Source: Flavipsychrobacter stenotrophus (GTDB lineage: Bacteria; Bacteroidota; Bacteroidia; Chitinophagales; Chitinophagaceae). From it: 64,000 bases of DNA. The translations under genes were made by a program, and so were the position numbers. Positions 1 through 64,000 of this stretch are shown here, in pieces. The notes under the pieces were generated by a model. The model was not told the DNA's origin. It was given only the letters and a program-made list of their open reading frames with translations, and made no database searches. Where the stretch lies: positions 1 to 64,000 of the forward strand of contig NZ_PPSL01000011.1 in NCBI RefSeq assembly GCF_002954265.1, read 5' to 3'. Numbering within the stretch: position 1 is the first letter of the stretch; every line of letters begins with the position of its first letter.

Positions 1-329
1 CATTTTACATCTACTTTTTGATTTAGATGAGCCACTCTAGCCTATTTCAAGCGAGGTATATGTTTTAAATTATGCGTAGGGCGTGGAATTTAGACTGTTT
101 TACGTCTGATTGGATGGGTAAATGGTGTGTTTGGAGGCCTGATTACGCTACAAAATGAATACGCCCCGTGCGAATATCATGCTTCATTTCGATAAACTCA
201 GTGTAAACTTGCGGCTCAGCATGACATTCGGATGGCTTCGCAAGCGGGACGCTGGCATGAAGCGGGACGCTTCGACTAGTGTGGCAGTGATAGAAAGGCA
301 ATCAGAAAAGTGGCGTTGTATTAAAACTG
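1..329. other. Intergenic stretch with a repeat and no gene
   Basis: No convincing coding region is seen at the left edge. The only reading frame in it, on the plus strand across 155-340, runs through repeated, low-complexity hairpin DNA and resembles no family. The stretch holds one copy of a two-module dispersed repeat (181-276) described separately. It lies downstream of the minus-strand T9SS gene that ends at 330. Confidence 0.6.
181..276 (-). repeat. Dispersed two-module intergenic repeat, copy A
   Basis: Read on the minus strand, 231-181 begins CCGAATGTCATG and continues through AGTTTACACTG to a TATCGAA core. The same order of motifs occurs at 60195-60240. The neighbouring block 237-276 (minus strand GTCGAAGCGTCCCGCTTC, then CCCGCTTGCGAA) matches 60264-60313. 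The two modules occur together at both places but in opposite relative order. The GTCATGCTGAG-to-TCGAA type is, from memory, a common interspersed repeat in Chitinophagales and Sphingobacteria genomes. Confidence 0.7.
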
Positions 330-1952
330 CTATCGGATAATAGCTAGTTTGCTATAGTATATAGTGTGATCAGACGTGGCAACTCTAAGTGTATAATACC
401 CTTGCGGCAGCCGTGATACGTCGATGGGATCATTACCTGTTCTATTTTTGTCTAGCCACACCCTACCCGACACATCGAGAATAGCTATTTCATCAATTAC
501 TTTGCCGTCAGGGGCCTTGACATATATATGGTCTATGCCAGGATTAGGAAATACCTCTATCGATGCAGGCGTTATGAAGCTATTTACTGAGAGTGGCGGT
601 GGAATATAATCGTAGATACAGCCATCATCATAACCCTGCGGTGTGGCTGCAGCAACTGTAGAGGTATATGCAGTATGCATTGTGACTGGACTGAGTGTCA
701 TAATAGCTGGGGTAGCTGCAATGAGGTTTGTATCATGAAACGCTATAGAAATGTGCTCTTGCGCACACATGCCGTGTCCATTACTATCTGTATTGAATAG
801 TGTGACCATATAAGGCAAGCACGTATTGGCTATGAAGTTCCATTCATTGGCACTTTTGATGTAAGGCGCACTTAATGCCGCGTATTGGGCACCAGTAATT
901 GGTCGTTTGAACGATGTTGACCATAGAACATTGCCAGCGGTATCTATCTCTGTGATCATACGCCCTCCCTTAGGTATCCAACCGCAGAAGTTACCTGCAT
1001 TCAGGCCGTTAACTAACAGAACATTACCGTTCGGCAGTAGTTTCATAGCCGAAATACCGGAGCCTGTATTGCTTTCCTTCTGCCACTCCAGTACACCGGC
1101 AGGAGAGAACTTAAGCAAATAACTACGTGCACTATCTGCGAAAGCTTCTATGGTTGTTCCTAAAATGACAGAACCATCGGGAAGCTGAACGACTGAGTAA
1201 GGCTCTACAGGGAGGGGACTATGTAATTCATTTGTCCATGCGATGGAATTATCGGGCATTAACCGGCTAACATAAGACCATTGAGCGCTAAATACATGGT
1301 AGACGACCATAATGCTGCTACCCATGTCATTGACGTCTATGCAATGTGGCCAAAGCGCTTCCGGTTCTACGCCATTGACATGTATACTATCTGCACCTAA
1401 AACGTAGCCATTGTTATCCAAATCTATAATTAGCGGAGCAGTAGCATTCCAACCGGCAGAATCGGAATAACCATTTTGTACGGTGAGTAACTTAACTCCA
1501 GCAGGTGCCGGAGCAATGGCGTTAATAAAGAAATGAAAATCATCGCTATGAATGGTTTTTGATGAGAGTACATTCCCGTCCAGCCCACGTTTTATAAATG
1601 ATAGCCCTGATACAACCGTATCAAAATTTTCATTGGACACCGAACCTATAGTACCATCTGTAAGACCAACTGTATAATAAGAGGCACCGCTTATCGCAGA
1701 CTGAGGCCTAAAAGCGGTATCGGTTTTAATGACCTGTAAACCGAAATAGTTTATGGATTCTGAACCCGGTTGCCCTCGCATATTGGAAGTTAAATAACTC
1801 CCATCCGCCAATCGCTGAACAGGGCCGCAGTAGCCAAAATAAGCATTACTATAGTTGGTAGTATCATATTGCTTACAAATGCGTGAGAAAAGCTCCTGAG
1901 CATGAATATGAGACACAACAAAAAGGAGCGCGAGCATTGATAGGTATCGCAT
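330..1952 (-). CDS. Secreted protein with T9SS type A sorting domain
   Basis: This is a 540-residue exported protein. The N-terminus (MRYLSMLALLFVVSHIHAQ) is a signal peptide with a probable cut after Ala-Gln. The body, about residues 20-440, has repeated segments of the type 'LPDGSVILGTT' and 'LPNGNVLLVNG' typical of a beta-propeller-like extracellular fold. The last 80 or so residues (from VFPNPG to KLAIIR) form a T9SS type A C-terminal sorting domain, with PNP, GRV and LPQGYYTLRV elements. The protein should therefore cross the outer membrane through the type IX system and be anchored or released at the surface. The function of the body is unknown. It appears to be a single-gene unit. Confidence 0.85.
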   Translation of the reverse strand: MRYLSMLALLFVVSHIHAQELFSRICKQYDTTNYSNAYFGYCGPVQRLADGSYLTSNMRGQPGSESINYFGLQVIKTDTAFRPQSAISGASYYTVGLTDGTIGSVSNENFDTVVSGLSFIKRGLDGNVLSSKTIHSDDFHFFINAIAPAPAGVKLLTVQNGYSDSAGWNATAPLIIDLDNNGYVLGADSIHVNGVEPEALWPHCIDVNDMGSSIMVVYHVFSAQWSYVSRLMPDNSIAWTNELHSPLPVEPYSVVQLPDGSVILGTTIEAFADSARSYLLKFSPAGVLEWQKESNTGSGISAMKLLPNGNVLLVNGLNAGNFCGWIPKGGRMITEIDTAGNVLWSTSFKRPITGAQYAALSAPYIKSANEWNFIANTCLPYMVTLFNTDSNGHGMCAQEHISIAFHDTNLIAATPAIMTLSPVTMHTAYTSTVAAATPQGYDDGCIYDYIPPPLSVNSFITPASIEVFPNPGIDHIYVKAPDGKVIDEIAILDVSGRVWLDKNRTGNDPIDVSRLPQGYYTLRVATSDHTIYYSKLAIIR

Positions 1953-2100
1953 AGTGTAGTATTTAGAAGTACTAATATACTAAATACCGACATATTATAC
2001 ATCGATTTTTCTAAGTTGGGTAGAATATTAACACAAAGGTGCTACAAGCAAAAATTGTGACCACCTCTCGAAGAAAACACATCATATCTAATACAACAGA

Positions 2101-2127
2101 GCAGGCGTACCTGTAAGATACGCCTGC
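2101..2127 (-). terminator. Stem-loop downstream of the DUF892 gene
   Basis: GCAGGCGTA (2101-2109) pairs with TACGCCTGC (2119-2127), giving a perfect 9-bp stem and a 9-base loop. It sits 22 bases after the stop of the minus-strand DUF892 gene. No U-run follows on the minus strand, so it may stabilise the 3' end rather than act as an intrinsic terminator. Confidence 0.45.
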
Positions 2128-2148
2128 CAGTTCCCACTTCAAGAATGA

Positions 2149-2791
2149 CTAATCATCCTCTTCTTCCTCACTTGCGTCGTAATTGACGTTATTCTCAGCG
2201 ATGCCGGTGAGGAGACTATCTGCATTCTTTTCTTCTTCCAGTGTTGTAGCCAGTATTTCCGCTACTTCATTGCGACCAAGGGTTCTTGCCAGTTGCGCCA
2301 AACCACCGTAAGTTGATATCTCATAGTGCTCTACTTTTTGCGCAGCGAGTATCAAGCCTACATCGCGGGTGGCGGTTCCTTTTTCGGTCTCTTCAATTAT
2401 CCCCTCCCCTTCCTTTGTTATGCCTTCCATGGCATCGCATTTCTTTGCACGTGGCTTTTCACCCATCAGTTCAAATGCCTGCTCTAAACGGGTAACGTGA
2501 ACTTTTGTTTCTTCCAAGTGATCGAGGAACGCCCGCTTCAACTCAGGTGAAGTTGCGGCCTTAGACATTTTAGGCAATGTCTTTACCAGGTGCTTCTCAG
2601 CTCCAATAAATATCTTTCAGCTCATCTTTAAAGAACTCCTCCAACATTGAATCATTCGTCTTCTTGCCTGATTGTGGCATTGCAGCTTGTTTAGCCGGGG
2701 CCTGTTTAGCTGGGGCCTGTTTAGCAACAACATTAGCATCTTTCTTTGGGGCAACCTTGGCGGGCGCCTTCTTAGTTGTTTGTGTTTTCAT
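2149..2791 (-). pseudogene. Frameshifted DUF892 (YciE/YciF ferritin-like) gene
   Basis: Two adjacent minus-strand frames are two halves of one protein. The upstream half (2791-2597) carries a Lys/Ala/Pro-rich tail with three QAPAK-type units and then MLEEFFKDELKDIYW. The downstream half (from 2601) continues in another frame as AEKHLVKTLPKMSKA, exactly what DUF892 proteins have next. Removing one base, the T at plus-strand 2602, restores one frame of about 213 residues. DUF892 proteins are four-helix ferritin-like stress proteins; the downstream half keeps the helical region with its acidic and His residues. The neighbours are ku and ligD, a common setting for this family in Bacteroidota. This is either a recent loss of function or a one-base sequencing error; the intact remainder favours error or very recent mutation. 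Confidence 0.85.
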
Positions 2792-2892
2792 TCCTAATTA
2801 GTTTTAAAAGGTTTCAATGTATACTCAGGTAAATACCATGCCAGATATACTGTTGAGTCCTCAATTGAGAGAATGTTATTTTATTGATGATA

Positions 2893-3666
2893 TTAAGAGG
2901 CCTTCTTCATTTTAATTTCTAAACTAGCCTTCAACTGCGCCATCAGATCTTTAGACTTACTGTTCACAATTTTGATAGCATGTTCTTTAGGCTTTACGCC
3001 CTTCGCTTTAGACTTTATCACTTTCATTAATTCGCCTGAGTATGTGTCTTTATACCTACCCACATCAAATTTTCCTGATAGTTGATCGATAAGCGAAATA
3101 GCCATCTTTAGCTCGGCAGGTTTTAGCACAGCGCTTTTAGGTGCGAGCTCTTCTGTGCTTCTTATTTCTTCTCCAAAACGAAGCCGCACGAGTTGTATAA
3201 TGTCAACGCCGGCTTTAAGTATGCACAGATGTTCTTTATTACGCAATACAAAAGTTGCCACGCCTACCTTACCTGATTTTTCAAGGGCAGCCCTGAGCAA
3301 TCCATACGCCTTTTCACCGCCTTTGGCCGGCCCGAGGTAGTAGGGCATTTCAAATAAAAGGGTATCTATCTCCCCTTCATCCACAAATTCGCCAATTTCT
3401 ATGAGTTGAGATTTCTTTGCATTAGCCTGTTCAAAGTCTTTATCATCCAGTATAACGTATTTGTCCTTTACCATGTATCCCTTAACAATATTGCCCCACG
3501 CTACTTCTTTACCGGTATTTTCATTTACCCGCTTGAATTTAATATGGGCGTTATCTTTTTTATCCAACATATCGAGATCGAGATTGCTGGATTGAATAGC
3601 ACTGTACAATTTTACGGGAATGTTTACCAATCCGAAGCCTATAGCCCCTGTCCATAATGGTCTCAT
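2893..3666 (-). CDS. ku: Ku protein, non-homologous end joining
   Basis: This is a 257-residue bacterial Ku. It starts MRPLWTGAIGFGLVNIPVKLY, the signature of the family, and spans the whole Ku core (about residues 1-240), ending in a short Lys-rich tail (KASLEIKMKKAS). Bacterial Ku forms a homodimeric ring on double-strand break ends and recruits LigD. The length is normal for the family. The partner LigD is encoded 2.3 kb away (5964-8723) on the same strand, with two plus-strand genes between. Identity is clear from sequence; the interaction with LigD is inferred from the family. Confidence 0.97.
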   Translation of the reverse strand: MRPLWTGAIGFGLVNIPVKLYSAIQSSNLDLDMLDKKDNAHIKFKRVNENTGKEVAWGNIVKGYMVKDKYVILDDKDFEQANAKKSQLIEIGEFVDEGEIDTLLFEMPYYLGPAKGGEKAYGLLRAALEKSGKVGVATFVLRNKEHLCILKAGVDIIQLVRLRFGEEIRSTEELAPKSAVLKPAELKMAISLIDQLSGKFDVGRYKDTYSGELMKVIKSKAKGVKPKEHAIKIVNSKSKDLMAQLKASLEIKMKKAS

Positions 3667-3774
3667 AACATAAGTTTTAAAAGTTGATCTATTAAAATAC
3701 TATGCCCCCAGATTTATAAATAATGCTGGCATAATAGTTAAGCAGGTAAATACTGAAACTAAAATGACCATAAC

Positions 3775-5295
3775 ATGAACAGAGATGGTTCTCTACAAAG
3801 TATCTGGCAAGAAACTACAGCCCCGTATGTAACAGCAAATGAATGGAAGAGTGACACCCAATATGATGTACTGATAGTTGGCGGTGGTATTACCGGCCTC
3901 ACAGCAGCACTACTTCTGCAGTCGAACGGGAAAAAATGTGTACTTGCCGAAGGTGAAATATTAGGGTTTGGCACAACGGGAGGTACTACTGCACACCTGA
4001 ACACGATGTTGGATACACCTTACGCTAAAGTAAAAAAAGACTTCAGCGCAGATGACGCTAACTTACTGGCTAACGGCACAAAGGAAGCCATAAACCAGAT
4101 TGAGAACCTTGTTAATAAATATGCGATCGATTGCGATTTTTCTTACAGATCGGCAATAGTTTATGCAGAAACAGAGGAACAAGTAAAAGCTCTTGATGAA
4201 ATACATGCCGGCGATGACGAAGCCGGCGTACATTCTGAACAGGTATATGAACTGGAGATACCAGCTTCGTTTGTCAAAGCATATAAGTTTGATGGACAAG
4301 CTAAGTTACATCCTCTTAAATACCTCAACGGACTTGCAAAAGCCTTTGAAGAGGCGGGCGGGGTAATATTGCAACATTGCCTGGTGACAAAGGTCAATAG
4401 TGATAACGGAATTGCCGCCGAGACCTCATTGGGAAATATAAAGGCCGACAAACTGATGTATGCAACGCACATTCCGCCCGGAATCAACCTCTTTAACCTA
4501 AGGTGTGCTCCCTACAGAAGCTATGTGATGGCCTTTACCCTGAAAAGTGGTAACTACCCAACTATGTTCCATTATGACATGCAAGAGCCGTATCACTATT
4601 TCAGAACACACGAAATTGACGGACAGAAAGTTGTAATAGGCGGTGGGTTTGACCATAAAACCGGACACAATGATAATACGACGTATGTGTTTACTGAGTT
4701 AGAGGCCTATCTCAGAAAGCTTTTCGACATAGACTCAATAACTTTTAAATGGTCGTCTCAATATTATGAGCCAGTAGACGGGCTTCCATATATAGGCTTG
4801 ATGCCGGGGCACGACAACATTTACCTGGGAACGGGGTACGGTGGCAATGGAATGGTGCTGGGTACACTGGCGGCCAAAATGATATGCGACTTACTGGTAA
4901 GTAAAAACAGTGCCTATGAAAAACTGCTGTCACCATCGAGATTAAAGCCAATTGCGGGTATCAGCAATTTTGTAAAAGAGAATATAGATGTAGTAAGCAT
5001 GTTCCTAGGTAAGCGACTGGATTACGAACATATTACCCAACTTGCCGACCTGGCCACAGGGGAAGCGAAGGTGATAAAATGGGAAGATCACCCGCTGGCA
5101 GTTTATAAGGATGAAAAAGGCAAGATACATGCACTGGACCCTGTGTGCCCTCATGCAGGATGCATAGTGGGATGGAATAGTGCAGAAAAAAGCTGGGACT
5201 GCCCCTGCCATGGCGGCAGATATGATTGTAACGGTAAATTACTGAACGGGCCTGCAACGGGGGGACTTACTGTAATTGACTGGATGCATTTGTAA
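3775..5295 (+). CDS. FAD-dependent oxidoreductase with C-terminal Rieske domain
   Basis: This 506-residue protein has two parts. Residues about 28-400 form a DAO-type FAD oxidoreductase: a dinucleotide-binding loop VGGGITG near residue 35, followed by GFGTTGGTTAH, and the late motif YLGTGYGGNGMVLGTLAA. Residues about 425-506 form a Rieske [2Fe-2S] domain with ligands Cys458-Pro-His460 and Cys476-x-x-His479 (CPHAGC and CPCHGG). Such fusions are known in many bacteria but the substrate is not established. There is no signal peptide, so it should be cytoplasmic. It lies between ku and ligD on the opposite strand and is followed by a stress-type flavin protein, which hints at a role in stress or redox balance; that is inference. 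Confidence 0.9.
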   Translation: MNRDGSLQSIWQETTAPYVTANEWKSDTQYDVLIVGGGITGLTAALLLQSNGKKCVLAEGEILGFGTTGGTTAHLNTMLDTPYAKVKKDFSADDANLLANGTKEAINQIENLVNKYAIDCDFSYRSAIVYAETEEQVKALDEIHAGDDEAGVHSEQVYELEIPASFVKAYKFDGQAKLHPLKYLNGLAKAFEEAGGVILQHCLVTKVNSDNGIAAETSLGNIKADKLMYATHIPPGINLFNLRCAPYRSYVMAFTLKSGNYPTMFHYDMQEPYHYFRTHEIDGQKVVIGGGFDHKTGHNDNTTYVFTELEAYLRKLFDIDSITFKWSSQYYEPVDGLPYIGLMPGHDNIYLGTGYGGNGMVLGTLAAKMICDLLVSKNSAYEKLLSPSRLKPIAGISNFVKENIDVVSMFLGKRLDYEHITQLADLATGEAKVIKWEDHPLAVYKDEKGKIHALDPVCPHAGCIVGWNSAEKSWDCPCHGGRYDCNGKLLNGPATGGLTVIDWMHL

Positions 5296-5385
5296 TTGAA
5301 TTCATCTACTTTTTTAGTTCACTAAGATGTTATAGGCTATTGGCATGAATTGTTTATAGCTATGGTGATTAAAACAGATAAAAAA

Positions 5386-5889
5386 ATGAGTACGAAAAAT
5401 CTCTCGACCGCCGATGCGATCATAAAACTAAAAGAGTTTGTAGATAGTAACGCTACCTGTTTCTTTTGTACCAATATTGCCGATGGTAAATTTGATACAA
5501 GGCCGATGTCGAGCCAGCAGGTAGATGATGAAGGCAATGTATGGTTCCTCAGTAAAAAAGGAAGCGATAAAGACTTCGATATTAAAAGAGACGACAAGGT
5601 GCAATTGCTTTATAGTCTATCGAGCCACAGCGGATTTATGAGCGTGCAAGGCAAAGCCACTACTACTGATGACCAGGCAAAAATAGATGAGCTGTGGACA
5701 CCAATTGCGAAAGTGTGGTTTCCTGAGGGAAAAGAAGACCCGTCGATAAGTGTGATCAAGGTGACTACCGATGGCGGCTATTACTGGGATACGGAACATG
5801 GCAAGGTAGTATCATTCATAAAAATGGCAGCTTCATTGGTAACGGGCGAAACTAAAGATGATGGCGTGCAGGGAACGATGAGTTTATAA
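5386..5889 (+). CDS. Pyridoxamine 5'-phosphate oxidase-like general stress protein
   Basis: A 167-residue protein of the split-barrel FMN-binding fold, close to general stress protein 26 types. Visible features are TCFFCTNIADGKFDTRPMS near the start, VWFLSKKGSDKDFDI in the middle and the final VTTDGGYYWDTEHGKVVSFIK. The start chosen is the ATG at 5386, giving MSTKNLSTAD; an in-frame ATG at 5362 would add eight residues. It probably binds FMN or another flavin; a true pyridoxamine oxidase activity is unlikely for this subgroup. It is 90 bases after the FAD/Rieske gene on the same strand and ends in a strong terminator, so the two may be one transcript. Confidence 0.85.
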   Translation: MSTKNLSTADAIIKLKEFVDSNATCFFCTNIADGKFDTRPMSSQQVDDEGNVWFLSKKGSDKDFDIKRDDKVQLLYSLSSHSGFMSVQGKATTTDDQAKIDELWTPIAKVWFPEGKEDPSISVIKVTTDGGYYWDTEHGKVVSFIKMAASLVTGETKDDGVQGTMSL

Positions 5890-5911
5890 AATAAAAGCTG
5901 TCCGACAGCGT

Positions 5912-5942
5912 TGCCCGCCAAGTAATTGGCGGGCATTTTTAT
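5912..5942 (+). terminator. Rho-independent terminator after the stress protein gene
   Basis: TGCCCGCCAA (5912-5921) pairs with TTGGCGGGCA (5926-5935), a 10-bp GC-rich stem with a four-base loop, followed by TTTTTATTT on the plus strand. It ends the plus-strand transcript before the convergent ligD gene. Confidence 0.9.
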
Positions 5943-5963
5943 TTGTGACAGTCCACACGATTT

Positions 5964-8723
5964 TTATAAAAGTGTATTAATACGCTTTATAGTAGCATCA
6001 ACATTAATGCCCTTCCCTAATACACCTTTAAACAGATCGCCTTCTACTTTTAATCTTGATAAAATAGTTTTGATATTGAAGTCAGCCATTTTTAAACCTT
6101 TTTTTACTTCAGACCAATCGAGAGGAGTGGACACTGTGGCACCCGGCTTAGGGCGCAATGAATAAGGGGCGGCAATTGTTTGTATGGTGCGATTTTGCAG
6201 AAAATCGAGATAGATCTTTCCTTTGCGTTTACTTACTGTCCGCTCAATGCTGGTGAAGTCGGGCAGTTCATTATGCACAATGTTCACGATCAACTCAGCA
6301 AGTAATTTAGATTGATCATAACTATACTTTGCCCCAAGAGGTATATAGATATGAAGCCCGGTAGAACCGGAAGTTTTGCAGAAAGAAGGAACCTTAACCG
6401 AATCTAATAACTCTTTAACAACAAGGGCAACTTCTATCACCTGATCAAAACTGTTCTTATCGGGATCGAGATCTATTACGCACCAATCGGGGTTATCGGG
6501 AGACTGAATGCGACTATGCCAAGGGTTCATTTCTATGCAGCCGAGGTTGGCAGTATATAAAAGGCTGGCTTCGCCGGTGCAGACGAGGTATTTTTTGTAT
6601 ACGCCCCCTGAATCGCTGAAGTAAGGATGCGTAGTTAACCAGTCAGCTACTTTACCTTCTACATCTTTCTGGTAGAAACTGAAACCCATTATTCCCTCAG
6701 GAAAACGATTGAGCGACTGTGGCCTGCCTAACAGATAAGGCAAGATATATGCCGCTACCTGATGATAGTAGCTGAGCATATCACCCTTTGTTACCTTTTC
6801 CTTTGGCCAGTATAGTTTTGTAAGATTAGTGAATTTTATTTCCTGATTTTCAACGATGATGGTGGACTCCTTTTCATCGGCGCTAAATAATGCTTTAGCC
6901 GTCGCCTTTGCTTTTTTTAGCGGCACCTGCTTTTCAATAGCATCAGTCTTACGAGTGGTTGTCTTTTTGATAGCCACGTTCTTACTATCTTTAACAGCAA
7001 CTGAGGCTTTGGCCTCAACCACTTTTGCATTTCCTGCCTTCTTTGCAGGAACGTGGACTATTTTTTCATCCTTCTCATTCTTTGCTGACTTATCCTCCCT
7101 CAATCCCTTGAAGATAGGATGTCGCAATACCTTATCACCAGTCCACTCCGTAAATTGCACATCACATATAAGTTCAGGCTTCATCCAGGTGACCGGCATG
7201 TTTGTAAGCGGTAGTTCTTTAAACGGACATTTATCTGTAATAAGTGGTTTGAATTTCGCTGACAACTCCTTCAACTCTTTGTCATTGAACCCTGAACCAC
7301 TATGCCCGATATAGGTAAGCTTCTTATTGACATACTTGCCCAGGATAACCGCACCAAAATGCGCCCGCGAATTGCGGGGCTTTGTGAAACCACAGATGAT
7401 GGCCTCTAATACCTGGTCGTTTTTTATCTTCAACCAGCTGTCTGTTCTGCTACCAGTAACATATTCACTGTTAGCATCTTTAGCCATTATGCCTTCTAAA
7501 CCCTGCTTTTTAGCAGCATTGAAAAACTCGATCCCTTTTGATTCGATATGGTCGCTATAACGAATCGCACCGTCATCTTCCGGCATGATACTTTTCAATA
7601 CTTGCTTCCTGTCCTTAAGCGGCAGGTGGCGCATGTCTTTTCCATTGTACCAGAGCAGGTCAAAAACGAAGTAAGCTAAAGTGGTCGCCTTACCTTTACG
7701 GGCAAAATTCTGCAGCGCCTGGAAATCAGCATTACCATCGTCTTTCAATGCAATGATCTCTCCATCAACAACAGCGTCTACTTTCCAATTTTGCAAAGCA
7801 GCAGTGATACTACTGAACTTTTCTGCAAAGGGCTGATCATTGCGTGAACGGATATCCACTTTACCACCTTTGAGGAAACTAACAGCACGATAACCATCCC
7901 ATTTTATTTCGTATATCCAGTCTTTATTGTCAAAAGGTTTATCGGCACGCATGGCCAGCATGGGCTTTTCCATTTTTGGGAAGGGCACTTTTTTAGCAGG
8001 CTTTAGTAATGTAACAATGGCGACATCAACCTCTTCACCCGCTTCATCCTTTTGCTTTTCAGCCGCTGCTTTCTTCACAGACCCGGGTGCCGCTTTAGAT
8101 GCTGCCTTTTTAGCCGGCTTCTTTGTTTGTCCGTAAATATTTTCAGGATGAGCCTCTACCGGTTTTAGGGTGTGCTTTGAAATTACCGACTTATCTTTTA
8201 ATGTTATGTCTGTTGTTACTGCGTATTTATCGTCATGTTTTATCAACAGCCACGAATTATCGGTATATCCTTTTGTTCTAACAAGTGCAAATTCTCCCTT
8301 CAACTTTTTACCCTTTAATGCAAATTTGAGGTTACCACTATGTAGCTGGTGTAATAGCTCTTTCTCCTGTGTCTTCTTATCCTTTCCTTTACTGTCTAAG
8401 GCAGTATAAGTGCCCTCGTCCCAAACAATTACTGTTCCCGCCCCGTAGTTACCTTCAGGTATAATGCCTTCAAATGTGCGATAATCATAGGGATGATCTT
8501 CTACCATCATCGCAAGCCGTTTCACTTCAGGGTCGGTAGATGGTCCTTTGGGTACAGCCCAACTCTTGAGCACGCCTTCCATCTCCAGCCTGAAATCATA
8601 ATGCAAGTGAGAAGCGTCATGCTTTTGAATAACAAACCGAAGTTCATCTTTAACGACTTTGCCACCGGTGGGTTCCGGGGTATCTTTGAATGATCGTTTG
8701 GCTTTGTATTTTTTGAGGCTCAT
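5964..8723 (-). CDS. ligD: DNA ligase D (PE-LIG-POL)
   Basis: A 919-residue multifunctional end-joining enzyme. In order it has a 3'-phosphoesterase domain (residues about 25-190, with HDASHLHYDFRLE and His77 in EDHPYDY), a Lys/Ala-rich linker, an ATP-dependent ligase domain (about 250-560; nucleophile Lys274 in EIKWDGYRA), a second Lys-rich linker, and a primase-polymerase domain (about 630-919; metal-binding Asp751 and Asp753 in VIDLDPD). The order PE-LIG-POL is that of Pseudomonas LigD, not of mycobacteria. The start is the ATG at 8723 (MSLKKYKAKRSF); the open frame runs 42 residues further upstream but that part resembles no LigD. It should work with Ku from this locus to process and seal broken ends. 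Confidence 0.97.
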   Translation of the reverse strand: MSLKKYKAKRSFKDTPEPTGGKVVKDELRFVIQKHDASHLHYDFRLEMEGVLKSWAVPKGPSTDPEVKRLAMMVEDHPYDYRTFEGIIPEGNYGAGTVIVWDEGTYTALDSKGKDKKTQEKELLHQLHSGNLKFALKGKKLKGEFALVRTKGYTDNSWLLIKHDDKYAVTTDITLKDKSVISKHTLKPVEAHPENIYGQTKKPAKKAASKAAPGSVKKAAAEKQKDEAGEEVDVAIVTLLKPAKKVPFPKMEKPMLAMRADKPFDNKDWIYEIKWDGYRAVSFLKGGKVDIRSRNDQPFAEKFSSITAALQNWKVDAVVDGEIIALKDDGNADFQALQNFARKGKATTLAYFVFDLLWYNGKDMRHLPLKDRKQVLKSIMPEDDGAIRYSDHIESKGIEFFNAAKKQGLEGIMAKDANSEYVTGSRTDSWLKIKNDQVLEAIICGFTKPRNSRAHFGAVILGKYVNKKLTYIGHSGSGFNDKELKELSAKFKPLITDKCPFKELPLTNMPVTWMKPELICDVQFTEWTGDKVLRHPIFKGLREDKSAKNEKDEKIVHVPAKKAGNAKVVEAKASVAVKDSKNVAIKKTTTRKTDAIEKQVPLKKAKATAKALFSADEKESTIIVENQEIKFTNLTKLYWPKEKVTKGDMLSYYHQVAAYILPYLLGRPQSLNRFPEGIMGFSFYQKDVEGKVADWLTTHPYFSDSGGVYKKYLVCTGEASLLYTANLGCIEMNPWHSRIQSPDNPDWCVIDLDPDKNSFDQVIEVALVVKELLDSVKVPSFCKTSGSTGLHIYIPLGAKYSYDQSKLLAELIVNIVHNELPDFTSIERTVSKRKGKIYLDFLQNRTIQTIAAPYSLRPKPGATVSTPLDWSEVKKGLKMADFNIKTILSRLKVEGDLFKGVLGKGINVDATIKRINTLL

Positions 8724-9091
8724 GGGTGGGTAATTTTTTGTATCCAGGGATATTGGGCATATTATGACAGGTTTTGGTTTGGCCAATAATTGCCAGACCA
8801 AAATGGCTGCAACAGTCATCAACAAAACTCCAGGAACTCGCAGATGCATTAATGTTAGTAACAGATAAAAAAATCGTACCAGTTGATATCAAAAAGACAG
8901 CTGTAGACGCGATAAATATTCGCATTGTACCAAAAAGTCACTTCCTTATAGATTAGCTTTCAATTGATAAAATAGAATAAAACTAAAATTGATATTAAAA
9001 CTCATTATAAATATTGAGTTTTAATATCAAAAAACATATTACATTTACACAATTACATATACTATCATTGTACCAATAATGCCATTCATTT
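8724..9091. other. Divergent intergenic region, ligD to T9SS gene
   Basis: This 368-bp region separates minus-strand ligD from a plus-strand surface protein gene. It is AT-rich in its right half and contains a long perfect palindrome (8989-9030). Near-consensus -7 boxes (TACATTTA, TATCATTG) lie just before the gene at 9092. A 60-codon plus-strand frame at 8774-8956 has no recognisable homology and is not annotated as a gene. Confidence 0.5.
8989..9030. repeat. Perfect 16-bp-arm AT-rich inverted repeat
   Basis: TTGATATTAAAACTCA (8989-9004) is repeated as its exact reverse complement at 9015-9030, with a 10-base spacer. It lies about 60 bases upstream of the 9092 gene. On the minus strand it is followed by TTTTAGTTTTATT, so it could end a minus-strand transcript, but no gene lies on that strand immediately before it. 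An operator or a cruciform in the divergent control region is equally possible. Confidence 0.8.
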
Positions 9092-12000
9092 ATGAAAAGG
9101 ATATTTTTACTTACTGCACTATCAAGTTTCCTTATAGTTCTATCGCTTTGTAGTTCCGCCCAAGTAACTATCACAGATAGCATCACAGCCACCGGGGTAA
9201 TACTAACTGCCCATGTGCCTACGGTTGCTACCACAACAGCTTCAGTACTTTCGGCAGATGACGGGTACACTGGATTGACCAACTTAGGATTTACCTTTAA
9301 TTACTATGGCAATAACTATACTCAATGTGTGGTGGGAGCTAACGGGCATATTACATTCAACAATGCATTGGCAGGGGCTTACGACCCCTGGCCTATAAAC
9401 AGCCAGTTGCTAGGTAATAGCAGTGCGCTCAATACCATTTGCGCGCCATGGAGTGATTACTGTTTACCGCTTGGCGGATCATGCTATTATATGACATACG
9501 GTGCAGCTCCTTACAGGACCTTTGCAGTTACCTTCTGCCGGGTAACGCTTTATGCATGCACATCTAACTACATAACCAGCACCATACTGCTGCACGAAAC
9601 AACAAATGAAATAGATATACTCATTGGCCATAAAACGTCAACATGTGCATGGAACGGCGGTTATTCGATAGAGGGGATACAAAATGCTACGGGTACCGCG
9701 GCTACAGCGGTACCGGGAAGAGATTATCCGAGTATATGGTCCGCAAGTAATGACGCACAGCGTTTTTCTCCTGCAATCGGGGGGGCGTCATACACTGTTA
9801 ATCCCATTCCTTATGCGCCGGTCTACCCGGCCACGGGACTTTCAGTGTCATGGTACGATAGCGCTACAGGTGCATACGTTGGCAGTGGTAATCCTATAAC
9901 AGTACATCCAGTTACCCCAACTAATTATATCGCTATTGTAACTGCATGTGCAGATTCGTTTGCCAGTGGTTCGATAGGTGGTGTAACAGGATCATGTACC
10001 GGTACACCAATAGCGGGTGCCATTACAACTACAACAAGCACTGCTTGCTCTACTACTACTGTTGCTCTTGCAGACACCGGCAGCACAATAGCTTCATCGC
10101 ACCAATGGCAATCTTCACCGGATAGCTTAACGTGGACGAACATTGCCGGGGCGGTAAGTCCTACTTATACATTTTCAGGATTAAGTGCAAATACATACTA
10201 CAGATGCCGTACCACTTGTTTGCTGGGTGGAGCATCAAGTGAAACCGCCGGTATACTTATATCTTATACTTCCAGTTGTCCGTGCGTACTGGCAAACCCG
10301 GGTATCGTAGTGTCTAATGTATCTCATGCATGTTCCACATTAACGATCATACTTGCCGACACCACGTATTCAGTATCTGCCGCTACAGTGCAGTGGCAAT
10401 CATCGCCCGACAATGTGACTTGGAATGATATTGCCGGCGCTACTAGTGCAACCTATTCTTTTACGGGACTGGCCAGTACTACCTATTACCGAATGAAATT
10501 CCTCTGCCTGTCGGGCAGCAGCAGTATGACATCGGCAAGCATAATGATCACTTATACGGCGGCATGTTCTTGTAGTGGTACACCTACAGCAGGATCAGCA
10601 ACAGCAAGTTCCACATTTTGTGGTCTATGTTCTGTAACGTTCGATCTTGTAGGATCAACACTTGCAGATAGCCTGGGTTACCAATGGCAGCGGTCGGTAG
10701 ATAGTGTTTCATGGTCTGATATACCAGGTGCAACTACAGTACCATACACCGCGACTATCTATAACACCTATTATTACCGGTGTAAAGTAACATGTGTACC
10801 TACGGCAAGTTCATCCTTTTCTTCGGGCGTGCGTGTGAGATTTCATTATTATATCACAGCCGATAGCGTTAGTACCATTTTAGATACAACATGCGCCGGT
10901 CCACGGTTTTACGTGTGGTCGAATGGTTACTCAGGTACACAGCGTATTAAAACATATTATGGTGACGGCCAGAGCGACTCTATGGCGCTTTCTTCAAGTG
11001 GGCTGATAGCCTATTCAAATGTTTTGCACCCATATAGCGCTCCCGGCTACTACACTATAAAACAATTGCTTTATGATAACAACGTACTGCAAGACTCAAT
11101 ATCATTTGTGTATCACTATTACTATTGCAGAACTTTCCCTGTAAAACTATTTGTGGATGAGAATGGAAACTGCTTTAAAGATGCAAGTGAACATTACAAC
11201 CATCTGCCCACGCAGGTAAGAGTGGACTCTAATGGTATCACAATTGATACAGTCTCTGTTACCAGCGGTCTTTATTACACCACTACCGGTGCCCCGGGCA
11301 CTGTATATTCCTTCAGGATCGTTAGCAGCACCTGGTTAGCAACCTGTCCGTCGTCGGGTGTTATTTATGACACGGTATCAGCCGGAGTTTCTGCATACCC
11401 AACAAAATATTTCGGGCTAACTTGTGGATCAGGATCTTTTGACCTATCGGTATATGCGATAAGTCAGGGAGCAGGGCCCAACAGGCAAAGAGGTAATATT
11501 TATCTTACCAATGCAACTTGCACACTAACACCTGCAACTGTAACGCTAAACTACAGTAACCTGTATAGCTGGAATTTCAATGCCGTTCCAGGTGTTTCAT
11601 CCAGTCTGCCATCATCGCTAAACTGGCATTTTACTGGCGTTACCGGTGATGCGGCGGCACCTTTACACATGTTTTTTGATGTATGGGCTCCTTCTTCAGC
11701 ACTAGCACCTATAGGAAATATTATTACCGATCATATCATTGCAATGCCCTTTATAGGTGACTATGATACTACTGATAACCATGTTGTAATTATAGACACA
11801 GTGAAAGGTAGCTGTGATCCTAACGCGATATCAGTATTACCTACGCAATGCCTGCACCCGGATAGCCTTGCGTTAAGATATACTATACAATTTGAGAATA
11901 TTGGTAATGATACAGCACACAACGTATATGTAATGGATACACTATCTGACAACCTTGACCCTCATTCTTTGAATATATTAATGGCATCAGCACAAATGGA

Positions 12001-12490
12001 TGTCTCGCTGATCAACGATGGAACACACAATATTATAAAGTTTGACTTTCCGGGTATCAACCTTATGGATAGTTCACAACACGATCTTTGCGGTGGCGCT
12101 GTGATATATGACATTAAAAGGTATCCAGGTCTGACCAATGGCACTAACCTTTATAATCGTGCAGGCATCTATTTTGATCATAACAGCGTGGTAATGACTA
12201 ATACGGTAACAACCACCATAGGATGCGATCTCTTAAATTTGCCGGATACGGCTGCATCTACCGAAGTTGAGATCTACCCCAATCCCGCAACTAGTGAATT
12301 GACCATAAAAGCAGATAAACTAGTATATAGCACTGTGGTCATTACCAATGCCGTTGGTCAGCAGTTTTCTTTGCAAAACATTACGGCCAATGTAAGCAAG
12401 GTAAATGTAAAATCTCTGGCAGCGGGGGTCTATTATGTTACACTAAGTGGGAGTAACGGGAATAAGGTACTTCGGTTTGTGAAATATTAA
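9092..12490 (+). CDS. Large surface protein with Ig-like repeats and T9SS sorting domain
   Basis: A 1132-residue secreted protein. A signal peptide covers residues 1-24. The N-terminal part (about 40-230) has the pattern LGFTFNYYGNNYTQCVVGANGHITF seen in many Bacteroidota adhesin-like proteins. Three related Ig-like units follow, each with a QWQ(S/R)S.D...W..I.GA core (about residues 310-590) and paired Cys. Further on, about 900-1050, is a DUF11/DUF7619-like conserved repeat (LRYTIQFENIGNDTAHNVYVMDTLSDNLD). The last 80 residues (YPNPAT to LRFVKY) are a T9SS type A sorting domain. It is presumably displayed on the cell surface; adhesion is a guess from architecture. Confidence 0.88.
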   Translation: MKRIFLLTALSSFLIVLSLCSSAQVTITDSITATGVILTAHVPTVATTTASVLSADDGYTGLTNLGFTFNYYGNNYTQCVVGANGHITFNNALAGAYDPWPINSQLLGNSSALNTICAPWSDYCLPLGGSCYYMTYGAAPYRTFAVTFCRVTLYACTSNYITSTILLHETTNEIDILIGHKTSTCAWNGGYSIEGIQNATGTAATAVPGRDYPSIWSASNDAQRFSPAIGGASYTVNPIPYAPVYPATGLSVSWYDSATGAYVGSGNPITVHPVTPTNYIAIVTACADSFASGSIGGVTGSCTGTPIAGAITTTTSTACSTTTVALADTGSTIASSHQWQSSPDSLTWTNIAGAVSPTYTFSGLSANTYYRCRTTCLLGGASSETAGILISYTSSCPCVLANPGIVVSNVSHACSTLTIILADTTYSVSAATVQWQSSPDNVTWNDIAGATSATYSFTGLASTTYYRMKFLCLSGSSSMTSASIMITYTAACSCSGTPTAGSATASSTFCGLCSVTFDLVGSTLADSLGYQWQRSVDSVSWSDIPGATTVPYTATIYNTYYYRCKVTCVPTASSSFSSGVRVRFHYYITADSVSTILDTTCAGPRFYVWSNGYSGTQRIKTYYGDGQSDSMALSSSGLIAYSNVLHPYSAPGYYTIKQLLYDNNVLQDSISFVYHYYYCRTFPVKLFVDENGNCFKDASEHYNHLPTQVRVDSNGITIDTVSVTSGLYYTTTGAPGTVYSFRIVSSTWLATCPSSGVIYDTVSAGVSAYPTKYFGLTCGSGSFDLSVYAISQGAGPNRQRGNIYLTNATCTLTPATVTLNYSNLYSWNFNAVPGVSSSLPSSLNWHFTGVTGDAAAPLHMFFDVWAPSSALAPIGNIITDHIIAMPFIGDYDTTDNHVVIIDTVKGSCDPNAISVLPTQCLHPDSLALRYTIQFENIGNDTAHNVYVMDTLSDNLDPHSLNILMASAQMDVSLINDGTHNIIKFDFPGINLMDSSQHDLCGGAVIYDIKRYPGLTNGTNLYNRAGIYFDHNSVVMTNTVTTTIGCDLLNLPDTAASTEVEIYPNPATSELTIKADKLVYSTVVITNAVGQQFSLQNITANVSKVNVKSLAAGVYYVTLSGSNGNKVLRFVKY

Positions 12491-12543
12491 TCTTATTAGT
12501 TGCTCAATTTTGTTCATGAAAACCGAAATAAGCCTTCGTGTGG

Positions 12544-13989
12544 TTATGGCGTGTATTTATAACATCCTATATCGTTGATTCCCGACCTGAGATTACCCTC
12601 AAGATCTCTATCAACCGATGAAATATTTACACCCGCTCCTATGGCAGGAGAAGACGCTTTGAGATGGAAATCGTTTTCGTCTATCTTCTTAAATAAAGGA
12701 TCCTGGTTAAGTATGCATGCATTCAGGTGAATGAATGACGCATCGATATTTGAACCTATTTTCAACAGACTATGATCCAGCCTCACACTTGCAGGGTAGG
12801 TGGACACCCTGTCACAGATGATCTCACTATCCAAAGAACCATAGACAATACAATTGCGGAGTACAGCATCTAGCGACCCATAGTAGGTAAGTGTGTTACT
12901 CACCTGGAAATAATTGAGCAGTACAACAGTATGGTTAGTTCTATGTTCTAACGATACAGATGCATCACCATAATTAGCGAAGGTACAATTGGTCATAGAG
13001 TCGAAGCCACCCTGCAGTGCTACCAAGGCTTCAGCACCAGTGGTTCCTATAAAACAATTTGTAGCAGTAACGTTTCCCTGCCAATTAAGGATACCGTAGC
13101 CAATTGAGTTCTTTATGATTGTATTATTGATGGTAACATGAGCGCCTGAATCGACCTGCATAGCCGCCGGCTGTGCATAAAAATTACGGTAGAATGAGCC
13201 GCCACCACAATTCTTGATCACCGCCTTATTAAATGAGCCTGTGCTACCCCCTACAAAGTAGAACCCGCCCCACTCGCCCGGATAGCCCCTGCGGCCGAAA
13301 TAAGAACGATCTAATCTGTCTCCCTGGAAAACCACACTATCAGTTCCTGTCAAATTTACATTGAGCGTTCCGAACACAAAGAAGCGTGCATCCTGGTGCA
13401 TATAAACTCTGCAATTTGCAGGGATATTTAACGTAGCTCCTGGCCCAACAACGCAAGAATGTTCGACCACATATGGCTTATCGGTGAGCCAGTTAATGGG
13501 TGTAGTGCCCGACAAACTATCACTAACAATATAATGTGCATTCTGACCATATGCAGTAAACGGCACAATGAAGTCTTTGCCATTAAGTGTAGAGATCAAT
13601 TCATCGGAAACGATAAATGGTGTGAGCGTATCATTGGGGTCTATCTTAACCGTTGCAAACACATATACACTATCGTGGGCTGCAATCCTGATATTGGTGA
13701 CTGCATTACCTACAAAACCATCTACATTGATGTGGAAGTAAGAGTTGTTGCCATTCTTCAATCTCACTGAACTAATGTTGATAGGTTCGTTTTGCGTATT
13801 GTATATGAGTAAACCGGTAGTGAAACTTCCGGCAGCAGTAAACACAGTATCAAACTTTAATGTATCATCTGAAAAAGTTAGTACCCCTCCAGTAGTGAGT
13901 AAGCGCGCTTGCTTACGGCATGATGAACCGCTGATAATAAAGACAAGTGTAATGACAATGGCAATAAGTGATCCTGATCTCAATCGCAT
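12544..13989 (-). CDS. Lipoprotein with right-handed beta-helix fold
   Basis: A 481-residue predicted lipoprotein. The ATG at 13989 gives MRLRSGSLIAIVITLVFIISGSSC, a lipoprotein signal ending in a lipobox Cys; an upstream in-frame start at 14037 would spoil this. Residues about 40-170 resemble an Ig-like DUF found before beta-helices, and 180-450 show parallel beta-helix repeats of the type AVIKNC, TINNTIIKNS, TATNCFIG, SMTNCTF. The end (LKASSPAIGAGVNISSVDRDLEGNLRSGINDIGCYKY) matches the choice-of-anchor Q / pectate-lyase-like surface family. Function is unknown, perhaps polysaccharide binding. It is convergent with the 9092 gene. Confidence 0.8.
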   Translation of the reverse strand: MRLRSGSLIAIVITLVFIISGSSCRKQARLLTTGGVLTFSDDTLKFDTVFTAAGSFTTGLLIYNTQNEPINISSVRLKNGNNSYFHINVDGFVGNAVTNIRIAAHDSVYVFATVKIDPNDTLTPFIVSDELISTLNGKDFIVPFTAYGQNAHYIVSDSLSGTTPINWLTDKPYVVEHSCVVGPGATLNIPANCRVYMHQDARFFVFGTLNVNLTGTDSVVFQGDRLDRSYFGRRGYPGEWGGFYFVGGSTGSFNKAVIKNCGGGSFYRNFYAQPAAMQVDSGAHVTINNTIIKNSIGYGILNWQGNVTATNCFIGTTGAEALVALQGGFDSMTNCTFANYGDASVSLEHRTNHTVVLLNYFQVSNTLTYYGSLDAVLRNCIVYGSLDSEIICDRVSTYPASVRLDHSLLKIGSNIDASFIHLNACILNQDPLFKKIDENDFHLKASSPAIGAGVNISSVDRDLEGNLRSGINDIGCYKYTP

Positions 13990-14067
13990 GAATGTAAAAA
14001 TAATGAACTCACGGGTATAACGTTTAAAAAGTATCAATATTACCCTGTTGAAGCAAATATTTAGGGT

Positions 14068-14075
14068 TAATTTTG
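14068..14075 (+). promoter_or_regulatory. -7 box of the SAM hydroxide adenosyltransferase gene
   Basis: TAATTTTG fits the Bacteroidota -7 consensus TAnnTTTG exactly. A TTG (14048-14050) lies 17 bases upstream as a possible -33 element. The ATG follows 10 bases downstream. Confidence 0.65.
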
Positions 14076-14085
14076 CACATCAATT

Positions 14086-14859
14086 ATGGGATACATTACC
14101 TTATTTTCCGACTTCGGACTGCAAGATGCCTCCGTGGCTATTGCTAAGGGTATCCTTATGCAGCATATTTCACTAAGCACAATAATTGACATCAACCACG
14201 AAGTGCAACCTTTTAATATGCTGCAAGCAGCATATTTATTCGGCTCTGCCTACAAAAATTTCCCTAAGGGCACTTGTCATCTTCTAATGTTTGACATCTT
14301 CTCTGCACAAAATCCACGGCTCATTCTCTCAGAATATGACGGGCATTATTTTCTATCACCTGATAATGATCTACTTCCATTGTCTTTAAAGGATAATATT
14401 TCACAATCGTGGTTGTGCCTTGAGTTACACAGGTCGCACTCGTTTCACAGTTGGTTACATAGGGCAGGCGAAATAGTAGCTCAATTGCAAAGTGCAGCAC
14501 CTGCCAAATTGGATCTGATGGGTTATGAATTATCTTCTAAAACAAAACCCAACCCTACAGGCAACGAAATAATGTACGATGTCATTCACATAGATCAGTT
14601 TGAAAATGTGACCGTTAATTTTACGAAAGAGCAATATGAACAGCTTGGACCAGGCAAATCATTCTCCATCAGATTTACACAGGTAGAAGAGATCAATGAG
14701 ATCCGCGAAAATTATAATGACGTAAGAGAAGGATATAAACTCTGCCGATTCAATAGTAATGGCTACCTGGAGATATGTCTGAACCATGGAAAGGCTGCAA
14801 GCCTGTTTGGTCTGAAGCTGGGTGGCAAAAACAATAATATTAAAATCAGCTTTTCATGA
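14086..14859 (+). CDS. SAM hydroxide adenosyltransferase (DUF62 family)
   Basis: A 257-residue protein starting MGYITLFSDFGLQDASVA, the signature of the DUF62 family, which converts S-adenosylmethionine and hydroxide to adenosine and methionine. Asp9 and Asp14 in the first motif and the later SPDNDLL segment are the family's conserved positions. The length is typical. It overlaps the next gene by four bases (ATGA), so both are translated from one message. Physiological role in bacteria is not settled; related enzymes halogenate SAM, but the hydroxide type is far more common. Confidence 0.9.
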   Translation: MGYITLFSDFGLQDASVAIAKGILMQHISLSTIIDINHEVQPFNMLQAAYLFGSAYKNFPKGTCHLLMFDIFSAQNPRLILSEYDGHYFLSPDNDLLPLSLKDNISQSWLCLELHRSHSFHSWLHRAGEIVAQLQSAAPAKLDLMGYELSSKTKPNPTGNEIMYDVIHIDQFENVTVNFTKEQYEQLGPGKSFSIRFTQVEEINEIRENYNDVREGYKLCRFNSNGYLEICLNHGKAASLFGLKLGGKNNNIKISFS

Positions 14860-15149
14860 TACTACGCGTTGTACAGATGACCTTTAAACCGGAGCATACT
14901 GAAGCTTTTGTGAAACTTTTTGAGGAAAGGAAGAGTACTATCAGAGGGTTTAGTGGTTGCACACATCTGGAACTATGGCGTGGCACAAACGACCCCAATA
15001 TTTTCTTTACTTACAGCAATTGGGAAACTGAGGCAGATCTTAATCACTATCGCTTTTCAGACTTCTTTAAAGAAACATGGGGAATGACAAAAGCACTATT
15101 TGCAGAGAAAGCACAGGCATGGAGTGTAGAAAGAGCTGTTGTAGCATAA
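14856..15149 (+). CDS. Antibiotic biosynthesis monooxygenase (ABM) fold protein
   Basis: A 97-residue protein with the dimeric alpha/beta barrel pattern of ABM-domain proteins: LRVVQMTFKPEHTEAFVKLFEERKSTIRGFSGCTHLELWRG followed by FFTYSNWETEADLNHYRFSDFFKETW. Relatives act as small monooxygenases, heme-degrading enzymes or quinol oxidases, so the substrate cannot be named. It overlaps the upstream gene by four bases, which argues for translational coupling. Confidence 0.85.
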   Translation: MILRVVQMTFKPEHTEAFVKLFEERKSTIRGFSGCTHLELWRGTNDPNIFFTYSNWETEADLNHYRFSDFFKETWGMTKALFAEKAQAWSVERAVVA

Positions 15150-15198
15150 ACCAAATTTAATGGCTCGATAGCACATGAATAAACCGCACTTCCTAGTG

Positions 15199-15234
15199 TA
15201 AAAAAACGGGCTACCTAAAAAAGATAACCCGTTG
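15199..15234 (-). terminator. Terminator of the greA-HIT operon
   Basis: AACGGG (15206-15211) pairs with CCCGTT (15229-15234) around an A-rich loop. On the minus strand the stem is followed by TTTTTTTAC, a good U-run, just after the HIT gene. On the plus strand the tail is weak, so it mainly serves the minus-strand operon but may help block read-through from 15149. Confidence 0.8.
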
Positions 15235-15256
15235 CAGTTTTAACTAATTCACGATC

Positions 15257-15649
15257 CTAAAGATGTGCTAATATTTTTTTTCTTGTTTCCTTTAAATCGT
15301 CCTGACTTACAGATAACTTCTCCCTCGTAAAATTCAAATCGTCTGCGCTATCTACAGGTACAAGGTGCATATGGGCATGCGGCACTTCCAAACCAATTAC
15401 ACTTATTCCACACCGATTGCATGGAAACGCTTTTTCAATTGCTTTAGCAACTGGTTTTGCAAACACCAACCATTTTGCTAACAAATCATCATTTACATCA
15501 AATATTTTATCTACTTCCACCTTTGGGACAACCAATACGTGTCCTTCCCTTATTGGAGTGATATCGAGGAAAGCGATAAAGCTATCGTCTTCAGCGATCT
15601 TATGACAAGGTATTTCTCCTGCGATGATCTTAGAAAATATTGAACTCAT
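15257..15649 (-). CDS. HIT family nucleotide-binding protein
   Basis: A 130-residue histidine-triad protein. The triad His91-x-His93-x-His95 (VPHAHMHLVPV) is intact, and the N-terminal SIFSKIIAGEIPCHKIAEDD is typical of the HinT/Hit group. These hydrolyse nucleoside phosphoramidates or adenylated molecules. The ATG at 15649 follows the greA stop by a single base, so greA and this gene form an operon, an arrangement often seen in Bacteroidota. Confidence 0.95.
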   Translation of the reverse strand: MSSIFSKIIAGEIPCHKIAEDDSFIAFLDITPIREGHVLVVPKVEVDKIFDVNDDLLAKWLVFAKPVAKAIEKAFPCNRCGISVIGLEVPHAHMHLVPVDSADDLNFTREKLSVSQDDLKETRKKILAHL

Positions 15650-15650
15650 A

Positions 15651-16124
15651 TTATGCCGAAATATTCTCTACTTTAAATTTAAAGGTTCCACTTGGCGCGC
15701 TTACTTCAGCTATCTCACCTATGGCCTTGCCTAAGAGGCCCTTACCAATAGGAGAAGTAACCGATATTTTACCGGCTTTCAGATCTGCTTCACTTTCAGA
15801 AACTATTTTGTAAACCAGTGTTTTCTTGCTGGCCATATTAGTAACTGTAACCGTACTCAGCACAGAAACCTTACTAATATCAATATCTTTTATATCAATA
15901 ACACGTGCATTCAGAATAACATGTTCTAATTGAGCAACTTTTGCTTCATGGTGTCCCTGCGCTTCTTTGGCAGCATCATATTCAGCGTTTTCCTTTAAGT
16001 CACCTTTTTCCCTTGCCTCTGCTATTGCATGCGCAATTTCCGCACGGCCAGTAGTCTTTAGCTTGGTTAATTCCTCCCTCATCTGAGCTAAAGTCTCCTT
16101 TGTCAAATAATTCAATTCAGACAT
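15651..16124 (-). CDS. greA: Transcription elongation factor GreA
   Basis: A 157-residue GreA. The N-terminal coiled coil (LTKETLAQMREELTKL to EAKVAQLEHVI) includes the conserved tip GDLKENAEYDAAKEAQ with acidic Asp and Glu that enter the RNA polymerase secondary channel. The C-terminal FKBP-like domain includes ISVTSPIGKGLLGKAIGE. It rescues backtracked polymerase by stimulating transcript cleavage. The ATG at 16124 (MSELNYLTKETL) is chosen over an upstream in-frame start because GreA begins there. The leader has a hairpin (16159-16184). Confidence 0.97.
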   Translation of the reverse strand: MSELNYLTKETLAQMREELTKLKTTGRAEIAHAIAEAREKGDLKENAEYDAAKEAQGHHEAKVAQLEHVILNARVIDIKDIDISKVSVLSTVTVTNMASKKTLVYKIVSESEADLKAGKISVTSPIGKGLLGKAIGEIAEVSAPSGTFKFKVENISA

Positions 16125-16158
16125 TATAAATTTATTTATTGTAAATAGAAAAAAAATA

Positions 16159-16184
16159 CAACGCTCCCTTTTACAGAAGCGTTG
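16159..16184 (-). promoter_or_regulatory. Hairpin at the 5' end of the greA leader
   Basis: CAACGCT (16159-16165) and AGCGTTG (16178-16184) are exact inverted arms with a 12-base loop. The structure would form at the very 5' end of a transcript started from the -7 box at 16190-16197. It could protect the message or act in regulation; nothing more can be seen. Confidence 0.45.
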
Positions 16185-16189
16185 CACAA

Positions 16190-16197
16190 CAAAAATA
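16190..16197 (-). promoter_or_regulatory. -7 box of the greA operon
   Basis: The minus strand reads TATTTTTG, an exact TAnnTTTG box, 66 bases before the greA ATG. The predicted transcript would begin at the leader hairpin. Confidence 0.55.
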
Positions 16198-16240
16198 CGG
16201 AAATATAACTAATAAAGTACCTTAATAAGGCTAAAATTGC

Positions 16241-17350
16241 TTATTCTTCATCTTTAGATGCACTGCCTGCGCGAGTGAACCTAAGTGATATCATATGCAC
16301 ACCATTTGCAGGGCGCTGAGTTGGCCTGTATGAATAGTCAATAGCTAAAGAAGGACCATTAGCTCCAATACGAGTTTGAACAGTAGCACCTGCAGAAAGA
16401 CCAACATACATTGTAGTTGTATTTTCGGCATTACCGATACCCTTTTCGTACCTGTAAGCAGCGTTAAGGCTGAACATATTCTTATAGGTATAAGATGCAC
16501 CAACACCTATATAGTCATTGATGAATGAGTTTGAAGTGAAGCTACCCATGATAGTCAGCTTATGCATTGGCAAACTGTCTGCGTTGCGAACGTGATTTTC
16601 ATCGAGGTAAAAATCGTAAGCGGCAGAAAGATTGAGGTAAGTAGGCATACTGAACTTATCTGAAGGAGAGTTAACAGAAATAGTATACCCTGGTGAAGAC
16701 TGTGGCTGATCTGCATTGATAGCAAAACCGGTACCAGAGAACTTCATGTTAGTACCCAGATTACGTAGTGTAACACCAATATGGAAATTATCTTTCTTAC
16801 CGGTCACATACTGGATGCCACCTTCGAAGGCTAGACCCAATGCGTTGATATTGTTGATCTGCTCAGACACATAGGTCATGCCGAAACCAGCATTAATGTT
16901 CTTTGAGAACTGGCGAGCAAAGCCAAGCTGTACGTTAAGGTATTGTGGATGATAGGTACCATAACCATCGGGATTGAAATAATCGGTTGCCGGTATATCT
17001 CCAAAGCTCATAGACATGATATTGATACCAATAACATTGTCATGACCAATATTGTGCGCAACGCCAAGATTATTGATGTTGATGCCAGATCCTGACAGAT
17101 AAACGCCATGAGATACGCCCACTTCAGTAGTGCTATCGGCAGCAAGACCTGCAATATTGCATTTCATAGCTTCCAAACCACCAACAAAAGAACCGTTGTT
17201 ACCGAACAAACTTGTAGTACGCGCCCATGGATTAATAATTAACTCCGGTGCACCCGACTGACCTATACGATCTTTGTTACCAGCAAATGAAGTAAAAGAA
17301 ATACCCAAAGCGCAGATGGCAACAAGAGTGCTATTTGAAAGTTTTTTCAT
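16241..17350 (-). CDS. PorV/PorQ family outer-membrane beta-barrel protein
   Basis: A 369-residue protein with a signal peptide (about 1-23) and the features of the PorV/PorQ family (14-stranded FadL-like barrels): the early segment NPWARTTSLFGNNGSFVGGLEAMKCNIAGLA, a repeated VGVSHGVYLSG / NIGHDNVIGINIMSMSFGDIP, and alternating beta strands to the end. PorV carries T9SS substrates to the attachment complex; PorQ has a related role. This copy is the third gene of an operon whose second gene has a T9SS-like tail, so it may be a dedicated shuttle for that product. That is inference; it may instead be the cell's main PorV. Confidence 0.82.
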   Translation of the reverse strand: MKKLSNSTLVAICALGISFTSFAGNKDRIGQSGAPELIINPWARTTSLFGNNGSFVGGLEAMKCNIAGLAADSTTEVGVSHGVYLSGSGININNLGVAHNIGHDNVIGINIMSMSFGDIPATDYFNPDGYGTYHPQYLNVQLGFARQFSKNINAGFGMTYVSEQINNINALGLAFEGGIQYVTGKKDNFHIGVTLRNLGTNMKFSGTGFAINADQPQSSPGYTISVNSPSDKFSMPTYLNLSAAYDFYLDENHVRNADSLPMHKLTIMGSFTSNSFINDYIGVGASYTYKNMFSLNAAYRYEKGIGNAENTTTMYVGLSAGATVQTRIGANGPSLAIDYSYRPTQRPANGVHMISLRFTRAGSASKDEE

Positions 17351-17376
17351 ATTTATATGCTTGTTGTATATTTATT

Positions 17377-17399
17377 GGCAGGGAGCAGTGCTCCCCGCC
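17377..17399 (-). promoter_or_regulatory. Intercistronic hairpin before the PorV-like gene
   Basis: GGCAGGGAGCA pairs with TGCTCCCCGCC (one mismatch) almost without a loop, in the 60-base gap between the 1329-residue protein gene and the PorV-like gene. No U-run follows, so it is more likely a processing or stability element that sets different expression of the two genes than a full terminator. Confidence 0.55.
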
Positions 17400-17410
17400 T
17401 GTAAATGAGA

Positions 17411-20400
17411 TTAATAAGTTGTTGCATCTATCGGGCGCATAGCACCGAACCATTTCAGGATAACTTCACCCATACCTTCAGCCTGAACATGCATCAGGTA
17501 CATACCACCTGCAATAGGTAATCCTGCAGAGTTACGAACATCCCAATCAATGTAAGAAGTGTTTGGATCGCTCTTTGAAAGCGTACGAACAAGCGTACCA
17601 TCAAGTGAATAGATACGAACAGTAGTACGAGCAGGCAAGTTGATGATCTTCACCTTAGTATCGTAACGGCTAGTTTCATACCCAGAGTAACCATAATAAG
17701 GATTAGGCACGGACTTTATCCTATCCAATAAACCACTCTTATCAGGATTATCGGCCAAGGTAGATGGAGCCAATTGAGAAGTACTGAATGTATAGTAAGG
17801 CCAAGCAGTACGACCTGCTGCAAGGTTGATCATATCAGCTGTGTCAGTATTCGTTCTGTACGGAGCGTATGGACGATTAACCCTGAATCTCAATGTAGTT
17901 TCGGTAGGTATCAAGCCCTCTTTAAGGCTCTTCAGCGGCGATGCCGGATTAACTGTAGGGAAACCTACCCAACGAGCCAATGCATATGCTAATCTAAGTT
18001 GTGTATTTGATGGTGCGGAAGCCTTAACCTTAGCTACGAAGTCAGCATCACCATCATACTTAGTACCCAGGATATAAATGATGTGCTTACCACCAAATAT
18101 CGCAGAGTTATCATAAGGGCTGAAGATGTTACCAGAAGGATTCCAGATCATATCAGCACCGTTGTCCTGACCGAGGTATGAATCTTCACCGAATACGATA
18201 TTCAACCTTTGCCCTGTAACCTGATCGATAGCATAACCTGGGAACCATGACATACTTCTGTCTTCTGAATTGTCGGAATAAACAGCACGACCAGCTGCAT
18301 CTACATCACCATTCCAACCAGCATGCCTTCTCAGATAAAATTTGTTACCATGATTTTCAGCCAGCATAGAATCTTCCTGTTCTTCAACAACACATACTCT
18401 TGTCCACTTGCTTTTATCATCAGTAAATACAAGATTCACATCGGGTAACTGAGCCATGGTAGCAGAATTCTGATTAGCAGATGTAAACGCTATCTGGAAA
18501 CCGCATGATGTACCACTACCATAGTGCTTACCATAGAATGGAGCAGCTAATGGGTAAGGAGCCCATGTTTTGTTCAATGGAGTGAAGTTAGAGAACATAT
18601 TCTCATATACCTGGAAAGTATCCAGCTTATTGTCATTAAAATCACATGGATTGCCAGTACCGTAGGTAGGAGAATAACTCTGCTTATTACCAGATCTGAT
18701 CCAGTTAGCAAAGCTACTATCTTCCTGATCGGAAACACCAGCTAACCAAGGCTTTGATTTATCAGCAAATACAACATTAGAAGTTATATAACCGTTACCG
18801 TTATCCTGCTCAACGCCCGGGGCATTAGCTTGCTTAATATTAACTGACAAACCATACTTTTCAATGATCTGCTCATTGATAGAGTTGATGCTTCTTTCGC
18901 TGTAGATAGTTTCTACAACTGCACCATTTTTCTTCGCGGTCAAAGACCATGTAGCATCGACGCTCAGGTTAGAACCAGACAATGGGCCATTCAATTGGAA
19001 AACCCAATCCAACGCAGGAACCTTAACCGGATCTACAACTGTTACGTTAATCGGACCCTGACCCTGATTGTAAACCGCTCTGGTGATAGTAGTATCATGT
19101 AAGATAGTATCACTTGAGGCATCGCTCAATTCAACAACATTACCACCGTTACCTAAACCCTGTACACGAGTAACTATGATACCTGAACCAAAGTCTGCAT
19201 TCAAAGTAGTACCCATTGCACCATTTGCCGGATTAGGCATACCTACCGCAATTGGGATGTTTATACCACCAGCACCATGTGCACTACCAATGTAAGGCTG
19301 ATCCTGTGTCTTATTGTAGTTAGGGCCCTGAGAATTGAAAGGAGCAAAGTTGTTATAACCATAGGCTATGGCAACGAAATAATAATTGTGATAGTTGATC
19401 AAAGCCTTATCAGCAACCTTAGAGAACTGATCCTGAGTGATCTGGAAGCTATGAGCAATACCACTATCCTTACCAACAACCTTGATGTGAGGAACCCATG
19501 AAGTATCACTAACAGAAGTAACTTTTGAATAGTTAACAATTTTAGTAATCTTGTTAGAAAGGTCGCACTGGAATACTTCATAAGCCTTAGAGTTATCAAC
19601 CTCACCTGTGGTAGGATCGAAAATTTCAGCAGAAGTTACGTTAGCATTAGCCAACTGGAATACACGGTAACCTTCAAATTTGTAAAGTGTATCCGCAACA
19701 TTCTCAGCCTTCGCTTTTGAAACTACCTGATGATATTTGCTTGAATCCTTATACGCACCATCTAAACGACCGTAGTTTTCTGCATAGTTATTGCTACCAT
19801 AATCATTGATCATGTAGAATACCAACCTGCGATCTAGTTCGCGAACTACCAAACGTGGAGCTTCAGGACCTTCTGTAGTTTTAAAGCCTGCTTCAAACAA
19901 AGCTTGTGCACCATCATCAATACTCTTGATAGTTTTGAAATCTGTGTTAGGACAACCGCCTACACCTGACGCCCAAACGCAACCAAAAGTAATATCGTTG
20001 GTAGCACCCGGAAGCAACTGGAAAGGACCAGAAGAGAATATGAAACGACGGTCATTTCTTTGGTTATCACAAGAGCACTCAGACCATGTAGTTCTATCAC
20101 CCGGGTCGCCAGTAAATACGAAATTAGTAATAGGGCCATCGCCAAAACCCGTTGAAGTAACACCAGGACCTTTAAAGTCATTTCTGAAACGGTCACCAAA
20201 TTTTACAGAACCAGTCATATAGTTATATATCTGCACACCGTTTGATGGGTTAGCGAGGTTACCCGACTGTTCATTATTGTAATAAGTAAAGTTGGTCATC
20301 TTGAGGCGGAGGAACGTGTCGCTCATACCTGGGCGTTTAACCGGACGGATTGGGCCTTGAAAGAAGTCAAGACCTATCTGTGGAGGATTAGCACCATAGC

Positions 20401-21400
20401 TATTTACCGGATAACCACCATCCTGACCATCGCTTGAAGAACCATTGTACATGATACCCAGACCACGTGTTGTATCGCAACCAATAAAGTCATCTTTGTA
20501 GTAACCAAGATCACAGTCATCCCATACGGCAATGTATGTGCTGTCGATTGTGAGTGAACCACGATTGATAACCCTGTAATTACAGAAAGTAGCATTATTG
20601 AGGAAGTCCTGAGTAGAGTAAGCGAATGCAGACGTCTGCACTTCTATACCCATTGCAGAAGTCTGAGTCTGCTGCTTTACGTTACCTGCATCATTAGTTA
20701 CCCACCAGATATACTGGTCTCCTCTGATATCGGGATACTCACCATTAGCGTAATCATATTTACCATTGCCATTAAGATCGACAAAAGGGGCATAGCTTGA
20801 CGACGAACTTAAAGTAAGAGGGCCGCCATTAGCACCCTTAGTGTGTGCTGCGTTACCAGATGCCGGCCATTGACGAATAGCGTCAAATTCCGAACCATCT
20901 ACGTTACCACCTGTCTTTGACAGCTCAATAAATTTATTGATAGTAGATTTTTCTATTTTCCAGAAGCGATCCCAGTTAGCACAATCATCAGAAGTGATCT
21001 TCGCAGTAACTACATCGAGCGCACCCGGCCAATAGTCATTACCATCCTGACGGTAAGTCTGTGCGGCAACCTTTAGCTGACCCTGCTTATCAAATCCACC
21101 GATCCAGCAAGAAGCAGCGAACTGCGAACTCTTACCAGAATTTTTAGGGATCTCATAAGCGGCCACTTCAAGACCGATATTCCACCACATATCACCACCG
21201 GTCATCAACCTTGCTCTAACATTATTAATGTCAAGGTCAATTGCCGACACAGCTGGCTGACAACCTGTAAGCGTTGTCTTCAACTGACTTTTATGACCGG
21301 TTGAGTTAACATTCTCACGAGCGCTAACTTGCCCGCTAACCCCTAGTATGCCAATTAAAGAAAGGGTTCCCGCAATTCGTATTTTTTTCGAGATATTCAT
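17411..21400 (-). CDS. Giant secreted protein with T9SS-type C-terminal domain
   Basis: A 1329-residue exported protein of unknown function. A signal peptide spans about residues 1-28. Residues about 205-225 read DLNGNGKYDYANGEYPDIRG, an acidic, probably calcium-binding loop, followed by an aromatic-rich region. The final 90 residues (SVPNPYYGYSGYE to EVILKWFGAM) form an Ig-like FlgD/T9SS type A fold, with an odd nine-residue extension (MRPIDATTY) beyond the usual end. It lies 30 bases after the TonB receptor gene and 60 before the PorV-like gene, all on one strand. The set suggests a surface complex with the receptor. It contains no recognised catalytic domain. Confidence 0.8.
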   Translation of the reverse strand: MNISKKIRIAGTLSLIGILGVSGQVSARENVNSTGHKSQLKTTLTGCQPAVSAIDLDINNVRARLMTGGDMWWNIGLEVAAYEIPKNSGKSSQFAASCWIGGFDKQGQLKVAAQTYRQDGNDYWPGALDVVTAKITSDDCANWDRFWKIEKSTINKFIELSKTGGNVDGSEFDAIRQWPASGNAAHTKGANGGPLTLSSSSSYAPFVDLNGNGKYDYANGEYPDIRGDQYIWWVTNDAGNVKQQTQTSAMGIEVQTSAFAYSTQDFLNNATFCNYRVINRGSLTIDSTYIAVWDDCDLGYYKDDFIGCDTTRGLGIMYNGSSSDGQDGGYPVNSYGANPPQIGLDFFQGPIRPVKRPGMSDTFLRLKMTNFTYYNNEQSGNLANPSNGVQIYNYMTGSVKFGDRFRNDFKGPGVTSTGFGDGPITNFVFTGDPGDRTTWSECSCDNQRNDRRFIFSSGPFQLLPGATNDITFGCVWASGVGGCPNTDFKTIKSIDDGAQALFEAGFKTTEGPEAPRLVVRELDRRLVFYMINDYGSNNYAENYGRLDGAYKDSSKYHQVVSKAKAENVADTLYKFEGYRVFQLANANVTSAEIFDPTTGEVDNSKAYEVFQCDLSNKITKIVNYSKVTSVSDTSWVPHIKVVGKDSGIAHSFQITQDQFSKVADKALINYHNYYFVAIAYGYNNFAPFNSQGPNYNKTQDQPYIGSAHGAGGINIPIAVGMPNPANGAMGTTLNADFGSGIIVTRVQGLGNGGNVVELSDASSDTILHDTTITRAVYNQGQGPINVTVVDPVKVPALDWVFQLNGPLSGSNLSVDATWSLTAKKNGAVVETIYSERSINSINEQIIEKYGLSVNIKQANAPGVEQDNGNGYITSNVVFADKSKPWLAGVSDQEDSSFANWIRSGNKQSYSPTYGTGNPCDFNDNKLDTFQVYENMFSNFTPLNKTWAPYPLAAPFYGKHYGSGTSCGFQIAFTSANQNSATMAQLPDVNLVFTDDKSKWTRVCVVEEQEDSMLAENHGNKFYLRRHAGWNGDVDAAGRAVYSDNSEDRSMSWFPGYAIDQVTGQRLNIVFGEDSYLGQDNGADMIWNPSGNIFSPYDNSAIFGGKHIIYILGTKYDGDADFVAKVKASAPSNTQLRLAYALARWVGFPTVNPASPLKSLKEGLIPTETTLRFRVNRPYAPYRTNTDTADMINLAAGRTAWPYYTFSTSQLAPSTLADNPDKSGLLDRIKSVPNPYYGYSGYETSRYDTKVKIINLPARTTVRIYSLDGTLVRTLSKSDPNTSYIDWDVRNSAGLPIAGGMYLMHVQAEGMGEVILKWFGAMRPIDATTY

Positions 21401-21430
21401 AACTTAATAAAGTTATAATGAAATTAGAAA

Positions 21431-24400
21431 TTAAAAATTGTATTCCAGACCAAAGTTTATAGTACGCGCATAGTTGTAATTGCCCGGAGAGTTAGTATTG
21501 ATCTTGTAAAGGTCAATATAAGACTGAGGATTTACCTGCTGAGGTATCTTCTGCAAACCAAATGAAGATGTAAGGAATCCATCATCATCAGGACGGCCTG
21601 TGTAACCATAAACTCCAAGTATTTCGCGCGTGTTCAACAGATTCTGGCAGTAGATAAAGACTGACAAGTTCTGAGGTCTTCCGCTTCTGATTCCTGCAAC
21701 TTCTGCATCCTTAGATTTTTTACCAAAACTGAATGAGAAATCTTTATTGATACGTGCGTCCATACCAAAGTGCCAAGGAAGGCGAGAACCATTGATACCA
21801 CCAATTACAGTGTTACCCTGGGCATTTGCAAACCTGGTGAAAGGCTCACCGCTTCTTGTTCTACCAACCAGATTAAGGCCTGAATTTTCGAAGATGTGTT
21901 TGTTACCAACTACAGGGCCTTCACCCTTCTTGAAGCGATAATCGAAGTTAGCGCTGATGTTGTGACGAGAATCGTAATCGAGAGCAGATATATAACGCAG
22001 GTTAGGCAAACCAGCTTCGATGAAGCTCTGCAACAAACCTTGTGGAGATATCTGACCACCACCACCACCATTGGTAGAATATGGAGAAGAACCTGTTCCT
22101 TCTGCAAACTGCAATGTGTAAGCAATGTTCATTGTTAAATGCTTGGTAGCACGCATGTCGTAATTCAATTTCACACCCTTAGTAGACGAGAAGTCACGGT
22201 TACCGTAAGTGTAATAAGTAGTAGGCCATGCATACAAGTAAGGTTGAACTGTGATCATATCCTTACGCTCTTTGTAGAAACCAATGATCTTTAAAGCAGC
22301 TGATTTACCAATAACCTGTTCAAAACCTAACTCATAGTCGAAAGTCTTCTGTGAGCGCAGATTAGCATTACTGATGATCTGGTTAGAATTCTGGTTAAGG
22401 TAATAGTAATCATAAGCTGTAGCGATACCCAAACTTGTAGGGTAAGGGCGCTGAACATACACATCATAATGCGCAAAGAAGTTAGAGTTTTCTGTGATAG
22501 GGAAACCTACCTGAATACGTGGCATAACTGTAACCTGCGGATTGTAATCTGTAAATGACTTGTTGGCATTGAAATCAGCATCTGTGATCTTCTTGTTGTC
22601 AACCAACATAGGCTGAGGATCACGACCGTTAGAATAATCTTTCAGAACTGATGGATCTTCAATGTACTTACCAGTATAATCATACCAGTTATTGCCATTT
22701 CTGTAACCAATGATCTGTGGGTTAGTTGAAGAGTTGTCATTCACATAAACAACAGACTCATTGCTAAGGTTTGAAGGATGATGACCCAAAGGATTACCTG
22801 CTCCTGAAGTTTCGCTGATATTTTTTGTTTCATACAAAGAATACGGATCTTTCAACACCTTAGTATTAGCTGAATAACGTTCTACACGAACACCAACATT
22901 GAAGAGGATATTTTTGTACTCGAATTTATCCAATACATACCCAGCTATATAGTTAGGACTGAATGCACCAATAGGACGAGTGTAGTTACCGTTAGCATCT
23001 TTTGCAGTCCAGAAATCATTAAAGTTAACCGTACCATTCTGCGCACCACCGGTGTAAGTATAACCGTAGTAGTTTACAAAAGAATTACCGCTATTCAATA
23101 ACTCATCGGCAGAGAACATATCCAGAGAGAATGTTGAAGGACTAAGCGCGTCGATATTGATATCCTGTGTACTGTTGTAACCCAATTTCTTTCTCAGGTT
23201 CTTGTCGAATGGAGTCTGAACAGCGTTCTTGTAGTTATACATGATCGTATCTGTAGGGCCAGGAATAACGGCACCGTTAGTTACATCTTCCAATGTATAA
23301 TGCTTGCCGTTAACTATGAAGATCGGGTTGTTCTTATCCAAAGACAAGTTACCATTGTCCTTACTGCTCACCAGCTGCCTCATTTGCTGCCAGAGCGATG
23401 CTGTACCAGATCCGTTGAGGTTGGCACTTACACTGTAAGACCTCTGAATACGCTGCTGATAGTACAAACCAAATTCTATACCATGCTTGATGTTTCCGAT
23501 CTTAAGGTCGAACTGGGCATCTACAGATAACGCATACTGATTAGATGTAAAGTTTGAATAGTAGCTCTGAGTAGCACCAGGGCTGAGGAACAGACCATAT
23601 GTGTAAGCAGGCTCATCACCATTAGCCAATGCATTCCTTGATTGCAACTGATTGATAGTAGCAGGGTGATTGTCGCCAATTGAATTGTAGAACTGAGTAG
23701 TGTAATTCGCAAGACCCGGATTCAATTCTGACCTTGTAAAGTTGATACCTGTAGGAATAGAGCCTAACAATACTGTACCCCTTCTGCCGCTGATTGAATC
23801 ATATTGATTTGGCAGGTAGAAATCCTGATATTGTTTGTCAAATCTACCTATGTAAGCATAGTTGAAGATATTTTCTTTAAACACGGGATCCTGAACGTTC
23901 TGATATAATTTCTGGTAATCGATCTGTACTGAGTAAGCTGCATTAGAAATGATGCTGTGCTTGCCAGTATCAAAACCACCTTGCTTACCAAATTTCTGGT
24001 TGAAACGAACATAACCACGACCAGTGTAAGTATTTTGTACCGGAGTTGCATCAGGCGCAAACAAATTTCTGGCTCTGCTGTAAAGGTCATTTTTTGTGTA
24101 ATCGAACATACCACCTGCAGCAACGCGCATGTTGTCTGTTAATTTGTAATCAACCTTACCATTTAAACGTAATTCCTGTGTAGTGTTATTAGGTGGGCGA
24201 CGAGTAGTAGATAACATGTCGCGGGTAATGTAATTTGATGCATAGTTGTAAACCGGCAAACCACTGTTATCAGCAACTATTTTCAATGGGTTCTTCTGGA
24301 GCTCAGCGAGCTTGTCGCCCTTAGTTACATATTCAGGGTTGTAAGAAGGATACCTGTTCTGATCATTGTAGTAGTCACCGCTGAGTGAGAAACCCATAAC

Positions 24401-25213
24401 AGGTTCTGGCTTACGGGTAGTATCGGCAAATTTTTTCTTCAACAACGGACCTGCCAAGGAAAACGACACCAGGTTATTTCTGTAACCATCAATTGAATGC
24501 TGCAAACGAACACCGCCATTGAACTTACGGGCAACACCCTTCGATGTGATGTTGATAACCGCACCAGATACGTCACCATAGTTGGCCGGGATACCTGAAG
24601 AAATAACTTCAAGCTGCTCAGTAGCACCCTGTGCCATATCAATACCTTGTGAACCCTGTACCTGTACACCATCAATTACATAAAGGTTACCAGAGCTACG
24701 ACCACCGTCTGAGTTCAGGCCACCACCACGCTTTTGCTGATAGATACCAGGAGTTTGAGCTACAAGGTCAACAGTTTGTGTTGTTGGCTTGTTTTTTATC
24801 TCATCTGAGGTGAGTGTGGTAGAGTGTTTGTACTTGTCTACCAATGGTTTCTTGTAACTTGTTACCACTGCAACCTTAAGTTCTAAACCGCCGGCACTAC
24901 TTTTCAATGAAAAATTAAGACCTGTTTTTTCACCCGGAGATACTATCACCTTTTCGACAGTCTGGGTCTGATAGCCAAGATACGTTACTGTAACTTCATA
25001 ATACCCTGGATCTAATGGTTTTATGCTGTACTTACCATCAAAGTCAGTTACCGTACCCCCTTTCAAGATACCCCCTTGCTTCACCATCACCGACGCACTA
25101 ACCAGCGGTTCTTTCTTATTATCGGTAACAGTACCCAGAATCTCCTGAGCAATGGCTGACCCTGACAGCCCAATAAAAACGAGTAATAGCAGATAACGTA
25201 ATGTCCGATTCAT
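21431..25213 (-). CDS. TonB-dependent receptor with carboxypeptidase regulatory-like domain
   Basis: A 1260-residue outer-membrane receptor. It has a signal peptide (1-22), a carboxypeptidase-D regulatory-like domain (about 24-110, GTVTDNKKEPLVSASVMVKQGG ... GKYSIKPLDPGYYEVTVTYLGY), a plug domain (about 125-235, YVIDGVQV and ISSGIPANYGDVSGAVINITSKG), then a long barrel ending in a terminal Phe (FGLEYNF). No SusD-type partner lies beside it, so it is not a typical glycan-uptake pair; its partners are the giant secreted protein and PorV-like protein downstream. A near-consensus -7 box TATCTTTA lies 35-42 bases upstream. The imported or bound substrate is unknown. Confidence 0.9.
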   Translation of the reverse strand: MNRTLRYLLLLVFIGLSGSAIAQEILGTVTDNKKEPLVSASVMVKQGGILKGGTVTDFDGKYSIKPLDPGYYEVTVTYLGYQTQTVEKVIVSPGEKTGLNFSLKSSAGGLELKVAVVTSYKKPLVDKYKHSTTLTSDEIKNKPTTQTVDLVAQTPGIYQQKRGGGLNSDGGRSSGNLYVIDGVQVQGSQGIDMAQGATEQLEVISSGIPANYGDVSGAVINITSKGVARKFNGGVRLQHSIDGYRNNLVSFSLAGPLLKKKFADTTRKPEPVMGFSLSGDYYNDQNRYPSYNPEYVTKGDKLAELQKNPLKIVADNSGLPVYNYASNYITRDMLSTTRRPPNNTTQELRLNGKVDYKLTDNMRVAAGGMFDYTKNDLYSRARNLFAPDATPVQNTYTGRGYVRFNQKFGKQGGFDTGKHSIISNAAYSVQIDYQKLYQNVQDPVFKENIFNYAYIGRFDKQYQDFYLPNQYDSISGRRGTVLLGSIPTGINFTRSELNPGLANYTTQFYNSIGDNHPATINQLQSRNALANGDEPAYTYGLFLSPGATQSYYSNFTSNQYALSVDAQFDLKIGNIKHGIEFGLYYQQRIQRSYSVSANLNGSGTASLWQQMRQLVSSKDNGNLSLDKNNPIFIVNGKHYTLEDVTNGAVIPGPTDTIMYNYKNAVQTPFDKNLRKKLGYNSTQDINIDALSPSTFSLDMFSADELLNSGNSFVNYYGYTYTGGAQNGTVNFNDFWTAKDANGNYTRPIGAFSPNYIAGYVLDKFEYKNILFNVGVRVERYSANTKVLKDPYSLYETKNISETSGAGNPLGHHPSNLSNESVVYVNDNSSTNPQIIGYRNGNNWYDYTGKYIEDPSVLKDYSNGRDPQPMLVDNKKITDADFNANKSFTDYNPQVTVMPRIQVGFPITENSNFFAHYDVYVQRPYPTSLGIATAYDYYYLNQNSNQIISNANLRSQKTFDYELGFEQVIGKSAALKIIGFYKERKDMITVQPYLYAWPTTYYTYGNRDFSSTKGVKLNYDMRATKHLTMNIAYTLQFAEGTGSSPYSTNGGGGGQISPQGLLQSFIEAGLPNLRYISALDYDSRHNISANFDYRFKKGEGPVVGNKHIFENSGLNLVGRTRSGEPFTRFANAQGNTVIGGINGSRLPWHFGMDARINKDFSFSFGKKSKDAEVAGIRSGRPQNLSVFIYCQNLLNTREILGVYGYTGRPDDDGFLTSSFGLQKIPQQVNPQSYIDLYKINTNSPGNYNYARTINFGLEYNF

Positions 25214-25677
25214 ATTCGAATTAATAAATTATTATCAAATGAGGGCGTAAAGATAAAAAAAAACGTTAAAAATAGGCCAGTTCCGAAATATATTTTCTCC
25301 CCCTTTTATTCACAAGTTTAACAGAAAATCAATTTTGTGTTAAAAGCTCCTAACATAAAGACGAAATACCAGCAGAAAAACTTGGGTAAAAACAAAAAAA
25401 ATCACAAAAAAGTAAAAATAATTGCTCAATGGAGGAATTAGCCAAAGGCTAACCACCTGTTTTAATCTCTAAAAGCGAAAGAAATAAATAGAAAGTATCG
25501 ACAGAAAGTATTAAAAAGTAACCGATAAAAAATATACAAATACCACAAGTGAAATGCACACACTTATTTACTTTCAATACACGTACAAATAATCACCGTC
25601 TCATGTACTTTCTGGGCAAAATTAATAGCCAAAGAAAATTTAAATTAATATATTTTAATTTTATTTATTTTTGATTT
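25214..25677. other. AT-rich intergenic region upstream of the TonB receptor
   Basis: No coding region is seen in these 464 bases. The stretch is very AT-rich, with several A-runs. The minus strand has TATCTTTA at 25255-25248, a near-match to the -7 box, as the probable promoter of the receptor operon. No repeat or structured RNA was recognised. Confidence 0.5.
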
Positions 25678-26616
25678 TCAACTAGTTATCTTTATAAGTA
25701 GTACATAACTCATCTTGTATAAAGCTTCAAAAGTGTAACCTGCAATGTGCGGAGTGGTAATAACATTATTCATAATCATCAGTTCGGCCATGGCATTTTT
25801 TACCTCTTCATTCATGGCAGAAATTGGCTCCTGCTCAAAAACATCGAGGCAGGCACCCGATATTCTACCCTCTTTTATACCCCTTAAGAGGTCTATTGTG
25901 TTAACAACCTGCCCTCTTGACGTGTTGATCAAAGTGAATCTTTTTTTCATGTTTAAAATAAACTCCCAATTAAAATACTCGACAGTATCTTCCTGTAACG
26001 GAACATGAAAACTAATAATATCACAAACTGAAAATATTTCTTCTATTGTTGTGGCATTTATCACATATGATGGGGTATCCGCAACCATATACTTATCATA
26101 TGCATATATAGTCATATCAAAACCCTGTAGCTTTTTTGCAAAAGCCCGGCCTGTATGTCCAAATCCGATTATGCCAATGTTCTTCCCTTCCAGCTCTATC
26201 CCTCTATTCTCATTTCTTAGCCACAATCCATGCTTCATCTCTCCATTACTGATGGTTATTCGCCTGTTCAGGTCCAACAGCATACCTACGGCATGCTCAC
26301 CAACAGCATTACAATTCCCTTCGGGACTACTGTAGCACTCCACCCCTTTTCGGGTAGCATAGGAAACATCTATCACTTCCATCCCCGACCCCATTCTTCC
26401 TATCCATTTCAAGTTAATAGCCAGATCAAGCAATATACTATCCAGCTGCAGGCGGGTAGATGTAATAATGCCGACATAATCACCTACAAGCGTATGCGCC
26501 GTAGATTGCGTAATGTGCTCGTGCACATCACATGTATATCCCCCAGCTATAAGCCCTTCTATTAATACTTCATGTACAGGGGCTGCTATTAGTACCCTAC
26601 CCTTCTGTCCTATCAT
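25678..26616 (-). CDS. D-2-hydroxyacid dehydrogenase (phosphoglycerate dehydrogenase-like)
   Basis: A 312-residue NAD-binding dehydrogenase of the D-2-hydroxyacid family. The Rossmann motif GIIGFGHTGRAFA is at residues about 148-160. The catalytic Arg (NTSRGQVV), Glu (DVFEQEP) and His (TPHIAGYT) are present, as is the PEGNCNAVGEHAVGMLL helix. It is shorter than SerA and lacks an ACT domain, so the substrate is uncertain; 3-phosphoglycerate, glyoxylate or hydroxypyruvate are possible. The start overlaps the stop of rsmA by four bases (ATGA), so they are co-translated. Confidence 0.88.
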   Translation of the reverse strand: MIGQKGRVLIAAPVHEVLIEGLIAGGYTCDVHEHITQSTAHTLVGDYVGIITSTRLQLDSILLDLAINLKWIGRMGSGMEVIDVSYATRKGVECYSSPEGNCNAVGEHAVGMLLDLNRRITISNGEMKHGLWLRNENRGIELEGKNIGIIGFGHTGRAFAKKLQGFDMTIYAYDKYMVADTPSYVINATTIEEIFSVCDIISFHVPLQEDTVEYFNWEFILNMKKRFTLINTSRGQVVNTIDLLRGIKEGRISGACLDVFEQEPISAMNEEVKNAMAELMIMNNVITTPHIAGYTFEALYKMSYVLLIKITS

Positions 26617-27368
26617 AAAAAGTATCGTTCGTAAAGACCCACAAAATCAAGTACAGACAACTGTTCCGCACGCTTATCCATTATTGGCTCTAGCAGTGCA
26701 GCTGCCGGTACAACACTCTTTAACGCGTTGCGCAAGGTTTTTCTGCGCTGACCAAAAGCGGCCTTTACCAGTATCTTAAATTTCCTTTTATCATTGATGT
26801 TATGAGGATTGTGCAGGCTGGTGAATTTGAGTACGCCGCTTTTTACCTTTGGTGGTGGCGTAAAAGAATTTTCATGCACTTCGATCATAAATTCCACCTT
26901 ATAAAACGCCTGCATCAACACGCTTAAAATACCATAGGTTTTGCTACCAGGACCGGCAGCTACACGCATTGCTACCTCTTTCTGAAACATACCTATAACC
27001 TCCTGCACCTGAGGCTCCCAGTCTAGTATTTTAAACAAGATAGGAGAGGATATATTGTAAGGAAAATTGCCGATTACACTAAAATTACCTTCAAAGGGAA
27101 TATCTGCCTGCAGAATGTCTTTGCTGATGATCTTACCTGCTATAGCCGGATATGTTTTATTGAGGTAATCTATCTTCTCCGTGTCTATTTCTATGGCCTT
27201 AAAGATCACATCAGGCAGCTGTATGAGGTACTTTGTGATAGCGCCGCCACCAGGGCCTACTTCCAACAAATTCATTCCGGATTTTACATCAAGAAGGGCA
27301 ACAATTTTCTGACACATATCCTCGTCGTGTAAAAAATGCTGTCCCAGACTTTTCTTCAGCGTATACAT
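26613..27368 (-). CDS. rsmA: 16S rRNA (adenine-1518/1519-N6) dimethyltransferase
   Basis: A 251-residue KsgA-type enzyme that dimethylates the two adjacent adenines of the 3' end of 16S rRNA. It begins MYTLKKSLGQHFLHDEDMCQKI, has the SAM motif EVGPGGGAITKYL (residues about 36-48), the catalytic NFPYNISSPI (101-110) and the C-terminal GQRRKTLRNAL. The length is slightly short but typical of Bacteroidota. A -7 box ends four bases before the ATG, so the transcript may be leaderless. Confidence 0.97.
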   Translation of the reverse strand: MYTLKKSLGQHFLHDEDMCQKIVALLDVKSGMNLLEVGPGGGAITKYLIQLPDVIFKAIEIDTEKIDYLNKTYPAIAGKIISKDILQADIPFEGNFSVIGNFPYNISSPILFKILDWEPQVQEVIGMFQKEVAMRVAAGPGSKTYGILSVLMQAFYKVEFMIEVHENSFTPPPKVKSGVLKFTSLHNPHNINDKRKFKILVKAAFGQRRKTLRNALKSVVPAAALLEPIMDKRAEQLSVLDFVGLYERYFL

Positions 27369-27372
27369 GGTG

Positions 27373-27380
27373 CAAAAGTA
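27373..27380 (-). promoter_or_regulatory. -7 box directly before rsmA
   Basis: The minus strand reads TACTTTTG, then CACC, then ATG. With transcription starting several bases after the box, the message would begin at or next to the start codon. The same spacing is seen at 63009-63016. Confidence 0.65.
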
Positions 27381-27532
27381 ACGTTTCGCAATGTTAAAAT
27401 GGGGAAATGTGGAAATGTGGAAATTATTCCAAACGGCTTAAATGCTGAATGACGATTTGGAAATTGCAAATGTAAAATGGCTGGAAAATGTATTCCTGTT
27501 TTATAATAAACCGACCAAACCATTATAAAAAA

Positions 27533-27558
27533 GCAGGGAGCAAATATTTGCTCCCTGC
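27533..27558 (-). terminator. Terminator of the enoyl-CoA hydratase gene
   Basis: GCAGGGAGCAAAT (27533-27545) and its exact reverse complement ATTTGCTCCCTGC (27546-27558) form a perfect 13-bp palindrome, so a few central bases must make the loop. On the minus strand it is followed by TTTTTTAT. It lies 29 bases after the stop at 27587. Confidence 0.92.
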
Positions 27559-27586
27559 CCTAAATAACTATTTATAGTTTGATATT

Positions 27587-28363
27587 TTATGCCTTTGCGG
27601 GCTTTGCTTTAAATGCATTGATAGCATTGCGGGTGAAATCACTCAACACCAGGCGGCCACTGATAGCGGCACGTTCAGACAGCAATGAGTCCCAATGATC
27701 TGTACCTTGCCAAAATACTTTTTTCAACTGCACCATAGCGTCGGGGCTGGAATGTGCCAACCTGTCTGCAAGACTATTTACAGAATCATCTACATCAGAT
27801 ATAGACTTATGGATCTCAGAGTATAAACCATGCCTTTTAGCCCATTCTGCAGAGCGCCATTCCGTGGCATCAATAGCCAGTTGAGAAAAACCTGACACAC
27901 CAATTTTACGCTCCACTGCAGGGCCTACAACAAAGGGGCCTATACCTACTGCCAGCTCACTAAGCTTAACAGAAGATTCTTCGGTAGCAATAGCATAATC
28001 GGTAGCCGCTATAATACCAACTCCGCCACCAACAGCTTTGCCCTGAACCCTGCCTATGATAAGCTTATGGCATTTGCGCATAGCATTGATAACATGAGCA
28101 AATCCGCTAAAAAATTTAGTGCCCTCAGCTACATCATTTATAGCCATTAACTCTTCAAAAGATGCTCCTGCGCAAAAAGCTCTGTCGCCAGCGCTGCGCA
28201 AAACAATAACCTTCACTCTGTTGTCAATTCCTATATCATTAATAGTTTTTGCAAGGTCTGTGAGTATGGCCGCAGGTAATGAATTACTTGCGGGGTGGAA
28301 AAATTCGATAGTTGCAATTCCATGTTCGATCTCATGGCTTACATAGCCCTCTTTATGCTGCAT
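27587..28363 (-). CDS. Enoyl-CoA hydratase/isomerase family protein
   Basis: A 258-residue crotonase-fold protein. It has the oxyanion-hole motif near residue 65 (DRAFCAGASFEEL) and GRVQGKAVGGGVGIIAATDYAIAT near residue 105-130, followed by LSELAVGIGPFVVGPAVERKIG. It probably hydrates or isomerises an enoyl-CoA in beta-oxidation or an amino-acid pathway. It stands alone, with its own terminator. The catalytic Glu of classical hydratases is not clearly placed, so the exact reaction is open. Confidence 0.85.
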   Translation of the reverse strand: MQHKEGYVSHEIEHGIATIEFFHPASNSLPAAILTDLAKTINDIGIDNRVKVIVLRSAGDRAFCAGASFEELMAINDVAEGTKFFSGFAHVINAMRKCHKLIIGRVQGKAVGGGVGIIAATDYAIATEESSVKLSELAVGIGPFVVGPAVERKIGVSGFSQLAIDATEWRSAEWAKRHGLYSEIHKSISDVDDSVNSLADRLAHSSPDAMVQLKKVFWQGTDHWDSLLSERAAISGRLVLSDFTRNAINAFKAKPAKA

Positions 28364-28665
28364 ATGTGTAGTTTATTAGAAGTTTAGATTTTAGCGTTGT
28401 GGGAATTATTTTTCAAGAGATGAGGGAATGTAAAAATATGGATGAATTAAATAACAAGTATATTTTTTTCGACAATTTTCAAAAAATAAATTAAATATAA
28501 AAATATAAACCATTCAACTAACAGCCCAAATAGATAAACTTGAAAGTTGGCAGCAATAGTTTAGGCAAATATAAAGCAACGTTTTGACTGTTGAAGAGAG
28601 ATAATAGTTTAAATAGTGCCAGAAAATCAGTGAATTCACCATCAATGATATGCTGTTGCTAAACA
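28364..28665. other. AT-rich intergenic region, no gene
   Basis: The 300 or so bases between the enoyl-CoA hydratase start and the terminator of the giant repeat gene are AT-rich and hold no convincing coding region. The hydratase promoter must lie here, but no exact -7 box stands out. Confidence 0.5.
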
Positions 28666-28700
28666 AAAAGAGAGCACCTCATATACTGAGATGCTCTCTT
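28666..28700 (-). terminator. Terminator of the giant repeat protein gene
   Basis: AAGAGAGCAcCTCA (28668-28681) pairs with TGAGaTGCTCTCTT (28687-28700), with one mismatch inside the stem. On the minus strand the stem runs into TTTTTGTTT. It lies 22 bases after the stop codon. Confidence 0.9.
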
Positions 28701-28721
28701 CAATTGACTATTTTTTTTCAA

Positions 28722-31700
28722 TTATTCTTTAACCAGACGGTGTACTGATTTATTCGTGCCCGAAGTTATTTCTACCATGTAAATTCCTGAAGCAAGATCC
28801 TTCAATGAAATGCTGATATTACCAGACTGCATTACACCGTAGTTGCTGTTATAAACACTTACACCAGTTACATCCAATACCCTGATAGATACGTTTTCAG
28901 CACTTGCACCCGAATAGACAATAGTAACAGCATCGGTTGCCGGATTAGGAGACAAAGTGATCTTTGTAGCAGCTGCTTTTGACGAGCCTGGTTTCATTGA
29001 CAATTCAAACCTTTGCTCACCTTGTGTTCCAGTATTGTTATCTACATTAAATCTGTACTCAGTTCCCTGCTCAAGCTGAACATATTTGTTCATCAACTTA
29101 TCATGAAGATATAAAGGGCTATTACCCGGTGTAACTACTGACTCTGACTTAATGATGTATTCCTTATTGAACTTAGTATTGATACCCAGTGCAACCACGC
29201 CGTCTTCAGAGAACGGTCGTGCATCTATCGCCAGTTTCTTACCATCGGCTGATAATGAGTAGAAATTCAAATCACCACCCTGCAGCTTCGCAGCATCGAA
29301 ATCGTTGTCTTCATTTACAGTAGCAGTTTCACTGAATTTAACTGATAGCATGTCCCAAGGACTGTGATCCGCATCATAAATAACCAATGACACATCGTTG
29401 GGGCTTGTCTTCAATAAGTTGTGTGTAGAAGTTACACCCTTATTGCTTTCACTAAATGTAAGCGCATCTCCATTGTTGGCAGCACGTATCTGGAAACAAG
29501 AGTTACCTTGCAAATAATAAGGACTAGCCGCACCAACACCAATGGTAATTGTACGGAACTGTCCACCTGCACCCAGGAACGGATCCCAAACATAGAATGC
29601 AGGACCAACCACTTTGCCATCTGTTTTAGCATTGTAGCAAACCGTACCAATATCTACAGGAGAAGCGTATGGATTACCTACCATGTTATAGTCTTGATTT
29701 GCTCCGCCACCCTTTACGAGAGCTACCGTCTGATCACCCTGGTTAAGAGCCCCAACCATACCAATAGTATTCGGATCAATGACATCAGTTATATAACCAA
29801 GTCCTTGTCCCTTTACACCACGGAAGAACAAACGGATGCCCTGATAACGATGGAAAGTATTCGTATCTGCAGCCAACGCATTGATCTTAGTAAATGGTCT
29901 CCAACCCGGATCGGAAGATAAAGATGAATTACCCATAGCAGGATTGTATCTGTAAGAAGACGGGTTATTAGTAGAGGTAGTTGTAAAGCCATTGGCTGAA
30001 CCACCTTGTCCAGTAATATCAAGATATTGCTGCACCTGACTCAACGATATAGTTGAGCTGAATGGATGACTCCAGAAACGGTAACGGCGATAGCCTCCCG
30101 GTATGTATTGCATCACCTTTACATTACCTGCAATAGATGAACCGAATGTAATTGGTGCAACTCTTGCAGTACCGCTTGCATCGGATGCGAGTGTAAGGCT
30201 ATCGTGTGTAGTTAATGTACCTGAGGTCATAGTAATTGACTTAACTATAGTCATTCTTGCACCAGTATTTATGGCAGCACCAGCACTATTATTGAGTTCA
30301 AAATTACTTACCTTACCAATACCAGTAATAGCCTGCGCCGACGTACCATTTAAGCTTAAATTACCATCTCCGCTAAGCGTACCGCCATTGCTAAGCGCAC
30401 CCTTTACGTATAAAAACGCGTCAACATCTGCATTGATAACAGCACCCGATGCAACCGTAAGATTTCTAGTATAAACAATTCTCGTTGTTGATATCAGCGG
30501 GCTGTAAGTAGTTCCCGAAGGTATAGTAACGTCGGTAGTATCACCTGGTACAAAACCACATGACCAGTTAGAAGCTCTTTCCCACTCTGTTTCGTGCGCA
30601 AAGGTACCACCTACCCACTGCATAGGCACAGGAATAAGCGTTGCGAACGTGTCATAAGTTGTTGTGCAGGTAGCATTATGCACCTCCACTAATTCATATA
30701 CATGTGTTGCAGAAAGATTGCCGGTTGCCAAATTAAATGTACCACCGGTTAATGTTTCAGTTACATTAGCGGCTCCATCAATGTTATAAACGACTGATGC
30801 GCCTGAAGTACCAGTAAATACAATAGCAGATGCGTAATTCATACAAGGATTTTCTGCAGACGTAATTGCTGCTGTAGGATAATCAACAACAGTTACGCTC
30901 TGAGTAGCGGCACTTGTACCACATTCGTTAGTAAAGCTATAAGAGATCGTTGAGGTACCGGCAGAGACACCTGTAACCACACCACCGGCAGTTATTGTGG
31001 CCACTCCCGTAGTTACACTACTCCATGTACCCAACGCTGTAACATCGGCTAGTGTAGATACTGTACCAGTACAAAAACTAAATGTACCTGTGATAGCAGC
31101 TGGCATGTCTGGCACTGTATGAATATCGATCGATTTTACTGCTGGTGTACCGCAACCATTAGAATATGTGATAGTTGTTGTACCAGCTAATACACCTGTA
31201 ACTACGCCAGTACTTGCATCTACACTTGCTATTGTCGGATCATTGGAACTCCAGCTACCCATAAGAGCGGAATTGGTAAAGGTAGTTGTAGCCCCTACGC
31301 AAATGGAATTAACACCACTAATTGCATCCGGCGTACCCAAAGTAGTAAAACCGGTTGTTGTATAACACGTTCCAAGTGTATAACTTATGTTGGCTGTACC
31401 AGCGAGAACACCAGTAACGGCACCACTAGAAGCGTTGACAGTAGCTATCGTTGATGCCGAACTTGACCAAACTCCGCTACCTGTAAGGTTGCTAAGTGTT
31501 GTGGTCGAACCTTCACAAGCATACATAGTGCCGGTAATTGCAACAGGGGTCGGGTTTACAGTTAGTGTACGAGTTGAGTAGCACGATGTTGGCAATGTAT
31601 AAGATATCGTAGTTGTTCCGGCAAGAATACCTGAAACACCAACAGGATCACTGGCATCGACTGTTGCTATAGACGGGCTATTTGAACTCCACGATCCTCC

Positions 31701-34700
31701 GCCTGTAGCATTACTTAATGTTGTAACAGATCCTTCGCACACACTGGCAGTACCAGTTATTGCAGCAGGATTTGGATTAACAGTGAACGGCAATGTAATA
31801 TTACATGAACCAACTGTATAAGTTATAGTTGCCGTATTGGCTATCAACCCAGTAACAACCCCACCCGAAGTGATAGTGGCTACGGTTGGCGCTGAAGTTG
31901 TCCATGTACCACCACCCACAACATCAGACAGAGTAGTCTGGAAACCAAGGCAAACACTTGATGACCCAGATATAGGGTCTGGTGTATTATTAACGGTTAC
32001 TCCCCGTGTGGCATAGCAACTGGTAGGTAGCGTATAAGTGATTATAGTAGAACCAGCATTGACACCAGTAATACCAACAGGGTTGCTCGCATCAACAGTT
32101 GCTATCGATACATTGTCTGAGCTCCATGTGCCACCGGCTGTAGCGTCGGTGAACGTAGTAACTGAACCTTCACAAACTGTATTTGTTCCAGTAATTGCTG
32201 AGGGATTGGCATTAACTGTAAACAATACGGTCGAACGACAGGTACCTATAGAGTAACTAATAAGCGAAGTGCCAGCGCTTACAGCACTGACCACGCCTCC
32301 GGCTGTAATAGTTGCTCTTGCTGGTGTTGCACTTGTCCAGGTACCGCCAGCAACAGCATTTGAAAGGGTTGTCAAAGTTCCTGCACACGCAGAAGTTGTA
32401 CCGGTTATTGCCGCAGGCCCCTCATTAATAGTAATACTTCGCCCAACTGCGCATGTACCTATGGTATACGATATTATTGTTGTACCCGCTGTTACACCAG
32501 TTATTGTAACAGGAGAGCTGGCATTAATAGTAGCAATTCCCGCATCATTCGTTGACCAAGTTCCTCCGGCTACACTGTTTGAAAAATTAGTTGTAGCAAA
32601 CCGGCATATAGTATTAGTCCCTGTAGTGGCCGCAGGAGTAGTATTAACAGTAAATGTTGCAGTGGAACGACAGCTACCAATAGTGTAACTGATCAAAGAA
32701 GTACCGGCAGAAACCGGAGTAACAACGCCACCTGAACTTATGGTTGCTCTAGCAGCTGTTGCACTTGTCCATGTACCACCACCAGGTGTACTTGAAAGTG
32801 TAGTTAATACACCCACACATGCGTTGGTTGTTCCAGTGATGGCAGTTGGAGTGGTATTAACTGTAATACTACGACCAACCGCGCAGGTGCCAATAGTATA
32901 AGACACAGTTGATGTGCCTGCAAGCAAACCGGTAATTGTAACAGGTGAACTAGCATTAATGCTTGCCACCGTTGGGTCAACGATTGACCAAGTACCACCG
33001 GCTACTGTATTGGCAAATGTTGTTGTAGCATTCTCACAGATAGTATTAGTACCTGTAATTGCAGCAGGTGTAGTATTGATCGTAAAAGTTGCTGTAGATC
33101 GGCATGAACCTATAGTGTAGCTGATCAATGACGTTCCTGCTGAAACCGGAGTTACAACACCACCTGCTGTAATCGTAGCCTTAGCTACAGTAGCACTTGT
33201 CCATGTGCCACCTCCAGGAGTACTGGAAAGAGTTGTTAATACTCCCACACATGCATTTGTTGTTCCGGTAATGGCTGTTGGAGCCGTATTTACAGTTACA
33301 GCCCGTATGGCATAACAGCCAGTTCCTAATGTATAAGAAATGGTAGCAGTACCTGCTAGAACACCTGTAATACCTACAGGACTACTTGCATTTATAGAAG
33401 CAGTAGATGGGTCACTTGTACTCCATGAACCACCCGCGGTAGCGTCAGTAAATGTAGTGATCGCACCTTCACAAATCGTATTTGTTCCGGTAATAGCCAC
33501 CGGATTGGCATTAACAGTAAATGTTGTTGTGGAACGGCACGAACCGATTGTATAACTAATAACAGATGTACCGGCGGCAACAGCAGATACAGCACCTGTA
33601 CTTGAATTTATTGTAGCTTTTGCTACAGTAGCACTCGTCCATGTTCCTCCGCCTACTGCATTCGTAAGTGTTGTTACCGTTCCTACGCAAGCACTTAATG
33701 TACCTGCAATGGCGGCAGGTGCTGTATTAACAGTAATAGTACGACCAACAGCACAGCTACCAATGGTGTAAGAGACAGTTGACGTGCCAGCAAGCAAGCC
33801 TGTTATTGTTACTGGAGAACTAGCGTTAAGGCTGGCTATGGAAGGATCTACTATAGACCAGGTACCACCGGCTACTGTATTTGCAAACGTTGTTGTAGCA
33901 TTTTCGCAAATCGTATTAGTACCAGTAATTGCAACTGGTGTAGTATTAACTGTAAAAGTTGCCGTAGAGCGGCATGATCCTATTGTATAACTAATTAAAG
34001 ATGTACCGGCAGAAACCGCAGAAACTGCACCCGTACTTGAATTTATTGTAGCTTTTGCTACAGTGGCACTCGTCCATGTTCCACCAACTACTGCATTCGT
34101 AAGTGTTGTTACCGTTCCTACGCAACCACTTAAAGTACCAGAAATGGCAGCGGGAGCTGTATTAACTGTAACACCGCGAACAGCATAACATCCGGTACCT
34201 AATGTATAAGATATAGTAGCCGTACCCGCCAACACACCCGTAATACCTACAGGATTACTTGCATTAACTGATGCCGTTGACGGATCACTTGTACTCCATG
34301 TGCCACCCGCTGTAGCGTCGGTGAATGTTGTAATTGCACCCTCGCAAACTGTATTTGTACCGGTTATCGCTGCAGGATTAGCATTAACGGTAAATGTTGC
34401 CGTAGAGCGGCAAGTACCAATTGTATAACTAATAACAGATGTACCGGCAGCAACCGCAGAAACGGCACCCGTACTTGAGCTTATTGTAGCTTTTGCCACT
34501 GTAGCACTGGTCCATGTTCCTCCGCCTACTGTATTAGTAAGCGTTGTAATTGTACCTGCGCAACCGCTTAATGTACCCGCAATGGCAGCAGGTGCTGTAT
34601 TAACAGTAACACCACGAACCGCATAACAGCCCGTTCCCAAAGTATAAGATATAGTAGCTGTACCTGCAAGTACTCCCGTAATGCCTACAGGGCTGCTGGC

Positions 34701-35456
34701 ATTAACTGACGCTGTTAAAGGGTCACTTGAACTCCACGTTCCACCAGCAGTTGCATCAGTAAATGTTGTTACAGCACCCTCACAAACAGTATTTGTTCCT
34801 GTTATAGCCGCTGGGTTGGCATTAACTGTAAATGTTGCCGTAGAGCGACATGTACCGATAGTATAACTAATAACAGATGTACCGGCAGCAACCGCAGAAA
34901 CGGCACCTGTACTTGAATTGATCGTTGCTTTTGCCACAGTAGCACTGGTCCATGTGCCGCCACCAACTGTATTAGTAAGCGTTGTAACCGTACCAACACA
35001 TCCGTTCAGCGTACCCGCAATTGCATCGGGGGCTGTATTAACAATAACCGAAGTAACAGCACTGGTTAAGCTGCCTAACGTGTTACAAGCTCCGGTACCG
35101 TTCCAGGTGATCACACAATAATAATATGTGGTGCCCGTGGTAATTGTAGATGGAAGAAATGTGGTAGACCCCGTTGCCGTTAGCGAACTTGGTACAAACG
35201 TCACGCTCTCCATAGAGCCTCCTACTGTAGAGTTGATCGTATTGGAATACCAGGTAATTGTCAGGTCTGTTCCCACATTGGTACCCGAACCGGTATTACA
35301 AGTATTATACGTGTACGTTAGCACGCTTGCCGTAGCATTCTGGCAATAGGTTGCTGTTCCCGAAATTGACGCATTTGTATTGGGAGTAAATACTTTATCC
35401 GCAAAACACGATAAACTGACCACCAAACACAAAACGGAAAGTAAAAAAGACTTCAT
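28722..35456 (-). CDS. Giant adhesin-like protein with 19 Ig-like repeats and T9SS domain
   Basis: A 2244-residue secreted protein. The ATG at 35456 (MKSFLLSVLCLVVSLSCFA) gives a clean signal peptide; 21 extra codons upstream are not expected. Residues about 140-1520 consist of 19 units of 72-74 residues. Odd units have the pattern AIAGTL..C.GTVTTLTN.VGGGTWTS, even units AITGTNT.CEGA.TTFTDATAGGTWS, so the basic repeat is a pair. Each unit ends in SAGTS.ISYT.G.C, like bacterial Ig-like (Big_2) domains. A sugar-binding-like region with a WVGGTF...NWSCGFVPG segment follows, then a T9SS type A sorting domain (LSPNPATDAVTIVYSG to HRLVKE). It is likely a surface stalk or adhesin; the target is unknown. 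Confidence 0.9.
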   Translation of the reverse strand: MKSFLLSVLCLVVSLSCFADKVFTPNTNASISGTATYCQNATASVLTYTYNTCNTGSGTNVGTDLTITWYSNTINSTVGGSMESVTFVPSSLTATGSTTFLPSTITTGTTYYYCVITWNGTGACNTLGSLTSAVTSVIVNTAPDAIAGTLNGCVGTVTTLTNTVGGGTWTSATVAKATINSSTGAVSAVAAGTSVISYTIGTCRSTATFTVNANPAAITGTNTVCEGAVTTFTDATAGGTWSSSDPLTASVNASSPVGITGVLAGTATISYTLGTGCYAVRGVTVNTAPAAIAGTLSGCAGTITTLTNTVGGGTWTSATVAKATISSSTGAVSAVAAGTSVISYTIGTCRSTATFTVNANPAAITGTNTVCEGAITTFTDATAGGTWSTSDPSTASVNASNPVGITGVLAGTATISYTLGTGCYAVRGVTVNTAPAAISGTLSGCVGTVTTLTNAVVGGTWTSATVAKATINSSTGAVSAVSAGTSLISYTIGSCRSTATFTVNTTPVAITGTNTICENATTTFANTVAGGTWSIVDPSIASLNASSPVTITGLLAGTSTVSYTIGSCAVGRTITVNTAPAAIAGTLSACVGTVTTLTNAVGGGTWTSATVAKATINSSTGAVSAVAAGTSVISYTIGSCRSTTTFTVNANPVAITGTNTICEGAITTFTDATAGGSWSTSDPSTASINASSPVGITGVLAGTATISYTLGTGCYAIRAVTVNTAPTAITGTTNACVGVLTTLSSTPGGGTWTSATVAKATITAGGVVTPVSAGTSLISYTIGSCRSTATFTINTTPAAITGTNTICENATTTFANTVAGGTWSIVDPTVASINASSPVTITGLLAGTSTVSYTIGTCAVGRSITVNTTPTAITGTTNACVGVLTTLSSTPGGGTWTSATAARATISSGGVVTPVSAGTSLISYTIGSCRSTATFTVNTTPAATTGTNTICRFATTNFSNSVAGGTWSTNDAGIATINASSPVTITGVTAGTTIISYTIGTCAVGRSITINEGPAAITGTTSACAGTLTTLSNAVAGGTWTSATPARATITAGGVVSAVSAGTSLISYSIGTCRSTVLFTVNANPSAITGTNTVCEGSVTTFTDATAGGTWSSDNVSIATVDASNPVGITGVNAGSTIITYTLPTSCYATRGVTVNNTPDPISGSSSVCLGFQTTLSDVVGGGTWTTSAPTVATITSGGVVTGLIANTATITYTVGSCNITLPFTVNPNPAAITGTASVCEGSVTTLSNATGGGSWSSNSPSIATVDASDPVGVSGILAGTTTISYTLPTSCYSTRTLTVNPTPVAITGTMYACEGSTTTLSNLTGSGVWSSSASTIATVNASSGAVTGVLAGTANISYTLGTCYTTTGFTTLGTPDAISGVNSICVGATTTFTNSALMGSWSSNDPTIASVDASTGVVTGVLAGTTTITYSNGCGTPAVKSIDIHTVPDMPAAITGTFSFCTGTVSTLADVTALGTWSSVTTGVATITAGGVVTGVSAGTSTISYSFTNECGTSAATQSVTVVDYPTAAITSAENPCMNYASAIVFTGTSGASVVYNIDGAANVTETLTGGTFNLATGNLSATHVYELVEVHNATCTTTYDTFATLIPVPMQWVGGTFAHETEWERASNWSCGFVPGDTTDVTIPSGTTYSPLISTTRIVYTRNLTVASGAVINADVDAFLYVKGALSNGGTLSGDGNLSLNGTSAQAITGIGKVSNFELNNSAGAAINTGARMTIVKSITMTSGTLTTHDSLTLASDASGTARVAPITFGSSIAGNVKVMQYIPGGYRRYRFWSHPFSSTISLSQVQQYLDITGQGGSANGFTTTSTNNPSSYRYNPAMGNSSLSSDPGWRPFTKINALAADTNTFHRYQGIRLFFRGVKGQGLGYITDVIDPNTIGMVGALNQGDQTVALVKGGGANQDYNMVGNPYASPVDIGTVCYNAKTDGKVVGPAFYVWDPFLGAGGQFRTITIGVGAASPYYLQGNSCFQIRAANNGDALTFSESNKGVTSTHNLLKTSPNDVSLVIYDADHSPWDMLSVKFSETATVNEDNDFDAAKLQGGDLNFYSLSADGKKLAIDARPFSEDGVVALGINTKFNKEYIIKSESVVTPGNSPLYLHDKLMNKYVQLEQGTEYRFNVDNNTGTQGEQRFELSMKPGSSKAAATKITLSPNPATDAVTIVYSGASAENVSIRVLDVTGVSVYNSNYGVMQSGNISISLKDLASGIYMVEITSGTNKSVHRLVKE
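30890..35040 (-). repeat. 19 coding tandem repeats of about 220 bp
   Basis: Within the giant gene, units of 216-222 bp are repeated in alternating A and B types, so a 440-bp pair is the higher-order unit. Nearby copies are strikingly similar at the DNA level, for example around 33780-34020 and 32880-33120. The most diverged units are at the C-terminal side (30890-32000). High similarity makes expansion, contraction and assembly collapse likely. Confidence 0.9.
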
Positions 35457-36028
35457 ACAACGACATTTAAATTTAAAAAGGTATAATTTTTCAATAGTAA
35501 CGACCACAAAAGCAAACAATAGTAGAAAATAATTGATTTATAAAAAATAATATAACTGCAAATACATTTTAATTAAAAACTAATAAATGTTATAAAAAAC
35601 GCTTACAATATTTATCTCAGAAATATTTTTTAATAAGATAAATTCAAATAGTAAAATCTAACTAACTTATTCTTTATTAATGCGAAGAACACTGAAAATC
35701 AGGCTACAAGCAAGTGTTTGAAGCAAATTATAATTTCCTATGTACTTAATTTTTATTAATAAAAGAGCATTTTAAACTTATACTAATAGCGAAAATACGA
35801 TGTTTTTACCTTTTCGTTTTCAAAAATTATTCGTTAACATTTATTTAACACACATTTTGCTAATTAGTCATTAAAATTCATTTATTTATTATTCGTATTA
35901 ATTCTTAACTTGTATAATGCTCATAGAGTTAACCGCACATACAATATAAATACCAATTATACCCTAAACGTAAAAGGGGCGACCCCATGAAGTTCGCCCC
36001 CTTGACTATCTGCGATAGAAAGTATTAG
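35457..36028. other. AT-rich intergenic region before the giant repeat gene
   Basis: These 572 bases hold no gene. They are extremely AT-rich except for the fabF terminator at 35972-36001. The promoter of the giant repeat gene should lie here, but no exact TAnnTTTG box could be singled out. Confidence 0.55.
35972..36001 (-). terminator. Terminator of the fabF operon
   Basis: GGGGCGA (35976-35982) pairs with TCGCCCC (35994-36000), with an 11-base loop. On the minus strand the stem is followed by TTTTAC. It lies 28 bases downstream of the fabF stop. Confidence 0.85.
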
Positions 36029-37273
36029 TTAGTACTTTTTGAAAATAGAACTGGCCACATGCCCACCAAATCCGAATGTATTATTTAATACATATTGGAG
36101 ATCTCTGGCAACAGCGTTATTTATAACTACATTCAATCCCTCAGGCAACTCCGGGTCCAATTCTTCTATATTAATAGTAGCGGGCACAATTCCATTTTTG
36201 AGGGCCAGAATACAAATAAGACTTTCAATAGCACCGGCTGCACCCAACAGGTGCCCGGTCATAGATTTGGTAGCACTGATAAGTACACCAGAATCACCAA
36301 AAACTCTTTTTATGCCAATTAATTCACTTATATCGCCTATGTGTGTAGAAGTGGCATGGGCATTAATATAATCAACATCTTTGGCACTAATCCCTGCGTC
36401 CGACAAAGCCTTGGTCATACCAAGTGCTGCACCCAACCCTTCTGGGTGAGTGCCGGTAAGATGATAAGCATCTGCGGCCATACCACCACCTACCATTTCC
36501 GCGTATATATTTGCACCACGGGCTATAGCATGATCCCATTCTTCCAGTATCAATGCACCTGCACCCTCTCCTACCACAAAACCATCGCGCAACTTATCAA
36601 ATGGCCTTGATGCATGCAATGCGTTCTCATTATTTTTTGATAACGCCTGTGATGCACCAAAACCACCAACCGAACCCGGGGTAATGGCGGCTTCTGAGCC
36701 TCCTGCTACCATAATTGTAGCTTTGCCCAATCTTATAGTATCAAAAGCACTTATGATTGCAGTATTAGACGAAGCACATGCCGAAACAGTACAATAATTA
36801 GGACCGTGCAACTTATGCCGTATAGATATGGCACCTGCCGCTATGTCAACAATCATTTTGGGAATGAAGTAGGGATTGAATCTTGGGGTGCCGTCGCCCG
36901 CATAAAATTCCTTCAGCTGTTCTTCAAATGTGCCTATACCGCCGTTGCCTGATGCCCAAATGACACCAACATCATATCGTTGCTCTTCAGGCATTGCTGT
37001 AAAGTCAAGCCCTGCGTCTTTAATTGCCTGGTCACTCGCCGCTATGGCATACTGGCTGAACAGGTCATATTTCTTCACCTCTTTTTTGTCAATATACTCA
37101 GTAGGATCAAAGTTTTTAACCTCGCAGCCAAATCTTGTCTTGAATTTAGATGCATCAAATTTAGTAAGTGGCCCGGCACCGCTTTTGCCCGCAACAATGT
37201 TTTCCCAAAACTCTTGTACCGAATTACCTAATGGTGTTATTGCACCAAGTCCGGTTATTGCAACTCTCTTCAT
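36029..37273 (-). CDS. fabF: 3-oxoacyl-ACP synthase II
   Basis: A 414-residue condensing enzyme that elongates acyl-ACP with malonyl-ACP. Catalytic Cys166 (TVSACASSN), His306 (NAHATSTHIGD) and His341 (KSMTGHLLGAAG) are all present, as in FabF. It starts MKRVAITGLGAITPLGNSVQEFW. The length is normal. It is the last gene of a tight three-gene run with thiolase and DUF2798, so this copy may serve a specialised lipid path rather than be the housekeeping FabF; the housekeeping copy usually sits beside acpP, which is absent here. Confidence 0.95.
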   Translation of the reverse strand: MKRVAITGLGAITPLGNSVQEFWENIVAGKSGAGPLTKFDASKFKTRFGCEVKNFDPTEYIDKKEVKKYDLFSQYAIAASDQAIKDAGLDFTAMPEEQRYDVGVIWASGNGGIGTFEEQLKEFYAGDGTPRFNPYFIPKMIVDIAAGAISIRHKLHGPNYCTVSACASSNTAIISAFDTIRLGKATIMVAGGSEAAITPGSVGGFGASQALSKNNENALHASRPFDKLRDGFVVGEGAGALILEEWDHAIARGANIYAEMVGGGMAADAYHLTGTHPEGLGAALGMTKALSDAGISAKDVDYINAHATSTHIGDISELIGIKRVFGDSGVLISATKSMTGHLLGAAGAIESLICILALKNGIVPATINIEELDPELPEGLNVVINNAVARDLQYVLNNTFGFGGHVASSIFKKY

Positions 37274-37292
37274 ATATATATTCAGTTTGTCT

Positions 37293-37505
37293 TTATTCGC
37301 AAAATAGTTTGTCTGTCAGTTTTTGAATACGGGGTGCAATAAACAATATTATAGGCACAACAACAAGATATCCTACAAACCATGACCGAAACCAGACGGT
37401 CACAAAATTTGCAACAAAACCAACATTAACCGAAATTACAGCAAACGAGATAGTACCCGTTGTAATAACCCCCATTATAAGTGCAAAAGCTATTTTCTTT
37501 TTCAT
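37293..37505 (-). CDS. DUF2798 small membrane protein
   Basis: A 70-residue protein with two transmembrane segments, about residues 5-33 (KIAFALIMGVITTGTISFAV) and 41-58 (SWFVGYLVVVPIILFIAP), a layout typical of DUF2798. The function of the family is unknown. It sits 5 bases after thiolase and 19 before fabF, so it is co-transcribed with lipid genes. Confidence 0.85.
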   Translation of the reverse strand: MKKKIAFALIMGVITTGTISFAVISVNVGFVANFVTVWFRSWFVGYLVVVPIILFIAPRIQKLTDKLFCE

Positions 37506-37510
37506 TTCTC

Positions 37511-38707
37511 TTATAATAATGCTGTAATTGGCTGAACCATATTTTCAATAACAATAGCTGAAGCGCCACCACCGCCATTACAAATAGCTGCTACGCCATA
37601 CTTACCACCTTCTTGCCTCAATACAGATACAAGTGTGCAAATAACTCTGGCACCAGATGCGCCGAGTGGATGCCCTATAGCCACGGCCCCGCCATATAGA
37701 TTTACCTTCGCCGGGTCAATACCCAATATCTGTTGGTTGGCCAGCACCACTGCCGCGTAGGCTTCATTGATCTCGAAAAAATCGACATCAGCCAGTGTAA
37801 GTTTTGCATTAGCCAGTGCTTTAGGTATGGCTTTAGCCGGTGCTGTTGTAAACAACTCCGGCGCACAGGCAGCATCGGCAAAACCTATGATCTTAGCCAG
37901 TGGCTGCAGATCATACTTTTCTAGTGCCTCGGCCGACACAAGCAGCAGAGCCGCCGCACTATCGTTTAAATTACTAGCGTTTGCCGCTGTCACTGTTCCT
38001 CCTTCTTCAAATGCGGGTTTTAACTTAGCCACCTTGTCTGGTATCACCTTATAAACATCTTCATCTTTTGCTACTACTGTGTCTCCTGATTTTTGTTTTA
38101 CTGTCACCGGTATTATCTCATTGTCAAACTTGCCTTCTGTAGCCGCTTTTGCTGCCTTGGTATACGACGCAAGTGCATATTCATCCTGCGCCTCGCGCGA
38201 TATATTGTATGTTCTGGCGCATAGCTCAGCAGAACTACCCATATGAAAGTCATTATACACATCCCAGAGGCCATCTTTGATCATTCCATCCGCCAGCATC
38301 ACATCGCCATACTTATGTCCCTTTCTTATAAAATTGTAATGCGGCACATTACTCATGCTTTCCATGCCACCTGCCAGAACCACATCAGACAAGCCAAGCT
38401 GTATCTGTTGCGCACCTATCATCGTTGCCTTCATACCAGATGCACATACCTTGTTTATTGTAGTTGCATCAGCCGAATCGGGTATGCCTGCAAATATAGC
38501 AGCCTGCCGGGCGGGCGCCTGCCCAACATTCGCAGAAAGTACATTGCCCATATAAACTTCATCTATACTGCCTGGTGAAATCCCAACCGAATCATATGTA
38601 CCCTTAATGGCTAGCGCCCCAAGCTCAGTTGCAGACAAATGAGAAAGGCTACCCAATAAACCGCCAACAGGCAAGCGCTTAGCAGCTACAATAAATACTT
38701 CTTTCAT
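37511..38707 (-). CDS. Acetyl-CoA acyltransferase (thiolase)
   Basis: A 398-residue thiolase. The nucleophile Cys88 (NKVCASGMKA), His346 (AIGHPLGASGA) and the second Cys376 (ICNGGGGASA) are conserved. The MKEVFIVAAKRLPVGGLLGSL start replaces the usual VRTPIG with KRLPVGG. It makes or cleaves 3-ketoacyl-CoA; the direction cannot be read from sequence. It is the first gene of the thiolase-DUF2798-fabF run and has a TetR-type operator 69 bases before its start. Confidence 0.93.
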   Translation of the reverse strand: MKEVFIVAAKRLPVGGLLGSLSHLSATELGALAIKGTYDSVGISPGSIDEVYMGNVLSANVGQAPARQAAIFAGIPDSADATTINKVCASGMKATMIGAQQIQLGLSDVVLAGGMESMSNVPHYNFIRKGHKYGDVMLADGMIKDGLWDVYNDFHMGSSAELCARTYNISREAQDEYALASYTKAAKAATEGKFDNEIIPVTVKQKSGDTVVAKDEDVYKVIPDKVAKLKPAFEEGGTVTAANASNLNDSAAALLLVSAEALEKYDLQPLAKIIGFADAACAPELFTTAPAKAIPKALANAKLTLADVDFFEINEAYAAVVLANQQILGIDPAKVNLYGGAVAIGHPLGASGARVICTLVSVLRQEGGKYGVAAICNGGGGASAIVIENMVQPITALL

Positions 38708-38775
38708 GACACTTCAATTTATATATGTTTTCAATTAAAAATATAGCTGAATCATTCGATAAACAACCTCTTTTT

Positions 38776-38789
38776 ATACCAATCGGTAT
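38776..38789. promoter_or_regulatory. TetR-type operator before the thiolase gene
   Basis: ATACCAATCGGTAT has 5-bp inverted arms (ATACC/GGTAT). The exact same 14 bases occur in reverse orientation at 39416-39429, in front of the TetR gene. Two identical palindromes flanking the regulator strongly suggest its binding sites. A weak -7 box (TATATTTT, 38745-38738 on the minus strand) lies between the operator and the thiolase start. Confidence 0.8.
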
Positions 38790-38806
38790 TTTATTATTCA
38801 AAAAAA

Positions 38807-39406
38807 CTAAACAGCCAGGTCTAAGATCAATTGCTCAACAGAGCGCATCACCTTATGCCAGTAATTGGTGTTCCCCGTTGCCTTGGTGATCATAATTACA
38901 CCCTCTATCATAGCCATAATTGTTAGCGCCATTTGTTCCGCATCTGTTTCAGGCTTTATTTCACCGGCACTTATTCCTCGGTCAACTAATCGCACAATTG
39001 CATTTTTCCAGGAGATCAGAGCATCTGCTGCTCGTTTCCTAAGTGCGGGATGAGTATCGTCTGATTCTGTTGCGGTATTTAAGATGGGGCATCCACCTAC
39101 GGGAAACGGGTACTTGAAAAACCCCTCATAGGTGCTTACATAAACAAGTAATTGCTCCATGTTAGTTGTTTTCTTTGCCATTTCACTCTTCACTATATCC
39201 TGCACTGTCTTCCAGTTATGATCAAACGCCGCAAGCGCCACCTCTTCCTTGTTTTCGAAATTGCCGTATATACTCCCTTTTGTGAGTTTGGTAGCATTAG
39301 TAAGATCAGCCATAGACGTACCCGCATAACCCTTAGTATTAAAAATACCAGCGGTACGCTCAATGATAAACTCACGTGTACGCTCTGATTTTGAGATCTT
39401 GTTCAC
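38807..39406 (-). CDS. TetR/AcrR family transcriptional regulator
   Basis: A 199-residue regulator. The N-terminal helix-turn-helix is clear: RTREFIIERTAGIFNTKGYAGTSMADLTNATKLTKGSIYGNFENKEEVALAAFDHN. The C-terminal half is a ligand-binding helical domain. The start is GTG at 39406, four bases after a -7 box. Twin palindromes before this gene and before thiolase suggest it represses itself and the thiolase-DUF2798-fabF genes. The inducer may be an acyl-CoA, by analogy with FadR/FabT-like regulators, but that is inference. Confidence 0.93.
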   Translation of the reverse strand: MNKISKSERTREFIIERTAGIFNTKGYAGTSMADLTNATKLTKGSIYGNFENKEEVALAAFDHNWKTVQDIVKSEMAKKTTNMEQLLVYVSTYEGFFKYPFPVGGCPILNTATESDDTHPALRKRAADALISWKNAIVRLVDRGISAGEIKPETDAEQMALTIMAMIEGVIMITKATGNTNYWHKVMRSVEQLILDLAV

Positions 39407-39410
39407 AGAA

Positions 39411-39418
39411 CAAATATA
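39411..39418 (-). promoter_or_regulatory. -7 box of the TetR gene, overlapping its operator
   Basis: The minus strand reads TATATTTG, an exact TAnnTTTG box, four bases before the GTG start. It shares three bases with the palindrome at 39416-39429, so a bound repressor would block the polymerase directly. Confidence 0.7.
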
Positions 39419-39429
39419 CCGATTGGTAT
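39416..39429. promoter_or_regulatory. TetR-type operator before the tetR gene
   Basis: ATACCGATTGGTAT is the reverse complement of the element at 38776-38789, base for base. It overlaps the -7 box of the regulator gene, consistent with autorepression. Confidence 0.82.
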
Positions 39430-39534
39430 ATTATTATTGAAATAAATAACGGAATGAGTATATAGAAATAACAAATAACAGGGAAATAGCATTGCGAATG
39501 GCTATGCTTTGCGAATGAAGTAAAGCTTGGTTTA

Positions 39535-39687
39535 CTACTTATCTAATACAAACCGGAAAGTGTACACTTTACCGGTTACATCGCGCATCTGTAGTATATA
39601 GAGCCCGGGTACAGAATTGACTACAACCAGTTGGGCCCCTTTACTATCTCTTAGTTTTGCCAATGATGGCATTTTAGCGTTTTCCAT
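39535..39687 (-). pseudogene. Orphan fragment of a T9SS C-terminal sorting domain
   Basis: The 50-residue frame starting at 39687 ends VPGLYILQMRDVTGKVYTFRFVLDK, which fits the last strands of a T9SS type A sorting domain (pGlYil.v.d..G..y..rfvl.k). No signal peptide and no body precede it. It is most likely the remnant of a deleted surface protein gene, though a small expressed peptide cannot be excluded. The open frame extends upstream to 39831 with a hydrophobic but unconvincing stretch. Confidence 0.5.
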
Positions 39688-39838
39688 TGTTGATTTATAA
39701 TAGAAGCAATTTAAATCAGAAGAAAACAAGATTGTAAAAAAAATGACGAAATGCATGTATTTGGCAATGAAATGCACTTTTATGCACCAAAAGTTAAAAT
39801 ATAAGCAAATAATAATAACCAAAATCGCCATGTAGTTT

Positions 39839-40432
39839 CTAATTCTTTAGCCAACCGGTTATACTCATTCGCGGGCGCTGAGCAATGGCCACCTCATGTT
39901 CTATTTTATCGCTTTGGAAAAAGACAGCTTTCTGATTATTAGGAAGTATAAATAACGCTGAATGATCCTTATTATGAATGATCAGCTGGCCACCATCGGC
40001 CTCTTCCCAGTTTTCGTTAAGATAGCTGATCATTGAGAATTTGCGGGCATTATGATTTCTGAATTGATCTTTATGCCTGGCATACCCTTTTCCTTCCTCG
40101 TAAAGTGCATAATGGAATTCGCACGAAGTTAATCCCGTATAGCAAGTACTGTTAAGGTGGCTTATGAACTGATCGATAATATCCAAAAATTCCATTTCAG
40201 CACTATCTTTTGTCAACGCCTCCAACCAGCATGTTTTATCTCCGCGGTGTGTTTGCGCACTATCACTTACCTGGGAATTGCCAATTCCGGCACGTACCAT
40301 AAGATCATCACTATCCCGCTGTAGTAAATTCTGGTGCAAGGCTGCCGCAAGCGATGTGCTTAGAAAATTTTCTGAAATACCAATATTACCTGTAATAAAC
40401 CCTTCTATCAACTCTTCAAACCTTGCTTCCAT
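39839..40432 (-). CDS. 2OG-Fe(II) oxygenase, prolyl-4-hydroxylase-like
   Basis: A 197-residue SM-20 type dioxygenase. The iron ligands His120-x-Asp122 (ARHKDQF) and His179 (IEHEV), and Arg186 or Arg188 for 2-oxoglutarate, are present in the double-stranded beta-helix. The length is typical of small bacterial P4H-like enzymes that hydroxylate proteins such as elongation factor Tu or others; the substrate here is unknown. It is divergent from the 40520 gene. Confidence 0.88.
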   Translation of the reverse strand: MEARFEELIEGFITGNIGISENFLSTSLAAALHQNLLQRDSDDLMVRAGIGNSQVSDSAQTHRGDKTCWLEALTKDSAEMEFLDIIDQFISHLNSTCYTGLTSCEFHYALYEEGKGYARHKDQFRNHNARKFSMISYLNENWEEADGGQLIIHNKDHSALFILPNNQKAVFFQSDKIEHEVAIAQRPRMSITGWLKN

Positions 40433-40519
40433 CTGTGCTGTTCAATGCACAAGGTAGTTTTAAATGGCAGTAATACCGGGCAATAAATAAATGCTGCTTT
40501 CGGGCATGATTTTAATGCT

Positions 40520-40933
40520 ATGAATTCAATCTCATTATACATGAATCTGAGCACACAAATAATCTGGCTTTTTGTACTCGCGCTGCCTATTGCGTGCGTG
40601 GCGTGGACAGTAACACATGAGGAAGTTTTCAGGGAACCAAGGGAATATTGCAAAGAAAAAAGTAAGCGTTGCAAAACATTGCTGCAACGTAAATTTTTCT
40701 ACTTATTTACCTGCGAATATTGCTTTAGCCATTATGTAACTATTGTTTTTCTGGTATTGACCGGGTATAAGTTATTACTTGTTGACTGGAGAGGCTATAT
40801 AATAGCCGGATTTGCTTTGGTGTGGATGGCAAATGGATACATGAGCTTGTTCGCCTGGTTAAGGCAAGGGATAGTAAAAGAGAAGACAGAGATAGTCAAA
40901 TTGCAAAAGGAAGCAGAAGAAAAACTATTGTAG
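40520..40933 (+). CDS. Small membrane protein with CxxC motif
   Basis: A 137-residue protein with three hydrophobic segments, about residues 12-30, 70-87 and 93-113. A Cys pair (FTCEYCFSHYV, near residues 64-72) precedes the second segment, as in families with a short membrane-proximal CxxC. The C-terminal helix is charged (KEKTEIVKLQKEAEEKLL). No function is recognised. A second in-frame ATG lies at 40541. It is convergent with the response regulator gene. Confidence 0.75.
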   Translation: MNSISLYMNLSTQIIWLFVLALPIACVAWTVTHEEVFREPREYCKEKSKRCKTLLQRKFFYLFTCEYCFSHYVTIVFLVLTGYKLLLVDWRGYIIAGFALVWMANGYMSLFAWLRQGIVKEKTEIVKLQKEAEEKLL

Positions 40934-40979
40934 TGTAGTTTACTGCGGCAGTAGGCATTCTTAGCAAAAAAGTGAACTA

Positions 40980-41600
40980 CTATTTCATATTTTTAGCAGC
41001 CCATACTGCCAGGCTGCTGGTACTATGCGGAAGGTCGAGCTTCCGTATAATGTTAGACCTGTGCTTCTCTACTGTTTTCACAGATATGAACAGCATATCC
41101 GCAATTTCCTGCGACGTCTTTTGAGTGGCTATGACCTTCAGTATTTTCTGTTCGGCAGGCGTCAGCAGATCCATGTAGGCGCTCGTGTCTGCACCATCTG
41201 TTATGGTGATATGCTTTGTAAGCTGCTTGCTGTAATAGCTGATACCATTCGCTACATTATCGAGACACTGCTCCAATTCGTCCAGTGCAAAATCTTTCAG
41301 TAAATAGCCCATTACACCTGTTGCCACTGCTTTATCAAGTAGCACCTTCTCTTTGTGCATGGTGAGCAATATTACCCTTGTACGCAAATGTTCCGCGCGA
41401 ACTTTTGCGGCTATTTCCACACCATTCATACCAGGCATGTTATGGTCTAAGATAGCCACATCAGGGTCAAGGCCAGCTATATTATTCCAGGCTTCTATAC
41501 CATTGGAGCAACTTGAAATAACTCTATGCTTTTTATTGTCTAAAAAGCTATGTATACCTTGCAGTACTACAGGATGATCGTCAGCAATTAATATTTTCAT
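40980..41600 (-). CDS. NarL/LuxR-type response regulator
   Basis: A 206-residue regulator. The receiver domain (1-120) has Asp7, Asp8 and phosphoacceptor Asp52 (AILDHNMPG). The LuxR-type helix-turn-helix is at about 145-200 (LTPAEQKILKVIATQKTSQEIADMLFISVKTVEKHRSNIIRKL). It pairs with the histidine kinase whose gene lies just upstream and overlaps it by 20 bases, so expression is coupled. The target genes are not known. Confidence 0.95.
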   Translation of the reverse strand: MKILIADDHPVVLQGIHSFLDNKKHRVISSCSNGIEAWNNIAGLDPDVAILDHNMPGMNGVEIAAKVRAEHLRTRVILLTMHKEKVLLDKAVATGVMGYLLKDFALDELEQCLDNVANGISYYSKQLTKHITITDGADTSAYMDLLTPAEQKILKVIATQKTSQEIADMLFISVKTVEKHRSNIIRKLDLPHSTSSLAVWAAKNMK

Positions 41601-43596
41601 GGTAAGAGAAAACTAAAGATACTTCAGTTCCTTTGTCTTTTATACTATTTATTTTAAGCTGACCATTTATACTTTCAGCTCTTTGTCTCATAGTTTGCAG
41701 CCCAAATGTTTCCGCACCTTTCAACACAATTTCATCATCAAAACCAACGCCATTATCTTTAACTACCAACCCTATCATGCCTTGCTCTTCTTTCAAAATA
41801 ACGAGCACTGAACTTGCGTTTGCATTTTTGATAACGTTTGTTATCGCCTCCTGGAAAATACGATACACCTGAAGTTCCGCATGCTTGGTTAACCTGCCGG
41901 AAAAATCAATTTCTGCTGACACAAATATCTTCTCTGAATGATCGATCTTCTGCAACTGGTTCTCAATAGCGGTTTTAAGCCCCACAACATCAAGCAGTGC
42001 CGGATATAGCTCTCTGGCCATTCCGCGCACACTCTCTATAATGTCAGCCACCATTTCCACTTTAGCTTTATTGTCTTCCTGCATAAGCCCATTCTTAAGC
42101 AATAGTAGCTCCTGACCCAGGCCATCGTGCAATTCATGCGCAAGGCGGTTTTGTGCTTGCTCAGTATTCTGTAATAGTTTTTGTGCAAATGCCCTGTTGG
42201 CCTTCTCCTTTTCTTTCAATTCCCTATTTATCCTATAGCCAAGCAATAGTAATAACACCAGGCAAACTGTTATAAAAAACAACACAATCAACTTAGTATT
42301 CTTTGATTGTGTTTCATTAACCGCTATCTGCAGGTTGAGTTGCTCCTCTTTTTGTTTTGTATGAAATTTTATCTGTTCTGCTATAACTGCAAATATCTGT
42401 TGCTGATGATGTACGGAATCATTCAGTCGGGTGAATTTTTCATAATTCTCCAGCGCATCTCCAAAGTTGCCCCTTGCTTTATTAAGTAAATATTTATTCT
42501 CATAAACGCACCGCCAGCGTTGTATATTCCACGGCTTTAGTGAAGACTCGTAGACAGCAATATGCTTTTCAGCTTCCTTGTAATCTTTAAAATGGATATA
42601 CATCTTGCTGAGGTGGTATAAGTAATCATAGTACTCATCATTTGTTCCATTCAGCTTTTGGGCCACAACTATTTCACTAAGCCGCTTAGCATCATCGTAC
42701 CTACCCTCTTGTACAGCAATATTAAACCGGTAAGAATTGATCAGCTGAGTCAAACCTTCCTTGTTACTTTCCCTGCATATTATCTGTTCCAGCGTGTCTA
42801 ATGATCTCAACGCTTTTGCCCGGTCACCAAGCTCAGTTTCAAAATTAGCCCTGCGTATATACAGGTCAAATAGCTTTTGCGGCAGATTAAGTTTACGAGC
42901 AGTTACAATACTCTTATCTAAAAATGCACACCCAATGGCATAGTTGCCCATGTAATAATAGATAACCGCATGGCTTATATTCACATCCACGTTACATTCA
43001 CTGATACCATTCATATTGGTCTTCAACAGTAGTGAATCGATCTTCTCAAAATACTCATTGGCAATAACTATGTCATGCTTTACATTCATGTAAAATGAAC
43101 CTAGCCCACTATACCCTTTTATGATCAGACAAGGATCATTAAACCGTTCTGCCAGTCGAACAGAAGTAAGAAAATAATTGAGGGCAGAAGTATTGTCGAG
43201 GTGGTATCTTGTAAATAACTTCCCCGTTATGTAAAACAGATAGACCGTATTTTCTGAAGGCTTAGTGGTATCTACTTTGCGACACATTGTTGTGAGCATC
43301 ACCATATCCTCCCGCATCAGATCTTTCTTAGCACTATCCAGCATGATGTGATAGTTACTAATAAGCTCATCATATTTACCGGCACTGATACAAAGATTTG
43401 AATATTTTTGAAACAGCGCACTATCTACCCGCTTCTGTGATTGTAGTTCAGCACGCATCACTGACATAGAATCAGTGGCGGCATCTGAATCATACGCCGC
43501 AAAGAGCTTGATCAGAATTAATATTAGAACAGTTCTGAACTTCAGGAAAAATGACAAAACACGTTGATTTAGTTGCCAATATAGTAACTTTTTCAC
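41581..43596 (-). CDS. Sensor histidine kinase with TPR repeats
   Basis: A 671-residue kinase. Residues about 60-420 are helical TPR-like repeats, a transmembrane segment lies near 443-463 (LIVLFFITVCLVLLLLLGYRI), and the HisKA_3 box has phosphorylated His490 (LAHELHDGLGQELL). An HATPase_c domain follows (VVKDNGVGFDDEI, near 612-624). The start is GTG at 43596. This TPR-TM-HisKA_3 layout is widespread in Bacteroidota and senses a periplasmic signal of unknown nature. It works with the response regulator encoded next. Confidence 0.93.
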   Translation of the reverse strand: MKKLLYWQLNQRVLSFFLKFRTVLILILIKLFAAYDSDAATDSMSVMRAELQSQKRVDSALFQKYSNLCISAGKYDELISNYHIMLDSAKKDLMREDMVMLTTMCRKVDTTKPSENTVYLFYITGKLFTRYHLDNTSALNYFLTSVRLAERFNDPCLIIKGYSGLGSFYMNVKHDIVIANEYFEKIDSLLLKTNMNGISECNVDVNISHAVIYYYMGNYAIGCAFLDKSIVTARKLNLPQKLFDLYIRRANFETELGDRAKALRSLDTLEQIICRESNKEGLTQLINSYRFNIAVQEGRYDDAKRLSEIVVAQKLNGTNDEYYDYLYHLSKMYIHFKDYKEAEKHIAVYESSLKPWNIQRWRCVYENKYLLNKARGNFGDALENYEKFTRLNDSVHHQQQIFAVIAEQIKFHTKQKEEQLNLQIAVNETQSKNTKLIVLFFITVCLVLLLLLGYRINRELKEKEKANRAFAQKLLQNTEQAQNRLAHELHDGLGQELLLLKNGLMQEDNKAKVEMVADIIESVRGMARELYPALLDVVGLKTAIENQLQKIDHSEKIFVSAEIDFSGRLTKHAELQVYRIFQEAITNVIKNANASSVLVILKEEQGMIGLVVKDNGVGFDDEIVLKGAETFGLQTMRQRAESINGQLKINSIKDKGTEVSLVFSYHENINC

Positions 43597-43620
43597 TTGG
43601 ACTAATAGTTAATAGGGACA

Positions 43621-43667
43621 GAGAATTTCATTTAGTCTACTATTTTAGTAGACTAAATAAAATTCTC
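43621..43667. repeat. Long inverted repeat between kinase and TRIC genes
   Basis: TTTAGTCTAC (43631-43640) and GTAGACTAAA (43648-43657) are perfect inverted arms around TATTTTA. An outer pair, GAGAATTT (43621-43628) and AAATTCTC (43660-43667), extends the palindrome, with small internal bulges. It lies in the divergent region between the kinase and TRIC genes and could be an operator or a bidirectional stem. Confidence 0.75.
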
Positions 43668-43699
43668 CTACTTTTGCCGATCTTAATAAAATAGGAAAA

Positions 43700-43707
43700 T
43701 ATCTTTG
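43700..43707 (+). promoter_or_regulatory. -7 box of the TRIC channel gene
   Basis: TATCTTTG matches TAnnTTTG. A TTTG at 43673-43676 lies 23 bases upstream as the -33 element. The ATG is 25 bases downstream. Confidence 0.7.
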
Positions 43708-43732
43708 CTCTCTTTAAAAACCATCGTCAACC

Positions 43733-44347
43733 ATGTCATTACAACATATTTTAGAGCTGTGCGGAATCGCATTCTTTGCTGTATCCGGTGCATTAGTTGC
43801 TAATCAAAAATCTAAACCCGATTGGTTCGGTGTCACCTTTATTGGTTTCATTACTTCCATTGGCGGTGGTAGCATCCGAGACATGTTATTGGGCAGCTAC
43901 CCCCTATCATGGGTAAAAGACCCAACGATAATTTATGTGATCATAGCGTCCATAGTAATTACCAGTTTATTTTTCAACAAGCTCATTCGCTTCAAAAAAA
44001 TCTTCTTCATATTCGATACTTTGGGAATTGCCATGTTCACCATCTTAGGCACCGAAAAAGCACTCAATTTTCATGTAGACCCTGCCATTGCAGCCATTAT
44101 GGGTATGTTCTCAGCTATAATGGGAGGGGTTATCAGGGATGTACTCACAAATCAGGTTCCGGTAATTTTCCGCAAAGAGATCTATGCCACGGCATGTCTT
44201 ATAGGTGCCATCGTTTATCTCATCCTCAATGCACTGAACTGTGAACGATACACATGCCTTATCGCATCTACTTTGATCATCATTGCCATAAGAGTTGTGG
44301 CTGTTAAATACCAGCTGTCACTACCTCAGTTCAACAGAGAAAAATAG
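43733..44347 (+). CDS. Trimeric intracellular cation channel (TRIC) family protein
   Basis: A 204-residue, seven-segment membrane protein of the TRIC/UPF0126 family. The two glycine-rich half-repeats GGGSIRDMLLG and GGVIRDVLTNQVP are diagnostic. Prokaryotic TRIC proteins conduct monovalent cations. It has its own promoter and is divergent from the sensor kinase. Confidence 0.94.
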   Translation: MSLQHILELCGIAFFAVSGALVANQKSKPDWFGVTFIGFITSIGGGSIRDMLLGSYPLSWVKDPTIIYVIIASIVITSLFFNKLIRFKKIFFIFDTLGIAMFTILGTEKALNFHVDPAIAAIMGMFSAIMGGVIRDVLTNQVPVIFRKEIYATACLIGAIVYLILNALNCERYTCLIASTLIIIAIRVVAVKYQLSLPQFNREK

Positions 44348-44355
44348 GCAATCAC

Positions 44356-45693
44356 CTACTTCTTCCGTGTGTCAACTATCCGGTTCAGTTTACCTCCCTC
44401 ACTTCGTGGTATGGCGCCGGGCATAAGGAAATGCACCTTCATGGTAAGCCCTATATTGTCATTTATCTTTTTCTGTATAGATCTATGCATTGCGCCTAAC
44501 CTGTCGTGGTTTTTCACTATCTCATTATCCAATGCTACTAATTCCAACAGTTTACTTAGTTCAATATCCAATTCCACCATCACTTCTACTTCATCCATAG
44601 TCCCCTCATTCTTTACGAGTAGCTGATAATTATTGGACAGATCAGTGAAACCCTCCAGCACTGCCTCGACTTGGGTATGAAACAAATTCACCCCGCGAAT
44701 GATCAGCATATCGTCCGACCGTCCCAGTATCTGTCCCATCTTCACATGAGTACGTTTGCCTGCCTTATCATAATACAGGCTCGTGATATCATTGGTCCAG
44801 TAGCGCAGCACAGGCATTGCTTTTTTGGTAAGAGTGGTAAATACCAACACGCCATTTTCCCCATAGGGCAATGGTTCACCTGTCACCCTGTCCACTATCT
44901 CCGGGTAAAAATGATCTTCCCATATATAGCTACCCGTTCCCTTTTCCTCATGATCTTCCTGAGAGACACCCGGCCCCATTACTTCAGATAATCCATAGAT
45001 ATTAGTGGCGGTAACACCTAATCCTCGCTCTACGTCCGCACGCACACTTTCTGTCCATGGCTCGGCACCAAGTATGGCAAATTTCAATTTCAGACTTTGC
45101 GGGTCAATATCTCTGCGTCTCAATTCCTCGGCAATGGTCATTGCATAACTCGGTGTGCAGCACAGCGCATCCGAACCAAAATCCTGCATCAGCATTATCT
45201 GTCGCTCGGTCATCCCTCCCGATACCGGCACCACTGCCATCCCCAATCGCTCCGCACCATAATGCAGCCCCAATCCTCCAGTAAACAATCCATACCCATA
45301 TGCGTTCTGCATGATCATACCCGGCCGGCAACCTGCAGCCACCAATGAGCGCGCTATGACTTCCGAGAATATGTCAATATCTCCTTTTGTATACCCCACC
45401 ACAGTTGGCTTACCCGTTGTACCACTCGAACCATGAATACGGGATATTTCGTTTTGAGGAACCGCGAACAGGCCGAATGGATAGTTATCTCTTAGATCTC
45501 CCTTCTTTGTAAACGGCAACTTGTGTATATCATGTATGCTTCTTATATCAGCCGGTCCTACTCCTGCCTCATCCAGTTTATTCTTATAAAACGGCACCCG
45601 CTTGTACAAATAAGCAACTTGTTCCGCAAGCCGCTCACTTTGCAATTGACGCATTTTATCGATCGCCAGGGTTTCTATTTCAGGTTGGTACAT
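44356..45693 (-). CDS. paaK: Phenylacetate-CoA ligase family protein
   Basis: A 445-residue adenylating enzyme that activates phenylacetate or a related aryl acid to its CoA ester with ATP. The P-loop HGSSGTTGKPTVVGYT is at about residues 88-103, the downstream ATNIYGLSEVMGPG motif and the C-terminal NRIVDTRK are typical. No other phenylacetate catabolic genes lie nearby, so the substrate is open. The gene is convergent with TRIC, nine bases apart. Confidence 0.9.
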   Translation of the reverse strand: MYQPEIETLAIDKMRQLQSERLAEQVAYLYKRVPFYKNKLDEAGVGPADIRSIHDIHKLPFTKKGDLRDNYPFGLFAVPQNEISRIHGSSGTTGKPTVVGYTKGDIDIFSEVIARSLVAAGCRPGMIMQNAYGYGLFTGGLGLHYGAERLGMAVVPVSGGMTERQIMLMQDFGSDALCCTPSYAMTIAEELRRRDIDPQSLKLKFAILGAEPWTESVRADVERGLGVTATNIYGLSEVMGPGVSQEDHEEKGTGSYIWEDHFYPEIVDRVTGEPLPYGENGVLVFTTLTKKAMPVLRYWTNDITSLYYDKAGKRTHVKMGQILGRSDDMLIIRGVNLFHTQVEAVLEGFTDLSNNYQLLVKNEGTMDEVEVMVELDIELSKLLELVALDNEIVKNHDRLGAMHRSIQKKINDNIGLTMKVHFLMPGAIPRSEGGKLNRIVDTRKK

Positions 45694-45823
45694 GGTGGTA
45701 TATAATTACTGCTACTCTAAGTTAGGCTAATATTACCTTTGAACTAACCACATGCACCTGCTGCAAGTCCACTATATTTTGCTAATAAGATATAGTTATT
45801 AAATTTGAAGCTGATTAACCGCC

Positions 45824-46417
45824 ATGAACAAAACAAGACTGGAAGCCTTTAGCGATGGCGTATTTGCCATTATTATCACCATCATGGTGCTGGAGATAAA
45901 AGTGCCGCACGGTGCGGAATGGAGCGCATTACTACCATTGATACCTGTGTTGATCAGCTATATCCTCAGTTTCATTTACGTGGGCATATACTGGGGAAAC
46001 CACCACCACATGCTGCATGCGGTTAAAAAAGTAACACCCGGCATCATATGGGGTAACATGTTCTTGTTGTTTGTGCTCTCTCTAATACCCTTTGCTACCG
46101 CTTGGATGGGCGAGAACCATTTCGCTCAAAATACAGTAATAGTTTACGCAGTGCTGCTGCTACTCGCCGGCGTATCATTTACCACCCTACAGGTAGCCAT
46201 TGAAAGGAGCAACCCGTTCACTCCCGCGCTGAAGACCGCATTCGGCAAAATGAGAAAGAAGGGATATCTGTCGGTAATAAGTTACAGCAGCGCTATCGCC
46301 CTCGCCTACGTTAATAGTGCCATATCCGGTGCATTATTTGTATTTGTGGCCGTAGTATGGCTTATCCCTGACAGGAACATTGAGCAGGCGCTAAAAGATC
46401 AGGAAAGTCATCACTAA
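45824..46417 (+). CDS. TMEM175 family potassium channel-like protein (DUF1211)
   Basis: A 197-residue protein with about six transmembrane helices. The family signature FSDGVF is in MNKTRLEAFSDGVFAIIITIMVLEIKVP. A GIYWGNHHH segment is also typical. TMEM175-type proteins are potassium channels in bacteria. It is a single gene, divergent from paaK. Confidence 0.92.
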   Translation: MNKTRLEAFSDGVFAIIITIMVLEIKVPHGAEWSALLPLIPVLISYILSFIYVGIYWGNHHHMLHAVKKVTPGIIWGNMFLLFVLSLIPFATAWMGENHFAQNTVIVYAVLLLLAGVSFTTLQVAIERSNPFTPALKTAFGKMRKKGYLSVISYSSAIALAYVNSAISGALFVFVAVVWLIPDRNIEQALKDQESHH

Positions 46418-46476
46418 ATAGCATAGCTACGCCTACCACTGCTAGCGCGGCTATTGACGTAAAAATTAAATCAGAC

Positions 46477-46701
46477 TTAGGCCTGCTTTTTAGGAGGAAG
46501 TTGAAACGCCACTGCTTCATGCTCAAAATGGCCATTATGTGATCCGTCGCAGAATGGCTTGTTCTTAGATAAGCCGCAACGGCATATAGAAACAACATCA
46601 CGACCGTCCAGACCATAAGCGTTACCGCTTCTGTCCACGATCTCGAAATCGCCTTCTATCTTCACCGAACCGTTGTTATTTATAGTAAGCTTAGTAGCCA
46701 T
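46477..46701 (-). CDS. CDGSH iron-sulfur domain protein
   Basis: A 74-residue protein with the full CDGSH motif: Cys40, Cys42, Cys51 and His55 (CRCGLSKNKPFCDGSH), which binds a [2Fe-2S] cluster with one His ligand. No other domain is present. It probably handles electrons or iron in the cytoplasm; a partner is not visible. Confidence 0.93.
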   Translation of the reverse strand: MATKLTINNNGSVKIEGDFEIVDRSGNAYGLDGRDVVSICRCGLSKNKPFCDGSHNGHFEHEAVAFQLPPKKQA

Positions 46702-46800
46702 AGTTGTATAATTGAACCGCTAAAATAGGAATAATACAGGCAGTATCGCCCCATTATTGCCAGCTATACCTGTATAAAATCAACTTTAATTTATTTACGA

Positions 46801-46808
46801 TATTTTTG
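46801..46808 (+). promoter_or_regulatory. -7 box of the radical SAM gene
   Basis: TATTTTTG matches TAnnTTTG. The TTG start of the gene lies 18 bases downstream. Confidence 0.6.
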
Positions 46809-46826
46809 CACGCTAAATAATATCAT

Positions 46827-49025
46827 TTGAGTGCCTCTGTTTTTTTAATAACACCACCGTTCACACAGCTGAATACCCCCTATCCGGCCACGGCTTACCT
46901 GAAAGGATTTTTGAATACCAAAAATATCTCTTCCTTCCAGGCCGACCTGGGCATAGAGGTAACTCTGGCGCTGTTCTCAAAAGCAGGGCTACAGCAGCTA
47001 TTTGGAGGTATTACTACAGAAGGTAAGGAGCTATCTGAAAACATACTGAGGATAATAGCGCTCCAAAACGATTACATAGAAACGGTAGACAGTGTTACTA
47101 ATTTCCTGCAAGGAAAGAATCCGACACTCGCCCACCTTATCTGCAAAAGAAATTTCCTTCCCGAAGCATCGCGTTTTGCGCAACTTGACGACCTCAACTG
47201 GGCATTTGGCAGCATGGGTACGCAAGACAAAGCCAAACACCTGGCCACTATGTACCTCGAAGATCTTTCAGATCTCATAATGGAATGTGTCGACCCGCAC
47301 TTCGGCTTCAGCCGCTATGCGGAAAGATTAGGCCGATCAGCCAACACCTTCGACGAGCTATACGGGGCACTACAAAAAGAATACACTTACATAGACAATA
47401 TACTTATCAACATACTTGCAGAACGGATGGCAACCGTACAACCGGCTTTAGTAGCCATATCAGTGCCATTTCCGGGCAATCTGTATGCGTCGTTCCGCTG
47501 CGCGCAATGGATCAGAAAAAACTACCCTGGCACTAAAATAGCCATGGGCGGCGGCTTCCCCAATACCGAGCTTCGGTCATTGTCTGATGCCAGAGTTTTT
47601 GAATTCTTTGATTTCATCACGCTCGATGATGGTGAAGCACCTGTAGAAAATCTGGTTCAACACATTGAAGGTAAAATACCTGTTGAATCATTAAAGAGAA
47701 CCTTCGTTCTTGCCGACGGCAAGGTTGTATACATCAACAACAAAGCTTGTACCGACTACAAACAAGGTCAGGTGGGCACTCCCGACTACAGCGATTTCCT
47801 CCTCGATAGTTATATATCCGCCATTGAGGTAATAAACCCCATGCACAGTCTTTGGAGCGATGGCCGGTGGAATAAACTAACCATGGCACATGGCTGCTAT
47901 TGGGGTAAATGTACGTTCTGCGATATATCACTCGATTACATAAGGGCTTATCAACCCATAACGGCATCACTGCTGTGCGATCGCATAGAAGAGATAGTAG
48001 CGCAAACCGGACAAACGGGTTTTCATTTCGTTGACGAAGCAGCGCCGCCGGCATTAATGCGGGCACTGGCTTTAGAGATCATCCGTAGAAAGATCAACAT
48101 CAGCTGGTGGACCAATGTGCGCTTTGAAAAGAGTTTTACCCGCGATCTGTGCCTCCTTCTCAAAGAATCTGGCTGCATTGCTGTTTCCGGCGGATTGGAA
48201 GTAGCATCTGACCGCTTGCTCGAATTAATTCAAAAAGGCATCACGGTAGCCCAGGTAGCCAAAGTGAACAAACACTTTACTGAAGCAGGTATCATGGTTC
48301 ACGCCTACCTCATGTACGGCTTCCCAACACAAACTGCCCAGGAAACCATCGACTCTCTGGAGATGGTCCGCCAGATGTTCCAATCCGGCATCCTGCAATC
48401 TGCCTTCTGGCACCAGTTTGCCATGACAGCTCACAGCCCTGTGGGGTTGGAACCCGAAAAGTATAAGGTAAAGAAGGTAAATGCAGAGATCGGAACGTTC
48501 GCTAATAACGATATAGTACACATAGACCCAACCGGAGCAGACCACGAAACTTTTAGCCTTGGACTGAAAAAATCGCTACTCAACTACATGCATGGCGCCT
48601 GTTTCGATTTCCCGCTGCAAAAATGGTTTGAGGAAAAAGTACCTAAAACCACCATCGCACCCGATTATATTGCCAATCTGCTTAACGAAGAAGAGTACAC
48701 AAGTGTGAAACCAACCGCCAAAGTTGTTTGGTTGGGTAAGCAGCCCACTGTAGAGTATATTACCAAATCCAAGAAGGGCAACACGTGGGAGATGGCCTCA
48801 CTTACTTTTCATAGCAAGCAATCCACTATCAACATTAAGGTGAATAAAGAGGAAGGCACATGGCTCGTCAATATTCTGGATAACCTTTCACCTGCGCATA
48901 TAAAAACCTATAGCATACAGGAAGTAAAAGAAAGTTATGAGAACGCAGGCTTCGATGATTTTGAACTATTCTGGGAAAACAAACCGGTGAACGGTCTATA
49001 CAAATTTGGCCTTCTTTCTCTGTAA
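46827..49025 (+). CDS. B12-binding-type radical SAM protein
   Basis: A 732-residue protein. The N-terminal 330 residues contain a cobalamin-binding-like Rossmann region (ISVPFPGNLYASFRCAQWIRKNYPGTKIAMGGGFPN). The radical SAM core follows with Cys357, Cys362 and Cys365 (CYWGKCTFC); the spacing is CX4CX2C, one residue longer than the classical CX3CX2C. Later motifs VSGGLEVAS and LMYGFPTQT are typical. The C-terminal part (about 580-732) has no known domain. The start is TTG at 46827: a stop codon lies three codons upstream and no ATG or GTG fits. The reaction is unknown; methylation or other carbon chemistry is possible. Confidence 0.88.
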   Translation: MSASVFLITPPFTQLNTPYPATAYLKGFLNTKNISSFQADLGIEVTLALFSKAGLQQLFGGITTEGKELSENILRIIALQNDYIETVDSVTNFLQGKNPTLAHLICKRNFLPEASRFAQLDDLNWAFGSMGTQDKAKHLATMYLEDLSDLIMECVDPHFGFSRYAERLGRSANTFDELYGALQKEYTYIDNILINILAERMATVQPALVAISVPFPGNLYASFRCAQWIRKNYPGTKIAMGGGFPNTELRSLSDARVFEFFDFITLDDGEAPVENLVQHIEGKIPVESLKRTFVLADGKVVYINNKACTDYKQGQVGTPDYSDFLLDSYISAIEVINPMHSLWSDGRWNKLTMAHGCYWGKCTFCDISLDYIRAYQPITASLLCDRIEEIVAQTGQTGFHFVDEAAPPALMRALALEIIRRKINISWWTNVRFEKSFTRDLCLLLKESGCIAVSGGLEVASDRLLELIQKGITVAQVAKVNKHFTEAGIMVHAYLMYGFPTQTAQETIDSLEMVRQMFQSGILQSAFWHQFAMTAHSPVGLEPEKYKVKKVNAEIGTFANNDIVHIDPTGADHETFSLGLKKSLLNYMHGACFDFPLQKWFEEKVPKTTIAPDYIANLLNEEEYTSVKPTAKVVWLGKQPTVEYITKSKKGNTWEMASLTFHSKQSTINIKVNKEEGTWLVNILDNLSPAHIKTYSIQEVKESYENAGFDDFELFWENKPVNGLYKFGLLSL

Positions 49026-49096
49026 CACCTACATTGCCAATAATTCACATATCAAAATAACACAAAGGATTAACAGAATTTTATTTTTTCCCGACG

Positions 49097-49104
49097 TAGA
49101 TTTG
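49097..49104 (+). promoter_or_regulatory. -7 box of the efflux locus
   Basis: TAGATTTG matches TAnnTTTG and lies 13 bases before the ATG of the His-rich protein gene (49118). It may drive that gene and, if there is read-through, the efflux genes. Confidence 0.6.
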
Positions 49105-49117
49105 TACTCTTATAACT

Positions 49118-49492
49118 ATGCATAAAACGCGCTTATATATATTGCAGGGATTGGGCATTATCATGCTCATCTTCGGCTATTTCTTAAGCGACAAGCCCGA
49201 TAACAAATCGGTAATGCATTTCAATTTACATGGAAACCATGTTTTCACCTCTGCCCCTGATAATGATAATGATGTTCAGCATATTGCTGCAACATCACTA
49301 TCAGAACACAAAGGCCATCACCACAAAGTAAGGGCGATCAAGTTCTTCTCCCTTAAGCTTACAACACCTATTCCTACCCTCTCCTACCAGTACATTCCAC
49401 TGGTTTCCGTTGATTACATAATACCACTCAACGAGAGTTACTATTTCTTGTTTTGTAAAGAGATCAATCCTCCTCCTCCCAAGGCTTGCTAA
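49118..49492 (+). CDS. His-rich single-pass membrane protein before the efflux operon
   Basis: A 124-residue protein of no recognised family. Residues 8-24 are a membrane segment (ILQGLGIIMLIFGYFLS), and the rest is predicted outside the inner membrane. It has a His cluster (SLSEHKGHHHK near residues 61-71) and further His in FNLHGNHVF and DVQH, then ends PPPPKAC. It lies 174 bases before the tolC-like gene of a metal efflux system, so a role in binding or sensing metal is plausible; this rests on context and His content only. Confidence 0.7.
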   Translation: MHKTRLYILQGLGIIMLIFGYFLSDKPDNKSVMHFNLHGNHVFTSAPDNDNDVQHIAATSLSEHKGHHHKVRAIKFFSLKLTTPIPTLSYQYIPLVSVDYIIPLNESYYFLFCKEINPPPPKAC

Positions 49493-49666
49493 AGCCCATG
49501 CTTTGCGGTAATTTCCAATTTCAGAATTGTTTAGATCATTACATCTGTATAGAGGTATTGTATTGCTACACGCTCAAATATTCCATCTTACCGCAATAGC
49601 TAGTTTCAGAATCAGGGCCATTCCGCTACCATTACCCATTTTGTAACCAATTACAATTGTTTTTGC

Positions 49667-50968
49667 ATGTCTCACAAACAGCTTGCAAAAGGCTTATATG
49701 CATTATGCTGTATTTGCCTTCTGCAATCAACCAACTTGCACGCGCAGCAAATGCCCGCTGCCGATACGCTCAGGCTTACCTTACAACAAGCAGAAAAAAC
49801 CTTTTTAGACAGCAACCTCCAATTGTTGGCGCAGCACTATAACATACAGAGCAATAAGGCGCTTGTGGCACAGGCCCGTAAATGGGATAACCCTGTGTTG
49901 AACACAGATCAGAATGTGTATGCCAATAATCGCTTCTTTGAGCATGGAAGGGATGCCGCAGGCAATCCTACCGGTGAAATATTTGTGCAGGTGCAGCAGC
50001 TGATCAGAACCGCGGGGAAACGCGGTCATCAGGTAGATCTGGCTAAAACCAATGTCAACATCGCAGAATGGCAGTTCAACACTGTGTTGCGTGACCTGCG
50101 TGCAACACTCATAAAAGACTTCTATAGCGTTGCGCAACTGCAGGCAAATGCGGGCCTGTATAACGACAATATTGAGCGCTTGTCAAAATTGGAGAAAGCA
50201 ATGAGTACTGCACTCACATCTGGCAATATCGCTAAAAAGGAATACCTGAGAGTGCAGGCATTGATCCTAAATATGAAGCAGGAAATGATTGGCAACGCAA
50301 AGGAACTGGCTAATGTTCAAAGCGAACTAAAGACCTTACTACAGGTAACCGGTAATATCTTTATCCTGCCCGTTGCTGATGAAAGCGAACCCGCCAGAAT
50401 GCCCGAACTGAGCATTTTTGCCATGCTCGATTCTGCCGCAAAGCACAATACCGACTACAACCAGCAGGTATACCAGGTGCAATACAACAGGCAAAACCTG
50501 AAACTACAAAGATCATTGGCTGTACCCGACCTGACCATAGGAACAGAGTACGACAACAACTCCAACTATACGCCTAACTATTACGGTCTTGGACTCTCTA
50601 TACCCCTGCCACTTTGGGACAGGAATAGAGGGAATATTAAATCTGCTAACTGGCAGGTAAAAGCTGAAGAGGCTACCCTGAAACAATATGATCAGAAACT
50701 TAAGAACGATGTCCTAAACGCATATCAGAAACTTCAGTTGACCGTGAGCCTTACAGCAAATAATAATGCGGCCTTCTATACAGACTATTCTGCGCTGTAC
50801 AAGAACATAGTAGAAAGCTATAACAACAGGCAAATAAGCCTGATAGAATTCCTGGAATATTTCAACGACTATCAGGATGTAAGAAAGAATCAGTTACAAC
50901 AGGTACTTAACCTCCGATTGGCCAAGCAAGAGTTGAACGATGTGGTGGGTGTAGATGTAGCTAAGTAG
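49667..50968 (+). CDS. TolC family outer-membrane efflux protein (CusC-like)
   Basis: A 433-residue outer-membrane channel component. A signal peptide covers residues 1-27. Two copies of the TolC OEP domain follow, with long coiled coils (TLRLTLQQAEKTFLDSNLQLLAQHYNI and SNYTPNYYGLGLSIPLPLWDRNRGN). It forms the outer duct of the RND pump encoded downstream. The stop is followed by a 199-base gap containing a REP-like repeat, so it is probably still co-transcribed. Confidence 0.9.
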   Translation: MSHKQLAKGLYALCCICLLQSTNLHAQQMPAADTLRLTLQQAEKTFLDSNLQLLAQHYNIQSNKALVAQARKWDNPVLNTDQNVYANNRFFEHGRDAAGNPTGEIFVQVQQLIRTAGKRGHQVDLAKTNVNIAEWQFNTVLRDLRATLIKDFYSVAQLQANAGLYNDNIERLSKLEKAMSTALTSGNIAKKEYLRVQALILNMKQEMIGNAKELANVQSELKTLLQVTGNIFILPVADESEPARMPELSIFAMLDSAAKHNTDYNQQVYQVQYNRQNLKLQRSLAVPDLTIGTEYDNNSNYTPNYYGLGLSIPLPLWDRNRGNIKSANWQVKAEEATLKQYDQKLKNDVLNAYQKLQLTVSLTANNNAAFYTDYSALYKNIVESYNNRQISLIEFLEYFNDYQDVRKNQLQQVLNLRLAKQELNDVVGVDVAK

Positions 50969-51024
50969 TAGATAGTAGATCATATTTAGACCCTACACAG
51001 CGAACTTCCGTCAGCGCTGGAAGG

Positions 51025-51110
51025 CCCTGAAAGGGCGACATAAATAGCGAGGGGTTTCAACCCCTCGTACTAAATACAAAAGAGGGATAGCCCTGAAAGG
51101 GCGACATAAC
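51025..51110 (+). repeat. REP-like element with hairpin inside the efflux operon
   Basis: GCCCTGAAAGGGCGACATAA occurs at 51025-51044 and again, identically, at 51091-51110. Between them CGAGGGGTTTCAACCCCTCG (51049-51068) is a perfect hairpin. This type of repeat is frequent in Bacteroidota genomes, from memory. It lies in the gap between the TolC-like and CusB-like genes. Confidence 0.85.
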
Positions 51111-51167
51111 TTTCTAAGTAAACCTTTAACAACAATTAAAGTAATAAAACAAGCAAAATATATAGTA

Positions 51168-52262
51168 ATGAAACAATCAATTTTGTTGTCTTTCCTGGCA
51201 GTTGTGTTGTTTACCTCGTGTGAACATAAAGAACCGGTAGTAGAACAAAGTACCAAATTTGTGCTAAGCGACTCAATGCTGCACATGATAGAGATAGACA
51301 CCGTTCAGCAGTGTGCTTTGCTCGATGAATTATCCCTAAGCGGAGAAGTAAGCTTCAACGAAAATAATGTAGTGAAGGTGTTCCCACGTACCAGTGGACA
51401 AGTCATAGATGCAAAGGTTTCTCTCGGTGATCACGTAAGCAAGGGCCAGGCATTGGCCACAATAAAGAGTGCCGACGTTGCAGGTAATTACAACGACCTG
51501 AGCAGTGCTAATGCCGACCTGGCAATAGCTAAGCGCCAGATGGATAATCAGGAGTCTTTGTTTAAAGGAGGCATCAGTAGCGAGCGGGAATATAACGAGG
51601 CAAAACAGAACTATGAGAAGTCATTGGCAGCACGCAACAAGATACAATCTGTCATAAACATCAATGGGGGTGGCAAAGCATCAGAAGGTGGCCTGTACAC
51701 CATCACTGCGCCAATTGATGGGTACATAGTTGAAAAGAAAGTAGCAGCAGGCGCATTCATACGTCCTGATATGGGAGACAACTTGTTTACTATATCCGAC
51801 CTTAAAAACATCTGGGTATATGCCAACGTTTATGAAAATGACATTTCCAGAATAAAAGAAGGAAACCTGGTTAAGGTTGTACCTATAGCCTACCCCGACA
51901 AAGTGTACGAAGGGAAGATCGACAAAGTAAGTCAGGTCCTTGATCCGCAAAGCAAAGCTATGCGTGTGCGTATAAATCTCGAAAACAAGGAGATGTTGCT
52001 GAAGCCGGAAATGTTCACCAAAGTAGTGGTCAACAACCAGGATGCCGGCACATATACTTGCTTCTCCAGCAATGCAGTTTTATCGCAGGATGGAAAGAAC
52101 TATGTAGTCACTTACAACAACAAAAACGACATACAGATTAGCGGAATAGACATCATCAAAACAGTAGGAGATAAAACCTATGTGACAAGCGGTGTAAAAC
52201 CGGGAGAAGTGCTGATCACAAAACATCAGCTATTCATTTTTAACCAATTATCAAATGAGTAA
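51168..52262 (+). CDS. RND efflux periplasmic adaptor (CusB-like) lipoprotein
   Basis: A 364-residue membrane fusion protein. It is a lipoprotein (LAVVLFTSC, lipid on Cys18). It has a barrel-sandwich region (GQVIDAKVSLGDHVSKGQALATIK), a helical hairpin (residues about 105-160) and beta-barrel (YEGKIDKVSQVLDPQSKAMRVRI). It links CusA-like pump to the TolC-like channel. Metal-binding Met clusters of E. coli CusB are not obvious here, so the metal is open. Confidence 0.9.
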   Translation: MKQSILLSFLAVVLFTSCEHKEPVVEQSTKFVLSDSMLHMIEIDTVQQCALLDELSLSGEVSFNENNVVKVFPRTSGQVIDAKVSLGDHVSKGQALATIKSADVAGNYNDLSSANADLAIAKRQMDNQESLFKGGISSEREYNEAKQNYEKSLAARNKIQSVININGGGKASEGGLYTITAPIDGYIVEKKVAAGAFIRPDMGDNLFTISDLKNIWVYANVYENDISRIKEGNLVKVVPIAYPDKVYEGKIDKVSQVLDPQSKAMRVRINLENKEMLLKPEMFTKVVVNNQDAGTYTCFSSNAVLSQDGKNYVVTYNNKNDIQISGIDIIKTVGDKTYVTSGVKPGEVLITKHQLFIFNQLSNE

Positions 52263-52300
52263 AATCCCTTCACACGGATCATTACCAAACCATATAGTTT

Positions 52301-55300
52301 ATGAATAAGTTCATAAAGGCGATTATTCACTTTTCCTTACGTCACCGTTTCCTGGTGTTTTTTCTCACAGGAGTACTGGCTGTAATAGGTTTTATCAGCT
52401 ACAAAAATACGCCGATAGAAACCTTCCCCGATGTAACCAACACACAGATCATCATCATCGCACAGTGGCCTGGCCGCAGTGCTGAAGAGGTAGAAAAGTT
52501 CGTGTCTATTCCATTGGAGACCACTTTAAATTCAGTACAGAGCAAAACAAGTTTGCGCTCTACATCTGCTTTCGGTCTGGCTTACATCCGCATCATCTTC
52601 GATGATAATGTTGATGACGCATTTGCACGTCAGCAGGTACTGAGCCGACTGTCTAATGCGGATCTACCCGATGGTGTAAAACCCGAAGTAGAACCTCCAT
52701 ATGGCCCTACTGGCGAGATCTATCGCTATACCCTGCATAGTAAAACAAAGAGCATCCGTGAACTTACTGCGATCCAGGACTGGGTGCTAGACAGGCAGTT
52801 CAAATCTGTTCCCGGAGTAGCTGATGTAAACAGCTTTGGCGGAGAAGAAAAGATCTATGAGATCAGTGTTATCCCCGGCACATTAGCTAAGTATAACCTC
52901 ACTTCTTTAGACGTTTATAATGCCGTTACCAAAAGCAACATCAACGTAGGTGGTGACGTATTGGAACGCAATGGACAGGCATATGTAGTGCGTGGCATAG
53001 GTATCCTCAACGACATAAGTGAAGTGGAGAATATCATCATCACAAAGATCAACAACGTACCTATTCTTGTCAAGAATGTTGCGGAAGTAAAAGAAGCCGG
53101 AAAACCCCGCTTGGGTTGGGTGAGTCGCGACGACGAGAACGACGTGATTGAAGGTATCATTGTAATGCGCAAGGGAGAGAACCCTGCCGAAGTGCTGGAA
53201 CGTATACAGGCCAAGGTAAAAGACCTGAACGAGAACGTCTTACCCAAGGGTGTAAAGATCAGTACTTTCTACGACCGTACTGTACTTATGGAGTTTGCCA
53301 CGCACACCGTTATTCATAACCTCATAGAGGGTATCATATTGGTAACGTTGATAGTACTCATTTTCATGGCCGACTGGCGCACTACGCTTACTGTTGCATT
53401 GATAGTACCATTGGCACTGTTATTCGCCTTCATGCTGATGCGCCTTAAGGGCATGTCTGCCAACTTACTGAGTATGGGGGCAGTCGACTTTGGTATCATC
53501 ATAGATGGTGCGGTGGTAATGGTCGAAGGGATATTCGTAGCGCTCGATCATCGGGCCAAAGAGGTAGGTATGGAAAAGTTCAACAAGCTCGCAAAGCTGG
53601 GTTTGTTCAAGACCATGGGTACCGAAATGGGTAAAGCTATCTTCTTCTCTAAAGTCATTATCCTTACCTGTCTCATACCCATCTTCGCATTCCAGAAGGT
53701 AGAGGGTAAGATGTTCTCGCCATTGGCGTTTACACTCGGCTTTGCATTGATCGGAGCCTTGATCTACACACTTACATTCGTACCCGCACTATCAAGTGTA
53801 TTGCTCAAAAAGAATGTACGCGAGAAACATAATCCCGTTGTTATCTTCTTCGAGAAATACATCATGATGGCTTTCAAATGGGTATATGCCCGTCAGAAGT
53901 TGTGCTTGATAGTAGCTGTAGCAATAATGGTAGTAAGTTTCGCATCAGTAAAGTTTCTGGGTACGGAGTTCCTGCCAGAACTCAATGAAGGTGCACTATG
54001 GGTTGAGAGTGAATTACCAATGAGTATTAGCCTGCCTGAAGCTAAACTGACCAGCGATAAGATGATGCAGGTAATCCGCAAATTCCCTGAGGTTAAACAA
54101 ACACTATCTCAGATGGGCCGCACTAACGATGGCACAGACCCTAAAGGCTTCTTCAATGTGCAGATACAGGTCGATCTAAAGCCAAAAGATCAGTGGCGCA
54201 AAGGATTAACTGAAGATCAGTTGATCGACAGTATGGACCAGCAGCTGAAGAAAATACCGGGCTGCGTCTTCAACTACTCACAACCTATTCGCGACAACGT
54301 AGAAGAAGCAGTAGCAGGTGTAAATGCTGCACTTGCAGTTAAGATATATGGACCCGACTTCAAGACACTCGATTCTATGGCAAAGGTTGTAAAAACAACT
54401 TTAAATGGTGTACAGGGTGTAGATGACTTGGGTATCCTGAAAAACCTGGGACAACCCGAATTCCGTATAGAGCTGGATCAGAAAAAAATGGCGATGTACG
54501 GTGTCAACAGCGCAGATGCGAATGCTGTAATTGAAATGGCACTGGGTGGTAAAGCTGCTACTGAACTATACGAGGGCGAGCGTAAATTCGATGTGCGTAT
54601 CAGGTATGATAAAGACTACCGAAATACAGAGGAGAAAATCTCTCAGCTCCGCGTTCCTACACAAGATAGTACTCGTATACCTATCAGCGAGATCGCCAAC
54701 ATCCGTAAGACAACAGGCCCCGCATTTATATTCAGAGAAAACAATCTCCGCTATATCGCAGTGAAATTCTCCAACCGTGGCCGCGACTTAGGAAGCACAA
54801 TTGGTGAGGCACAGAAAAAAGTTGCTGCTGCATTAAAGCTGCCCAAGGGTTATACAATGACATGGAACGGTGAGTTTGAGAACCAGGTCCGGGCCACCAA
54901 TACGCTTAACCACGTGGTACCTCTTTGCCTGCTGGCCATCTTCCTCATATTGTTCATTACCTATGGCAATGTAAAGGATGCGTTACTGACCATCATGAAC
55001 GTGCCGTTCGCATTGATCGGTGGTATACTTGCACTACACGTCACACATATCAACTTCAGTATCAGTGCAGGTATTGGCTTCATTGCCTTGTTTGGAGTAT
55101 GCATACAGAATGGGGTTATCCTCATCAGCGTATTCCGTAAAAACCTGAGCGATAAAATGACGTTACACAAAGCCATTGAACATGGAGTGCATACACGTAT
55201 ACGACCGGTGGTTATGACTGCATTAATGGCCGCTATAGGGCTGTTGCCAGCCGCCATAAGTACAGGCATTGGCTCAGAAACACAAAAGCCTTTGGCTATT

Positions 55301-55465
55301 GTAGTAATCGGTGGATTGATCACCTCTACATTACTTACCCTGTTGATACTCCCGGTTATTTATAGCCGCGTACACAACCTTATCCATAAACGTGAAAACA
55401 GGAGACTGCTCCACAAAATGGGAGCAATTGGCAAAGTCCCTGAAACCCCATCTGATTCAAACTAA
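52301..55465 (+). CDS. CusA/CzcA family heavy metal efflux RND transporter
   Basis: A 1054-residue inner-membrane pump driven by proton motive force. It has the HME-RND start (ETFPDVTNTQIIIIAQWPGRSAEEVEKFV), two halves of six membrane helices each, and the proton-relay motif VDFGIIIDGAVVMVEG in the fourth helix. The HME group exports divalent (Czc) or monovalent (Cus) metals; which one cannot be read with confidence. It is the last gene of the operon, with a strong terminator. Confidence 0.95.
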   Translation: MNKFIKAIIHFSLRHRFLVFFLTGVLAVIGFISYKNTPIETFPDVTNTQIIIIAQWPGRSAEEVEKFVSIPLETTLNSVQSKTSLRSTSAFGLAYIRIIFDDNVDDAFARQQVLSRLSNADLPDGVKPEVEPPYGPTGEIYRYTLHSKTKSIRELTAIQDWVLDRQFKSVPGVADVNSFGGEEKIYEISVIPGTLAKYNLTSLDVYNAVTKSNINVGGDVLERNGQAYVVRGIGILNDISEVENIIITKINNVPILVKNVAEVKEAGKPRLGWVSRDDENDVIEGIIVMRKGENPAEVLERIQAKVKDLNENVLPKGVKISTFYDRTVLMEFATHTVIHNLIEGIILVTLIVLIFMADWRTTLTVALIVPLALLFAFMLMRLKGMSANLLSMGAVDFGIIIDGAVVMVEGIFVALDHRAKEVGMEKFNKLAKLGLFKTMGTEMGKAIFFSKVIILTCLIPIFAFQKVEGKMFSPLAFTLGFALIGALIYTLTFVPALSSVLLKKNVREKHNPVVIFFEKYIMMAFKWVYARQKLCLIVAVAIMVVSFASVKFLGTEFLPELNEGALWVESELPMSISLPEAKLTSDKMMQVIRKFPEVKQTLSQMGRTNDGTDPKGFFNVQIQVDLKPKDQWRKGLTEDQLIDSMDQQLKKIPGCVFNYSQPIRDNVEEAVAGVNAALAVKIYGPDFKTLDSMAKVVKTTLNGVQGVDDLGILKNLGQPEFRIELDQKKMAMYGVNSADANAVIEMALGGKAATELYEGERKFDVRIRYDKDYRNTEEKISQLRVPTQDSTRIPISEIANIRKTTGPAFIFRENNLRYIAVKFSNRGRDLGSTIGEAQKKVAAALKLPKGYTMTWNGEFENQVRATNTLNHVVPLCLLAIFLILFITYGNVKDALLTIMNVPFALIGGILALHVTHINFSISAGIGFIALFGVCIQNGVILISVFRKNLSDKMTLHKAIEHGVHTRIRPVVMTALMAAIGLLPAAISTGIGSETQKPLAIVVIGGLITSTLLTLLILPVIYSRVHNLIHKRENRRLLHKMGAIGKVPETPSDSN

Positions 55466-55492
55466 TTTGGATCACTTCAAAACCACTCAAGA

Positions 55493-55527
55493 GCAAAAGC
55501 CCCGTTAATTCGGGGCTTTTGCTTTTT
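55493..55527 (+). terminator. Terminator of the metal efflux operon
   Basis: GCAAAAGCCCCG (55493-55504) pairs with CGGGGCTTTTGC (55511-55522), a perfect 12-bp stem, followed by TTTTT. It lies 28 bases after the pump gene. Confidence 0.93.
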
Positions 55528-55597
55528 GTATCGATACGCCATTTCACAATTACTATCATCACTACCTAGCTAGCCAATATCTTTATATAGCCGAAAG

Positions 55598-55743
55598 GCA
55601 ATGTCATTAAGGTAAGGCGCTAATAGGATGTCATGATGCCGAAGGTATCAGATGTCTATAGCAAAATCAGATACAAATTGAAAAACGATGCCGAAGGTAT
55701 CGGATGTCTAATTAAGCAAACCACCTTAACTTATTGACATTGC
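55598..55743. repeat. MITE-like element with paired hairpins
   Basis: The left end GCAATGTCATTAAGGT (55598-55613) is imperfectly inverted at 55723-55743 (ACCTTAAC...TGACATTGC). Inside are two copies of a small hairpin unit, GATGCCGAAGGTATC plus GATGTCTA, at 55635-55658 and 55687-55710. The same paired unit occurs at 62888-62960. No transposase gene or clear target-site duplication was seen. Confidence 0.6.
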
Positions 55744-55999
55744 ATGAAAGCCTGCCTGCCGGTTGGCAGTGGGGATATAACTATAGACGCGACCTATATC
55801 CTTAAGCCAATGTCATTGCGCCTTAGGTGCAAAAGGTTTGTAGCAAACCACCCCCTTCCCACACTGCGTGCCGTAGGTGCGCAACAATCGTAACCGTGTC
55901 TGTTTATTGATGCTTAAACAATGCAACTTTGTTAATTGGACAGGTTCTGAAAGAAAAAACTAACCATATAAGGAAAAATAATTGCTATTCAATTTGCTT

Positions 56000-56007
56000 T
56001 ATCTTTG
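56000..56007 (+). promoter_or_regulatory. -7 box before the 56013 gene
   Basis: TATCTTTG matches TAnnTTTG and ends five bases before the ATG at 56013, so the leader would be nil or very short. Confidence 0.6.
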
Positions 56008-56012
56008 AATAT

Positions 56013-56435
56013 ATGAGGTTCAGCATTAATCAAATATTTATCGTGATATTGCTACTATGCTCAACCGGTGCTATTGGGCAGTATGGGAGCTACTACCCAC
56101 TTACGCGTGATACGTTCAATCACTTTAAGGATAGCTTGGTGATTGTGGGTAAGATAGTTAAATATTCGGGGCTGCACCCACAATGTGGTACCCGTTGTAG
56201 TAGTGAGCATTTGATTGTTGACCTGTCAGAAAAAAATCCAAAGTATCCATATCTTCTAATTTATATTGCTTTTACCTGCTTTGACCTAATCGATGAAAAA
56301 GAGCTATTCAAAACAATCAGAATGAAAATTGAAAAGATAGAACTAAACGATGATGCATGCTTTTGGAGTTCGTCGTCATTTGATTCGAAAGGATTGCCCT
56401 TTTATGATCTAATTAGCCATTCCGTCGTAAAATAA
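56013..56435 (+). CDS. Secreted small protein, unknown function
   Basis: A 140-residue protein with a signal peptide (MRFSINQIFIVILLLCSTGAIGQ). The mature part has paired Cys (HPQCGTRCSSEHLIVDL, and Cys near the middle and end) and the pattern VIVGKIVKYSGLHPQCG. The ATG at 56013 is preferred to an upstream in-frame start because it gives a clean signal peptide next to a promoter box. No family is recognised. Confidence 0.65.
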   Translation: MRFSINQIFIVILLLCSTGAIGQYGSYYPLTRDTFNHFKDSLVIVGKIVKYSGLHPQCGTRCSSEHLIVDLSEKNPKYPYLLIYIAFTCFDLIDEKELFKTIRMKIEKIELNDDACFWSSSSFDSKGLPFYDLISHSVVK

Positions 56436-56470
56436 TTAGCTTTCACTATACAAAGCCTCATCGCCCCATC

Positions 56471-57115
56471 TCACTTCGTCCCATAAAAATACATCAACAC
56501 ACAAAGCAGTATCGTGATCAAGACAATAACTAACGGTAGTAACTGCCTTTGCTTTGCCTGCTTTTCCCTGCCCTTATAAAATTGATAGATATCCCGCTGT
56601 TGGTCAATGTCATCAGTAGTCTTCAGCATCTGCGCTACTATCACATCCAGGTATTGTATCCCCAGCCAATGGGTCGCTTTCATCACTTCCGCTCTTATAG
56701 CACTGTTCTTCTCTTCATCACCAAAATGCCTTAGCACACCTATATGTGCGTCAGTCAGTATCAGCAATATATACTCCTGTAACGCCCGCTGACTTATACG
56801 ATAAGTATCCATAGCCGCCAGGCTCTTATTCATATCAATAGCCACGGTAAGCAACCACGATGGCGTTACCTCTTGTGTGTTTGCAGTCCGCTTACCCGCA
56901 CCACTCATCCACAGGTCATCATGATACCGCTCTCTCTTCAAAGGATTAGAGAGAACACTGTATGCCTCCTGTATCTCTTTAAACTGAGCCTCAGCATACA
57001 CATTATCCGGGTTCTTATCCGGATGATACTGCATAGCCAACTTCCTGTATGCTTTCTTTATCTCAGTTAGCGTAGCAGACGGTTGTACCCCTAATATTTT
57101 ATAATGATCTTTAAT
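56471..57115 (-). CDS. DnaJ-domain membrane protein, probable ATT start
   Basis: A J-domain protein of about 214 residues. The full J domain is present only if translation starts at the ATT at 57115: it reads (M)[25 protein letters not shown] then [11 protein letters not shown], with the HPD motif intact. No ATG, GTG or TTG precedes it in frame before a stop codon six codons upstream (57130-57128). The first conventional codon (TTG at 57040) would remove helix I and most of helix II. A C-terminal membrane segment ([20 protein letters not shown]) anchors it. It likely recruits Hsp70 to the membrane. The ATT start could also reflect a sequence error. Confidence 0.75.
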
Positions 57116-57233
57116 AGTCGTTAGTATTTAGTACATAGTAGATAGTCCCGATGCATAGCGTCGTATGTCAAAAGTAGAAAGAAGAAAGTTCTCATTATTA
57201 CTCAGCACCATTCTTTCATTACACCCATTGCCA

Positions 57234-57261
57234 AATTGTCGAATTGTCAAATTGTCAAATT
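57234..57261. repeat. 8-bp tandem repeat (aattgtca)
   Basis: The unit AATTGTC(A/G) is repeated three and a half times at 57234-57261, running into the stop codon of the glycosylase gene. A similar 8-bp tandem (GGAAATGT, 27403-27424) lies upstream of rsmA. No function is visible. Confidence 0.7.
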
Positions 57262-57871
57262 ATTTTCCATCTTTGTAATCCCAAAGGAAGAAACAAGCAT
57301 ACGTCCTGTATGGCGCCCACTTCGCCGATAATTTCAACATCTGCGCTTTAAATGCCTTCTTATCCGTCATATCTAATCCATACACCTTGGCAATGCCCTG
57401 CTGTATACCCAGGTCATCAATGGCAAACACATCTTCTCTACCCAGCGTGAACATCAGTATCATTTCTACCGTCCACCTGCCCACACCTTTTATCTGTGTA
57501 AGAAAATCGATCACCGCCTCATTATCCATCTTCGCAAATAGCTTATCAGTAGCGTTCTGTTCTATCATAAAGCGCGCTACATTATGTACATAACTCACCT
57601 TCGCGTTAGACAAGCCGATACCACGCAATGTCTCTGTTGGTGTATCCAATATTTGCTGCGCCGTCGGCTCTTCCCCATTATACAGATCAAGGAAACGTTT
57701 AAAAATAACCTCAGCTACCTTCGTCGACAACTGCTGACTTATAATAGAAGCACACAGCCTCAAACAAATGTTCTTCCTCTTTTTCAAAGGTCTCGGAATT
57801 ATTGTCTTGAGTAGTGGCAATAACTTTTTATCTTTAGAAAGATGAGCGTAGTAAACGGCTTCGGTATTCAT
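57260..57871 (-). CDS. DNA-3-methyladenine glycosylase II-like (HhH-GPD)
   Basis: A 203-residue base-excision enzyme. The helix-hairpin-helix LTQIKGVGRWTVEMILMF is at about 124-141 and the catalytic Asp153 is in VFAIDDLGIQQ. The ATG at 57871 (MNTEAVYYAHL) is preferred to an upstream start that would add 12 residues of no homology. It excises alkylated bases such as 3-methyladenine. It lacks the N-terminal domain of E. coli AlkA, as many shorter homologs do. Confidence 0.92.
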   Translation of the reverse strand: MNTEAVYYAHLSKDKKLLPLLKTIIPRPLKKRKNICLRLCASIISQQLSTKVAEVIFKRFLDLYNGEEPTAQQILDTPTETLRGIGLSNAKVSYVHNVARFMIEQNATDKLFAKMDNEAVIDFLTQIKGVGRWTVEMILMFTLGREDVFAIDDLGIQQGIAKVYGLDMTDKKAFKAQMLKLSAKWAPYRTYACFFLWDYKDGK

Positions 57872-57976
57872 TATAGATAAAAGTAACAAACTACCGCACC
57901 CCCACAAAATGAATCACTATTGCGCCACTCAATACCTATATATTTTCAATAAATTGAAATTACATGTACATACACG

Positions 57977-57984
57977 TATCTTTG
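57977..57984 (+). promoter_or_regulatory. -7 box of the DODA-type dioxygenase gene
   Basis: TATCTTTG matches TAnnTTTG, 22 bases before the TTG start at 58007. Confidence 0.6.
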
Positions 57985-58006
57985 TGTTGAGTTTTAACTT
58001 TCGATC

Positions 58007-58894
58007 TTGAAAAGAAGAACATTTATAAAAAATGGCAGCATTTTAGCAGCCGCATCCATCACAGGTATGTCTACACTATCTGCACTCGAATCTTTGGGCA
58101 ACAGCCTGGCACCATCACCACGTATGCCCGTTATGTTTATCGGCCATGGCAGCCCCATGAACGCCATTGAAGACAACGAATTCAGCCAAAGCTGGCGTAA
58201 AATGGGTAAGCAATTACCACGACCGCAGGCCATACTTTCTATTTCCGCACACTGGCTCACCAACACCACCAAGGTCACCACAATGGCACAACCAAAAACC
58301 ATTCATGACTTTGGCGGTTTCCCTAAAGCCCTGTTCGATGCACAATACCCGGCACCCGGTGCTGTAGAAATGGCGAACCTCTCCAAGCAACTCATCACCG
58401 CCAGTGATGTACAGGGAGATGACACTTGGGGTCTCGACCACGGTACATGGAGCGTACTATTACCTATGTACCCTGCTGCAGATATTCCTGTGTTTCAGCT
58501 AAGCCTCGTCTACGACAAGTCCCCCGAATACCACTACCAGATAGGTCAGCAACTATTAAAGCTGCGCGATAAAGGAGTACTCATATTAGGCAGTGGCAAC
58601 CTGGTACACAACCTCGGCCGGGTAGACTGGCACAATACAGGCATAGTATACGATTGGGCCAAAGAATTCGACAGCAAATTTACCAGCTGGATAGACAAGG
58701 GCGACCATGCATCCATAATGAACTACCAGAAAATATTGGGTGCAACAGCCACCATGACCCATCCTACTTATGATCACTTGCTACCTCTGTTCTACATACT
58801 TGGCTTGCAGCAGAAAAACGAAAAAGTAACATACTTCAATGACACCATGCAGATGGGTTCTATATCCATGCGATCATTGATAATCCAAGCATAA
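58007..58894 (+). CDS. ygiD: 4,5-DOPA dioxygenase-type extradiol dioxygenase
   Basis: A 295-residue protein of the LigB/DODA class. Metal-binding His47 (VMFIGHGSPMNAIED) and His82 (SISAHWLT) and later His-containing motifs (LVHNLGRVDW, MTHPTYDHLLPLFYILG) are present. The start codon is TTG at 58007. The N-terminus KRRTFIKNGSILAAASITG looks like a twin-arginine signal, so it is probably exported folded to the periplasm, unlike E. coli YgiD, which is cytoplasmic. The in vivo substrate is unknown. Confidence 0.9.
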   Translation: MKRRTFIKNGSILAAASITGMSTLSALESLGNSLAPSPRMPVMFIGHGSPMNAIEDNEFSQSWRKMGKQLPRPQAILSISAHWLTNTTKVTTMAQPKTIHDFGGFPKALFDAQYPAPGAVEMANLSKQLITASDVQGDDTWGLDHGTWSVLLPMYPAADIPVFQLSLVYDKSPEYHYQIGQQLLKLRDKGVLILGSGNLVHNLGRVDWHNTGIVYDWAKEFDSKFTSWIDKGDHASIMNYQKILGATATMTHPTYDHLLPLFYILGLQQKNEKVTYFNDTMQMGSISMRSLIIQA

Positions 58895-58932
58895 TAAAAA
58901 TCTTTTCCAACACAGCCACAAATTAAGCTCCT

Positions 58933-58966
58933 GTCGCGAGAGTTAGCGCAGCGCTCTCGTGACGAC
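58933..58966. repeat. GC-rich hairpin after the dioxygenase gene
   Basis: CGCGAGAG (58935-58942 region) is inverted at CTCTCG/TGACGAC (58954-58966), giving an interrupted stem flanked by GTC/GAC. It has no U-run and may be a repeat element rather than a terminator. The following CTCTTTGAGAC (59009-59019) recurs near 63694-63704. Confidence 0.5.
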
Positions 58967-59070
58967 ATAGTTTATCGGGTCTCTGACACGAACATCAGGC
59001 CGATACTCTTTGAGACAAGAAACCCCATCTCAAAATAATCAATACTTTTACCTATCAATCATCAAACAAA

Positions 59071-59523
59071 ATGAGACAACTATACACCCTTGCCCTGGTA
59101 GCCACACTCCTGCTCACTGCCTGTGCGAGACCAAAAGATCTTATCTACCGAGGCGTTGAGCATTTCGGATTCAAGCAATCAGGAATCACAAACACCATGC
59201 TCACTGTAGACCTCAAATTATACAACCCCAACAAATACGCACTTATGCTCAAAAGTAGCGATGTAGCGGTCTATATCAATAGTTCACATGTTGGCCAGGC
59301 ATACCTTCGCGACAAAAAACTCATCCCTGCCAAAGACACCTTTATTCTCCCTGTAGTACTCAAAGTAGACTTACTGCATGTGATACCAAATGCATTACAA
59401 CTACTAACGAAAAAAGAAATAACACTAAAGCTGGAAGGTAATATCAGAGCAGGAAGACATGGCATATTTATGGTGCTGCCTGTAACTTATGAAGGCAAGC
59501 AAAAGATAGATATCAAGCTATAA
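59071..59523 (+). CDS. LEA14-like (LEA type 2) lipoprotein
   Basis: A 150-residue lipoprotein. The signal MRQLYTLALVATLLLTAC gives a lipid on Cys18. The mature part is a LEA_2 / WHy fold, with NTMLTVDLKLYNPNKYALMLKSSDVAVYINSSHVG typical. Its role is unknown; related proteins are stress-associated. Its stop codon abuts the stop of convergent pdeM, so the two genes overlap by six bases. Confidence 0.85.
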   Translation: MRQLYTLALVATLLLTACARPKDLIYRGVEHFGFKQSGITNTMLTVDLKLYNPNKYALMLKSSDVAVYINSSHVGQAYLRDKKLIPAKDTFILPVVLKVDLLHVIPNALQLLTKKEITLKLEGNIRAGRHGIFMVLPVTYEGKQKIDIKL

Positions 59524-60153
59524 CCTTCGCACACTATCACTCAACACCAGATACACATGGCTTGCCTTGTTCTGGTCCATACTATAAAGTCCCGTGAGCA
59601 CACCGAACGCAGGCAATATCATTAACTGCTCCTGCATATAAAAACATGGCAATTTCACACTTTGCCTGCCCATACCCGATAGCACCACTCCCGGATGTAT
59701 ATGCCCGACCACATTCACCTTACCTGCTGCAACATTATTCAGTGGTTCATGTGAATAAATGAATAGTTCATCTTCTATGGTATCTACGACCGCAACACAA
59801 ATATCATGAAACTTGCTGCCATTGATAAGGTCATGATTACCCCTTACTAACGTAAACTGAATGTGCTTATAGGCGGCAACAAGATCACAGAAGTTATGCC
59901 AGTCATCGTTAAGGCTGCTATGAAAAAGATCACCCAGGAAATAAACCTTCTTTGGTTGCACGAGGTCAAACAAACTCCGCAGATTATCGTAGTCGCCCTG
60001 CTGCGCTGAAGACGGAAGCGATATACCATTCTTTCTGAAGTGGCTGGCCTTACCAAGGTGCACATCTGCAATGATCAGCAACTCCTCGTCCGGCTTATAC
60101 AAAGCCTTCTGAAACAACAAAGTAAACGCAACCCCACTAATATCGATCGTCAT
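59518..60153 (-). CDS. pdeM: Ligase-associated DNA damage response endonuclease
   Basis: A 211-residue calcineurin-like phosphoesterase of the PdeM family. Metal ligands are clear: Asp30-x-His32 (IADVHLG), Asp75 (FLGDLFHS), Asn106-His107 (VRGNHD), His135 (YSHEP) and His151-x-His153 (GHIHPG). The family is found with a DEXH helicase, an ATP-dependent ligase and an exonuclease in a damage-response set. Only the helicase is nearby here; no ligase or exonuclease gene is seen between. Confidence 0.93.
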   Translation of the reverse strand: MTIDISGVAFTLLFQKALYKPDEELLIIADVHLGKASHFRKNGISLPSSAQQGDYDNLRSLFDLVQPKKVYFLGDLFHSSLNDDWHNFCDLVAAYKHIQFTLVRGNHDLINGSKFHDICVAVVDTIEDELFIYSHEPLNNVAAGKVNVVGHIHPGVVLSGMGRQSVKLPCFYMQEQLMILPAFGVLTGLYSMDQNKASHVYLVLSDSVRRL

Positions 60154-60160
60154 AAAGACG

Positions 60161-60168
60161 CAAAGTTA
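60161..60168 (-). promoter_or_regulatory. -7 box of pdeM
   Basis: The minus strand reads TAACTTTG, an exact TAnnTTTG box, seven bases before the ATG at 60153. The transcript would have almost no leader. Confidence 0.6.
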
Positions 60169-60194
60169 AGGTGTAGGCAGTAAATGTAAAAACA

Positions 60195-60313
60195 CCGAAT
60201 GTCATGATGATCCTTAGTTTACACTGGCTTGTCGAAGTGCCGAACCACTACATTCTGACACTGGTCGAAGCTTCTCGCTTCGTCCTAACGCATGCAAGCG
60301 CCCCGCTTGCGAA
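60195..60313 (+). repeat. Dispersed two-module intergenic repeat, copy B
   Basis: Module 1 (60195-60240) starts CCGAATGTCATG and contains AGTTTACACTG and GTCGAAG. Module 2 (60264-60313) contains GGTCGAAGCTTCTCGCTTCG and then CGCCCCGCTTGCGAA. Both match copy A at 181-276, where they are in the opposite order relative to each other. It lies between pdeM and the helicase gene. Confidence 0.7.
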
Positions 60314-60357
60314 ACAAAATTTATGTACACCGACACCACGCGCCGCCGACTTACGAC

Positions 60358-62781
60358 TTACGCTCTATCCAACTGCTCCAACATCTTCTTCACCCTATCC
60401 TCAAATTTTTCATTCGTAAACTTCTCCCTAAACCGTTCAGTGAGTATCGGGAAACAGAAAGGGCTGAACTTTTCAAGGTCTTTAATGATTACATGCTGCG
60501 TCTCCATTCGCTGCAGTGCCTGCATCATACGCACCTGCTCCATCTGGAAGGTCATTACCTCATCATATGCCTGCTGCAGTAGCAAATTATTCGGGTCAAA
60601 ATCAGTAAACACACCAAAGAATAATTGCGAATTGGCCTGCACATGCCTTGTTTTCACAGCCTTACCCGGATAGCCATTGAACACCAATCCCGCTATGGTG
60701 GCTATGTCCCTGAATTTCCGCTTAGCCATCTCCGATATATTCACACTGGCATAAATGTCAGCCGATATATTGCTGCTATCAAAGAGTGCATTACCCAGCG
60801 CTTCTTCTACGGGTATCTCCTGATCGCTCAGCAACTCAAATCCGTAGTCATTCATGGCTATGGAAAAGGTCATTGGCTTTATCTGTGATATGCGGTAGGC
60901 AAACAATGACGCCATACCCTCATGTACATTGCGCCCTTCAAACGGGTAGAAAAACACATGATACCCATCCCTTGTCTTTATCTTCTCTATCAGCAACTCA
61001 TCATTATGCGGCAGATGGCTGCGCATCTTTTGCTCTTCAAATAACTGCGACAGGCTACTTATCTCAATATCCGTTTTCTTCTTCCCATACTCATCAAGTT
61101 TCATTCTTATGGTCGATGACAACTGGGACGACAGAGGCATCCTCCCGCCTTGCCAGCTGGGAAAAGCTCCCTTATTGCCTGCGCTACGCTTCACGTAAGC
61201 GGTCATATCTTTTATGCGTATCAACTCTAGGTTCTTACCCGTAAACCAAAACGAATCGCCGGGGCTAAGCCTGGATATAAACCACTCTTCTATACTCCCT
61301 ATCCTGCCACCACCCACATACGTCACCTGTATCATAGCATCACTTACTATCGTGCCTATACCCAACCTGTGGCGCATAGCCACCCGCTTACTAGTAACTA
61401 CATAAAGGCCGTTCTCTATCACTACCTTATGAAACTCGTCATACGCTTCCAGCATACTACCGCCATCTGTTATGAACAGCAGACACCAGTTAAATTCTTC
61501 TCTCGTCACCGAGTTAAAACAATGTGTTTTGATAACCTCCTCATAGGTTTCATTGGCTCTGAACCCATCCGACACAGCAAGTGTCACCAGGTATTGTATC
61601 AGCACATCGAAAGATCGTATATACGGCACCCGCTGCTCTATCTCACTATGCGTTACGGCATGCCGCAGAGCACTCCCTTCTATGATCTCCAGTGAATGGG
61701 TCGGTAAGAAATAGATCTTACTGATAGCCCCCGGCTGGTGGCCACTCCGCCCTGCCCGCTGCATGAACCGCGCCACACCCTTAGGAGACCCTATTTGTAT
61801 AACAGTATCTACCGGCCTGAAGTCCACACCCAGATCAAGGCTGCTGGTGCATACCACTGCTTTCAGTATACCTTCATGCAGGGCATTTTCTACCCACAGC
61901 CTTGTCTCATCACTCAGAGCGCTGTGGTGCAGTGCCATAGCTCCGGCCAGGTCGGGCTCCCGCTCCAGCAGCCGCTGATACCATATCTCACACTGCGAGC
62001 GGGTATTGGTAAAAAGCAGTGTGGAATTACTTTTATGAATAATGGGCAACACCTCTTCCATCAGTTTAATGCCCAGGTGCCCACCCCAAGGGTATTTCTC
62101 TATCACCTCCGGGATGATGGTCTCTATCTCTATCCTCTTTTTAAGGTTGGTGCGTATCATGGTACGTTTGCCACCATATCCGCCCAGCAATACTTCTTCC
62201 GCTTCCTCCAGGTTGCCAATAGTAGCCGATATACCCCATATCTTCAACTCCGGATTGATCGCTTTCAGCCTGCTTAGCGCCAGCTCTATCTGCACGCCCC
62301 GCTTGGTACCCATCAACTCATGCCACTCGTCTATAATTACAAACTGTAGATTTTTGAAGGTATCATTATATCCCTTCGCTGCCAGCAGCAGGTGCACACT
62401 TTCGGGAGTAGTGATCAGCCCGTTGGGCATCTTCTTCTTTTGCTGCGTGCGCTCTTTCAGGCTCGTGTCACCGCTGCGCAAGCCTATGGTATAACTCAGT
62501 CCCAGCCCGTCACTCACCCGCTCGGTAGCCATGTATATTTCCTTACTCAGCGCCCGTAAGGGTGTTATCCATAAGCAATGTATGCCCGGCTTTTGCTTTT
62601 TATAATATTGCTGCAATACGCCAAACCATATCGCATAGGTCTTCCCAAACCCGGTAGGCGCATTCAGCAACCCCGAGTACCCCTTCCCTATGGCATCCCA
62701 CGTATTCACCTGAAAGTCATAAGGCTGCCAGTCACTCTGCTTAAACCACTGTTCCGCTATAGGATGTTTCGATAAGTCCAC
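60358..62781 (-). CDS. Ligase-associated DNA damage response DEXH helicase (Lhr-like)
   Basis: An 807-residue superfamily 2 helicase. Walker A is APTGFGKT (residues 41-48), the DEXH box is DEWH (151-154), and motif VI has RAGRSGHQPG. A long C-terminal Lhr-type domain follows. It is the type encoded with PdeM, a ligase and an exonuclease in many bacteria. The start is GTG at 62781. The ligase and exonuclease partners are not adjacent on either side, and LigD lies about 52 kb away on the same strand. Confidence 0.93.
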   Translation of the reverse strand: MDLSKHPIAEQWFKQSDWQPYDFQVNTWDAIGKGYSGLLNAPTGFGKTYAIWFGVLQQYYKKQKPGIHCLWITPLRALSKEIYMATERVSDGLGLSYTIGLRSGDTSLKERTQQKKKMPNGLITTPESVHLLLAAKGYNDTFKNLQFVIIDEWHELMGTKRGVQIELALSRLKAINPELKIWGISATIGNLEEAEEVLLGGYGGKRTMIRTNLKKRIEIETIIPEVIEKYPWGGHLGIKLMEEVLPIIHKSNSTLLFTNTRSQCEIWYQRLLEREPDLAGAMALHHSALSDETRLWVENALHEGILKAVVCTSSLDLGVDFRPVDTVIQIGSPKGVARFMQRAGRSGHQPGAISKIYFLPTHSLEIIEGSALRHAVTHSEIEQRVPYIRSFDVLIQYLVTLAVSDGFRANETYEEVIKTHCFNSVTREEFNWCLLFITDGGSMLEAYDEFHKVVIENGLYVVTSKRVAMRHRLGIGTIVSDAMIQVTYVGGGRIGSIEEWFISRLSPGDSFWFTGKNLELIRIKDMTAYVKRSAGNKGAFPSWQGGRMPLSSQLSSTIRMKLDEYGKKKTDIEISSLSQLFEEQKMRSHLPHNDELLIEKIKTRDGYHVFFYPFEGRNVHEGMASLFAYRISQIKPMTFSIAMNDYGFELLSDQEIPVEEALGNALFDSSNISADIYASVNISEMAKRKFRDIATIAGLVFNGYPGKAVKTRHVQANSQLFFGVFTDFDPNNLLLQQAYDEVMTFQMEQVRMMQALQRMETQHVIIKDLEKFSPFCFPILTERFREKFTNEKFEDRVKKMLEQLDRA

Positions 62782-62887
62782 ACCTTGAAGTTAAAAGAAT
62801 TGAGCCACAATAAAAAAGCTGCGGAATGATACAATACCAGCCACCCGGACCAAATATCATAAATGCGAAAATTGCAGAAAATGTCAT

Positions 62888-62960
62888 GATGCCGAAGGCA
62901 TCAGATGTCTATAGAGTAGTTATATCATTATCAAAACGATGCCGAAGGTATCGGATGTCT
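62888..62960. repeat. Paired hairpin repeat, second copy
   Basis: Two units, GATGCCGAAGGCATCAGATGTC (62888-62909, first 15 bases a perfect palindrome around GAA) and GATGCCGAAGGTATCGGATGTCT (62938-62960), are spaced 50 bases apart. The pair matches 55635-55710. The change T to C keeps the stem paired, so the hairpin itself seems conserved. It lies just after the helicase gene's start side, before the 63021 gene. Confidence 0.7.
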
Positions 62961-63008
62961 ATATATGCGGATGTCTCTCAGAACAACAATCCGAGACACA
63001 AAATCCCC

Positions 63009-63016
63009 TACTTTTG
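63009..63016 (+). promoter_or_regulatory. -7 box directly before the 63021 gene
   Basis: TACTTTTG, then CCAC, then ATG. The spacing is the same as before rsmA and implies a leaderless or near-leaderless transcript. Confidence 0.6.
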
Positions 63017-63020
63017 CCAC

Positions 63021-63455
63021 ATGGAATTAAAACCTGGCATTGGACTAGACAACATCAAATTTGGCGCAACAGAAGCTGAAATAATGGCACTTATCGGTGA
63101 CCCCGACAAGACCTTTACTAATGAAGACGATGAAAATGAGCTCATCTACCAATACAATTCGCGTAAGCTTAGACTTACATTTTATAAGCACGAAGATAGA
63201 AAACTGGGCTACATCAGGTGCGGCAACTATAAGGTTACTTATGATAACCAACCACTGCTAGGTCGCCCCATAAAAGAAGTGACAGATGTTACGTTAAAAC
63301 ATATTGCTCCATGGGAGGTCGACAGTTACGAATTTTTCGATGTTTACCTGAATCATGAAAACTGGATTTCCCTTAATGTGGAATACGAAGAGGTTGTAGA
63401 TCTGGAATTAGGCGTACCGTTTAATAAGGATGATTCGTATAACTGGCCTATATAA
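63021..63455 (+). CDS. Conserved hypothetical protein, 144 residues
   Basis: The protein starts MELKPGIGLDNIKFGATEAEIMALIGDPDK, a pattern (GLDNIKFG...E..ALLG.P) found in small bacterial proteins of unknown role. It is acidic and has no signal peptide or membrane segment. The ATG at 63021 is chosen because a promoter box ends four bases before it; the open frame runs further upstream, but through the paired hairpin repeat. Confidence 0.7.
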   Translation: MELKPGIGLDNIKFGATEAEIMALIGDPDKTFTNEDDENELIYQYNSRKLRLTFYKHEDRKLGYIRCGNYKVTYDNQPLLGRPIKEVTDVTLKHIAPWEVDSYEFFDVYLNHENWISLNVEYEEVVDLELGVPFNKDDSYNWPI

Positions 63456-63731
63456 ATAGCTAATGCCTTCAACAAATTAAAAGTTTGTACCTGGGCAACA
63501 CCCAACACCTAAGTCTGCCGCTGTTGTGTCTTCTGACCAACAGCCATCTGGCCGATTCTCTTAGAGATGCGCTAACTACACACTCCCCCCTTATTTTAAG
63601 AGGGGACGATGTTCGACCGGACCTTGGGCCGGTTGTCGAATGTCGGGCCTGCCTGCCGGTAGGCAGGGGTCATAAACCATGTCAGGCTGGTTCTCTTTGA
63701 GACCTACGAAAGATTCGGTTTACACAACTTC
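63456..63731. other. Intergenic region with two hairpins
   Basis: No gene is seen. TTCGACCGG (63612-63620) pairs imperfectly with CCGGTTGTCGAA (63629-63640), and CCTGCCT (63648-63654) pairs with AGGCAGG (63661-63667) around GCCGGT. The second is of a type common in Chitinophagales intergenic DNA. CTCTTTGAGAC follows at about 63694. Confidence 0.6.
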
Positions 63732-63977
63732 CTAAATACGACATCTCTTAATTCTCCACCCCATCCATACCCCAACAGCCACTGCCGGAATAATGCCAAA
63801 GACCGTGATCCATGTGAATGGCTTAACAACATAAGACTCAAATCCCTCTTTGATCGAGTATTTCCAGGGCATGCCTTCCAATAAAAAACCAGGCAAGCCT
63901 GAGAGAAATGCGGTAGTCATTAATGCCCCTATGCCACAAAGGATACCCGCAACCAGGTGATTCTTCTTGTTGATCAA
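63732..63977 (-). CDS. Small membrane protein, unknown function
   Basis: An 81-residue protein with two membrane segments, about residues 8-31 (LVAGILCGIGALMTTAFLSGLPGF) and 55-75 (TWITVFGIIPAVAVGVWMGW). The C-terminus is basic. No family is recognised. The ATG at 63977 is close to the right window edge, so its upstream context is missing. Confidence 0.65.
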   Translation of the reverse strand: MINKKNHLVAGILCGIGALMTTAFLSGLPGFLLEGMPWKYSIKEGFESYVVKPFTWITVFGIIPAVAVGVWMGWRIKRCRI

Positions 63978-64000
63978 TATGGTTATTCCTGCCAGTTGCC

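Follow-up and report, generated by a model that had tools for sequence, protein, structure and literature searches.

A conserved trio of TonB-dependent receptor, large protein with a PorZ-like C-terminal domain in its model and PorV-family barrel as a candidate outer-membrane uptake cassette of Bacteroidota

In PMC12618676, the T9SS is described with a single carrier, PorV, for all type A cargo, and cargo of type B relies on PorP/SprF carriers of its own, which also fix the final location of the cargo. The defining features of a T9SS C-terminal domain (CTD) are an Ig-like sandwich and a conserved lysine near the end (PMC10994853 and PMC11285876); in known type A CTDs this lysine is almost invariant (PMC10994853). 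PorZ and PorU keep their CTDs, that of PorZ being bound to PorQ (PMC10202324 and PMC11285876), and the former paper puts forward the hypothesis that a cognate PorV-like barrel protects the CTD from cleavage. BamH is a lipoprotein, and BamG-BamH is universal in Bacteroidota according to PMC12611786.

We analysed a locus in a window of 64,000 nucleotides (the whole stretch of DNA under study), which belongs to a genome of 5.43 Mb. The locus has the following features:

21431..25213, minus strand: TonB-dependent receptor, first gene (1260 aa; ORF with CarboxypepD_reg and Plug)
17411..21400, minus strand: large middle protein, second gene (ORF of 1329 aa)
19856..21232, minus strand: N-terminal domain of the middle protein, about residues 57-515 (beta super-sandwich in the AlphaFold2 model)
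17414..17743, minus strand: T9SS-type Ig-like CTD of the middle protein, about residues 1220-1329 (in the model, PorZ nearest)
17414..17443, minus strand: conserved C-terminal tail of the middle protein, residues 1320-1329, beyond the last CTD strand
16241..17350, minus strand: PorV/PorQ-family outer-membrane barrel, third gene (369 aa; NF033709 match)
16156..16187, minus strand: terminator-like hairpin between the barrel gene and greA (13-pair stem, then a T run)

The earlier note had described three large envelope genes on one strand, and all three ORFs (the trio) were found on the minus strand in that order, with gaps of 30 bases between receptor and middle gene and 60 bases between middle and barrel gene. 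The hairpin (16187-16156) has the longest stem among the 7 found in a scan for which 6.8 were expected from shuffles, so that the scan overall was not above the shuffled sequences. Sigma-70-type promoter matches were at chance level (30 found, 28.3 expected). Rfam gave no match at E <= 0.1 around the operon, and there is thus no riboswitch hint of the ligand.

The first gene has the Plug domain (PF07715, E 3e-06, 28.1 bits against a cut-off of 23.9) and the full length (1260 aa) of a TonB-dependent receptor, together with CarboxypepD_reg (PF13620, E 1.8e-19); the Pfam search of the receptor protein listed no barrel model above cut-off. SusD_RagB (PF07980), the sole SusD model run, had no match in the window's genome, and Pfam and NCBIfam found no SusD domain in any of the trio proteins, which sets the locus outside the SusCD systems. 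Both the proposal that the receptor has no SusD partner and the distinction of the trio from SusCD systems were borne out by these searches. SusD_RagB was found in 5 of the 10 genomes in which a trio was read, the window's own, G438, G379, G209 and G159 being those with none; the trio is therefore no simple replacement of SusCD, and this co-occurrence counts against the explanation that we favour below.

The third gene belongs to the PorV/PorQ family (NF033709, 113.8 bits, cut-off 90), in line with its original assignment to the family that shuttles T9SS substrates. It is neither PorV (NF033710, 46.4 bits, cut-off 250) nor PorQ (NF033711, 57.9 bits, cut-off 220), and its score is far below the PorV2 equivalog cut-off. 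There are three PorV-family genes in the window's genome: the trio barrel; PorV (NF033710, 420.7 bits), which lies directly after PorU (NF033707, 439.9 bits, cut-off 420); and PorQ (NF033711, 320.9 bits, against the same cut-off of 220), which falls outside the trio-barrel group in the tree. In this tree of 62 barrels, trio barrels lie apart from PorV and PorQ; support was 100/100 for the four canonical PorVs and 100/100 for the window-type trio barrels (26 rows, one of which, G438_m240, comes after frames of the middle type where no receptor was found). For all trio barrels together (45 rows), the values were 89/90, just below the tool's star; this is not strong support and counts against the favoured explanation. 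That the barrel might prove to be the general PorV of the cell, the reservation attached to the original proposal, was ruled out by the separate PorV in the genome and the separate group in the tree.

In the model, the C-terminal 110 residues of the middle protein form an Ig-like domain, with PorZ as the best fold match (Foldseek E 1.1e-5). Comparison of the CTD model with PorZ (5m11) gave a VIA Z of 10.9 (rmsd 2.1 over 91 residues, 23% identity), the next entry having a Z of 7.5; for the C-terminal half of the protein, this comparison bore almost entirely on the CTD. Other T9SS CTDs reached 7.0 (mirolase), 6.9 (PorU), 6.7 (RemA) and 6.6 (RemZ), and values of about 7 were also reached by unrelated Ig-like folds. 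The Ig-like sandwich in the model and a basic residue in the last strand, Lys1316, agree with the general fold of T9SS CTDs. By sequence, the window's middle protein matched FlgD_ig at E 0.014, gave 11.3 bits with Por_Secre_tail (TIGR04183) against a cut-off of 23, and hence lacks the type A cargo signal as defined by that model; no PorZ match was obtained at E <= 1. The T9SS-like tail proposed earlier was thus recovered in the modelled fold, which matches T9SS CTDs and PorZ best, but it is weak by sequence. In nine middle proteins of other loci, two of which are of the window's trio type, TIGR04183 was above cut-off in one (L214, 24.1 bits) and below it in three; matches to the PorZ model NF052228 were confined to its CTD portion and reached E <= 0.0012 in seven proteins and 0.07 in one, the ninth having none.

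Among 142 complete middle proteins belonging to the window's trio type, 140 have exactly 13 residues after the basic one (Lys in 111, Arg in 29), and 125 of the 142 have F or Y as the C-terminal residue. At the basic position, Lys was found in 21 of 21 sequences of alignment A4, and in the window's family in 9 of 17 members, Arg being present in the other 8. This replacement of Lys, the absence of a PorZ match and the TIGR04183 score of the window's protein, and the two of the nine other middle proteins that had no PorZ match or one at E 0.07 only, count against the favoured explanation. The tail is conserved in alignment A1, and its last ten modelled residues have a mean pLDDT of 55. In divergent trios (see below) the middle protein stops soon after the basic residue (e.g. 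GKFAIIK); the longer tail is therefore a mark of the window's trio type and not of the class.

No Pfam or NCBIfam family was above cut-off in the middle protein, none of Pfam was above cut-off in the nine from other loci, and matches of middle proteins to CHU_C (type B) were all below cut-off. The middle protein and the barrel had no PDB sequence relative at E <= 1, and the nearest named relatives of the middle protein were from Chitinophagaceae and Taibaiella, with 61% identity. AlphaFold2 models were made of residues 28-700 (72 aligned sequences, pLDDT 90.9) and 690-1329 (70 sequences, pLDDT 85.5). The N-terminal domain was modelled as a beta super-sandwich like the first domains of GH65, GH94 and GH116 enzymes, bacterial glucoamylase and others, with VIA Z of 14.3-19.0 over 213-275 residues among the 50 matches listed; Foldseek TM-scores on the query were low (at most 0.29). 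Among the fold matches, the likeness to glycoside hydrolases and phosphorylases was seen for this super-sandwich only; those enzymes are marked by a helical catalytic barrel with acidic residues, and no helical barrel is apparent in the modelled secondary structure. On account of the modelled fold, a sugar-containing ligand is suggested as a reasonable first guess. A short stand-alone protein of the same genome has a domain 38% identical to the N-terminal domain; the tail of L005, the same-genome paralogue of the N-terminal domain, resembles an ordinary type A tail as judged by eye.

Presence of the trio was determined in 147 genomes of the window's family. The receptor and the middle protein (full or in large pieces) were each found in 29 and the trio barrel in 28, in the same genomes, the sole barrel miss being G144, in which the middle gene is cut by the contig end. 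The other 118 had no receptor match at 1e-120 and no trio barrel match at 1e-40, with at most 4 candidates scored per genome for the receptor and the middle protein and at most 13 for the barrel; the largest middle-protein match among them was a C-terminal one of 52 residues in G008. Counts of the PorV family range from 0 to 6 per family genome and cannot by themselves tell the trio barrel, which was therefore scored with the trio-specific alignment A2. The trio is all-or-none in the family, where it is inherited as a unit and the window type is single-copy; in a few fragmented genomes (such as G005 and G032) the three genes are spread over different contigs. Both neighbours of the middle gene were present at 23 of the 28 family loci read, and the other 5 run into a contig edge. 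A greA-like gene follows the barrel at 24 of the 28, the remaining 4 ending before that point. A local accident or recent insertion was ruled out by the conserved order and this neighbour.

Within the phylum, 210 of 395 genomes gave matches, many of them weak, to the profile of the middle protein. We chose 40 loci by hand from the best of the matches listed, about one per family and thus non-random, 7 from the same class and 33 from others; 36 have the order receptor-middle-barrel, 2 are at a contig edge and 2 (L117 and L124) are without the neighbours. A second set consisted of 80 named loci, the best among 542 confirmed relatives. Both neighbours are present in 68 of them, 7 run into a contig edge, and for the remaining 5 one or both neighbours were recorded as missing. 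These five comprise four orphan middle genes (L160, L161, L171 and L203) and L180, which is a complete trio with another middle gene behind it and is excluded from the 68. Three of the 68 have a wider receptor gap (450 bases in L158, 1079 in L163 and 1775 in L162, the latter with a shorter middle frame). Cultured environmental carriers of the trio include Taibaiella soli (L143) and Membranihabitans marinus (L185). The occurrence of the trio in relatives, on which the original proposal depended, is thus established by the neighbourhoods at the 28 family loci, the 40 phylum-wide loci and the 80 named loci, and because it is conserved in relatives the arrangement is beyond chance.

Departures from this arrangement were of three kinds. 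Orphan middle proteins without neighbours exist (the four above and L117), so that in those cases the barrel acts in trans or is not always required. Several middle genes are served by one barrel in L121 and L180, and L218 and L231 have a receptor and a barrel with no middle protein between them. All three count against the favoured explanation.

PorV-family genes are more numerous in other classes, with 8 to 28 matches per genome in 26 genomes as compared to 3 in the window's genome. Three distant single-contig genomes, G174, G216 and G438, have 36 PorV-family genes above cut-off (16, 5 and 15, respectively). Of these, 20 (10, 2 and 8) end a trio of receptor, CTD protein and barrel, and 2 more lie directly after a receptor; in one of the 20 trios (L220), 1.6 kb separate the receptor from the called middle frame. 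In such divergent trios, position and a CTD profile derived from window-type sequences served to identify the middle gene, and the middle proteins of the 18 trios in G174 and G438 are 615 to 1285 aa long.

The three parts of the trios diverge jointly. Pairwise distances of receptor, middle protein (CTD included) and barrel, compared over 26 trios, were correlated with r of 0.88-0.93, and none of 2000 permutations was as high; the receptor distances correlated with those of the other two parts at r 0.93 and 0.91. Distances in the last 110 residues of the middle protein correlated with those of the receptor at r 0.83 and of the barrel at 0.74 (again 0 of 2000 permutations as high), and the same comparisons in the 17 divergent trios alone gave r of 0.82 to 0.91. 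Within single genomes, where the CTD was excluded from the middle-protein distances, r ranged from 0.60 to 0.87 among the 10 G174 trios, a level reached by no more than 6 of 5000 permutations, and from 0.76 to 0.94 among the 8 G438 trios, where no more than 36 of 5000 reached it; for barrel versus CTD it was 0.60 and 0.84. Since paralogues of one genome are compared here, species history is no explanation of the correlation, and from the sequence distances the cassettes look as if they were duplicated whole, with little swapping of parts. SusCD pairs likewise exist as co-diverged paralogues in one genome.

The explanation that we favour, with somewhat better than even confidence, is that the middle protein is a T9SS-exported surface protein that sits on its own PorV-family barrel beside the TonB receptor, an arrangement like SusCD in which a T9SS-exported protein replaces SusD. 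Sec would take the middle protein across the inner membrane, and SprA, the ordinary T9SS translocon of the cell, across the outer one, with the Ig-like CTD as the signal. Its own barrel would take over the protein, rather than PorV passing it to PorU for cleavage, and would retain the uncleaved CTD as PorQ retains that of PorZ, by which the protein would be held on the cell surface. We infer this export via SprA and retention on the cognate barrel from the precedents of PorZ/PorU and type B cargo. On the surface, the middle protein would be the exposed binding partner of the receptor, as SusD is to SusC, and could form a complex with it for the uptake of a ligand; joint uptake, as in SusCD, is suggested by the TonB receptor gene adjoining the middle gene. 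SprA was found in 11 of 11 genomes tested, a trio being read in all of these except G406. The notion of a dedicated secretion and surface-complex unit is supported, and extends further than first proposed, with one correction: the three-gene unit is conserved and has its own barrel, but it is not a secretion system by itself, because export would still need SprA, which is present in the genome.

An unlikely alternative is that only the cargo and its cognate carrier belong together, the barrel carrying and anchoring the middle protein and the receptor being a separate transporter that shares the operon for co-regulation. A receptor-free precedent is provided by type B cargo with PorP/SprF (PMC12618676), and the orphan and tandem middle proteins sit away from a receptor. 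However, the receptor is linked as tightly as the barrel, being present in 29 of 29 genomes and the first gene in 68 of 80 loci; its distances track those of the other two parts as closely as given above (r 0.93 and 0.91), and two loci retain receptor and barrel without the middle protein. We consider it quite improbable that the general PorV and PorU deal with the middle protein as with ordinary cargo that is secreted or attached to LPS, cleavage by PorU included, and that the trio barrel moves small hydrophobic molecules like a classical FadL. The nearest fold match of the CTD model is PorZ, whose CTD stays uncleaved, a conserved tail extends past the last CTD strand, and the barrel distances track the CTD (r 0.74 over the 26 trios, 0.60 and 0.84 within genomes); all of this argues against ordinary cargo, even though PorV is homologous to FadL, whose classical representatives act as transporters (PMC12578637 and PMC12611786), and the N-terminal-domain paralogue L005 ends in an apparent type A tail. 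Slightly less probable still is an assembly or biogenesis complex that does not serve uptake, comparable to the FadL-family BamG and the surface lipoprotein BamH of the Bacteroidota BAM, in which a FadL-family barrel holds a large surface protein over another barrel (PMC12611786 and PMC12578637): the window-type trio is single-copy in the family with a conserved neighbourhood beside greA, but its patchy presence (29 of 147 family genomes) is at odds with a core assembly role, and the many paralogous trios of some genomes look like substrate diversification.

Returning to the export of the middle protein onto its own barrel beside the receptor, the chances appear about even that this is a general, unrecognised class of outer-membrane uptake cassette, made up of a TonB receptor, a T9SS-exported binder and a PorV-family anchor barrel. 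Such a class would go back to the ancestor of Bacteroidota, broadly defined, would have grown to ten copies in at least one genome from a different class, and would be single-copy or lost in the window's family, with SusCD serving the same need in the better-studied Bacteroidia. The parts are known families; for their combination as a repeated, co-diverging cassette, searches of open-access literature showed no description. More than half of the PorV-family genes in G174, G216 and G438 sit with a cargo-like protein and a TonB receptor, as opposed to the description of a single carrier. The trios also offer many natural cargo/carrier pairs in which the protection of a CTD from cleavage by its cognate barrel can be tested.

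The described systems resemble the trio in different parts. With PorZ-PorQ (PMC10202324) it would share a surface protein that is exported by the T9SS and retains its CTD, bound by a PorV-family barrel: PorZ gives the best match to the CTD model (Z 10.9), and the barrel scores higher with PorQ (57.9 bits) than with PorV (46.4 bits), both under cut-off. It differs in the body of the middle protein, PorZ matches being confined to the CTD part, in usually being led by a TonB receptor gene, in barrels that lie apart from the PorQ group and in the many copies in some genomes. As in SprB-SprF (type B cargo with PorP/SprF), the gene of the cognate carrier barrel lies directly behind the cargo gene (PMC12618676); unlike it, the trio has a PorZ-like CTD in the model, CHU_C below cut-off, a carrier of the PorV family and a TonB receptor leading the operon. 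BamG-BamH is similar in that a FadL-family barrel holds a large surface protein by another barrel (PMC12611786 and PMC12578637), but BamH is a lipoprotein and the pair universal (PMC12611786), whereas the trio is patchy in the family and multi-copy elsewhere. SusCD has in common with the trio a TonB receptor in an operon with a large partner, and in both there are co-diverged paralogues within one genome. The trio may be an undescribed alternative to these nutrient-uptake pairs and is a candidate for a second way, besides SusCD, of providing a TonB receptor with a large extracellular binding partner; this partner bears a CTD of the T9SS type in place of a SusD domain, and a PorV-family barrel of its own comes next.

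The chromosomal surroundings of the trio (TonB-dependent receptor, middle protein and PorV/PorQ-family barrel) were compared over the 28 trio loci read in the family of the window organism. Downstream of the trio a histidine-triad gene and greA are retained, greA in 24 of these loci, and upstream the 2-hydroxyacid dehydrogenase gene together with ksgA in 20 of the 28. The retention of flanking genes on both sides argues for vertical inheritance of the trio at a single chromosomal place. The window also encodes a repetitive protein with a type A T9SS tail (TIGR04183; cut-off 23 bits), a type A T9SS cargo protein and a DNA repair enzyme.

Features in the window
5964–8849: DNA ligase D (NHEJ type), 961 aa (TIGR02776, 525.3 bits)
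9092–12490: type A T9SS cargo, 1132 aa (DUF7619 domain, 117.7 bits)
15257–16187: greA and a histidine-triad gene, downstream of the trio
25678–27368: 2-hydroxyacid dehydrogenase gene and ksgA, upstream of the trio
28722–35519: highly repetitive protein, 2265 aa, type A tail (40.9 bits)

The composition of the cassette varied among loci read in other genomes.

Features at the variant loci
L121, 1660–20000; L180, 1–10984; L240, 9239–16742: several middle-type frames around a single barrel
L111, 74–6709: second middle protein and receptor immediately downstream of a trio
L223, 8756–10722; L239, 9194–11080: adjacent pair of PorV-family genes beside a CTD-type protein
L218, 9176–13187; L231, 9060–12852: receptor followed directly by a PorV-family barrel, without a middle protein

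The multiple frames per barrel at L121, L180 and L240 suggest that one barrel is able to serve several middle proteins or, for L240, that broken copies are present. L111 represents two adjacent cassettes. The paired PorV-family arrangement occurs in two distant genomes, and the barrels of L218 and L231 are sisters in the tree of 62 PorV-family barrels (support 100/98) and come from distant genomes. A 362-aa protein adjoining the L231 barrel weakly matches an NHL-repeat model.

The N-terminal domain of the middle protein was also found outside the trio.

Stand-alone protein with this domain
L005, 1177–2832 (own genome, C15: 994809–996071): 551 aa

Judged by eye, its C-terminal end resembles an ordinary type A tail, and the domain may thus be used in two export contexts.
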